A DNA stretch of 37,100 bases from an uncultured Bacilli bacterium (GTDB taxonomy: Bacteria; Bacillota_I; Bacilli_A; RF39; UBA660). Shown piece by piece: positions 1 through 37,100 of this stretch. Each line of letters opens with the position of its first letter. Position 1 is the first letter of the stretch. The notes beneath the pieces were generated by a model. That model had not been told where the DNA came from. It saw only the letters and a list, made by a program, of their open reading frames with translations, and ran no database searches. The translations under genes were made by a program, and so were the position numbers. The DNA is taken from contig CALVRE010000017.1 of assembly GCA_944358455.1 (NCBI GenBank), positions 1-37,100 of the forward strand. The letters run 5' to 3'.

Positions 1-596
1 GGGCTAGTGGTAATGGAATTATCGAAAAAGATTTGAATTTAGCGATTACCCTATATATGTATGATCGTTTAATGGAATTAGGAATTCCTGTTAAAATTAC
101 GCGTACAACAGATGAAACGTTGTCTCCTACGGAACGTGTGAATCGTGTTATGAATGCTTGGGGAAGCGATCCTAACGTTATCTTGATTTCCAATCATATC
201 AATGCAAGTGCGAACCAAAATGCGGATGGGGCAGAAGTTATTTATGCATTACGTAATACCGATGAATTGCCTAATTTGATTTTACAAGAATTACAAAAAG
301 AAGGTCAAAATATTCGCTATGCATACCAGAGAAGGTTACCGAGCGATCCATCTAAGGATTATTACTTTATGCAACGTAATACGAATCCTATTCATTCACT
401 TACAGTAGAATATGGTTTTTTGGATAGTCCTGGAGATGATCCTACACAATTGAAAAATAATTATAAATTGTATGCAGAAGCTGTTATTCGTGCTTTGTTT
501 GAATATTTAAATATTCCTTATGAAAGTGTCCCAGGTAGTGGATATTATACGGTTCAGAGTGGGGATACAATTTTTATGGGGAATAATGAGTATTAA
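1..596 (+). CDS. N-acetylmuramoyl-L-alanine amidase, N-terminal part, truncated by an inserted element
   Basis: This is an Amidase_3-type zinc amidase, which cleaves the bond between MurNAc and L-Ala in peptidoglycan. The start lies upstream of the window; the frame is open from base 3. Visible family features are a zinc-ligand histidine in SNHINAS (bases 195-197) and the catalytic glutamate in VEYGFLDSP (408-410). The catalytic domain is followed by the first residues of a LysM repeat (YTVQSGD). At base 567 the LysM reading is lost: the frame runs nine more residues into foreign DNA and stops at 596. The remainder of the LysM region lies 6.2 kb downstream at 6786-7745 in the same frame. As it stands the gene could still give an amidase without its wall-binding repeats. 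Confidence 0.9.
   Translation, partial: ASGNGIIEKDLNLAITLYMYDRLMELGIPVKITRTTDETLSPTERVNRVMNAWGSDPNVILISNHINASANQNADGAEVIYALRNTDELPNLILQELQKEGQNIRYAYQRRLPSDPSKDYYFMQRNTNPIHSLTVEYGFLDSPGDDPTQLKNNYKLYAEAVIRALFEYLNIPYESVPGSGYYTVQSGDTIFMGNNEY
560..567 (+). repeat. Left attachment core (attL)
   Basis: TGGGGATA, identical to 6785-6792. It lies inside the LysM codons for Ser-Gly-Asp and marks the left edge of the element. Confidence 0.85.
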
Positions 597-619
597 ATTT
601 TATATATAAAATATTGCTT

Positions 620-646
620 AAGTTGGGAAAAACTCAACTTTTTTTG
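620..646 (+). terminator. Hairpin terminator just inside the element
   Basis: AAGTTG and CAACTT pair around a nine-base loop and are followed by a run of T. It lies 24 bases after the stop of the truncated amidase and would insulate the cargo genes from host transcription. Confidence 0.6.
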
Positions 647-653
647 GTATAAT
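645..653 (+). promoter_or_regulatory. Probable extended -10 promoter for the cargo operon
   Basis: TATAAT at 648-653 directly follows the terminator T-run and is preceded by TTGG; no good -35 is seen at 17 bp. It is placed to start transcription of 691-4384. Confidence 0.4.
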
Positions 654-690
654 TTAATTATCAAGAACTTTTGAAAGGAGTACGATTTTT

Positions 691-1095
691 ATGAAAGTAA
701 AATTAAGTGAAGTAATTGATGGCTTAGACTTTACAAACGATGAAATTGAATACTATTATAATCCAACTAATGGAGAAATATTTATGTCAAATATTGGGGA
801 TTATGAAAATTTAAATGAAGATGAATTGGATGAACTATTTGAAAAATCTATTATGTTACCCACTAGATATGATATTAATGAATATGAAATGATGGAAGAT
901 TTTGCAGAAACTATTGATGATACTAGATTTCAAAATCAATTATATATTTCTCTAAATGGTAGTAGTGCATTTAGAAGGTTTAAAGATACTTGCATTAATT
1001 TTGATATTATCGACGATTGGTATAAATTTAGAGATGAAAAGTATAAAGAAATTGCTATAAATTGGTGCAAAGAGAATAACATCAAATTTGAATAA
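691..1095 (+). CDS. UPF0158 family protein
   Basis: A 134-residue acidic cytoplasmic protein with the UPF0158 pattern: an N-terminal KLSEVIDGLDF segment, a stretch about residues 22-32 that typically follows (YYYNPTNGEIF), and a C-terminal FRRFKD...WYKFRDEKY portion. The family has no established biochemical function. AAAGGAG at 674-680 sets the ATG. It is the first cargo gene of the integrated element and is followed 10 bases later by the SWIM-finger gene, so the two are probably co-transcribed. Codon use is strongly AT-rich, unlike the amidase gene that the element interrupts. Confidence 0.75.
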   Translation: MKVKLSEVIDGLDFTNDEIEYYYNPTNGEIFMSNIGDYENLNEDELDELFEKSIMLPTRYDINEYEMMEDFAETIDDTRFQNQLYISLNGSSAFRRFKDTCINFDIIDDWYKFRDEKYKEIAINWCKENNIKFE

Positions 1096-1105
1096 GAGAT
1101 GAATT

Positions 1106-2662
1106 ATGAAAAAGTTTTTAAGAAATTATGATTTTGAAGATTATTTTGATTCACTTATACTATCTCGCGGAAAAAGTTACTATAAAGAAAATAGAATATT
1201 AGATATTTGGTGTCAGCAAGATTTAGTAACTGCTTATATTGATGGTTCTGAAATATATAGAATTGAAATAAGAGCAAATGATAAAGAATTGAATAATTTT
1301 TATTGTTCCTGTCCATATTCAGAAGATGGTGAATACATGTGTAAACATATTGCTGCTGTTCTTTATTATTTAGAAGAAAATGATATTCCAGAATTAGAAA
1401 TTTCAAATAAAAAGCAATTAAAAAAAGAAAAAAACAAATCTGAGCTTTCTAAAATATATGATGAAATGAATTATGAACTAAGAAAAATAAGTGATAGGAA
1501 TGGATTTGTTAATTATTATAATGGAAGATACTTCGTAGATTTAATTTCTAATGTATCTGATTACATAGATGATTTTATAGTTAATGAAAAACATAACAAT
1601 GCTTTTGAACTAATCAAATATACTTATAGATTTATAAAGGATACTTTTATGGATGGATCTAATGGTGAATTTCAAGATTCATTTTATTTAATTAATGAAA
1701 GTGCAAGTAAACTTTTATATAATGGTGAATATTTTGATATCTTCTTAGATTATACTGAAGATATAACATCAAATAATGCTCTAGATGATTTTTCTGATTC
1801 ACCATTACATGCATTTATTCTTTATGTTCATGATAAAGATTCAGCTAAAAAAGTGGTTAAAATACTAGATGAAATTGAGTTGAGCACTTATGGAATATTT
1901 GTTAGTCAAATTTTAGATAAAATATCATTAATTTATGATTTTATTGATAAAGATGATGCTATAAAAATGTGTTATGAAAGTATTGAACATTATGGAGTAA
2001 AAGAATTATTAATTAAGTATTTAAAAAATGATAATAAAGTAGATGAAGTAATACGAATATTAAAAAATGATATTAAAAATCATGTAAGAAAAGATATGGC
2101 TTATGCTAAATTACTAGATATTTATGATGAATATGATAAATTAGAAGAAAAGAAAAAAATACTACCGGAAGTTATAATAGAAACAAATAGTTTTGCAAGA
2201 TATAAGGAACTAAAAGATATGTATAGTGATTCTGAATGGAATTCTGTAAAAGAAAAAATAATATCTAAAATTAAATCTAATAGTAGGGATATTTTAGAAG
2301 ACATTTATATGGAAGAAAATGAAACTAATAAATTATTTGAATTATTGAAGGAAAATCCTAGTATGTATAGATTAGCAAAATATCAAGATGCAGTAAAAGA
2401 TAAATATGGTAAAGAATTATTAAATTTTTATAAACCACAAATACTTGAAGAATCAAAAAAAGTATCAGATAGAAAATGGTATCAAGAATTATGTCATTAT
2501 ATTAGAAAAATGAAAGAAATTGATAATTCAGATGATTTTATTTTTGATATGTTAAAGGAAATGTATCCTAATTATAGGAGTAAACGAGCATTTAAAGAAG
2601 AAATAATGAATGTTTTAAGTCCTAAAAATAAACAAAGGTTTTATGAATTAATAGAAAAATAG
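1106..2662 (+). CDS. SWIM zinc finger protein
   Basis: A 518-residue protein with a SWIM-type zinc site near the N-terminus: C67-S-C69, nine residues, C79-K-H81 (CxCx9CxH). SWIM fingers are expected to bind nucleic acid or protein. The remainder is long, mostly helical by composition, rich in Lys, Glu and Asn, and reads like helical-repeat architecture (many repeated YxKLLDIYDEY-like helices about residues 330-360). No helicase or nuclease motif is visible, so this is not the SWIM-SNF2 fusion type. It forms a short operon with the UPF0158 gene ahead and the RhuM-like gene behind. Function within the element is unknown. Confidence 0.75.
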   Translation: MKKFLRNYDFEDYFDSLILSRGKSYYKENRILDIWCQQDLVTAYIDGSEIYRIEIRANDKELNNFYCSCPYSEDGEYMCKHIAAVLYYLEENDIPELEISNKKQLKKEKNKSELSKIYDEMNYELRKISDRNGFVNYYNGRYFVDLISNVSDYIDDFIVNEKHNNAFELIKYTYRFIKDTFMDGSNGEFQDSFYLINESASKLLYNGEYFDIFLDYTEDITSNNALDDFSDSPLHAFILYVHDKDSAKKVVKILDEIELSTYGIFVSQILDKISLIYDFIDKDDAIKMCYESIEHYGVKELLIKYLKNDNKVDEVIRILKNDIKNHVRKDMAYAKLLDIYDEYDKLEEKKKILPEVIIETNSFARYKELKDMYSDSEWNSVKEKIISKIKSNSRDILEDIYMEENETNKLFELLKENPSMYRLAKYQDAVKDKYGKELLNFYKPQILEESKKVSDRKWYQELCHYIRKMKEIDNSDDFIFDMLKEMYPNYRSKRAFKEEIMNVLSPKNKQRFYELIEK

Positions 2663-2677
2663 AAAGCCGGTGAAATA

Positions 2678-3655
2678 TTGAAAAACAATATAATTATATA
2701 TGTATCAAAAGATGGTAATGTAAAAGTTGATGTTAATATACTAGAGGAGGATATCTGGATGAGTCAAGATGTAATGGCTAATCTTTATGATACTACTAAA
2801 AATAATATTTCTATGCACTTAAAAAATATCTTTGATGAAGGCGAGCTCCAAAAGGATTCAGTTGTTAAGAAATTCTTAACAACTGCTAATGATGGTAAAA
2901 ACTATAATGTTTTGCACTATAATTTAGATGCCATTATTGCTGTTGGATATAGAATTAATTCTAAAAAAGCAACTGAATTTAGAATATGGGCGACTAAAGT
3001 TTTAAAAGAATATATGGTTAAAGGATTTGCTTTAAATGATGAAAGATTAAAGAATAATGGTTAAAGTCCGTATTTTGAAGAATTGCTTGCTATAATTCGT
3101 GATATTAGGTCTTCTGAAAAAATATTTTGGAGAAAAGTGTTGGATATTTATGCAACTTCAATTGATTATGATCCAAAAGATAAATTATCAATTGATTTCT
3201 TTAAAACAGTACAAAATAAAATGCATTATGCTACTCATGGACATACTGCAGCTGAAATCATATTTGCTAGAGTAGATTCTGAAAAAGATCATTTAGGACT
3301 TACTAATTTTAAAGGTACTCATCCAACAAAGAGTGAAACTGAAATTGCTAAAAACTATTTAACTGAAGAAGAACTTAATATCTTAAATAGAATGGTATCA
3401 GCCTACTTAGATGTTGCTGAAATTAATGCTTTAGATAGACATCCAATGACTATGCAAGATTGGGTGAATGAATTAGATTCATTTCTAAAAATGACTAGGA
3501 AGGATATATTAAATGGCTCAGGTACGATATCACACAAAGAAGCATTAGAAAAAGCACATAAAGAGTATGATAAATATATGCAAAAACATTTAACTACTGC
3601 TGAACAAGATTATTTAGAAATGTTAAAAAAAGAAGTTGGAGAAATTAATAAATAA
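2678..3655 (+). pseudogene. RhuM-family protein interrupted by an in-frame TAA
   Basis: Two open stretches, 2678-3064 and 3083-3655, are in the same frame and read as one RhuM-like protein of about 325 residues. The N-terminal part has the DNA-binding-like segment typical of the family (WMSQDVMANLYDTTKNNIS, HLKNIF, VVKKFLTT). The C-terminal part continues with YFEELLAIIRDIRSSEK, IDYDPKD and the FKTVQNKMHYATHGHTAAE block. The only break is TAA at 3062-3064 between NNG and SPYFEEL, so a single nonsense change explains it. The 5' end uses TTG at 2678 behind GGTG; no ATG fits. RhuM proteins were first named in Salmonella pathogenicity island 3 and have no assigned biochemical role. Either the gene is dead or both halves are made separately. 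Confidence 0.75.
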
Positions 3656-3670
3656 TAGATTGGTGATAGA

Positions 3671-4384
3671 ATGGAAAAAATTTTAGAAACAGGTTTATGT
3701 AGAATTAATTATTCAGAAAGTTTAGAAGATTTAGCAAAGGCTACAATATCAGTGTTAAATAAAAAAATTATAGAATATAATACATTTTTTGGCATAACTG
3801 TTTATGAAAAAATAACTGTTAACTATTTTGATAATGTAAAAGAATTTAGAGAATTTATATATGAAATTAGAGGTGAAAGGGATTCTTTACCTGAATATGC
3901 TAGAGGGACCTATGATAATGGAATGGTTAATGCGTGTGTAAATCCTAAGCTTCAATTAAAAAGATTATATACTGCTAGTCATGAGTTATTTCATATCTTA
4001 TATATGAAATATATATTGAACAATGATTATTCAAAAAGAATAGTTTGGTATGATGAAGGTATGGCACAATTTATGTCAGGAGAAAAAAATTCACTTTCTG
4101 ATAATGATAATTTTAAAGAATTTTATTTAAGAGTAAGAGAAGAAACAAAAATAATACCACAAATGAATAGTTTAGAACATGGAAGTTCTTTTGTTAATAA
4201 AGAATATAATGGTTATGACTTAAGTTATTTATCCATAAAATATTTATCAGAAGTGTTAAGTGCTGAGCAATTTAAAGATTTAATGTCCAATTTTTCAAAG
4301 ATCAGTCAATTTGGTGATGATATAATTCAAAAAATGTTTGGTTATTATGATGAAAAGTTAGAAAACGCAATTATAAAAAAATAA
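3671..4384 (+). CDS. Gluzincin-type zinc metallopeptidase (peptidase MA-like)
   Basis: A 237-residue protein with the active-site signature HELFH (residues 104-108, HExxH) and the downstream glutamate E129 in VWYDEGMAQFMSG, the standard third ligand of gluzincins. The preceding TASHELFHILY context resembles the peptidase MA-like families (PF13485-type). No signal peptide is seen, so it is probably cytoplasmic. The substrate is unknown. It is the last gene of the left cargo operon: the RhuM-like frame ends 15 bases before it and a terminator follows at 4389. A toxin-like or regulatory protease role in the element is possible but not shown. Confidence 0.75.
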   Translation: MEKILETGLCRINYSESLEDLAKATISVLNKKIIEYNTFFGITVYEKITVNYFDNVKEFREFIYEIRGERDSLPEYARGTYDNGMVNACVNPKLQLKRLYTASHELFHILYMKYILNNDYSKRIVWYDEGMAQFMSGEKNSLSDNDNFKEFYLRVREETKIIPQMNSLEHGSSFVNKEYNGYDLSYLSIKYLSEVLSAEQFKDLMSNFSKISQFGDDIIQKMFGYYDEKLENAIIKK

Positions 4385-4388
4385 ATCT

Positions 4389-4436
4389 AATCATCCTATA
4401 AAATTTAGTAAAAACTAAAAATTAGGATGATTTTTT
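4389..4436 (+). terminator. Terminator of the cargo operon
   Basis: AATCATCCTA (4389-4398) pairs with TAGGATGATT (4423-4432), with a second inner stem (TTTAGT/ACTAAA), followed by T residues. It starts five bases after the peptidase stop. Confidence 0.85.
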
Positions 4437-4700
4437 GTGCTATAAATTATCGTTACTATTAGGTTTATCCCATATATCATCCTACAAGGTAGGATGAATT
4501 TCGTAAGTACGAAATAAGAATGGTACATATACGAATCCTTATTTTATAAGGAAAAGTGAGTGTATATGTGCCATCTTCTTATCCTGCTGTTTCATAATTT
4601 AATAAATTATAAATATCTCTAGGATGGTAGACAAAACTTTCTATACTTTATGGCTTGACTCCTCTTTTTAGTGGAGGTAACATGCATCATGCAAAGGAGA
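4437..4700 (+). other. Non-coding segment with stem-loops and repeated CATCCTA/TAGGATG
   Basis: No credible gene. It holds a perfect stem-loop (CATCCTA/TAGGATG, 4478-4496) and a long imperfect inverted repeat with arms 4514-4532 and 4562-4582, whose loop contains a smaller perfect hairpin (CCTTAT/ATAAGG, 4537-4551). Counting the preceding terminator, the heptamer TAGGATG or its complement occurs five times between 4392 and 4626. It lies directly ahead of the ribbon-helix-helix gene and the recombinase, so it may be a control region, a structured RNA or a transfer/recombination site. Confidence 0.5.
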
Positions 4701-4708
4701 TGATGTGT

Positions 4709-4855
4709 ATGAGAAGATTTAATTTATATTTGCCAGAGGAATTATTTGAACGAATTAAATTACTTTCAAAATTCTATAATATTTCCATAACTAAATTAAT
4801 GGTAGAACTACTAGAAATTGGATATATAGATATGATAGATACAAGAAAAAAATAA
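4709..4855 (+). CDS. Small ribbon-helix-helix DNA-binding protein
   Basis: A 48-residue protein. RRFNLYLPEELFERIKLLS reads as the beta strand and first helix of an Arc/CopG fold, and ISITKLMVELLEIGY as the second helix. The start at 4709 is chosen because AAAGGAG at 4693-4699 sits nine bases upstream; an open frame extends back to 4655 but through a hairpin and with no ribosome binding site. Such proteins usually bind operators as dimers. The repeated TAGGATG motifs upstream are candidate sites. It probably regulates itself, the recombinase genes downstream, or both. Confidence 0.7.
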   Translation: MRRFNLYLPEELFERIKLLSKFYNISITKLMVELLEIGYIDMIDTRKK

Positions 4856-4925
4856 ATAAGTTTATAAAAATGAAAGGATTAGATGATGAATATGAATATA
4901 ATGTTTTTTAAATTAATGGAGGTAT

Positions 4926-5024
4926 ATGATAATAAGTAATATTATTTATGAGTATGTTATAGGCATACCAAATAATATTACTAAAACAATGCTTATTGCC
5001 ATAGAATTTATTGGAGGTATATAA
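4926..5024 (+). CDS. Small hypothetical protein (32 aa)
   Basis: ATG at 4926 follows GGAGG (4918-4922) closely and the frame runs 32 codons to TAA at 5022. The peptide is hydrophobic (IISNIIYEYVIG, then MLIAIEFIGGI). An even shorter frame at 4883-4939 (18 codons, behind AAGGA) overlaps its start. Both sit between the RHH gene and the recombinase. The ribosome binding sites support translation, but no family is recognised; either could act as leader peptides coupling translation to the next frame. Confidence 0.4.
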   Translation: MIISNIIYEYVIGIPNNITKTMLIAIEFIGGI

Positions 5025-5029
5025 ACTCT

Positions 5030-5209
5030 ATGGTTAAATACAAAGTTAATTTAAAGTTTAAAGAAAATGGAAAATCTTTAAATGAAATAATTACTGAAGT
5101 ATTAAAAATTGAACTACAAAAGAAGATAAACGAGACTTGCAATATCTTAAAAAAGGAGCTAACATCTAATTATACTCATTATTCCCAAAGTGAAGGGAGT
5201 AGTAATTAA
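5030..5209 (+). CDS. Small basic protein preceding the recombinase
   Basis: A 59-residue frame below the length usually annotated. GGAGG at 5013-5017 precedes ATG 5030. The product is Lys- and Asn-rich with a helical core (SLNEIITEVLKIELQKK) and one Cys. Its stop overlaps the recombinase start (TAATG at 5207-5211), which indicates translational coupling. Small proteins directly ahead of serine integrases sometimes act as partners such as directionality factors; here that is only an inference from position. Confidence 0.6.
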   Translation: MVKYKVNLKFKENGKSLNEIITEVLKIELQKKINETCNILKKELTSNYTHYSQSEGSSN

Positions 5210-6774
5210 TGATAGGGAATAGTAGTTTTAAAGTGGGAATATATATAAGATTATCAAGAGATGATGGTAATTTAGAATCTGATAGTATTGTTAGTCAAAG
5301 AAGTTTACTTAATCAATATGTTAAAGAAAATAATTATAATCTTATAGAAGAATATGTTGATGATGGTTTTACTGGAACAAACTTTGAAAGACCATCATTT
5401 AAAAGAATGATTAAAGACATTGAATTTGGAAGAATTAATATGATAATTACTAAAGATATGTCTAGATTAGGTAGAGATTATATTGGTACAGGAGAGTTAA
5501 TTGAAAAGTATTTTCCAAATAAAAATGTTAGGTATATTGCTATTAATGATGGGATTGATACATTTATAGATAATACTAATAATGATATAGCACCTTTTAA
5601 AGCAATTATGAATGATATGTATGCTAAAGATATTTCTAAAAAAGTTAAAACAAGTTTGCATTCTAGAATGAAAGAAGGATTATATGTATCTGGAAGATGT
5701 CCTTTTGGATATATGAAAGATCCTAATAATAAAAACCATTTAGTTATAAATAAAGAACAAGCAGAAATTGTTAGATTAATCTTTGATTTAGCACTTAAAG
5801 GTAAAACATATCACTATATAGCACAATATCTTACCAAAAGAAAAATTAAAACTCCAGCATCTTATTATAATTATGTATGGAATACTAAGTGCATAAATAC
5901 CAATTGCATATCACAAGAATATGGTGTATGGGTTGATACCACTATAAAATCAATTTTAACTAATCAGATATATGTAGGAGATACAGTTCAAGGTAAGACT
6001 AAAAAGATTAATTATAAGTTGAAAAAGACAGTTAAAAATAAGCCAAATGATTTTATAATAGTGGAAAATACACATGAAGCAATTATTGATAAAGATACGT
6101 TTAATTATGTACAAATTTTATTACCTAAAAATGTTAAAAGGCCAGAAAAGAAAAGATTTTACTTATTAGATGGACTTTTATACTGTGGGGATTGCAAACA
6201 TCGTATAACTATTAGGTATCAAAATAAAACTGGTAGAAGTTATACTACTTGTGATTATTATAGAACATATTCAAAGTATCATGTATGTACAACACATACA
6301 AATAATTATGAAACACTAGAAAAAGTTATTTTAGATAATATCAGAGAAGTATGTAAAAGTTATTTAGATAAGAATAAAATAAAATATTCTATTGGTAATA
6401 TAAGTCCCATAGATAATACTTTAAAAATCAAAAAACAAATAGAGAGTCTAGAACTTAGTAATAATAAACTAACAGAAAACTTAGATAAAAACTATATGAA
6501 TATGCTAAAAGGTATTATTGATGAAGAACAATATATAAGAATAAGTGAAAATCTAAAACAAGAAATAGCAAATAATAAATCAAGTATTGATAATCTTAAA
6601 AATGAAAATAGTGAATCTAATAAAATAGACAAAAAACAAATAGAAAAATATATTAATGAATTTTTATCATTAGAAAACCCAACTAGAGAATTAATAATTA
6701 ATTTAATTGAAAAAATCTACATCTATCAAGATAAAACGATAGATATTATATTTACATTTGAAAATGTTACATAA
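5209..6774 (+). CDS. Large serine recombinase (integrase/excisionase)
   Basis: A 521-residue recombinase of the large serine family. The resolvase catalytic domain is N-terminal: GIYIRLSRDDG with the nucleophile Ser16, then the DGFTGTNFERPSFKRM and ITKDMSRLGRDY blocks. A recombinase domain follows, including SGRCPFGYMKDP. A zinc ribbon begins at C326-GD-C329 with later cysteines in TTCDYY and HVCTTH, and then a Lys/Glu/Asn-rich coiled-coil C-terminus (about 400-490). It should cut and rejoin the two attachment sites through a phosphoserine intermediate, inserting or removing the element. The gene ends ten bases from the right junction, and its reading frame is intact, so it may be active. Confidence 0.95.
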   Translation: MIGNSSFKVGIYIRLSRDDGNLESDSIVSQRSLLNQYVKENNYNLIEEYVDDGFTGTNFERPSFKRMIKDIEFGRINMIITKDMSRLGRDYIGTGELIEKYFPNKNVRYIAINDGIDTFIDNTNNDIAPFKAIMNDMYAKDISKKVKTSLHSRMKEGLYVSGRCPFGYMKDPNNKNHLVINKEQAEIVRLIFDLALKGKTYHYIAQYLTKRKIKTPASYYNYVWNTKCINTNCISQEYGVWVDTTIKSILTNQIYVGDTVQGKTKKINYKLKKTVKNKPNDFIIVENTHEAIIDKDTFNYVQILLPKNVKRPEKKRFYLLDGLLYCGDCKHRITIRYQNKTGRSYTTCDYYRTYSKYHVCTTHTNNYETLEKVILDNIREVCKSYLDKNKIKYSIGNISPIDNTLKIKKQIESLELSNNKLTENLDKNYMNMLKGIIDEEQYIRISENLKQEIANNKSSIDNLKNENSESNKIDKKQIEKYINEFLSLENPTRELIINLIEKIYIYQDKTIDIIFTFENVT

Positions 6775-6784
6775 AAAGTGTATC

Positions 6785-6792
6785 TGGGGATA
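6785..6792 (+). repeat. Right attachment core (attR)
   Basis: TGGGGATA, the same eight bases as 560-567, marking the right edge of the element. The host reading frame resumes with GGG at 6786. Confidence 0.85.
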
Positions 6793-7745
6793 GTTTATGG
6801 AGTATTGCGAAAAAGTTTAATGTAACAGTTGATATGTTAAAGGCAGCTAATAATTTGACGAACAATGCCATTACAGTAGGTCAAGTCTTGAAAATACCAA
6901 GTCCTGTAGAAGATCCAGATACAGGGGATTTCTTAGTTTATGTGGTCAAGAGTGGAGATAGTCTTTATAAGATTGCACAAAGCTATGGTACGACTGTTCA
7001 AGCCCTTATGAGCTATAATAATTTGAATAATACGACGTTGCAAGTTGGTCAACAAATTTTAATTCCAAGAAAAGATATTAATCAAGAACCATCGGATACA
7101 GAAGAAGATATTATCTATACGGTTCAGAGTGGAGATAGCCTATGGAGCATTGCCAATCGATATAATACGACGGTTAGTGAGTTACGCAATTATAATAATT
7201 TAACGAGTGATGTTCTACAAGTTGGTCAACAACTTAAGATTCCAAGAGGAAGTACTGTGACACCGCCAAACGATCAAGTAGATACACCAGTACCTAGTAT
7301 TACCTATACGGTTCAAACTGGGGATAGTCTTTATAAGATTGCGAATCGATACAATACGACAGTCGATGCGATAATGAAGGCCAATAATCTTACTAGTAAT
7401 TTGTTGCAGGTAGGTCAAGTATTGACAATACCTAGTAGTACGACATCGAGTGAGATTCGCTATGTTGTGCAAAATGGGGATAGTTTATGGAATATTGCCA
7501 ATCGTTATAATACGACCGTTGATGCGATAATGAAGGCCAATAATCTTACTAGTAATTTGTTGCAGGTAGGTCAAGTATTGACGATTCCTAGTAGTACGAC
7601 ATCGAGTGAGATTCGCTATGTCGTGCAAAATGGAGATAGTTTATGGAAGATTGCCAATCGTTATAATACAACAGTGAATGCGATCAAGGCTAAAAATAAT
7701 TTAACAAGTGATAATTTGACAATTGGTCAAGTGCTCTATATATAA
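6786..7745 (+). pseudogene. C-terminal LysM half of the interrupted amidase
   Basis: From GGG at 6786 this frame encodes the rest of the first LysM (GDSLWSIAKKF...) and five further LysM repeats, at about 6939, 7107, 7290, 7446 and 7602, each beginning with a Y-x-V-x-(S/T/N)GDSL motif and ending in a VGQxLxIP-like motif. LysM modules bind N-acetylglucosamine in peptidoglycan or chitin-like glycans. There is no ribosome binding site at the first ATG (6834), so this half is unlikely to be translated alone. Excision of the upstream element would place it in frame with the amidase, giving a six-LysM wall hydrolase of at least 495 residues. A terminator follows at once. Confidence 0.88.
7365..7656 (+). 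repeat. Near-identical 156-bp tandem repeats in LysM coding DNA
   Basis: Sequence from about 7365-7500 recurs almost unchanged 156 bases later at about 7521-7656 (for example GATGCGATAATGAAGG and CATCGAGTGAGATTCGC). Each unit encodes one LysM plus a Ser/Thr linker. Such identity suggests recent duplication and allows copy-number change by recombination. Confidence 0.8.
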
Positions 7746-7746
7746 A

Positions 7747-7773
7747 AAAAGTAGACAGTAGTCTACTTTTTCT
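7747..7773 (+). terminator. Terminator after the LysM region
   Basis: AAAGTAGAC and GTCTACTTT pair around AGTA and are followed by T-rich sequence. Because A's precede the stem, it may also serve the convergent minus-strand operon that ends at 7780. Confidence 0.85.
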
Positions 7774-7779
7774 TTTACT

Positions 7780-8205
7780 CTAATGGATTTCGTTACATAC
7801 ACCGGGATCTGGATTATAGAAGCAATGATTTTTATGGCGACCGGCTAATTGCTGGTCCCACCATACTGGTAGACAGCTAGCTCCTGTTTTAGGAGCATAG
7901 AACCATAAGGCATTGGTGGCTGGATAAAAGTATTCTCCTTTAAGAACGCGATCCGCTAGTTCTTTTTCATGATTAGTGGGATTACTATAAAATAAAGGAC
8001 TATTGACACCACTAAAACCACCTGGTTCTTGGTAGATTGTTTGTGTGACGGTACGAAGATCTTTAAATGTCAAACAATCGGCTAAGGTACGATTTACGAC
8101 AACATTGCCTACCATTAGCATTCCTAAATTGCCTTCCCCGACAGCTTCTGCTCGCATTAATCTGGCTAAGGTATCTCTTTCTTTATCGGTATATTTTACT
8201 AACAT
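7780..8205 (-). CDS. CwlJ/SleB-family cell wall hydrolase
   Basis: A 141-residue Hydrolase_2 domain protein, the family of the spore cortex-lytic enzymes SleB and CwlJ. LARLMRAEAVGEG holds the catalytic glutamate (E20), followed by MLMVGNVVVNR and a C-terminal FYAPKTG...CLPVWWDQQ...CFYNPDPGVC region. There is no signal peptide and no peptidoglycan-binding domain, and the length matches CwlJ (about 140 residues) rather than SleB. The start at 8205 is chosen for its ribosome binding site (AGGTGG) inside the end of the upstream gene; the longer open frame lies within that gene. It lies four bases after the GDPD-like gene, so they form an operon. A role in spore germination is likely from the family but not proven. 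Confidence 0.85.
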   Translation of the reverse strand: MLVKYTDKERDTLARLMRAEAVGEGNLGMLMVGNVVVNRTLADCLTFKDLRTVTQTIYQEPGGFSGVNSPLFYSNPTNHEKELADRVLKGEYFYPATNALWFYAPKTGASCLPVWWDQQLAGRHKNHCFYNPDPGVCNEIH

Positions 8206-8209
8206 GTTA

Positions 8210-8956
8210 TCACCACCTATTCCTATTATTCGCTTCTGATTGTTGTAAGCGATATAAGATTTCCGTATGTGGAGTAATAGCAATCAATGAATTAAATACA
8301 TTCTTTTTAATGTCGATCGGTGTTTCATTCGAAAAATATCCAAGGATGAGACTGAGTTCATCTAACGTCGAAATCGATACCATAATTTCTTTCTTTTGTT
8401 TTAACTGTTGATTCATGATAGCAAAGTCAAACATATAAGGATTAAATGTATAGAAGTCGACGTCGATGTAATTTAGATTATCACTTTCGAGAGTTACACC
8501 AATTTTAAATTTTTTTCTTAATTGTACTAAATAATAGATAATGCGATGACTAGAACTAGCAATATATATGTTTAGGTTTGGATAACGATTGATAATTTCG
8601 ATGATTCGCTCGACATATTGATAAGTAATTTTGTTAATATATTCAATATTATCATCGGTAATCTCAGAAGTTAGAAGAGGCATGATGTTGATTAAAATAC
8701 GTCCTTTATAGGTAGTTGCTATTTTGAGTGTTTCTTCTAATGTTGTAAACATGCGATTTTTAAATTCTTCGAATGTAACTTTTTGAATGTTATCAAGAAG
8801 ACTTTCGTTTGTCGAGATAGGACTAAAGATCACGATCGTGCCATCTTTGGTCGTTGTTACATTGAAGGAAATTCCCTCTAAGAAAGGTTGAGACGCGACC
8901 TTTTTCATAAAATCTTGAGTATTATATAAATTGTCTTTAAAAGCAATGATTCTCAT
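8210..8956 (-). CDS. Degenerate glycerophosphodiester-phosphodiesterase-like protein
   Basis: A 248-residue protein whose layout follows the GDPD TIM barrel: GISFNVTTTKDGTIVIFSP stands where active enzymes have the E-x-D-V-x2-T-x-D-G-x-x-V-x-x-H-D signature, LEETLKI follows, and ILINIMP stands where the catalytic E-x-K strand would be. The His-Asp pair and the metal-binding glutamates are missing, so phosphodiesterase activity is unlikely. No signal peptide is visible. It is co-transcribed with the CwlJ-like hydrolase, overlapping its ribosome binding site region. It may be a pseudoenzyme with a binding role. The family assignment is based on faint similarity and the barrel-like order. Confidence 0.55.
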   Translation of the reverse strand: MRIIAFKDNLYNTQDFMKKVASQPFLEGISFNVTTTKDGTIVIFSPISTNESLLDNIQKVTFEEFKNRMFTTLEETLKIATTYKGRILINIMPLLTSEITDDNIEYINKITYQYVERIIEIINRYPNLNIYIASSSHRIIYYLVQLRKKFKIGVTLESDNLNYIDVDFYTFNPYMFDFAIMNQQLKQKKEIMVSISTLDELSLILGYFSNETPIDIKKNVFNSLIAITPHTEILYRLQQSEANNRNRW

Positions 8957-9047
8957 TTTATCACCTAATATATGTATATGCGATTAGGTGTTCTTTTGAC
9001 TTAAAAGTTCGAAGGAAATGAGAATGAGCATCATTTCTTTTGTGCTG

Positions 9048-9056
9048 TGGTATAAT
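9048..9056 (+). promoter_or_regulatory. Extended -10 promoter for the ABC-F gene
   Basis: TGG-TATAAT at 9048-9056 is an extended -10 (TGnTATAAT). No strong -35 is visible at 17 bp. It lies about 100 bases before the ABC-F start, leaving room for the leader described next. Confidence 0.55.
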
Positions 9057-9083
9057 AAAGAAAAAAATATATTTGGAATAAAA

Positions 9084-9149
9084 GAGGTGAGAACATGAGA
9101 AATGAATATTAAAAATCGGCATAAAGAAACATTTATGCCAAAAAAATAG
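9084..9149 (+). promoter_or_regulatory. Leader ORFs and stem-loop upstream of the ABC-F gene
   Basis: GAGGTGAG (9084-9091) precedes two overlapping short frames. ATG 9095 gives the five-residue MRNEY. ATG 9102 gives the 15-residue MNIKNRHKETFMPKK, ending at 9149, eight bases before the ABC-F ATG. Within the longer frame GGCATAAA (9118-9125) pairs with TTTATGCC (9132-9139). Antibiotic-resistance ABC-F genes are often induced by ribosome stalling on such leaders. The stem here is not followed by T's, so it may control translation rather than termination. Confidence 0.5.
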
Positions 9150-9157
9150 GAGGCAAA

Positions 9158-10675
9158 ATGTTAGAAATTAAGAATTTATCAATCGAAGTAGATTTTCGAA
9201 CCATTGTAAAAGATTTCAATCTGATCGTTCATCCTGGTGATAAAGTTGCAATTATTGGGGAAGAAGGAAATGGGAAATCGACGTTACTGAAAGCGATTTA
9301 TGATACTCGTTTCGTTCCCTATGCCCGTGTGACGGGATCTATTCATCATAATCTTCGTATTGGTTATTTGGAACAGATGTTGCCAGATGATCTTTTGGAA
9401 AAACAAGTACAAGAGTATTTATTTTACAATCTTGATGATTATTATGATAAGGTATCATCTTTTTACCATTTTAGTAAACAGCTAGGATTAGATGATCATA
9501 TGTTAGAACAGCGGCTTCGTCATTTAAGTGGTGGAGAAAAAGTAAAAGTTCAAATATTAAAACTATTGTTGGATGATCCAGATATTTTACTTCTCGATGA
9601 ACCTACTAACGATTTAGATATCAAAACCTTAAATTGGCTGGAGCAGTTTATCAACACTACCAATAAACCAATTCTTTATGTATCTCATGATGAATATTTA
9701 TTGGAACATACAGCGAATGTGATCGTTCATTTAGAATTGATTCATAAAAAGATGGAAGCACGTAGTACGGTAAAACGGGTCGGCTATTTGCAATATGTAA
9801 GCGAAAGACTTTCTTGGATTCAGAAAGAAACGCAGGTTGCGAGAAAAGAAAAGCAAGTACGTGAAAAACAAGAGGCAAAATTAAATCAGATTAAAAATAA
9901 GGTGGAATACCAATTGCGTACGATCACTAGAAAAGATCCTCATGGAGCTCGGTTATTAAAGAAAAAAATGAAAAATGTAAAGGCCCAGGAGCGTCGTTTT
10001 GACCATCAAAGTGTCAAACAAGTTCCGGATGTAGAAGAAGCTATTTCTCTCTTTTTTGATGCTGTTTCGGTTCCTAAACAAAAAGAAATCTTAAAATTAA
10101 ATCTTGATGGATTAATGATAAATGGTAATGTTATTGCAAAATCAGTCAACTTGACAGTCAAAGGTCCAGAACATCTCGTTATCATAGGTGAGAATGGAGT
10201 TGGTAAGACAAGTCTCATGCGACTGATTTATGACCTTTTAAAGAACCGCCAAGATATAAAAGTGGGGTATATGCCTCAAAATTATGATGATATTTTGAAT
10301 AATGATGTGACTCCAATTCAATTCTTGGAAGTAACAGGTGATCAGGATGAAGTGAGCTTGCATCGAAGTTATCTAGGAAATCTTCGTTTTACTAAAGAGG
10401 AAATGATTAATCCGATTCGTGAATTAAGTGGAGGATCAAAAGCAAAATTAATTTTACTCAAATTGATTATCGAACAATGCAATGTGTTATTGTTAGATGA
10501 ACCAACACGTAATGTCAGTCCTTTAACTGGACCAGTAATTCGTCGCATGTTAAAAAATTATGGAGGAACGATTATTAGTGTGTCTCACGATCGCAAATAT
10601 ATAGAAGAAGCGATAGATCGTATATATGAATTAACCAAGAATGGATTAATGGAACGATTGGATAAGAATTTGTAG
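9158..10675 (+). CDS. ABC-F family ATPase (ribosome-acting type)
   Basis: A 505-residue soluble protein with two ATP-binding cassettes and no membrane segments. Cassette 1 has Walker A GEEGNGKST (about residues 35-43), signature LSGGEK and Walker B LLLDEPTND. Cassette 2 has GENGVGKTS, signature LSGGSK and LLLDEPTRN. A basic linker (RKEKQVREKQEAKLNQ..., about 225-290) joins them, as in the P-site tRNA interaction motif of ABC-F proteins. ABC-F members bind the ribosomal E site and either regulate translation or displace antibiotics. The second Walker B with RNVSPLTGP is typical of a subgroup near antibiotic-protection proteins. It stands alone between a leader and a terminator, which supports inducible expression. 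No specific drug class can be assigned. Confidence 0.9.
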   Translation: MLEIKNLSIEVDFRTIVKDFNLIVHPGDKVAIIGEEGNGKSTLLKAIYDTRFVPYARVTGSIHHNLRIGYLEQMLPDDLLEKQVQEYLFYNLDDYYDKVSSFYHFSKQLGLDDHMLEQRLRHLSGGEKVKVQILKLLLDDPDILLLDEPTNDLDIKTLNWLEQFINTTNKPILYVSHDEYLLEHTANVIVHLELIHKKMEARSTVKRVGYLQYVSERLSWIQKETQVARKEKQVREKQEAKLNQIKNKVEYQLRTITRKDPHGARLLKKKMKNVKAQERRFDHQSVKQVPDVEEAISLFFDAVSVPKQKEILKLNLDGLMINGNVIAKSVNLTVKGPEHLVIIGENGVGKTSLMRLIYDLLKNRQDIKVGYMPQNYDDILNNDVTPIQFLEVTGDQDEVSLHRSYLGNLRFTKEEMINPIRELSGGSKAKLILLKLIIEQCNVLLLDEPTRNVSPLTGPVIRRMLKNYGGTIISVSHDRKYIEEAIDRIYELTKNGLMERLDKNL

Positions 10676-10698
10676 GAACATAAAACAGATCATGATTG

Positions 10699-10733
10699 AA
10701 AGAGTTGCTATTAGAAACGCGCAACTCTTTTTT
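10699..10733 (+). terminator. Terminator after the ABC-F gene
   Basis: AAAGAGTTGC pairs with GCAACTCTTT, followed by T's. Confidence 0.9.
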
Positions 10734-10802
10734 GGAATGATAAAAGAAGATGTTGGAGTTATAAAAATAGGAAATTAACAGATATTAAAAATAGGTGATC
10801 GT

Positions 10803-11753
10803 ATGAATAAAGAAATTTATTTAGCGGGTGGTTGTTTTTGGGGATTAGAACAATATTTGAAAGCGATTGATGGTGTCATGACAACCGAAGTGGGATATGC
10901 GAATGGTAGAACGGAGAATCCTACTTATCATGAAGTTTGTAATGGAAGTGGTCATGTCGAAGTGGTAAAAGTGATTTATGATGCCCGAAAGTTATCTTTG
11001 GAAACACTTTTGAATCTTTACTATGATGTGATTGATCCTACATCGTTCCATAAACAAGGCAAAGATCGTGGAATTCAATATCGCACTGGAGTTTATTATA
11101 CAGATTCAAAAGATCGAGCGATTATTCAAAAGTCATTAGAACAGTTACAAGCTATCCATACAAAGACAGTTGTCGTAGAAAATCTTCCCTTGCTTAACTA
11201 TCACAAAGCAGAAGAATATCATCAGCGTTATTTAGAAAAGAATCCGGAAGGATATTGTCATATTAGTTCAGATAAAATTGATCGTGTAAAAAAAAGATTG
11301 GAAGATCCTTATTTGTATCAGAAGTTATCTAAAATCGATATACGAAAGAAATTGACACCAGAAGAATATCATGTGACACAAGAAAATGGTACAGAAATGC
11401 CGTTTCGTAATGATTATTTTGATCACTTCGAAAAAGGCATTTATGTCGATATTGTAACAGGAGAACCACTTTTTTTATCGACTGATAAGTATGATAGTGG
11501 ATGTGGGTGGCCAAGCTTTACAAAACCGATCGATCAAAATGTTGTCGATGAATATGTGGACTATTCTCATCATATGAGGCGAATTGAAGTAAGGAGTCAT
11601 ATTGGAAACTCTCATTTAGGACATGTTTTTAATGATGGTCCAAAGCATTCTGGAGGAAAACGTTATTGCATCAATAGTGCGGCTTTAAAGTTTATCCCTT
11701 ATGAACAAATGAAGGAAATGGGATACGAAAGCTATCAGTCAAAATTATATTAA
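10803..11753 (+). CDS. msrAB: Bifunctional methionine sulfoxide reductase MsrA-MsrB
   Basis: A 316-residue fusion that reduces both epimers of methionine sulfoxide and so repairs oxidised proteins. The MsrA domain comes first: [11 protein letters not shown] with the catalytic Cys11, then [17 protein letters not shown] and YHQRYLEKN. The MsrB domain starts near residue 175 ([15 protein letters not shown]), with SGCGWPSF and the [11 protein letters not shown]...RYCINSAAL block carrying the catalytic Cys. No signal peptide is present, so it is cytoplasmic. The MsrB Zn-binding CxxC pairs are absent, as in many Firmicutes. GGTG at 10795-10798 precedes the ATG. It appears to be a single-gene unit. 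Confidence 0.96.
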
Positions 11754-11770
11754 AAAATTACTTTAAACCC

Positions 11771-11799
11771 TTGTCACGAGAATACGATTCCTGTATATT
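11771..11799 (+). promoter_or_regulatory. Promoter of the ABC exporter operon
   Basis: TTGTCA (11771-11776) and TATATT (11794-11799), spaced 17 bp, 38 bases ahead of the ATPase ATG. Confidence 0.7.
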
Positions 11800-11836
11800 G
11801 AATATGTAGTTATGTGAGAGTAGGGTTAGAAATCAT

Positions 11837-12547
11837 ATGAATTTAGTAATAAACAATTTAAAGAAAAATTTTGAGAAAAAAGAAGTCTTAAAAGATATTA
11901 CCTTTACGTTTGAAAAGGGAAAAATTTATGGATTACTTGGGAGAAATGGAGCAGGGAAAACAACTCTTTTTAATGCATTAGCAAATGAGTTTGAAGTTGA
12001 TGGTGGCGAAATGTTTTTAATTGATGAAATGGGGAATAAAGAAACGTTATCGAGTGAAAATATTGGATATGTAATTTCGACTCCGGTTGTGCCGGAATTT
12101 TTGACAGGAAGAGAGTTTTTACGTTTTTTTATTGAGATTAATCAACATAAAATTAAGAATCTCAAAACGATCGATGAATATTTTGATTTTTTGAATATTG
12201 AAGTAGAAGATCGAGATCGTATTATGAAAGATTATTCTCACGGAATGAAAAATAAAATGCAGATGTTAGTGAATATCATTGCTAATCCCGAAGTATTGCT
12301 TTTAGACGAACCTCTCACATCCTTTGATGTAGTAGTGGCAGATGAAATGAAAAAAATGTTGAGGAAGATTAAAAAAGACCATATTTTAATTTTTTCTACT
12401 CACATTTTAGAATTGGCGACTGATCTTTGCGATGAAATCGTTATTTTACATAATGGTGTGTTGGAATCTGTTCAAAATGAAGATTTAAATAGTGCGGAAT
12501 TTAAAGAGAGAATCATTGATGTTTTGAAGGATGAGAATCATGATTAA
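11837..12547 (+). CDS. ABC transporter ATP-binding protein
   Basis: A 236-residue single ATPase domain. Walker A is LLGRNGAGKTT (about residues 33-43), the signature region is DYSHGMKNKMQ (a non-canonical SHGMK in place of LSGGQ, common in ABC-2 exporters), and Walker B is LLLDEPLTSFD, followed by the switch histidine in FSTH. It should power the membrane protein encoded immediately downstream, whose start overlaps this stop by eight bases. The substrate is unknown; ABC-2 type pairs of this kind export lipids, peptides or drugs. Confidence 0.92.
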   Translation: MNLVINNLKKNFEKKEVLKDITFTFEKGKIYGLLGRNGAGKTTLFNALANEFEVDGGEMFLIDEMGNKETLSSENIGYVISTPVVPEFLTGREFLRFFIEINQHKIKNLKTIDEYFDFLNIEVEDRDRIMKDYSHGMKNKMQMLVNIIANPEVLLLDEPLTSFDVVVADEMKKMLRKIKKDHILIFSTHILELATDLCDEIVILHNGVLESVQNEDLNSAEFKERIIDVLKDENHD

Positions 12548-14123
12548 AACTTTTATCGAAGCATTTAAAATTAACTCGACTTATAAGACGAATTCCTTTT
12601 TATATAAAATTCGTAAACTGTGGATTTTTCGCAAATTAATTCCTAACGATGTTTATCGATTAACGGATGTGAAAATCATCCTGAATATCATCATTGCGAT
12701 TTTTTCCTATCTTTTTGAATTTGTCAAAAAAGCCATTTATTTTATGTTTTTCTTTATGTTACCGATCTCTATGATGAGTTCATCGAATGATTCGGTTAGT
12801 GCTTTTATTTGGATTTTTCTTTTTTTAAATCTATTCATCGGATCTTTTGGAAAACAAATTATCATGTCACCTACTTTAGAAAAATATTATTCTGTTATTT
12901 TGATGCATATGGATGCGAAAAAGTATGCTATTACTGATTATATTCACCATTTACTGGTAACTTTGATTTCCTTTTTACCGTCTCTTTTTCTTTTTGGTTA
13001 CTGGAATCAAGTGCCATTATGGACTCTCGCTTTTTTACTTCTTTCTTTGATAGGAAGTCGTATGATCAGTGAAGCAATGTTTGTTATGATATATGATAAA
13101 TGGAAATATGTAATAGCAAATCGTTCGTGGTATGTACTCACAATCTTTGGATTAGGTTTGATAGGAGCTTATAGTCTCTCTTATTTTCATGTTTCTTTTC
13201 CCCCTCTTTTCTTATTACCTTTATCTATTATGATTATTTTGATAGCAATTCCATCGTTTTTGTATTTGCTTCATTACCAGAAATATTCTTTTCTATATAA
13301 AAGATTAATTACTCGTGAAAATGTTATTTTCGATACGGATAAAATTATTCGTGAATCACAATTAGAAACGGTTAAAATGGATGAACATAGTACAATATCA
13401 AATGAAATGATAGAAAAGAAAAAAGGTTTTGAATATTTTAATGCGATTTTCTTTGAACGACATAAACGCATTTTAACGAAGTCAGTGAAACAAATGACCG
13501 GTGTGATTTTCCTTATCATAGTAGGATCTATCATAGTACTTTTTTTCGCTCCTGAATTAAAGGATAATATACATCGTTTCTTGATGACATCACTTCCTTA
13601 TTTTGTTTTCATCATGTATGCTTTAAATAGGGGACAAGTCATTTGTAAAGCTATGTTTTTTAATTGTGATCATAGTATGCTTACTTATCAATTTTATCGA
13701 ACCAGTAAAAATATGTTAGAAAATTTTAAAGTACGTTTAAAGATGCTTATTCGTCTCAATTTACTTCCTGCATTCGTATTAGCGATTGGTCTAGATCTTC
13801 TATTATGGATGACTGGTGGAGTAGGCAATCCTTTCGTCTATTTCAGTATGTTTTTTTCTATTATTTTTATGAGTATTTTCTTTTCCGTTCATCATTTAGT
13901 TCTTTATTATTTGTTACAACCATACGATATCAATATGGATAGAAAAAGTAGTATCTATGATATTGTGAATGCAATCACATATTTCATCTGTTGGTCTTGT
14001 ATTGAAATAAAATTAGATTCGTTTTATTTTTCGTTAGGAACGATCGTTTTAACGACAATTTATGTAGTCGTAGCACTCTATCTCGCTTATTTGGAAGCTC
14101 CTAAACGATTTAAATTGAAATAA
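12540..14123 (+). CDS. ABC exporter membrane subunit
   Basis: A very hydrophobic protein of 527 residues with roughly ten to twelve predicted membrane spans in two clusters, separated by a charged cytosolic stretch about residues 255-310. The start is taken as ATG 12540 (MIKTFIEAFK), preceded by GGATGAG; an in-frame ATG lies nine bases earlier. The gene overlaps the ATPase gene, so translation is coupled. It belongs to the broad ABC-2 permease type by context and topology; no substrate signature is visible. The next gene follows after 18 bases and may be part of the same operon. Confidence 0.8.
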   Translation: MIKTFIEAFKINSTYKTNSFLYKIRKLWIFRKLIPNDVYRLTDVKIILNIIIAIFSYLFEFVKKAIYFMFFFMLPISMMSSSNDSVSAFIWIFLFLNLFIGSFGKQIIMSPTLEKYYSVILMHMDAKKYAITDYIHHLLVTLISFLPSLFLFGYWNQVPLWTLAFLLLSLIGSRMISEAMFVMIYDKWKYVIANRSWYVLTIFGLGLIGAYSLSYFHVSFPPLFLLPLSIMIILIAIPSFLYLLHYQKYSFLYKRLITRENVIFDTDKIIRESQLETVKMDEHSTISNEMIEKKKGFEYFNAIFFERHKRILTKSVKQMTGVIFLIIVGSIIVLFFAPELKDNIHRFLMTSLPYFVFIMYALNRGQVICKAMFFNCDHSMLTYQFYRTSKNMLENFKVRLKMLIRLNLLPAFVLAIGLDLLLWMTGGVGNPFVYFSMFFSIIFMSIFFSVHHLVLYYLLQPYDINMDRKSSIYDIVNAITYFICWSCIEIKLDSFYFSLGTIVLTTIYVVVALYLAYLEAPKRFKLK

Positions 14124-14141
14124 AAGATAGGAGGGTATCAT

Positions 14142-14753
14142 ATGAAAAAAATTAAAATAATTAATCTTTCTCTAGTTATTATTACTATCATTCTAGGACT
14201 TATTCAGCTATACCAGATTTTAACGACCAATGGAAATCGTCTCGCTACTTGTCTTGTACTGTTCCCTATTTTATTAGTACCTCTCTTTTTGAGAAAGGTA
14301 TGTAAGATTCCTATTCATCCAGTAATGGAATTACTATATTTGATTTTTGTTATTATTGCTCAATTTTTAGGATCAGTAGTTAATTTGTATAGCAAAATTG
14401 AATGGTTTGATTTATTTGCACATACTTTATCAGGTTTTTTAACTGCTTTGTTAGCATTGTTTTTGATGATTCAATTTAAACAATATAATGAAAAGAAGCT
14501 TTTATTTAATCTCACTTACATTTTAGGAATTGTCTTTTTAGTAGCAGGCCTATGGGAATTTTTTGAATATGGTAGTGATGTTTTAACGGGAAGTAATTTA
14601 CAACATGCAATTGAAACAGGCGTACATGATACAATGGATGATATGTTAGTAGCTTTTGTCGGAAGCATTTTGTTTACTATTTGTTATAGTTATGAAGTGT
14701 TAAAAAACAAGAAATATTTGATTCGTACTTTAATCGGTTATATGAAAGAATAA
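14142..14753 (+). CDS. DUF2238/YjdF-like membrane protein
   Basis: A 203-residue integral membrane protein with about six spans. The family pattern is visible as IEWFDLFAHTLSGFLTALL (D and H inside the membrane), LWEFFEYGSD, and ETGVHDTMDDMLVAFVGS. These conserved Asp, Glu and His residues in and near the membrane suggest a binding or catalytic pocket, but the biochemical function of the family is not established. AGGAGG at 14129-14134 sets the start. It follows the ABC permease closely and is probably the last gene of that operon. No terminator stem is evident before the next promoter at 14756. Confidence 0.8.
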   Translation: MKKIKIINLSLVIITIILGLIQLYQILTTNGNRLATCLVLFPILLVPLFLRKVCKIPIHPVMELLYLIFVIIAQFLGSVVNLYSKIEWFDLFAHTLSGFLTALLALFLMIQFKQYNEKKLLFNLTYILGIVFLVAGLWEFFEYGSDVLTGSNLQHAIETGVHDTMDDMLVAFVGSILFTICYSYEVLKNKKYLIRTLIGYMKE

Positions 14754-14755
14754 GG

Positions 14756-14784
14756 TTGTCAAAAAAAACGAAACGTGTTAAAAT
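14756..14784 (+). promoter_or_regulatory. Promoter of the variable surface protein
   Basis: TTGTCA (14756-14761) and TAAAAT (14779-14784) spaced 17 bp. It starts five bases after the previous gene ends. Confidence 0.7.
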
Positions 14785-14849
14785 GAAAACAGAATGAAAT
14801 AATAAGATGAGTGTGCAATATGCCAAAATATTGGTAACAGTATGCATAC

Positions 14850-14882
14850 GGGGGGGGGGTAAATATTTACCCCTCTTTTTTT
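14850..14882 (+). promoter_or_regulatory. Ten-G tract and terminator-like hairpin in the 5' leader
   Basis: Ten consecutive G's (14850-14859) run directly into a palindrome: GGGGTAAA (14856-14863) pairs with TTTACCCC (14866-14873). T-rich sequence follows (14874-14882). This looks like a terminator lying between the promoter at 14756 and the ATG at 14900. A long G tract is rare in this AT-rich DNA and prone to slippage, so leader structure or a short upstream frame (ATG 14807, in frame with the gene at this length) could vary between cells. Confidence 0.6.
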
Positions 14883-14899
14883 GTTGGAAGGAGTTCAGT

Positions 14900-16285
14900 A
14901 TGAAAAAGTGGAAATTCATAGGATTGATTGTTGTTTTGATGTTGATTACAAGTACCACTATCTATGCCGTGACAACCTTATATGATGCCATAGAAGTAGA
15001 ATACGATAATCGTAATAGTGGAACAGAAAAGACCGATGTACAGGGAGCCTTAGACGAATTATATACATTGGCAAACGAACAATTCGATAATTGTAGTAAA
15101 GTATCAGAACCGAATCTAGGAACGGGATTAATTCCGGTTACATTGGATAACGATGGAACAGTCCGATATGCAGATACAAGCGAAGAATGGTATAACTATT
15201 GTGAGAAAGAATGGGCAAATGCAGTAGAGTTAATCAGTAGCCCAAGTAAAAGTTATCAAGTAGGAGATGTGATATCAGAAAGCGATATAAGGTCCTATTT
15301 TGTGTGGATACCAAAATATAAGTATCGTTTGTGGAATGTGAATGTAACAGATACCTTGACACTAGCTCATTCCATCGATGTTGTCTTTGATACCACGAAT
15401 ACCACCAATATAGAAGGAGAATCATGTACGACACCCATGACAAGTGGAGAAAGTGGTGAATGTGATAACGGAGAATACATGACACATCCAGCATTCATTA
15501 GTATGAATGTGAATGGATTCTGGGTAGGGAAATTCGAGACAACCGGAACGATTGCCAATATAACAGTGAAACCAAATCAAGCATCGTTAAGAAATCAGAG
15601 TGTTTATAACATGTTTGTGAATGCATATAACTATTCAAGAGAGAATGATTCACATATGATGAAGAATACAGAGTGGGGAGCAGTAGCCTATTTAAGTCAT
15701 TCGAAATATGGGATTGGAACCGAGATCAATATTAACAATAGCGATTCTTATATAACGGGAAGTAGTAGTTTGTTGACGCTTCAACAAGGAACTTATCCAG
15801 GGACATATGGAACAGGAGAAGACTATTATTCTCCATACAATACGGAATTAGGGTATTTAGCGAACACAACAGGGAATATTACGGGAATTTATGATATGTC
15901 AGGTGGAGCACACGAATATATGGCATCTTATATAGGGAATAATTATGGAAGTAGTGGATTTAATTCGACAAATATTCAAAATTATGATAATAAATATTTT
16001 GATGTTTACTTAACTAGTGATGTGGAAACGAGTTATGAAAATTGTATCTTAGGAGATGCGACAGGAGAAGTAGGACCGTTTATTTATTTTGCAGATGGAG
16101 ATGGAATTTCGAGAAATCATAATAGATGGTATTCGGATCGAACAGGTTTTTTATCTGCGATTCTGCCATGGTTTCGCCGAGGTGGTAGCTATAATATTGG
16201 TGGATCGGCTGGACAATTTAGCTTTGATAGCTTTAGTGGTACCTTGAATAGTAGCTTTTCTTTCCGACTTGTACTTGCACCATAG
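14900..16285 (+). CDS. Membrane-anchored surface protein with DGR-target-like C-type lectin/FGE domain
   Basis: A 461-residue exported protein. Residues 1-24 form a signal/anchor helix (MKKWKFIGLIVVLMLITST), followed by DVQGALDELY, a segment seen in small secreted proteins of related genomes. The C-terminal two thirds resemble the FGE-sulfatase/C-type-lectin fold: FVWIPKYKYR, FWVGKFETTG, EWGAVAYLS, GIYDMSGGAHEYM, then NRWYSDRTGF and PWFRRGGSY up to SFRLVLAP. This ending is the form seen in variable proteins of diversity-generating retroelements. AAGGAG at 14888-14893 fixes the start. A longer in-frame start at 14807 crosses the G tract and is thought less likely. Probably displayed on the cell surface as a binding protein. 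Confidence 0.8.
   Translation: MKKWKFIGLIVVLMLITSTTIYAVTTLYDAIEVEYDNRNSGTEKTDVQGALDELYTLANEQFDNCSKVSEPNLGTGLIPVTLDNDGTVRYADTSEEWYNYCEKEWANAVELISSPSKSYQVGDVISESDIRSYFVWIPKYKYRLWNVNVTDTLTLAHSIDVVFDTTNTTNIEGESCTTPMTSGESGECDNGEYMTHPAFISMNVNGFWVGKFETTGTIANITVKPNQASLRNQSVYNMFVNAYNYSRENDSHMMKNTEWGAVAYLSHSKYGIGTEININNSDSYITGSSSLLTLQQGTYPGTYGTGEDYYSPYNTELGYLANTTGNITGIYDMSGGAHEYMASYIGNNYGSSGFNSTNIQNYDNKYFDVYLTSDVETSYENCILGDATGEVGPFIYFADGDGISRNHNRWYSDRTGFLSAILPWFRRGGSYNIGGSAGQFSFDSFSGTLNSSFSFRLVLAP
16160..16285 (+). other. Candidate diversity-generating variable region
   Basis: The last 40 codons after PWFRRGG alternate conserved Gly/Ala/Leu positions with Ser, Tyr, Asn, Phe and Asp codons (AGC, TAT, AAT, TTT, GAT). 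Those are one or two A-changes away from AAC/AAT, the codon favoured in template repeats. No reverse transcriptase or second copy lies in the window, so any template is elsewhere. Confidence 0.45.
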
Positions 16286-16329
16286 TATTTTTTGTTCCTT
16301 TTTGCATAAAATAAAAATGTATCATATTT

Positions 16330-16356
16330 TTAGCACTCGCTATTGACAAGTGCTAA
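16330..16356 (+). promoter_or_regulatory. CIRCE operator (HrcA-binding inverted repeat)
   Basis: TTAGCACTC (16330-16338), nine bases, AAGTGCTAA (16348-16356). It matches the CIRCE consensus TTAGCACTC-N9-GAGTGCTAA with one mismatch. HrcA binding here would block the promoter it overlaps and release it on heat shock. Confidence 0.93.
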
Positions 16357-16371
16357 AAATAGTGGTATACT
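16343..16371 (+). promoter_or_regulatory. Heat-shock promoter of hsp20
   Basis: TTGACA (16343-16348) and TATACT (16366-16371) with a 17-bp spacer; the -35 lies inside the CIRCE element. Confidence 0.9.
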
Positions 16372-16393
16372 GATCATGTTAGGAGGGATAGAT

Positions 16394-16780
16394 ATGAATA
16401 TGCTACCAAAAAGATTTTATTTAGATAATGTTTTTGATAGTTTCTTTAATGAAAATTCTGCTATTATGAATTGTGATATTTATGAAAAGGATGGTAATTA
16501 TCATATTGAAGCCGATATTCCTGGTTTTAAAAAGGAAGACCTCAATGTAGAATGCAGTGATGGTTACCTAACAATTACAGCTGAAAAAGCAAATGATTCT
16601 GAAGAGAAAGACAATGAGAAAAACTATATTCGTCGTGAAAGAGTATATGGAAAAATCGAACGTCGTTTCTATGTAGGTGACGTTGATAGTGATCATATTA
16701 AAGCAGAATTTAAAGATGGAATGCTTACTTTAGTAGTTCCTAAAAAAGAAAAATCAAAAAATGTTATTAATATCGACTAA
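16394..16780 (+). CDS. hsp20: Hsp20/alpha-crystallin small heat-shock protein
   Basis: A 128-residue ATP-independent chaperone that binds unfolding proteins. The alpha-crystallin domain is about residues 28-118: YHIEADIPGFKKEDLNVEC, YLTITAEK, RRERVYGKIERRFYV and the closing FKDGMLTLVVPKKE. The C-terminal NVINID contains the I-x-I/V type anchor used in oligomer assembly. AGGAGG at 16381-16386 selects ATG 16394; the frame is open further upstream, but that would start inside the CIRCE element. A terminator follows immediately, so the gene is a single unit under HrcA-type control. Confidence 0.95.
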   Translation: MNMLPKRFYLDNVFDSFFNENSAIMNCDIYEKDGNYHIEADIPGFKKEDLNVECSDGYLTITAEKANDSEEKDNEKNYIRRERVYGKIERRFYVGDVDSDHIKAEFKDGMLTLVVPKKEKSKNVINID

Positions 16781-16804
16781 AATGCACGAAGGTGCATTTT
16801 TTTC
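16779..16804 (+). terminator. Terminator after hsp20
   Basis: AAATGCAC and GTGCATTT pair around a four-base loop, followed by T's. Confidence 0.9.
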
Positions 16805-16863
16805 ATTTTATTTTCAAAATTCTTTCACATTTCTTTTCTATAATGTAAGGAAAGGAGGATAGA

Positions 16864-17961
16864 ATGAAGAAGGTAAAACAAGAATTTCCGTTTGTCATGA
16901 TGATTGTGGCCATTTTGCTAATGGGACTAATCCTCTTTATCGTCTATGAAAGAGAAGAAAAAAATTATCATGCTCTTCCGATTGCTGAAATTCAAATGAG
17001 TGAGGAACAAGTTATTCATTTAAATGAACTTGTTGAAGATGATCGTATTCATATTACTGAATCTAGTATTACCATTGTAGAAGGAGGTATTTATCGTATT
17101 GATGGAGAATATCAAGGTGGTCTTATAGTCGATACAGAAGATGATGTTACTTTAGTTTTCGATGGCGTTACGATTGCAAATGAAAATGGTCCAGCTCTTC
17201 TTATTTTAAATGCAAATGATTTGGTTCTTCGATTAGAAGAAGGAACGACCAATCAATTATCTGATGGTGGTAGTAGTGAATATGATGCGGCTTTATATAG
17301 CTTGGTCGATACCACGTTCGAAGGGAATGGGACGTTGTCTATTTATGGTAAAATAGCTGAAGGAATTGCTACTTATGATGCTGATCTTACTTTTTTATCT
17401 GGAAATTTTTATATTTATGCAGAAAATGATGGAATGAATGCTGGTGGAACTGGCGGCCTTATTCGTATTGACGATGGTTATTTTTATATCGATGCATATG
17501 GCAATGGTATTGATTCTAATCAAGATATTGAAATGAATGGTGGTTTTATAATCGTTTATGGTGGTAATCAAGATGATAATGGAGCAATTGATTACGATGG
17601 TTCGTTTGTAATCGATGGTGGGACATTGATTGCAGTGGGAAATGGTATGAATCAAGCTCCTGATTCTACTTCGTTACAAAATAGTCTTGTGGTCAATTTT
17701 GCGAATCAGTATTCGGGAAACAACATTATTCGTATCGAAAAGAATGGTGAAGAGATTTTGACTTTTGTACCATATCGTTCTTATCAAACGCTTTTTTATA
17801 GTAGTGCTGATTTACAAGATGGTGATTATGATATTTATATAGGAGGTGTAGTGACTGGCGATGAGGTAGATGGATATTTCGAAACCGCTACGTATCAGAA
17901 TGGAGAATGGCTATCAAAAATCACTGTCGACGGAAGTGTTTCCGTTTATAAAAATGTATAA
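16864..17961 (+). CDS. Cthe_2159-type carbohydrate-binding beta-helix protein
   Basis: A 365-residue protein with one N-terminal membrane anchor (residues 9-27, FVMMIVAILLMGLILFIVY). The following repeats of short beta strands with G, D and N turns (IVEGGIYRIDGEYQGGL, GNGTLSIYGK, GIATYDADL, NDGMNAGGTG, GNGIDSNQDIEMNGG, DDNGAIDYDG, FVIDGGTLIAVG) match the DUF4353/Cthe_2159 family. The founding member is a calcium-binding beta-helix protein that binds acidic polysaccharide such as polygalacturonate. This one is probably tethered outside the membrane. GGAGG at 16854-16858 sets the start, and a TATAAT at 16839-16844 may serve it. The exact ligand is unknown. Confidence 0.85.
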   Translation: MKKVKQEFPFVMMIVAILLMGLILFIVYEREEKNYHALPIAEIQMSEEQVIHLNELVEDDRIHITESSITIVEGGIYRIDGEYQGGLIVDTEDDVTLVFDGVTIANENGPALLILNANDLVLRLEEGTTNQLSDGGSSEYDAALYSLVDTTFEGNGTLSIYGKIAEGIATYDADLTFLSGNFYIYAENDGMNAGGTGGLIRIDDGYFYIDAYGNGIDSNQDIEMNGGFIIVYGGNQDDNGAIDYDGSFVIDGGTLIAVGNGMNQAPDSTSLQNSLVVNFANQYSGNNIIRIEKNGEEILTFVPYRSYQTLFYSSADLQDGDYDIYIGGVVTGDEVDGYFETATYQNGEWLSKITVDGSVSVYKNV

Positions 17962-17968
17962 GAGGAAG

Positions 17969-17993
17969 AATATGGGAAACCATATTTTTTTCT
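17969..17993 (+). terminator. Terminator after the Cthe_2159-type gene
   Basis: AATATGG pairs with CCATATT around a short loop, followed by T's. Confidence 0.85.
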
Positions 17994-17997
17994 TTTC

Positions 17998-18026
17998 TTG
18001 CTTATCGTATGAATATGTGATAAACT
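17998..18026 (+). promoter_or_regulatory. Promoter of the LicD gene
   Basis: TTGCTT (17998-18003), 17-bp spacer, TGA-TAAACT (18018-18026, extended -10). Confidence 0.55.
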
Positions 18027-18053
18027 AAAAATAATGAAAAATGAGGCGATGAC

Positions 18054-18863
18054 ATGGAGTACATATTGAAGAAGAAAGAGGATGGAACGACGATTACTGT
18101 TCGTGATGTTCAAAAGGTTCTGTTGGAAATGATGCTCGATATCGACAAGGTTTGTAAGAAAAATCATATTGAATATTTTTTAGTTTCGGGGTCAGCTTTA
18201 GGAGCGGTTCGTCATCATGGTTTTATTCCTTGGGATGATGATTTAGATATCGGAATGATGGCGAGTGAGTTTCCTAAGTTTATCGAGGCTTTGGAACGTG
18301 ATTTACCAGGTCAATATGTTTTTCATTGTTTTGAGAAAAATAAAAAGTATATTGTAACATGGCCAGCGATGAAGATTCGCAAAAAAGGAACGTATTTAAA
18401 AGAAGTAAATACATTGCTTCAGAATAAATGTAAAGATTCAGATGGTCTATTTATCGATGTTTTCTTATATGATTATATGGCAAAACATACGCTTCCTGAT
18501 TTACCACTTCGCCTTGTGAATACGATTTTAACTCCTATTATTATCTTTTTTGAAAACATTAATTTTAATCCTAAATTATTAAAACGCATGTTTCGTGGTG
18601 TAGCGAGATTGAATGGAAAGCTTAATCGTCATTCTAAATATATTGGAGATGATCTTACTTGGACTTATCGAAATCCACTTAAGCCATATCGCTATTTATA
18701 TACGGATGTCTTTCCGACAAAACGCATATCTTTCGAGGGACATATGTTACCGGTTCCTAACAATGACAAACATTATTTGACTGCTCATTTTGGTCCTGAT
18801 TATATGACACCTCCACCGGAAGAGAAAAGAGCGCCAAAGCATATCGTCGATATTGAATTATAA
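18054..18863 (+). CDS. licD: LicD-family phosphotransferase
   Basis: A 269-residue nucleotidyltransferase-fold protein of the LicD family, which attaches phosphocholine or similar phospho-substituents to teichoic acids, capsules or glycans. The signature is VSGSALGAVRHHGFIPWDDD followed by LDIGMM: the GSxLGAxRH loop and the WDDDxD metal-binding aspartates (about residues 43-64). FIDVFLYDYM and the later PTKRISFEG block also fit. No choline uptake genes (licA-C) are present nearby, so the donor is not known from the context. A small membrane protein gene follows after 12 bases and is likely co-transcribed. Confidence 0.92.
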   Translation: MEYILKKKEDGTTITVRDVQKVLLEMMLDIDKVCKKNHIEYFLVSGSALGAVRHHGFIPWDDDLDIGMMASEFPKFIEALERDLPGQYVFHCFEKNKKYIVTWPAMKIRKKGTYLKEVNTLLQNKCKDSDGLFIDVFLYDYMAKHTLPDLPLRLVNTILTPIIIFFENINFNPKLLKRMFRGVARLNGKLNRHSKYIGDDLTWTYRNPLKPYRYLYTDVFPTKRISFEGHMLPVPNNDKHYLTAHFGPDYMTPPPEEKRAPKHIVDIEL

Positions 18864-18875
18864 AGGGGAATTTAT

Positions 18876-19043
18876 ATGACAAAAGAAAAGAGAATTTTTC
18901 TAATTGGATTATTTATTGGATTTATTATGGGACTCATTTCGATTGTCTTATTTAATGAAACAAGTTTTATTATTGGCGGTCTTGCAATTGTAATCATTGG
19001 AGTTTCTTTGATGTATTATATTTTGTGTATTAGGAAGAATTAA
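18876..19043 (+). CDS. Small two-span membrane protein
   Basis: A 55-residue frame with GGGGAA just ahead of its ATG. A basic N-terminus (MTKEKR) leads into two hydrophobic spans (about residues 7-26 and 31-51) separated by NETS, ending in RKN; predicted hairpin topology with both ends inside. It lies 12 bases after licD, so it is probably in the same transcript. No family is recognised. Confidence 0.6.
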   Translation: MTKEKRIFLIGLFIGFIMGLISIVLFNETSFIIGGLAIVIIGVSLMYYILCIRKN

Positions 19044-19060
19044 TATTCTTTCTTTTTTTC

Positions 19061-19089
19061 TTGACAAAAAAGAAGATATGCTATAGCAT
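19061..19089 (+). promoter_or_regulatory. Promoter of the metal-efflux operon
   Basis: TTGACA at 19061-19066 is clear. The -10 is weaker: TAGCAT at 19084-19089 with 17-bp spacing, or TATAGC at 19082-19087 with 15. Confidence 0.6.
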
Positions 19090-19092
19090 GAA

Positions 19093-19114
19093 TATATGAA
19101 CAAACGATCATATA
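19093..19114 (+). promoter_or_regulatory. ArsR/CzrA-type operator
   Basis: TATATGA (19093-19099) and TCATATA (19108-19114) form a perfect inverted repeat around eight bases. The centre reads TGAACAAACGATCA, close to the TGAA-N6-TTCA core used by zinc-sensing ArsR-family repressors. It lies just downstream of the promoter, suited to autorepression. Confidence 0.75.
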
Positions 19115-19133
19115 TAAGATATGGGAGGGAAAC

Positions 19134-19439
19134 ATGATCGAGGAAGAAAACTTAGAGATGCTTTCTGATTTTTATCGGACGATGGGAGATTTGACAAGAT
19201 TACGAATATTAGATTTGTTAAGAAGAGAGAGAATGTGCGTTTATAAAATTGCGATGGAATTGAATATGACACAATCGGCTATTTCTCATCAATTACAATA
19301 TTTACGTCAAATGGATTTTGTTAGAACAGAAAAAATAGGAAAGCAAGTTTTTTATGAACTAGCGGATGATCATATTGAAAAGATGATTCTGCTTGGATAT
19401 GAACATATAAAGGAGGCACACAATGACCCGAAAAATTGA
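19134..19439 (+). CDS. ArsR/SmtB-family metal-sensing repressor
   Basis: A 101-residue winged-helix repressor. The recognition helix region is MTQSAISHQLQYLRQMDFV and the wing RTEKIGKQVFYEL. The C-terminal helix carries D-D-H-x10-H-x2-E (DDHIEKMILLGYEHIKEA), exactly the DxHx10HxxE alpha-5 metal site of CzrA-like Zn(II)/Co(II) sensors. A single Cys in RMCVYKI resembles the CadC/ArsR alpha-3 position but without a full CxC. So the likely inducers are zinc or related divalent metals. Metal binding releases it from the operator at 19093. Its stop overlaps the transporter start by 17 bases, coupling the two. Confidence 0.92.
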   Translation: MIEEENLEMLSDFYRTMGDLTRLRILDLLRRERMCVYKIAMELNMTQSAISHQLQYLRQMDFVRTEKIGKQVFYELADDHIEKMILLGYEHIKEAHNDPKN

Positions 19440-21267
19440 CATGAAATTATATAAAATTATCATCAGCGGTATTTTATTTGTAGGTGGACTTTTGTTCCAC
19501 GATCATGAAATGGCATCTTGCGTGTTGCTTTTGTTTAGTTATTTGATTATTGGATACGAAGTGATAATTGAGGCTTTTAAAAATATTTTTCATGGTAGAT
19601 TATTCGATGAGAATTTTTTAATGTCGGTCGCAACAATTGGAGCAATTGCGATCAAGGAATATCCGGAAGCAACGGCTATTATGCTATTTTTTCAAATTGG
19701 TGAATATATTCAAGATCGTGCTGTGGAACATTCAAAGGGAGCGATTACATCCCTTGCGAGTATGCGAAGTGATCAAGCGCACTTAAAGATAGAAAATAAA
19801 TTACAAACAGTGGCGATCGAGAAGATAAAAATAGATGATATTGTTGTCGTAAAACCGGGAGAACGGATTCCTCTCGATGGTGTTGTACTTGATGGGGAAA
19901 GTAATCTTGATACTTCGATGATTACTGGAGAGGCGATGCCATCTCATGTTTCCAAAGGTACAACCGTTATTAGTGGATGTATTAATCTCGATGGCCTTTT
20001 GACAGTTCGCATTACGAATGATATTACGACGTCAACGGTATCTAAAATTTTGCATTTGATGGAAGATGCGAGTGAAAAAAAGACAGAAACAGAACAATTT
20101 ATCACTAAATTTGCTCGTTATTATACGCCGATCGTCGTCTTGTTGGCTGTTTTCATCGTGTTGATTCCCACTTTACTTGGTGGAGATTTCTCTTCTTGGT
20201 TATATCGTGGACTTGTCTTTTTGACAATTTCGTGTCCGTGTGCCTTAGTTATTTCGATTCCACTTGGATTTATTAGTGGTCTTGGATTAGCGTCTAAACA
20301 TGGAGTACTGATGAAAGGAACGAATCATATCGAAACTTTAAATGAAGTAAAAACGGTAGTGTTCGATAAGACGGGAACGATTACAAAAGGAAGTTTTGAA
20401 GTAACGAAAATCACTCCTGCCCCACATTATAAGAAAAACGATGTTTTATGGTATGCGGCCCTAGCCGAAAGTTATAGTAATCATCCTCTTTCTTATCCGA
20501 TCAAGAAAGCGATGACAAAATCGTTTGACTCTTCCTTATTAAGTGACTATCAAGAAGTTGCAGGGAAGGGTATTTCTGTAAAATTTCAGAAGAAGACAAT
20601 TCTAGTTGGAAATGCGTCATTTATGGAAGAACACAATATTACGATCAAAAAAGAGAAGACGATTGGAACTGTGTTATATGTTGCTTATGATGAGCAATAT
20701 GTGGGATCCATTGTGGTGAATGATGAGATTAAAGCAGATGCAAAAGTATTGGTGGATGGTTTAAAATCATTGGGAATTGAAAGACTTGTCATGTTGTCAG
20801 GAGATAGTAGTGATAATGTGAAAGCAGTTGCAAAAAAAATTGGTATTAAGGAATTTTATGCCGAGTTGCTTCCTCAGGAAAAAGTAGAAAAGATGGAAGA
20901 GTTGAAACGAGAATCATTGGGGAAAGTAGTATTTATTGGTGATGGTATGAATGATGCTCCAGTTTTGGCGTTATCGGATCTGGGTGTTTCCATGGGAGGT
21001 ATTGGAAGTGATGCTGCGATCGAAGCGAGTGATATTGTAATTATGAACGATGAACCATCTCGTCTTGTAAACGCCATTAAAATTTCTAAAAAAACGAAGC
21101 AAGTAGTATGGCAGAATATTATATTTGCGATTACCGTGAAAGTGTTCGTATTGTTATTGGGTGCTTTGGGAATTGCTAATATTTGGCATGCTGTATTTGC
21201 CGATGTTGGTGTTACGATTCTTGCAGTTCTCTACTCTTTTACTATATATCTTTACAAAGAAGCGTAA
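19423..21267 (+). CDS. P1B-2 type Zn/Cd/Pb-exporting ATPase
   Basis: A 614-residue heavy-metal pump. Visible landmarks in order: membrane helices, the actuator loop with ITGEAMP, the ion-binding CPC (SCPCALVISIP, about residue 271), phosphorylated Asp in DKTGTITKG (about 315), the NHPLSYP nucleotide-site motif, and GDGMNDAPVLA. In the last helices, KVFVLLLGALG and HAVFADVGVT carry the Lys and Asp characteristic of Zn2+/Cd2+/Pb2+ pumps. No N-terminal HMA domain (GMTCxxC) is present; the protein starts directly with a helix that includes HDHE. AAGGAGG precedes ATG 19423 inside the repressor gene. Expression should rise when the repressor senses metal. Confidence 0.94.
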   Translation: MTRKIDMKLYKIIISGILFVGGLLFHDHEMASCVLLLFSYLIIGYEVIIEAFKNIFHGRLFDENFLMSVATIGAIAIKEYPEATAIMLFFQIGEYIQDRAVEHSKGAITSLASMRSDQAHLKIENKLQTVAIEKIKIDDIVVVKPGERIPLDGVVLDGESNLDTSMITGEAMPSHVSKGTTVISGCINLDGLLTVRITNDITTSTVSKILHLMEDASEKKTETEQFITKFARYYTPIVVLLAVFIVLIPTLLGGDFSSWLYRGLVFLTISCPCALVISIPLGFISGLGLASKHGVLMKGTNHIETLNEVKTVVFDKTGTITKGSFEVTKITPAPHYKKNDVLWYAALAESYSNHPLSYPIKKAMTKSFDSSLLSDYQEVAGKGISVKFQKKTILVGNASFMEEHNITIKKEKTIGTVLYVAYDEQYVGSIVVNDEIKADAKVLVDGLKSLGIERLVMLSGDSSDNVKAVAKKIGIKEFYAELLPQEKVEKMEELKRESLGKVVFIGDGMNDAPVLALSDLGVSMGGIGSDAAIEASDIVIMNDEPSRLVNAIKISKKTKQVVWQNIIFAITVKVFVLLLGALGIANIWHAVFADVGVTILAVLYSFTIYLYKEA

Positions 21268-21293
21268 AAAAGTATTTTCAAAATACTTTTTTT
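21266..21293 (+). terminator. Terminator of the metal-efflux operon
   Basis: AAAAGTATTTT pairs with AAAATACTTTT around a tiny loop, followed by T's, directly after the stop. Confidence 0.9.
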
Positions 21294-21315
21294 GTATAAT
21301 CTTTTTTTGGTTCCC

Positions 21316-21344
21316 TTGTAAATTATGTGAAACTCCTTTATAAT
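21316..21344 (+). promoter_or_regulatory. Promoter of the prepilin-like adhesin
   Basis: TTGTAA (21316-21321) and TATAAT (21339-21344) spaced 17 bp, 28 bases ahead of the ATG. Confidence 0.7.
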
Positions 21345-21371
21345 ATAAAATGAACATAAAGGGAGGTTACT

Positions 21372-23954
21372 ATGATAGATAAAGAAAAAAGAGCCTTTAC
21401 GTTAATCGAATTATTGGCGGTTATTGTCATTATTGGAGTCATTGCTTTGATTGCGGTTCCGGTTGTAAACAATATGATTCGTCAATCACGTGAGAAAGCT
21501 TATCAAGAACAAGTAAATCGTCTGATCGATAAGACGAAAGAATGGGCGACGGAAAATACGGACTTGCTTCCTAACGATGAAGTTGATACGACTTTTCTTA
21601 CGATTCCCGATTTAAAAGTCGGTGGATATATTAAAAATGAAGATGTATTAGATCCACGTAATAATCAGGAAATGAATGGATGTATGGTTATTACTTATGA
21701 CGTTCATAATGTCCAATATGTTTACTATTATGATGACATGGATTGTGAGACTTTAAAGGATACAGAATACGCTCCTATTTTTACAGTTGAAGGAATTAAA
21801 GATGTTGAAGGATTAAAAGATGAAGTAGAAGTTAACACCGTTTATCAATTTCCGCGTGTGACGGCTCATGACCGTACAGGTAAAGAATTGGAAGTAAGTG
21901 GTCCTGTCATTCGTGAAAAGGGAAGTACTACCATCTTATCTGATCTTCCCACTAGTATTGTAGGTAAGACTTATGAATTAGTTTATACTAGTTTTGATCC
22001 ACGTAAAGAGATTGAGGGAAGTATTACGATCGAGGTAACGGTAGTCGATACAACACCTCCAACGATTACGCTTGTTTATGATACACCTCCAGATACGACT
22101 GATACGGATTTTAGCAAATCACATACTATTTCTATCATGGCATCACTCGATCCTTTTAAGGCTCCTACTGCGGTAGTAACGGATAACAGTTGTGGAACAA
22201 GTGGGACAGATACGACCGTAAATGGATGTTCGACGATTTTAAAAGCTACGGTTTCTGGTAGTGTAACACCGGGTGTGGCTGGAACCAATAAACTTACCTA
22301 TACCGCTACAGATGCATCCGAAAATATAAAAGTATTAATATTAACTGTTATTGTCAATTATCCTCCAAAACCAGAAATCGACAGTGTTACAGGCATAGAA
22401 GATGGATGGACTAATGGCAACCAAACGATTACTGTTAACGCTACTGATAATGGTGGTGGAATTGGTGGATATTCGATCGATGGTGGTAAAACTTGGCAGA
22501 CGAGTGATGAATTTACGATTACCGAATCAGGAGAATATGAGGTGGTTGTAAAAGATAATTTTGGTCAAGTGTCTGATTCTGTTACGATCAATGTGAATAT
22601 TGATAATAGTAAGCCATCGATTCCTACTTATACGATGAAATATAATAATTCATCGGGAAGTAATTTCACGAATGGAAATTGGGCTAAGATCGGTGAGAAT
22701 CTTTGGGTAGGAAACTTCAGTTCTACCGATACTGGTGGCAGTGGTATTGATCATTATGAATATTCGACAGATTGTAGTACGGGATGGACACAATTGAATG
22801 GTTCTTATACATATAGTACCGATCAAAATTCTAGTTATTGTGTTCGCGCTGTTGATAAGGCAGGAAACGTATCCGATCCAAGTGATAGAATTTATATTAA
22901 AGTTGATCATACAGCTCCAAGTCTTACTGTTCCAGCCGATGATGCGATTCCAACGACAACGACTTCTTATAATCTTATGACGGGTGCAAGTTGTACGGAT
23001 ACGAATGGATGCACCATTAAGACAAGTGGTTCTTTAACACTAGGTACAGTAGGTGCTTATACGATTACCTATACGGCTACGGATGGAGCAGGAAACACGA
23101 CTGTTAAGACGAGAAAGATTGTGGTATACCCAACTGATATGCAATTGCTTGCTAGTTTGAGCAGTAATTATGGTACGCTTACGAAGAGTGGTAATACGAT
23201 CAATATTACGATGCCATTTGGAGTAAAATCATTTACATTGACGGCAACGGCAAAATACAATAATGTTAGTGGATTAACAAATCCAACAATAAAATTCAGT
23301 AATGGTTCTACTGGTAATGGTACGGCTAGTACAACGTTTACTTTGACGAACTTCACTGGCAATCGTTATACGGTTACATGTACGTCTCCATATACGGGAA
23401 CTAGTACAACTTATACGATTAATGTAACGGTTACGAACAATCAAAGAAAAGAAGAAGCTTGGCAAGAAGGTTGGGGTGGAGGAGTTATGGATATCAGTGG
23501 TAAGAGTGGAAATATCACGATATTGAACTATACATTCCCACAACCAGTTACGATTTCTTATCTTTATATGTCAGTATATCAGGCTAATTCTAGCTGGGGC
23601 AATCAAACACGTAAAGCGATGCCCGTTTACTGTACTTATACAAATGGAACGAGAAGCCAATGTGCGACGATTCAACAGTGGCCAGAGAATGGTTCTTGTA
23701 CTGGAGGAAGTGCATGCGGAAAGGGACCTGAATATACTTACGATTGTCAGCCAAATGATGGTTGTCGTCAAGAAGTTAATATTGCTAATGTAACGAAGAT
23801 TGAAATTGTTTATCCAAGTGTTGGTGGATCAAATGCTTATTATGGATATGTGGATAATTATTCTGTTCGTTATTATTGGTATTGGCATCCAACTTGGGAT
23901 GAGATGCCAAATTCACCAGGAACGGCAACCAATAATACCATTTCATTATTATAA
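21372..23954 (+). CDS. Giant prepilin-like surface adhesin with Ig-like repeats
   Basis: An 860-residue protein with a class III-type prepilin N-terminus: DKEKRAFTLIELLAVIVII, with cleavage expected after Ala (Ala-Phe instead of the usual Gly-Phe) and Glu at position +5. A helical stalk (to about residue 60) is followed by a pilin-like head, then several Ig-like domains of the kind seen in bacterial adhesins: DTTPPTITLVYD, VTPGVAGTNKLTYTATD, DNSKPSIPTY, DHTAPSLTVP, GTVGAYTITYTATD (about 215-600). A Cys-containing C-terminal domain (about 700-860) is of unknown type, with NGSCTGGSACGKG and QPNDGC. Ordinary pilins have 120-200 residues, so this is a very large minor pilin or pseudopilin-anchored adhesin. 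No assembly genes are nearby. Confidence 0.85.
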   Translation: MIDKEKRAFTLIELLAVIVIIGVIALIAVPVVNNMIRQSREKAYQEQVNRLIDKTKEWATENTDLLPNDEVDTTFLTIPDLKVGGYIKNEDVLDPRNNQEMNGCMVITYDVHNVQYVYYYDDMDCETLKDTEYAPIFTVEGIKDVEGLKDEVEVNTVYQFPRVTAHDRTGKELEVSGPVIREKGSTTILSDLPTSIVGKTYELVYTSFDPRKEIEGSITIEVTVVDTTPPTITLVYDTPPDTTDTDFSKSHTISIMASLDPFKAPTAVVTDNSCGTSGTDTTVNGCSTILKATVSGSVTPGVAGTNKLTYTATDASENIKVLILTVIVNYPPKPEIDSVTGIEDGWTNGNQTITVNATDNGGGIGGYSIDGGKTWQTSDEFTITESGEYEVVVKDNFGQVSDSVTINVNIDNSKPSIPTYTMKYNNSSGSNFTNGNWAKIGENLWVGNFSSTDTGGSGIDHYEYSTDCSTGWTQLNGSYTYSTDQNSSYCVRAVDKAGNVSDPSDRIYIKVDHTAPSLTVPADDAIPTTTTSYNLMTGASCTDTNGCTIKTSGSLTLGTVGAYTITYTATDGAGNTTVKTRKIVVYPTDMQLLASLSSNYGTLTKSGNTINITMPFGVKSFTLTATAKYNNVSGLTNPTIKFSNGSTGNGTASTTFTLTNFTGNRYTVTCTSPYTGTSTTYTINVTVTNNQRKEEAWQEGWGGGVMDISGKSGNITILNYTFPQPVTISYLYMSVYQANSSWGNQTRKAMPVYCTYTNGTRSQCATIQQWPENGSCTGGSACGKGPEYTYDCQPNDGCRQEVNIANVTKIEIVYPSVGGSNAYYGYVDNYSVRYYWYWHPTWDEMPNSPGTATNNTISLL

Positions 23955-23973
23955 AAAGGCGAAAGCCTTTTTT
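23953..23973 (+). terminator. Terminator after the adhesin
   Basis: AAAAGGC, GAAA loop, GCCTTTT and further T's: a classic GNRA-loop terminator. Confidence 0.9.
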
Positions 23974-24021
23974 CTTTGGACTAGTTTTGTCTTTTTGTCA
24001 TAAACTTTTATAGGTGATACT

Positions 24022-24855
24022 ATGAAAGCAAATATCATTCTTTTTTTCAAAGGCATTATGATTGGAATTGGAAAGATGTTGCCAGGAGTAAGTGGGGGAA
24101 TGTTGGCCATTCTTTTCAATGTTTATGAAGAAGGATTGAATGCGATTGTTCATTTTTTTGACCATATCAAAAGATATAGTACTTTTTTAGTGGTAATTGG
24201 AAGCGGAATTGGACTTTCCATTATTCTTTCTAGTAAAGTGATTATGAATTTTTTGAATCATCATTATTTACCAACGATGCTTCTTTTTATTGGTCTTATG
24301 ATAGGTGGTATTCCTAGTGTCTATAAGAAGGCGAAAGGAAATGTGAAAAAAAATATTTTATTCTTTCTTGTTCCTTTTATCAGTTTACTCGTGTTTCCTT
24401 TTTTGAGGGGGAGTAATCATGAAGTGGCGACAGGATTATGGGGATCACTTCTTTTAGGAATTGTAGGATTTATCGATGCAGGTACGATGATCATTCCAGG
24501 AATTAGTGGTACGGCTATTTTGATGATTTTAGGCTATTATGAAGCAATTATTGGTTCTGTGAGTAAAATTTCAGATCTTTCTAGTTTCATGCAAACAATG
24601 CCTATTTTATTTCCTTTTGGAATTGGTTTAGGGATTGGTATTTTATTTTTTGTGAAATTGATGGATTTTCTTCTTCATAAACACGAAAAGATCAGTTATT
24701 TAATGATTTTAGGATTTGCTTGTTCTTCCATTTTACTTCTCTTTGTGGAAACGTGGAAGAGAAATTATTCTATTGGTGAGATCATCATAGGTCTTCTTTG
24801 TTTACTCTTGGGTTCTATTTTGTCGACACTTTTAGAAAAATTAGAGACATCTTAA
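24022..24855 (+). CDS. DUF368 membrane protein (undecaprenyl-phosphate translocase family)
   Basis: A 277-residue multi-span membrane protein with the two DUF368 hallmarks: an N-terminal GIGKMLPGVSGGMLAI and a mid-protein internal repeat GTMIIPGISGTAILMILG. These two P-G-x-S-G re-entrant motifs are typical. Members such as PopT have been reported to return undecaprenyl phosphate to the inner leaflet for reuse in wall and glycan synthesis, so this protein probably supports envelope biogenesis. GGTG precedes ATG 24022. It seems to be a separate unit after the adhesin terminator. Confidence 0.88.
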   Translation: MKANIILFFKGIMIGIGKMLPGVSGGMLAILFNVYEEGLNAIVHFFDHIKRYSTFLVVIGSGIGLSIILSSKVIMNFLNHHYLPTMLLFIGLMIGGIPSVYKKAKGNVKKNILFFLVPFISLLVFPFLRGSNHEVATGLWGSLLLGIVGFIDAGTMIIPGISGTAILMILGYYEAIIGSVSKISDLSSFMQTMPILFPFGIGLGIGILFFVKLMDFLLHKHEKISYLMILGFACSSILLLFVETWKRNYSIGEIIIGLLCLLLGSILSTLLEKLETS

Positions 24856-24911
24856 AGTGAGAAGAAACATGATTTAAAGCTTTATGCATATATTTTATTA
24901 GAGGTGATAAG

Positions 24912-25241
24912 ATGGAGAAAAAACTCCCCAATGTATTTGTCAATAAGGTAGATAAAGAATTTCAAAATAACGAAACTGTTTTTTATTCGAAAGAAGAGAA
25001 AGTAGATACTGATAGGCAAGATATACGTGGAAGTTCTAATATGATTGGTAAGAATATCAATCAAAAGATCAATGCGGTCTTTAATTCCCCACGATATGTC
25101 TATAAGGCTGATGTTAATATTACAACTAGAAATGGGGTATTACATAAGCGAATTGTCGGACGTAATATGAATCATTTAATTACGATCGATAATGAATTAA
25201 TTCCTATTAGCGAGATTACGGATATTGAATTTTCTAATTAA
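24912..25241 (+). CDS. Conserved small hypothetical protein
   Basis: A 109-residue soluble protein. The first half is polar and Lys/Asp-rich, probably disordered; from about residue 48 there is a compact domain (INQKINAVFNSPRYVYKADV, then ITTRNGVLHKRIVG, HLITIDNELIPISEI) which reads as a small beta barrel. Similar C-terminal sequences occur in related low-GC gut Firmicutes as I recall, but I know of no assigned function. GAGGTG precedes the ATG. The gene ends at a strong bidirectional terminator shared with the convergent coat gene. Confidence 0.6.
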   Translation: MEKKLPNVFVNKVDKEFQNNETVFYSKEEKVDTDRQDIRGSSNMIGKNINQKINAVFNSPRYVYKADVNITTRNGVLHKRIVGRNMNHLITIDNELIPISEITDIEFSN

Positions 25242-25250
25242 AAGACAGAA

Positions 25251-25281
25251 AAAAAATCAAGAGATTCTCTTGATTTTTTTT
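25251..25281. terminator. Bidirectional terminator
   Basis: AAAAAATCAAGAGA and TCTCTTGATTTTTT pair around TTC. With A's on one side and T's on the other it works for both the plus-strand gene ending at 25241 and the minus-strand gene ending at 25280. Confidence 0.92.
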
Positions 25282-25708
25282 AAGATAAACATACAAACGT
25301 ATCTTGCAAACATCTTAAAACACAAAGACAATCAAGTGACATTGTGAAGAAAGAATTGGTTGCAACGTATGGTGCAATCGTAGCCTCTGCAGTGTCATAA
25401 TTTGGTGCAAGTACACGGAACGTTGCACAGTTTCCATCGATTTTTTCTACACGGAAGACATTTGATGTCGTTGTTTCATTCGCGTCTTTGGATACTGGCA
25501 TGCTCCATGGTGTCCCATTTCCACAGCAAGTATAAAGCATAACTGGTCTCGTATTACATCTTACTGTCGTAGCAGCACATCCTAGGAAACCTTTATCACA
25601 AGTGTCTAAGCAAGCATCACTAGGACATTCTGCATTTTGTTGTAAAATATTGATAACAGTTAAGATCTCAGCAATACATCTGTTATCATTACCATTATTG
25701 TTACACAT
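25280..25708 (-). CDS. CotY/CotZ-family spore coat protein
   Basis: A 142-residue cysteine-rich protein (13 Cys) that fits the Spore-coat CotZ family: an N-terminal CIAEILTVINILQQNA helix, clustered cysteines (CPSDACLDTCDKGFLGC, TCCGNG), then FRVEKIDGNCATFRVL and the C-terminal SLDCLCVLRCLQDT. In Bacillus, CotY and CotZ form the disulfide-linked spore crust. GGGGTGG stands just ahead of the ATG. Upstream on the minus strand CACTATACT could be a -10, but I cannot tell whether it is a mother-cell sigma promoter. Together with the CwlJ-like hydrolase, this argues for spore formation. Confidence 0.85.
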   Translation of the reverse strand: MCNNNGNDNRCIAEILTVINILQQNAECPSDACLDTCDKGFLGCAATTVRCNTRPVMLYTCCGNGTPWSMPVSKDANETTTSNVFRVEKIDGNCATFRVLAPNYDTAEATIAPYVATNSFFTMSLDCLCVLRCLQDTFVCLS

Positions 25709-25789
25709 ATCTAATCCACCCCTTCATTTATTTTCTAGTATAGTGTATTCGGGTGGGATGAAAGAGTGTGAATAAAATACCTAATTCAA

Positions 25790-25817
25790 TTGACATTCTA
25801 TAAAAAAAGGCTATAAT
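25790..25817 (+). promoter_or_regulatory. Promoter of 25840-26457
   Basis: TTGACA (25790-25795) and TATAAT (25812-25817) with a 16-bp spacer. Confidence 0.8.
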
Positions 25818-25839
25818 AATTGCTTAAAGGAGTCGTAAT

Positions 25840-26457
25840 ATGGAAACAAAACAGTATGATATCAATCGAATTTATATCTATGGTGATGATTTATCGAATG
25901 CATATTATATGAAATCAAGAAAAGATGGTTTATACGAATGTAAAAGAATGGGCACTGAAAACCATGATACGATCTTAGTGGATCAGGAAAATTTGAATCG
26001 TTTTCAAAATTTTGGCGATATGTTGAGGGCGAGAGGATTTATGATGTTACCTTTCCATGATAGGGTAACGATGAAAGAACTTTTCGAATGGATGTGCGTT
26101 TTAAAGAATATTGCTTCGTTGACTATCAATGATTTTTTGAGTTATTATCAAAATGCGACAATGGCTGCGAATGTATGGGGGGATTTTCTTCTACGATATA
26201 ATCCTTATGTCGATCCAGATGAATTAGATGACTTTGTCGGAGCATTTAGTGAATCAATTTTATTTGATATTTATCGTGATTATCAGAAAGATAAATCTTA
26301 TATCATCGAGGGAACCGATGATGTGAATTTTCATAAATGTTTAAATTTAGTAAAAGTAGAGGGTTTTCCATGTATGCCAACTAGAATGGTAGTATCCAAT
26401 CACGATCTTACCATCCAAAGATCCACTGAAGAAGCCAAAAGACTCCATTTTTGTTAA
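25840..26457 (+). CDS. Hypothetical protein (205 aa)
   Basis: A soluble 205-residue protein with no recognised domain. It is rich in aromatic residues (YIYGDDLSNAYYMKSRKDG, NVWGDFLLRYNPYVDPDEL) and has only three Cys. The start follows an AAGGAG box at 25827-25832. Host-like codon use (CGA, TCG, ACG) places it in the backbone. It is the last backbone gene before the AT-rich island that begins just after its stop. I cannot suggest a function. Confidence 0.75.
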   Translation: METKQYDINRIYIYGDDLSNAYYMKSRKDGLYECKRMGTENHDTILVDQENLNRFQNFGDMLRARGFMMLPFHDRVTMKELFEWMCVLKNIASLTINDFLSYYQNATMAANVWGDFLLRYNPYVDPDELDDFVGAFSESILFDIYRDYQKDKSYIIEGTDDVNFHKCLNLVKVEGFPCMPTRMVVSNHDLTIQRSTEEAKRLHFC

Positions 26458-26572
26458 ATATAAATAATAATATTTATGAAGGTTTAAAATAGTTTAAATA
26501 AGTTTAATAAATAATATTTATTATGGGTATTTAGGAGTTAATAAAATTATAAAAAATATGGAAATAAAGTGC
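26458..26572 (+). other. AT-rich left edge of the transferred island
   Basis: No gene. It contains repeated AATAATATTTAT-like words (about 26467-26479 and 26509-26521) and GTTTAAAATAGTTTAAATAAG, all very AT-rich. Base composition changes abruptly at the preceding gene's stop, so the island boundary probably lies here; no integrase or clear att site is visible. Confidence 0.4.
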
Positions 26573-26664
26573 TTGACAATTTCAAAAAAATGTATATAAT
26601 AATTGATAAATTATATGGAAGAATAGCCCTCAAGTGTTGTACATTATATAGAGCTTTGTATAAT
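26573..26664 (+). promoter_or_regulatory. Tandem promoters of the peptide-maturation operon
   Basis: P1: TTGACA (26573-26578), 16 bp, TATAAT (26595-26600). P2: TTGTAC (26637-26642), 16 bp, TATAAT (26659-26664). Both lie ahead of the peptide gene and leave leaders of roughly 125 and 60 bases. Confidence 0.7.
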
Positions 26665-26675
26665 TAATTGATATG

Positions 26676-26697
26676 AAATCATAAAATTTATGATTTT
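26676..26697 (+). promoter_or_regulatory. Palindrome in the operon leader
   Basis: AAATCATAAA next to TTTATGATTT gives a near-perfect 20-base palindrome between the second promoter and the peptide gene. It could be an operator or an RNA stem. Confidence 0.45.
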
Positions 26698-26726
26698 ATA
26701 TATAAATGAAGAAAGGGAGGGCACTT

Positions 26727-26819
26727 ATGAAAAAACAAGTAAAACCTACAATTACTGTTATTACAAAAAATAATGGTAATCAATCTTATATGGCTGTTGG
26801 TGTTTGTCACTGCAACTAG
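26727..26819 (+). CDS. Putative RiPP precursor peptide
   Basis: A 30-residue peptide starting MKKQVKPTITVITKNNG and ending MAVGVCHCN. A very strong ribosome binding site (GGGAGGG, 26715-26721) precedes it. The N-terminal part is polar and basic, like a leader; the C-terminal end has Gly, two Cys and one His, like a core. It is the first gene after two promoters and is followed by a hairpin and then by radical SAM enzymes, the standard layout of radical SAM-modified peptides. Its shortness recalls PqqA and MftA, where only a few residues become the product. No similarity to a named precursor family is recognised. Confidence 0.75.
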   Translation: MKKQVKPTITVITKNNGNQSYMAVGVCHCN

Positions 26820-26834
26820 TAAGATAGCTTTCTT

Positions 26835-26877
26835 TTGCATTGGCGATATTATTTCATATTGTCAATGCAATTTTTTT
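26835..26877 (+). terminator. Partial terminator/attenuator between precursor and enzymes
   Basis: TTGCATTG (26835-26842) pairs with CAATGCAA (26863-26870), the inner bases (GATAT/ATATT) extend the stem, and seven T's follow. It would let the peptide message exceed the enzyme message, as is common in RiPP operons. Confidence 0.8.
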
Positions 26878-26896
26878 AGAAATAAGAGGTATTATT

Positions 26897-28090
26897 ATGA
26901 AAGTATTTATTAATGATTCTATGGTTATTGTAAATAACAAATTTGAAAAAAGAATTTTTGTATACGATCGATTAAATAGAGTTGAGTATGAAATAAATGA
27001 TGATTGCTTCGATGTTATTTTTGATATAAAAAATAATGATTATGCATTAGAAGATTTGTATACGATGTATGATAAAGATTTTATCGATCAACTATTTGAA
27101 CTTGGAATATTAACTAACAATATCCAAAAAAATATCAATAATGTTAAAAAATTAGAAACATATAACAATGTTAGAATATTTGTTGAATTAACTAATAAGT
27201 GTAATTTGAAATGTAAACATTGTTATGGTGGCTTTGCTTGTACTAATAGTACCAATTTAAATATAGATGCTATAAAGCAGATGATAGATAATGCATCAAA
27301 AAATGGTGTTTATCAATTTGATATAACAGGTGGAGAACCAACTTTATATCCTTATTTAGAAGAAATAATGGAGTATGTATATAATGCCGGTATGCTTATG
27401 AGAATATTTACAAATTTAACAACATATAGTGAAAAATTCAAGGGCTTAATATTGAAATATGGGGTTAAAGACATAGTAACTAGCATAGATTCTTGTATAA
27501 AAGAGGACCACGAAGAATTTAGAGGACAAAAAGGATGTTTTGATAAAACACTAAATGCAATTAAAGAACTTCAAAAAGAAGATATAAGTATTTCTTTAAA
27601 TACGATGATTGGAAATCATAACAAAAAACATGTTAAAGAACTTGTAAATTTTATTGATGACCTAAAAGTTAAAAGTGTTTTAGATGTTATAGTCCCAGAG
27701 GGACGAGCTGCTGAACTGAATGAAGATATTAAAGAGTCGACACAGGTTATAAAAAGTATTTACGAAATGAATTCGAGTAAGATTGACAAAGATGCAATAT
27801 CTATAAGTTGTGGCGTAGGTAATAGGTTTATTTATGTTAAATCAGATGGAAACATATATTTATGTCCAAGTTTAATAAAAGGAGAATATAAATTAGGAAA
27901 TATAAGTAACTTTGATACTGTGAAAATTTGGAAATTGATGTCTGATAATTTTTCAAATCTAGGATGCTCGAAGAAAACTGAAAAATGTAAAAATTGTACA
28001 GGTGGTTGCAGAGCACGTGCTTTATTATTACATAATGACATTAATTTTCAAGATGATGTTTATTGTGTAATTAATGGGGTTGAGGAATAA
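26897..28090 (+). CDS. Radical SAM/SPASM peptide maturase with N-terminal recognition domain
   Basis: A 397-residue enzyme. Residues 1-85 look like a PqqD-type RiPP recognition element (strand-rich start, then YALEDLYTMYDKDFIDQL and ELGILTN). The radical SAM core has the [4Fe-4S] motif C102-NLK-C106-KH-C109 and the SAM-binding TGGEP (144-148). The C-terminal SPASM region has CGVGNRF, IYLCPSL, then C-x6-C-x2-C-x3-C (CSKKTEKCKNCTGGC) and a final YC, ligands for auxiliary clusters. Such enzymes install C-S, C-C or C-O bonds or epimerise residues in precursor peptides. ATG 26897 is preceded by AAGAGG; the frame stays open further upstream through a hairpin, but no start is supported there. Expected substrate: the peptide at 26727. 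Confidence 0.9.
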   Translation: MKVFINDSMVIVNNKFEKRIFVYDRLNRVEYEINDDCFDVIFDIKNNDYALEDLYTMYDKDFIDQLFELGILTNNIQKNINNVKKLETYNNVRIFVELTNKCNLKCKHCYGGFACTNSTNLNIDAIKQMIDNASKNGVYQFDITGGEPTLYPYLEEIMEYVYNAGMLMRIFTNLTTYSEKFKGLILKYGVKDIVTSIDSCIKEDHEEFRGQKGCFDKTLNAIKELQKEDISISLNTMIGNHNKKHVKELVNFIDDLKVKSVLDVIVPEGRAAELNEDIKESTQVIKSIYEMNSSKIDKDAISISCGVGNRFIYVKSDGNIYLCPSLIKGEYKLGNISNFDTVKIWKLMSDNFSNLGCSKKTEKCKNCTGGCRARALLLHNDINFQDDVYCVINGVEE

Positions 28091-28905
28091 TGAGAAAATA
28101 TTTAAGTATGGAAAATGCAACATTAGAAATGAATTTTTCATCATTAGATGATTATTATAGTGTTGTTGATAATAACATAAATGAAATTTTATTGCAAAAT
28201 TTTAAAAGAATTATTTTTCATATATCTGAATTGGATTTGGATAAGTTTATTAATGCTGTAAACTCTCAATTAAAAAACATAGAACCTTTGATAATGATTA
28301 ATTCTTTTATAACATCGCCTAATATTGAATTAAAACTACCTAATAATTTTGTTATAGTTAATACTAACGAGAATAATATTTTAAATGTTGAAGGTGTATA
28401 CAATTCAGTCAAATTTACTACAGAAACTAAAGACTTGATCGTTTCTAATATAAGTAAAAATTTAATAATTGAACCTGTAATAGATGTTGATAATATTTCT
28501 ACTGAAATGGAAAATTTGAATGACTTATTTAATGAAATAATTGATAATGACATAAATCTAGGTGGATTTATGCTATCAAGTTTTATAATGAGAGAACATC
28601 CTTGTAACGCTTATTTATGCAATGGATGGAAATGTAAGAAAAGAATAAGTGGATTGCCTAAACATATTTATATTAATGAGAAAATGGATGTTTATCCACA
28701 CGATTTGTTTTATAAAGTATTTTATATAGGAAACACGAAAAACAAAAAAATAGATACTTTATTAGAAGAATATTATATGAGTAGAGAATATAATAACTTC
28801 ATTGATTATTGCAAAAAGGTTTTTATTAAATATTTATCTAAATATCCTTATGAGTTAGTACCTTTAATAGAATATATAAAATTGGAAGTGTCAAAGGATG
28901 AATAA
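28090..28905 (+). CDS. SPASM-like protein lacking the radical SAM motif
   Basis: A 271-residue protein with no CxxxCxxC motif. The C-terminal half has C172-x4-C177-x4-C182 (HPCNAYLCNGWKCKK), then KHIYINEKMDVYPHDLFYKV and YIGNTK, which follow the order of a SPASM/twitch domain (I-x-P-D-G-x-V-x-P-C ... IGN), with His204 where the Cys usually is. It may be a degenerate radical SAM protein that binds substrate or a partner, like the accessory maturases of some RiPP systems (for example the CXXX-repeat type). Its start codon overlaps the previous stop (TAATG), so the two are translated together. Confidence 0.6.
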   Translation: MRKYLSMENATLEMNFSSLDDYYSVVDNNINEILLQNFKRIIFHISELDLDKFINAVNSQLKNIEPLIMINSFITSPNIELKLPNNFVIVNTNENNILNVEGVYNSVKFTTETKDLIVSNISKNLIIEPVIDVDNISTEMENLNDLFNEIIDNDINLGGFMLSSFIMREHPCNAYLCNGWKCKKRISGLPKHIYINEKMDVYPHDLFYKVFYIGNTKNKKIDTLLEEYYMSREYNNFIDYCKKVFIKYLSKYPYELVPLIEYIKLEVSKDE

Positions 28906-29815
28906 TAAAGCAAATATAATTTTGACGCACAATTGTAATTTAAAGTGTTTACATTGTTATATCGATGCAAAGGCTTGCAAGGAAGACTTAGAAAAGAATT
29001 ATAATAAGACGATTGAATTAATTGACAAATTAGAAAAAGATAATTTTAAACAAATTATGTTTACTGGTGGAGAATGTTTAATGTTTCCTAAAATAGTTGA
29101 CTTAATAAAATATGCAAAGTCGAAAAATATGATTGTATCAATTTTTACAAATGGTATGATTTTTAAACAAGAAGTGTTAGATTTGGTTGATATGGTAAAT
29201 ATAAGTGTTGATGGACCAGATAATATACATAATTATATTAGACAAAATGAAAATTCATATAATAATATTATAAAAGTTTTAGATTATTTAAATTCAATAG
29301 ATAAGTATACAATATTACAAATGACTATAAATAATTTTAATTATAATAATTTAGATTATTTGGTGGATTTAACATTGTCGCATTTAAATGTAAGAACAGT
29401 GAAGATTGCTTGTGTCATAGATGATGGACGAGCTAAAGAAAATAGCATTTATCTTGATAAGGAAATGTTAGAAAATGTATATGCCAAGATGGATAATTTA
29501 TATGAAAAAACAAAATATCATATCCAATTTGTTACTAGCTTATATAATAAGTATGATTTTGAAAATTATTGTTTAAATGAAAAAATGATGTTTCCAATTT
29601 GGTTTGATATTCCAAATGAAAAATATTATCTTTTAAATGATAAATTATCTACTAATTACGATTTAAATAAGTATGAATTTAAAAATATTCAAAAGGACAA
29701 TTTATTATATAAAAATATATTAAAAGAAAATAAAGAAATAATTGAAAGAGAAAATTATATTGATATAGAAAAATCTTTATTTGAGTTGATAGGGGGAAAT
29801 AGAAATGAAGAATAA
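28898..29815 (+). CDS. Second radical SAM enzyme without SPASM cysteines
   Basis: A 305-residue radical SAM protein. The cluster motif C13-NLK-C17-LH-C20 is at the very N-terminus (NIILTHNCNLKCLHCY), with TGGE at 56-59, FTNGM and SVDGPDNIH in the barrel. After about residue 215 the sequence keeps the outline of a C-terminal domain (FENYCLNEKMM, YYLLNDKLS) but lacks clustered cysteines, so no auxiliary clusters are expected. There is no N-terminal recognition domain, so it may depend on the other maturase or the SPASM-like protein to reach the peptide. It overlaps the preceding gene by eight bases and the GTPase gene by eleven. Confidence 0.88.
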   Translation: MNNKANIILTHNCNLKCLHCYIDAKACKEDLEKNYNKTIELIDKLEKDNFKQIMFTGGECLMFPKIVDLIKYAKSKNMIVSIFTNGMIFKQEVLDLVDMVNISVDGPDNIHNYIRQNENSYNNIIKVLDYLNSIDKYTILQMTINNFNYNNLDYLVDLTLSHLNVRTVKIACVIDDGRAKENSIYLDKEMLENVYAKMDNLYEKTKYHIQFVTSLYNKYDFENYCLNEKMMFPIWFDIPNEKYYLLNDKLSTNYDLNKYEFKNIQKDNLLYKNILKENKEIIERENYIDIEKSLFELIGGNRNEE

Positions 29816-31754
29816 TGTTATGACATTAGGTATATTTGCACATGCTAATGCTGGTAAAACTACAATTACTGAACAGTTGTTATATCACACTAATGTAAAG
29901 AATAATCGTGGACGAGTTGATCACGGTGACACAACAACAGATAATTTAAAAGTAGAACGTGAAAGAGGAATTTCTGTTAGAGCATCTATGGTAACTTTAC
30001 CTTTAAATGATAGAATTGTTCAATTAATAGATACACCTGGACACGTCGATTTTTCAGCTGAAGTTGAAAGAGCAATTAGTGTTTTAGATGGTGCAATATT
30101 AGTTGTTTCAGGAGTTGAAGGTGTAGAACCACAAACACAAGTAATATGGAAAATTTTGCAAGAACGAAATGTTCCAACTTTAATATTTGTCAATAAGATG
30201 GATAGAATTGGTGCTGATTATGATCGAACTATTCGTGAATTGCAGTCAAAGTTGAGTGAGAATATATTTCCTATAGTAGATGTAAAAAAAGATAATGCTA
30301 CTAACGAATTATCTTATACCGATATTAAACCAGAATACATTATAGAAGATTTAGCAAATATAGATGACCATATATTAGAAAAATATTTAACAGAGGATAA
30401 AATTTCAAGAGAGTGGTTAAACGAGCAAATTACAGGTTTAGTTCATAGTGGAAATTTACATTTTGTATATGGTGGAAGTGCTTTATTAGATGGTGGTATA
30501 ATTAGATTAATAAGTGGAATAGAAAAATATTTGCCAATTTCTAAAAGCAAAGAAGTTGACTATTTTTCTGGGTATGTTTATACAGTTAAAAGAGAAAATA
30601 ATGTAAGAGAATTATATGTTAAAGTATTAAATGGAAAATTAGAAAACAGACAAGAATTTGTCGATGAATATGGTAATAAGCAAAGAATAAGGACTGTTAC
30701 TAAATTAAATGGTTCAAAAAGAGAAAAAGCTGATGAGATAGTTGCTGGTGAAATAGGTATTATTACAGGACTTAATGCTAAATGTGGTGATATTATAGGA
30801 ATCGATGATGGCACATTTAAAACGACTTCATTTGTAAATCCTTTATTTCATACAACTGTAAGCATTGATGACCTAACCAAAATTAATGAATTAGCAACAG
30901 CTTTGAAAATATTAAATGATGAAGATCCTGATTTACATTTACAATATAATAGGTCTACAGGACAAATGAGTATCGACTTAATGGGAAATCTTCAAGCAGA
31001 AATTATAGGTAATTTATTACAAGAAAGATTTAATTTAAATGTGTCATTCTCAAATCCAATAATAATACATAAAGAGACACCTGTTTCAATAGGAGTAGGT
31101 GGAGCAAGTTTTGATAGAGTTTCAAGTGTCAAATTCGAAATAAGACCATTACCGTTAGGAAGTGGATTACAATATAAATCTTTAGTTTCTACTGATTATT
31201 TATTCGCTAAATATCAAAAGCAAATAGAGAGATTAGTTAAAATGTATTCGAAACAAGGTTTATATGGTTGGGAAGTTACTGATGCTGAAATAACATTGAT
31301 AGATGGGAAAAGTGATTCTGTATGTTCAGATCCATCACATTATAATGTAGTTGTTCCAATGGCTTTAATGAGAAGTATCAAAGATGCTCAAATGCAATTA
31401 TTAGAACCTGTTATGGAATATGAAATAACAGTTCCTGAAGAGTATTATAAAAGGGTAATTTCAGCAACTTCATCTATGGGAGTACAATATGATAAAATAT
31501 ATCAAAAAAATGATAATTTTATAATACCTGGCGAAGCACCATTAAGTGGAATGATTGATTTTCCAACAGTTATAGCAAGACTAACTGGTGGCCACGGAAG
31601 TATGATTAGAAAACCAAATGGATTTATTTTAAAAAAAGATTCAGAGATCATTGAATGTGATTATATTGGACCAGATCCAAGAAATGAAACTTTATTTTTA
31701 ATGGATATGAATAGTAGTGTTGAGCATATTGATAGACCATCTAAAAGGAGGTAA
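29805..31754 (+). CDS. Tet(M)-like ribosomal-protection/translation GTPase
   Basis: A 649-residue EF-G-like GTPase, the length of Tet(M)/Tet(O). G-domain motifs are AHANAGKTT (G1, 12-20), DTPGH (G3, 76-80) and NKMD (G4, 130-133). The C-terminal half follows Tet(M) closely in order, including GLYGWEVTD (485-493) and ELLEP-like QLLEP (531-535). The domain IV tip, which in Tet(M) carries S-P-V and reaches the decoding centre, here reads SDSVCSDP (503-510). The C-terminal tail is also different (EHIDRPSKRR). It should bind the ribosome next to the A site. In this operon it may confer self-resistance to the product or be its target. Tetracycline resistance cannot be assumed. Confidence 0.9.
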   Translation: MKNNVMTLGIFAHANAGKTTITEQLLYHTNVKNNRGRVDHGDTTTDNLKVERERGISVRASMVTLPLNDRIVQLIDTPGHVDFSAEVERAISVLDGAILVVSGVEGVEPQTQVIWKILQERNVPTLIFVNKMDRIGADYDRTIRELQSKLSENIFPIVDVKKDNATNELSYTDIKPEYIIEDLANIDDHILEKYLTEDKISREWLNEQITGLVHSGNLHFVYGGSALLDGGIIRLISGIEKYLPISKSKEVDYFSGYVYTVKRENNVRELYVKVLNGKLENRQEFVDEYGNKQRIRTVTKLNGSKREKADEIVAGEIGIITGLNAKCGDIIGIDDGTFKTTSFVNPLFHTTVSIDDLTKINELATALKILNDEDPDLHLQYNRSTGQMSIDLMGNLQAEIIGNLLQERFNLNVSFSNPIIIHKETPVSIGVGGASFDRVSSVKFEIRPLPLGSGLQYKSLVSTDYLFAKYQKQIERLVKMYSKQGLYGWEVTDAEITLIDGKSDSVCSDPSHYNVVVPMALMRSIKDAQMQLLEPVMEYEITVPEEYYKRVISATSSMGVQYDKIYQKNDNFIIPGEAPLSGMIDFPTVIARLTGGHGSMIRKPNGFILKKDSEIIECDYIGPDPRNETLFLMDMNSSVEHIDRPSKRR

Positions 31755-31759
31755 TATAA

Positions 31760-32887
31760 ATGCTTGATTCAAGACTAAAAAAAGTTGCAGATACTGTTCT
31801 TGACTATTCATTATCTATAAAGTTGGGTGATAGGGTTTTGATAGAGACTACTAAAAATTGTAGTGATATATTAAAATATATGATTCAAAAGATATCTGAA
31901 AAAGGTGCAATACCATTTGTTATGCTTAATGAAACTGATATAAAAAGAGAATTGATTAAAAATGGTACTATTGAACAATTCCAATTGATGAGAAAGCATA
32001 CTGAATCTATATTAGAAAATGTCGATGTCTATATTAATATGATTGATTCTGATAATTGCTATGATATGTCAGATGTCCCATCGAATAAAAAATCTTTGTA
32101 TCAACAATATTATTTTAAACCAATTTATTTTGAGATTATAGTTCCAAAATTACGTTGGATTACAGTGGATTATCCATCGGTTTCATCGGCGCAACAATTT
32201 GGTATGAGCACAGAAGCTTATGAAAATTATTTTTTTCAAGCTATGACTACTGATTATAAAATATTAGAAGAAAAAATGTTGGTATTAAAAGAATTACTAG
32301 ATAGAGGACAACATATACAAATATTGTCACCAACGATTGATTTTGAATTTAATATTAAACAATGTAAGTCCGCGATTTGTAGTGGTAAAATCAATTTACC
32401 TGATGGAGAAATACTTATTGCTCCAGATTTATATAGTGCTAATGGTCACATTTTATTTAACGTACCCACTAGATATCAAGGAAATGATTTTCAAGATTTA
32501 TTTTTAAGATTTGAAAATGGCCGTGTAATTGAATATAATGCTAGATATAATATTGAAAAGTTAAAACAAATTCTTGAATCTGATGAGGGAAATAAATATA
32601 TTGGTGAATTCGCCTTTGGTACTAATCCTAATATTGAGGTTCCTCGAAGTAATATTTTATTTGATGAAAAGATATTAGGATCATTTCATATTGCGTTGGG
32701 AAATAGTCACAATTTAAGTGATAATGGTAATAGAGCATCAATTCATTGGGATATTGTTAATATGATGACATTGGAATATAATGGTGGTAAAATAATAATA
32801 GATGATGAATTGATTCAAGAAAATGGAATTTTTGTTCCTAAATCATTACAGCCATTGAATAAAGTGAAAAAATTAGAAAGGAATTAG
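31760..32887 (+). CDS. M29-family metallo-aminopeptidase
   Basis: A 375-residue peptidase of the thermophilic aminopeptidase family (AmpS/AmpT type). Candidate metal ligands are all present: E217 (LPDGEI), E283 (IGEFAFGTN), H310 (SFHIALG), and H329 with D331 (SIHWDI). The 66-residue interval between the two glutamates matches the family. It acts on free N-termini, probably in the cytoplasm. Being five bases after the GTPase gene inside the peptide operon, it could trim the leader from the modified precursor, as proteases do in PQQ and mycofactocin pathways. It may instead be a general peptidase captured by the operon. Confidence 0.88.
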   Translation: MLDSRLKKVADTVLDYSLSIKLGDRVLIETTKNCSDILKYMIQKISEKGAIPFVMLNETDIKRELIKNGTIEQFQLMRKHTESILENVDVYINMIDSDNCYDMSDVPSNKKSLYQQYYFKPIYFEIIVPKLRWITVDYPSVSSAQQFGMSTEAYENYFFQAMTTDYKILEEKMLVLKELLDRGQHIQILSPTIDFEFNIKQCKSAICSGKINLPDGEILIAPDLYSANGHILFNVPTRYQGNDFQDLFLRFENGRVIEYNARYNIEKLKQILESDEGNKYIGEFAFGTNPNIEVPRSNILFDEKILGSFHIALGNSHNLSDNGNRASIHWDIVNMMTLEYNGGKIIIDDELIQENGIFVPKSLQPLNKVKKLERN

Positions 32888-32890
32888 ACT

Positions 32891-33364
32891 ATGGATATTA
32901 CATTAAAGGAAATTGAATTAGAAAAAAAAGACATATTAGATAATTTAATGCAATTATATATGCATAATATTAGTCTGAACTTTCCAATGGATTTTGATTC
33001 GAATACAGGTATGTATGGATATGATAATATTGAAAAATATTTTGAAAATGATAATAATAAAGCATTTTTTATATTAAAAGACAATGAAATCGCTGGTTTT
33101 ATGTTAATCGATTTATTAGATGAAAAAAATATTGTTCAGGAACTGTTTGTATTAAATAATTATAAAAGAAAAGGTGTAGGAAAAACAGCTGTAAGTATAT
33201 TATTCGATAAGTTTAAAGGAAATTGGGAAATAAAATCATTACCTTGCTCTGAAAATGCTGAAAAATTTTGGATATCTTCAGTTAAAAAATACACAAACGA
33301 TAAATTTAATTTAGAATATGTAGGTAAATTTAATAGAGCTGTTTTAACATTTAATAATGATTAA
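32891..33364 (+). CDS. GNAT-family N-acetyltransferase
   Basis: A 157-residue acetyltransferase. The acyl-CoA site is visible as VQELFVLNNYKRKGVGKTAV (about residues 80-99, the Q/R-x-x-G-x-G/A loop), preceded by beta strands FFILKDNEIAGFMLID. It follows the aminopeptidase by three bases and overlaps the next gene by eight. In the pathway it may acetylate an amine exposed after leader removal, either to finish the product or to inactivate it as self-protection. No closer subfamily is recognised. Confidence 0.85.
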   Translation: MDITLKEIELEKKDILDNLMQLYMHNISLNFPMDFDSNTGMYGYDNIEKYFENDNNKAFFILKDNEIAGFMLIDLLDEKNIVQELFVLNNYKRKGVGKTAVSILFDKFKGNWEIKSLPCSENAEKFWISSVKKYTNDKFNLEYVGKFNRAVLTFNND

Positions 33365-34568
33365 TTTAGAGAATTATAAAAAAAGAAAACTAAAAGAGCT
33401 TTCTATACTTAATGAATACATAGGTAATAAGATATATTTATCAAACTGTGATACTGAAAAAGACATATTAGAATATAAGAACTTAATTATAAAACATTTG
33501 CGAAATGATAATCGTGAAAAATTTTATCATCATTTAACTAATAATAATCAGATTAATTTTCAAAATGAATTATTTGATTATCATTATACTTATGAAAGAT
33601 TCAATGGATTCATTAAAGTAGATAAATTTGCTAATAGGTTTTACAATTTATCGAATCAAATTTTTAGTGAGACATATTTTACCAATTGTGGTATGACAGC
33701 AATAGTTTCTTTATTAACTTCTATGGGTTTAATGAGTGATGTTTCTATAGATTTATTATATGAAGAAACATATTTTGAAACAATTAAATATTTGTCTGTT
33801 GTTAATAATGGTATCAAATACAAAGCATTATATATTGATACAATTGCTTCAGATTTTTCGTTTGAAATTGATAAAGAATTGTTATCTAATTATAGTTATA
33901 TAATCATAGATACTACTTGTTTTTTAGGAAATGAGTTTAATAATATGATTCATTTTATTCTTAAACAAAACATTCCTTGTATACTAGTAAGAAGTCATAC
34001 AAAGTTAGATTTGATTGGCACTGAATATTCACATATGGGATCAGTTTCATTTATTAAACCAAACAAAATAGAAAAAATCGTAGAGGAAAATTTAGAAAAT
34101 ATTGAGTCTAGTTGTAAACATTTAATTGGTGTATATGGAGCTTGTTTAATACCAGAAAATTTTCCACCTTTCTTTTTAAACAACGAAATTAAATCACTTA
34201 ACAAAGAAAGAATAAAAATAGTGTCAAACAATACAACGGATTTTTGTGATATTTTGAAGAAAAATAATATAGATTATCAATTACCTAATCATAAACAATT
34301 TTGCTTAATTTATTTAGGTAAACAAGATATTAAATTAGAAGATTTAAAAATCCAAATTATAAATTTTTGTAATAAACTTAACTTTAATGGATATAATGTT
34401 TATCACGCTGTTAGTTTTGGTTTCGATTATATTGCTGTTGATTGCTATCAAAACTTTATTGATGGAACGTTTAAAATTAGGGTTTGTTTAAATGATGGAC
34501 CTATAGAAAATGTTCATAAATTTTCAGATGAATTTTTAAAGTTCTTAAAAAATCAAAAATTAATATAA
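33357..34568 (+). CDS. PLP-dependent fold-type I enzyme
   Basis: A 403-residue protein with the pattern of fold-type I PLP enzymes: TNCGMTAIVSLL (phosphate-binding loop, about 109-120), IIIDTTC with D185 for the pyridine nitrogen, and VRSHTKLDLIG with K216 as the Schiff-base lysine. The small C-terminal domain is present (NGYNVYHAVSFGFDYIAVD). The family is too broad to give a reaction: transamination, C-S lyase or decarboxylase chemistry are all possible. As the last gene of the coupled set (8-base overlap with the GNAT gene), it may process a residue or fragment freed from the peptide. Confidence 0.7.
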   Translation: MINLENYKKRKLKELSILNEYIGNKIYLSNCDTEKDILEYKNLIIKHLRNDNREKFYHHLTNNNQINFQNELFDYHYTYERFNGFIKVDKFANRFYNLSNQIFSETYFTNCGMTAIVSLLTSMGLMSDVSIDLLYEETYFETIKYLSVVNNGIKYKALYIDTIASDFSFEIDKELLSNYSYIIIDTTCFLGNEFNNMIHFILKQNIPCILVRSHTKLDLIGTEYSHMGSVSFIKPNKIEKIVEENLENIESSCKHLIGVYGACLIPENFPPFFLNNEIKSLNKERIKIVSNNTTDFCDILKKNNIDYQLPNHKQFCLIYLGKQDIKLEDLKIQIINFCNKLNFNGYNVYHAVSFGFDYIAVDCYQNFIDGTFKIRVCLNDGPIENVHKFSDEFLKFLKNQKLI

Positions 34569-34596
34569 ATATTTATATTGCAGTATGTAATAGTGA

Positions 34597-35207
34597 AAAT
34601 GTATTTATTGATAATGTTAAAAAATTGATTTAATTTTTGAAGATGATGTACAAACTTATTTAAAATATAATAATTATTATTATGTAACTGCATATAAACA
34701 TAATTTTCCAAAATACCCATCCCTAGCTGGAAAATATGAAGGACTATATCAAAATTTAGATTTTGCATATTTAAAAGATATGGCAATTATTGATTATAGA
34801 ATCAGATTACTATTGGTTAAGATGATAATTGATATTGAACTTTATTTAAAAATAAAATAGAAGAAATCGAAGATGAGAATGGGTATAGAATAGTTAATTT
34901 GTATTTGGAAAAAGACTTCAATGATGAAAAGTTTTCTAAAAGCGTTCATAATAGTATTTCTAAAAAAGTAGGTAATGAATATTATCAAAAAATATTTTCT
35001 AAATATGATGTTGATAAAGATAGAAAGTTAGAAAATATACCAATATGGAAATTCCTTGAAATTATTACATTTGTCGAATTAGTTAATTTCTATGATTTTT
35101 ACACTAAAGAATATAATTTAGTGGATCAAAATAGAGATGTATATATATTAAGAGATATTGCGAAACTAAGAAATGCTGTTGCACATAATACATGTATATT
35201 AAGTTAG
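34597..35207 (+). pseudogene. Broken Abi_2-family (abortive infection) gene
   Basis: Fragments of one Abi_2-type protein lie in different frames. After FIDNVKKLI, a stop (TAA near 34630) breaks the frame. The next piece (34639-34860) reads FEDDVQTYLKYNNYYYVTAYK, then NLDFAYLKDMAIIDYRIRLLLVKMIIDIELYLK before a stop. A frame change in the A-rich run near 34850 leads to 34860-35207, ending with IWKFLEIITFVELVN and LRDIAKLRNAVAHNTCILS. The LLxxIE helix and the RNxxAHN ending are typical of AbiD/AbiF proteins. At least two lesions make it non-functional. The intact ancestor would have been a phage-defence gene. Confidence 0.75.
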
Positions 35208-35257
35208 TTAAATAAGAAGACAATGTTTATCCTACATTATACAAAACTCTACAATAT

Positions 35258-35406
35258 ATGGATGATAGCGAATTCCTTTGCTTGCCCGGAGGTATGTAAA
35301 ACTAAGTGAAACAACAGAGCTTGCAGTTAAACGTGAATTGTTAGAAAAAGTAGGAAAAACGTTTGATATTAGTAAATATTTAGGTGTAGTAGAAATTACT
35401 TTATAA
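35258..35406 (+). pseudogene. Frameshifted Nudix hydrolase remnant
   Basis: DSEFLCLPGG is read in one frame (from 35258) and VKLSETTELAVKRELLEKVG in another. Joined, they give a Nudix box: GG, five residues, E, seven residues, RE-LL-E-K-V-G. The frame then runs through TFDISKYLGVVEITL to TAA at 35404. The 5' part is missing and a frameshift lies just after the GG. A dead gene fragment. Confidence 0.65.
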
Positions 35407-35422
35407 ATAAATATTCAAAAAA

Positions 35423-35572
35423 ATGCATTATTATTTAATGAGTTCTATAGAAAATATAGATACTAATAATTTTACTATTATTGAAAATGATATTAGATCT
35501 AGTTTTCTTAAACAAATTTTAGAAAGTGAAAATCTTGAATTTAATCATTTAATTTTTAATGAGTTAGATTAA
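35423..35572 (+). pseudogene. Short gene remnant after the Nudix fragment
   Basis: A 49-codon frame (MHYYLMSSIENIDTNN... to FNELD) without a good ribosome binding site. It may be the C-terminal part of the same decayed gene as the Nudix fragment, or of another. No domain is recognised. Confidence 0.3.
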
Positions 35573-35936
35573 GTACATTACTATTTATAATAAAAAATGA
35601 TAATTATTTAAAACTTAAAAAGATTTTAATATTTATAGATAGAAATCTTTAGATTATCAATTCAAGTGATATAGTTACTATGAAAGGTATAAGCTTTTTA
35701 GAGAAAAATAGTAATTGAACTATATATATATAAAATATTTTGGGATTTTATACCTGTTTAAAATATTACCTAATTTAATATTTTTTTAGATTTTCCTTAA
35801 TTATATTTAATTTTCTTTAATATAATTTAAACAAAAAAGGTTGAAAAATAAGGGGGAAATGAAGTTATAAAATAAAAAGTGACTAAATAACTTCGCACTC
35901 GTGAAGTGACGCTTGAGAAACATTTATCTTTACATT
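35573..35936 (+). other. Gene-free AT-rich right edge of the island
   Basis: No credible gene. The stretch holds TA runs, similar words ATTTTCCTTAATTATATTTA and ATTTTCTTTAATATAATTTA side by side (about 35788-35827), and a short imperfect stem around ACTTCGCACTCGTGAAGT (about 35889-35907). The island probably ends in this stretch. Confidence 0.4.
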
Positions 35937-35964
35937 AAAAGGAAACTATTTTAGTTTCCTTTTT
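35937..35964. terminator. Bidirectional terminator
   Basis: AAAAGGAAAC and GTTTCCTTTT pair around TATTTTA. It ends the minus-strand gene, whose stop lies inside the stem, and could stop plus-strand readthrough from the island. Confidence 0.85.
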
Positions 35965-36605
35965 AAATCGGGTATTTTAATATTTGGGAAGGCTTTAATT
36001 AAACGTCTACTCCAAATAGATCGATGTTTGAGAATATATTTGACTTTCTCGGTTATTTCGTTGGTTGCATCGGTTCGAACATTGTCGATTGTCAGTTTTA
36101 ATTTGGTAATAATCGAGAAAGATAGAACGATGTCGATCAAATGAAGAACAAGTAGAATACTTGTTAGAATGACAAAATAGTTTTGGGGAATCATATTTAA
36201 AAGGTATTCGACATTTGGATTGATATATTTGATTAGTAGAAAACCGAGAGCTCCAAATAGAAGACTATTTTCTAAACAAATTCTCCCATTTAAATTGAAT
36301 TTGCGATGACTGTAGTCCCACCATCTAGCATGGAATAACTTTTCCATGATGTAGCTTGTAAAATATTCTAAAACGGAACAAATGATGACAGCCATACAAA
36401 AGAGGGTAATGGGGTCGTTGTGATATTTGCCCAAGAAAAAAATCATGCTGATGGAAGCCCATCCATAGATTGGGCAATATGGACCGATTAAAAATCCACG
36501 ATCTGTAAATTTTTTGTTGACAATACTACAACATATTATTTCCATTAACCAACCACAACATGAATAAAAGAGATAGAGGGCAAAATAATATAAAAATTGA
36601 TACAT
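35946..36605 (-). CDS. CmpB-like membrane protein (putative ABC transporter type IV family)
   Basis: A 219-residue membrane protein matching the PF06541 pattern: N-terminal FYSCCGWLMEIIC, then RGFLIGPYCPIYGWASI, LEYFTSYIMEKLFHARWWDYS and LNGRICLENSLLFGALG. About five spans are followed by a basic cytosolic tail (HRSIWSRRLIKAF...). The family is annotated as putative ABC transporter permeases, but no ATPase is adjacent and the biochemical role is not settled. Conserved Trp, Glu, Tyr and Arg residues in the membrane segments suggest a bound ligand. A TAGGAG box sits just ahead of the start. Host-like codon use marks the return to the backbone. Confidence 0.85.
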   Translation of the reverse strand: MYQFLYYFALYLFYSCCGWLMEIICCSIVNKKFTDRGFLIGPYCPIYGWASISMIFFLGKYHNDPITLFCMAVIICSVLEYFTSYIMEKLFHARWWDYSHRKFNLNGRICLENSLLFGALGFLLIKYINPNVEYLLNMIPQNYFVILTSILLVLHLIDIVLSFSIITKLKLTIDNVRTDATNEITEKVKYILKHRSIWSRRLIKAFPNIKIPDLKRKLK

Positions 36606-36802
36606 AAAATCACTCCTAACTGTTTTTGTTACTATAGAAAATGGATGGAAAATTAGAATGTGGTCTAAAAACAGGAAGGACGTATGATGGTTCGTTTGTT
36701 TTCAGAAATTCTATTCTATTTTATTTTATCTTTTTTTTTTCACTTTGTCCACCTTATCACCGAAATATAGTGGAATACGTATAATAACATTGAGGTGATG
36801 AT

Positions 36803-37100
36803 ATGCGACCAATTATTGGGATTGTCGGACGTAGTGAGACGGCAGCAGATGGGTATTCTTTGATGTCGGTTCACGAAGAATATCGCAATGCCGTATTAAA
36901 AAAAGGAGGATTACCAATTTTAATTTTGCCAACCCAAATTTTGGATTATCGCACGACGAAAACGGCTGATATTCCATTGCTTTCTTATGAGGAAAAAGAG
37001 AAACTAAAATTTATTGTCGACTTATGTGATGGTATTATTCATCCTGGAGGGGAACGAATTTATGAATATGATCATGTAATTTGTGATTATTGTAGAGATT
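36803..37100 (+). CDS. Class I glutamine amidotransferase-like peptidase C26 (N-terminal part, cut by window end)
   Basis: An open frame from ATG 36803, behind GAGGTGATG, running off the right edge after 99 codons. The protein starts RPIIGIVGRSE, then SVHEEYRNAVLKKGGLPILI, and CDGIIHPGGE, the pattern of gamma-glutamyl-gamma-aminobutyrate hydrolase-like C26 enzymes (PuuD type), which hydrolyse gamma-glutamyl bonds. The GG of HPGG precedes the family's oxyanion strand; the catalytic Cys and His would lie beyond the window. A possible promoter (TTGTCC at 36745, TATAGT at 36766) is weak because the spacing is only 15 bp. Confidence 0.85.
   Translation, partial: MRPIIGIVGRSETAADGYSLMSVHEEYRNAVLKKGGLPILILPTQILDYRTTKTADIPLLSYEEKEKLKFIVDLCDGIIHPGGERIYEYDHVICDYCRD

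Follow-up and report, generated by a model that had tools for sequence, protein, structure and literature searches.

Mycofactocin and PQQ are small products that a peptidase frees from near the C terminus of a short precursor, and in both pathways a radical SAM/SPASM enzyme carries an N-terminal recognition region or works with a partner. The locus described here resembles this layout, with a putative recognition region that is RRE-like by position only, but it encodes two radical SAM enzymes together with a SAM-less partner, its precursor has a Cys-His-Cys core rather than Val-Tyr or Glu-Tyr, an M29 peptidase stands in place of MftE or PqqFG, and neither pathway has anything equivalent to its GTPase, GNAT protein and PLP enzyme. 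Sactipeptide, ranthipeptide and triceptide clusters likewise combine radical SAM/SPASM maturases with a ribosomal peptide bearing conserved Cys or aromatic residues, whereas our locus matches no known precursor family, lacks a transporter and has M29, PLP and GTPase genes. The ThiF-type clusters (microcin C and enterofaecin type) resemble it in a homologous PLP enzyme and a peptide-hairpin-enzyme layout, both seen in the clusters L013 and L014, but our locus relies on radical SAM enzymes and lacks a ThiF gene. The closest known kin of its GTPase are Tet(M), Tet(O), TetB(P) and OtrA, which are five-domain EF-G-like proteins. Self-resistance by such RPPs inside antibiotic clusters is established for otrA (oxytetracycline) and ctcC (chlortetracycline) (PMC6804068), yet the GTPase found here is tied to a peptide pathway and not to a polyketide. 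No description of this gene set was found in the open-access literature and no NCBIfam RiPP family matches the pathway, in agreement with the original prediction, which knew of no described pathway of this composition.

The window, by which we mean the whole stretch of 37,100 nucleotides that was analysed, comes from a small-genome bacterium (host assembly of 1.17 Mb). Positions 26573-34568 contain a promoter, a 30-aa peptide gene, a terminator-like hairpin and then seven closely packed enzyme or protein genes:

26573..26600, + strand: sigma-70 promoter TTGACA-N16-TATAAT, 12/12, the sole perfect match in the region
26727..26819, + strand, stop included: precursor peptide of 30 aa, MKKQVKPTITVITKNNGNQSYMAVGVCHCN, with a Shine-Dalgarno site and homologues in L011, L012 and L157
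26835..26870, + strand: terminator-like hairpin and T run between peptide and rSAM1, 15 pairs, z -3.5
26897..28090, + strand: rSAM1, with an N-terminal domain of ~85 aa, a radical SAM core (PF04055, 1.9e-20) and a SPASM C-terminus (PF13186, 1.1e-6)
28090..28905, + strand: partner protein (gene 2), no CxxxCxxC, Cys-rich C-terminus, 35-37% identity to homologues
28898..29815, + strand: rSAM2, radical SAM core (CNLKCLHC, GGE; PF04055, 2.5e-17) without SPASM
29805..31754, + strand: EF-G/ribosome-protection-type (Tet(M)-like) GTPase with intact G motifs (NF012153, E 6.5e-159)
31760..32887, + strand: M29-family aminopeptidase (PF02073, 1.5e-45)
32891..33364, + strand: GNAT acyltransferase (PF00583, 2.8e-7)
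33357..34568, + strand: fold-type I PLP enzyme with D185 and K216 (in RSHTKLD), from a structure model and Foldseek

The eight genes named in the original prediction are thus all present, with families largely as given there, and the position from which that prediction started, 26573, is the -35 box of the 12/12 promoter. The tight spacing that it had described from rSAM1 onward is borne out by overlaps of 1 base (rSAM1/partner), 8 bases (partner/rSAM2), 11 bases (rSAM2/GTPase) and 8 bases (GNAT/PLP) and by gaps of 5 bases (GTPase/M29) and 3 bases (M29/GNAT), and the AT-rich island likewise, with 25.3% G+C against 33-34% in the flanks.

Single-protein searches against 40 relatives and against 392 genomes from the phylum matched only the window itself, and operon homologues were reached when 84,980 species were screened with an alignment of the conserved PLP motif. 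The two best matches, L011 (uncultured Firmicutes) and L012 (Clostridia, goat cecum), both small-genome Clostridia, carry the whole gene set. A fourth locus, L157, was found by sampling the window's own family (genome G650, Bacilli) and contains, in the window's order, the peptide, rSAM1, an extra small protein, an extra rSAM-SPASM enzyme, the partner, rSAM2 and the GTPase, inside which the contig ends; a PLP homologue was not found elsewhere in that genome. The neighbourhood comparison that had been proposed for the eight genes thus yields the full set in two further loci and its peptide-to-GTPase part in a third. All four loci have the peptide, rSAM1, rSAM2, the partner and the GTPase together, and the three in which the contig does not break off within the operon all have the M29, GNAT and PLP genes as well. 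The gene set is conserved but the gene order is not, since in L011 and L012 the GTPase lies at the operon front, ahead of the peptide, whereas it is fourth among the enzymes in the window and follows rSAM2 in L157. The four loci span two distant Bacillota families, in assemblies that are mostly or all metagenome-derived, and the pathway is rare: it is present in 2/243 sampled genomes of the window's family and in 2/172 of the L011/L012 family, the latter being L011 and L012 themselves. Searches of viral contigs and phage records yielded at most generic radical SAM enzymes or a single alphaproteobacterial PLP homologue, and some yielded no match.

The peptide is preceded by GGGAGG six bases ahead of the ATG at 26727; an alternative ATG at 26706 in the ORF-finder list lacks a Shine-Dalgarno site and was rejected. 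Homologous peptides lie directly before the rSAM1 homologue in four different genomes, those of L011, L012 and L157 being MEQKLTPTITVVATNDSQAKMAVGTCHCN, MEQKVTPTITVVATNDSQAKMAVGTCHCN and MKGKKVVKPTITKVKCDSKQFMAVASCHCSA, respectively. M1, PTIT, MAV and CHC are invariant in the alignment of the four precursors, which gives the pattern PTIT...MAV[GA]xCHC, and in 5.37 million six-frame residues, covering all loci compared, only these four peptides combine a C-terminal CxC with a PTIT no more than 40 residues away. This uniqueness, together with the constant place before rSAM1, argues that the conservation is not due to chance. Peptide pairs differ by both synonymous and non-synonymous codons, so that change has accumulated in the middle and the CHC core has been kept. 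A short ribosomal precursor is thus conserved beside modifying enzymes in four genomes, and homologous operons devoid of such a peptide, which would have spoken against the original prediction, were not encountered. Given the co-occurrence of the gene set in four loci and the conserved C-terminal Cys-His-Cys, the proposal of a candidate new RiPP-type pathway has held up well, and we consider it very probable that the eight genes form one.

A terminator-like hairpin follows the peptide in every case, with z of -3.6 to -4.8 for the equivalents in L011, L012, L157, L013 and L014. It is likely a partial terminator that keeps the peptide in excess over the enzymes.

The radical SAM enzymes bear on what kind of RiPP this may be. 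rSAM1 carries the CxxxCxxC motif (CNLKCKHC) and a SPASM domain, as a radical SAM/SPASM maturase does, its SPASM tail has seven Cys, and it is 48-49% identical to its homologues in L011, L012 and L157. The RRE assigned to it earlier is putative: residues 1-85 would suit such a domain in length and position, while comparison with the PDB and with a PqqD protein gave no statistical match. rSAM2 is 42-46% and the partner 36-37% identical to the L011/L012 homologues. The partner had been called SPASM-like, and its C-terminal HPCNxYLCxGWKC, whose three Cys are invariant in the four homologues, does resemble a SPASM tail, with a weak local profile match (E 0.0016, probability 16%) to that part of rSAM1. 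Pfam yields no SPASM domain in any of the four homologues, and for the window's partner neither Pfam, NCBIfam nor the PDB gave a match. Its N-terminal part is predicted to be alpha/beta (TIM-like) by a model too weak for fold assignment. It carries no AdoMet-cluster motif, and we regard it as a putative pseudo-SAM-like protein. Neither rSAM1 nor rSAM2 comes near any cut-off of the NCBIfam maturase families, the best full-protein score being 114 bits against 500.

The product could be a larger modified peptide of the sactipeptide, ranthipeptide or triceptide type, serving as an ordinary bacteriocin whose N terminus is only decorated by the M29, GNAT and PLP enzymes. Sacti- and ranthipeptides typically involve radical SAM/SPASM enzymes and a core that contains Cys, and His-Cys-Asn and His-Cys-Ser presumably match the three-residue pattern of some cyclophane-forming enzymes. 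We nevertheless consider it rather improbable, since none of the operons encodes an exporter or leader-peptide transporter, the maturases fall short of every NCBIfam cut-off listed, and a bacteriocin of this kind has no need for the GTPase. The absence of an exporter from all four operon copies can also be read in favour of a cofactor, a metallophore or an intracellular signal in the manner of PQQ or mycofactocin, with the GTPase as a translation accessory or a co-inherited neighbour. The short precursor, SPASM enzyme and peptidase recall that layout, the Cys-His-Cys core could bind metal, and the matches of rSAM1 and the extra L157 enzyme include the mycofactocin maturase, though far below cut-off (102 bits against 265 for MftC). 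The operons, however, contain no dehydrogenase or other cofactor user, ribosome-protection GTPases have no role in known cofactor pathways, and a sporadic, AT-rich operon is unlike housekeeping cofactor genes. We hold this explanation to be unlikely, though it deserves to be kept in mind.

Three enzymes that might finish the product lie at the end of the window's operon. The M29 aminopeptidase is the most conserved gene of the set (62-63% identity), and the GNAT protein is 45% identical to its L011/L012 homologues. The last gene, 46-47% identical to those of L011 and L012, belongs to no Pfam or NCBIfam family, and its assignment as a PLP enzyme is confirmed by the fold. The model (pLDDT 91.8) matches methionine gamma-lyase and 8-amino-7-oxononanoate synthase (AONS) in Foldseek at E 1e-8, with a TM-score of about 0.5 and 8-14% identity, and the PLP lysine K216 as well as D185 are invariant in 34 homologues. 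The GNAT and PLP enzymes would suit a small, amine-bearing product. Rhizobial homologues of the PLP enzyme have neither a conserved neighbour nor a conserved precursor-like small ORF and are uninformative on the pathway for this reason.

The GTPase has EF-G-like domains I-V with intact P-loop, DTPGH and NKxD motifs. A tree was built from EF-Gs, tetracycline RPPs and RPP-like proteins of 151 genomes from the order of L012, and in it the GTPases of the pathway fall into a single clade (100/100), with Tet(O)/TetB(P) (Tet(M/O/BP)) as its sister group and EF-G at a great distance. Each genome has a separate normal EF-G elsewhere. The window GTPase is 39% identical to its L011/L012 homologues and shares only 31-35% identity with Tet(O) and TetB(P). 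In comparison with tetracycline RPPs, loop I of domain IV is shortened, and loop III reads SDSVCSDPSHY where Tet(O) has YYSPVSTPADF. The same clade includes an orphan in genome G958 that lies away from any such operon, and an rSAM1 homologue was not found in that genome.

One might suppose that the operon has picked up a tetracycline-resistance gene and that the GTPase is such a passenger. It does belong to the RPP superfamily, as its NF012153 match tells, but it scores 530 bits where that tetracycline RPP family has its cut-off at 775, its identity to Tet(O) and TetB(P) is low, loop III has no YSPVSTPAD motif, and the gene is present in all four operons at two positions and in a single clade; we see hardly any likelihood in this supposition. 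Owing to their own clade and different domain IV tip, the pathway GTPases are unlikely tetracycline determinants. The tip argues against tetracycline as the ligand, and another ligand near the same site is possible; because the tip loops are unlike those of tetracycline RPPs, the ligand is not readable from the sequence. RPP-superfamily kinship and the staying of the gene with the pathway in two gene orders would fit an immunity factor. In the original prediction the product would act at the ribosomal decoding region, a conjectural site, with the GTPase as immunity; the two points fit the immunity role, and the missing Tet(M)/Tet(O) loop, the G958 orphan and the lack of an exporter speak against it.

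A further possibility is anti-phage or other defence, in which an intracellular peptide-derived molecule poisons translation and the GTPase is a safety factor. The missing exporter, the AT-rich and sporadic context and an AbiD-like (Abi_2) remnant 330 bases downstream would agree with it, but what PADLOC returned for the operon genes was limited to viperin matches of the generic radical SAM kind and a single weak match to LeoA, the other loci showed no Abi_2 gene, and there is no sensor gene. We judge it very unlikely.

The reading that we prefer, by a little more than even confidence, is a new RiPP family whose product acts on translation and against which the GTPase gives immunity. Each chemical step, the product and its target, and the role of the GTPase are what we infer from enzyme families and gene neighbourhood, the immunity role in particular from kinship and co-occurrence. 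To judge from the sequence, the strong promoter would supply the peptide in excess and the hairpin would pass part of the transcription on to the enzymes. The leader half with its conserved PTIT may be recognised by the maturases, and rSAM1 and rSAM2, aided by the SAM-less Cys-rich partner, would introduce radical modifications into the core MAV[GA]xCHC, most likely cross-links or oxidation at Cys and His. The M29 aminopeptidase could then remove residues from the N-terminal side until a short modified peptide or a single modified residue remains, on whose freed alpha-amine, going by enzyme class, the PLP enzyme would act before the GNAT protein acylates it. The final small molecule would target translation, and the GTPase would shield the ribosomes of the producer, a role like that of OtrA in the oxytetracycline cluster. 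In its most specific form, an undescribed class of translation inhibitor carved from a ribosomal peptide, whose Cys-His-Cys core is rebuilt, freed, finished and cleared off the ribosome by the GTPase, the proposal is tentative, and we rate it somewhat below an even chance. In that form it would be, to our knowledge, the first RiPP pathway with an EF-G-type ribosome-protection GTPase as immunity. The preferred reading, if true, would give a new peptide-derived natural-product family from small-genome, gut-type bacteria, with a built-in protection gene that indicates the ribosome as target, and radical remodelling of Cys-His-Cys would be followed by PLP and acyl-transfer steps, a combination not described together. 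It would further suggest that ribosome-protection GTPases guard against non-tetracycline compounds as well, and a PLP family that Pfam does not list would have a place both here and in ThiF-type peptide clusters.

That PLP enzymes occur near ThiF-type RiPP genes has already been noted (PMC12250964). The next two matches to the PLP motif, L013 and L014 (Bacilli), carry a homologue that is 32-33% identical and lies in a different operon, composed of a peptide, a hairpin directly after it, a dikinase-like protein, a ThiF-type adenylyltransferase, an Orn/DAP-type decarboxylase, the PLP enzyme and a family-5 binding protein. The peptide has 29 aa and reads MIKFIKSLFFKKLDKNDLELLAICETHRS or a close variant. 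That two kinds of short-peptide operon share the PLP enzyme suggests that its substrate has a feature present in either, which may be a freed Cys- or His-containing residue. Microcin C itself pairs a ThiF/MccB gene with a precursor ending in Asn, and a similar adenylation was considered for the window peptide, whose C-terminal end is Cys-His-Cys-Asn. It was rejected, as the window operon has no ThiF gene, and the last precursor residues vary (N or SA, with Ser-Ala in L157), which makes such chemistry on the C-terminal Asn unlikely. In L013, 12 bases past the cluster, lies a gene that scores above the cut-off set for ribosomal-protection-like ABC-F proteins; it is a candidate member of the cluster only, since L014 has a recombinase at the corresponding place.

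Additional genes are found at two relatives of the pathway operon, L157 and L012, and one GTPase of the pathway clade (the GTPases of the four operons plus this gene) stands as an orphan at a further locus, L181.

L157:10682-12023, fourth pathway locus, with two extra genes after rSAM1 and before the partner: a 73-aa protein and a third radical SAM/SPASM enzyme
L012:10644-11861, M16-family peptidase gene, overlapping the end of the PLP gene
L181:242-2194, orphan GTPase, FAHANAGKTT motif

The top match of the third radical SAM/SPASM enzyme is the mycofactocin maturase, with a score under the cut-off. M16 peptidases are known to remove the leader in some RiPP pathways. The gene of the orphan GTPase lies where its contig ends, and its 5' region includes a hairpin-like stretch; the genome concerned lacks rSAM1.

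Most homologues of the PLP enzyme come from Bradyrhizobium and relatives, where they are lone genes annotated as hypothetical, and no conserved neighbours were found for them (L003, L004, L015-L090). Other homologues belong to the following loci.

L032:9180-10648, PLP homologue locus of a Bdellovibrionota MAG
L013:5327-11924 and L014:123-6683, second short-peptide operon

The L032 homologue lies directly 3' of a PqqD (PF05402) protein, an ABC transporter and an HPr-kinase-like protein, and this locus is possibly another peptide cluster employing the same PLP family. The second operon consists of a short peptide with the core LAICETHRS, a hairpin, a dikinase-like protein, ThiF, a decarboxylase, the PLP homologue and SBP_bac_5, and in L013 it is directly followed by a ribosomal-protection-like ABC-F gene.

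The window itself contains an AT-rich element and, 3' of the operon, a degenerate region.

33-596, amidase gene, one flank of the element
596-6834, AT-rich element
2678-3655, RhuM-family gene
5209-6774, large serine recombinase, inside the element
6834-7745, LysM-repeat ORF, other flank
34569-35600, degenerate region just downstream of the operon
34899-35207, Abi_2/AbiD-like fragment within this region

The amidase gene and the LysM-repeat ORF look like two halves of a single cell-wall amidase gene interrupted by the insertion. The RhuM-family gene is spread over two frames (2678-3064 and 3083-3655).
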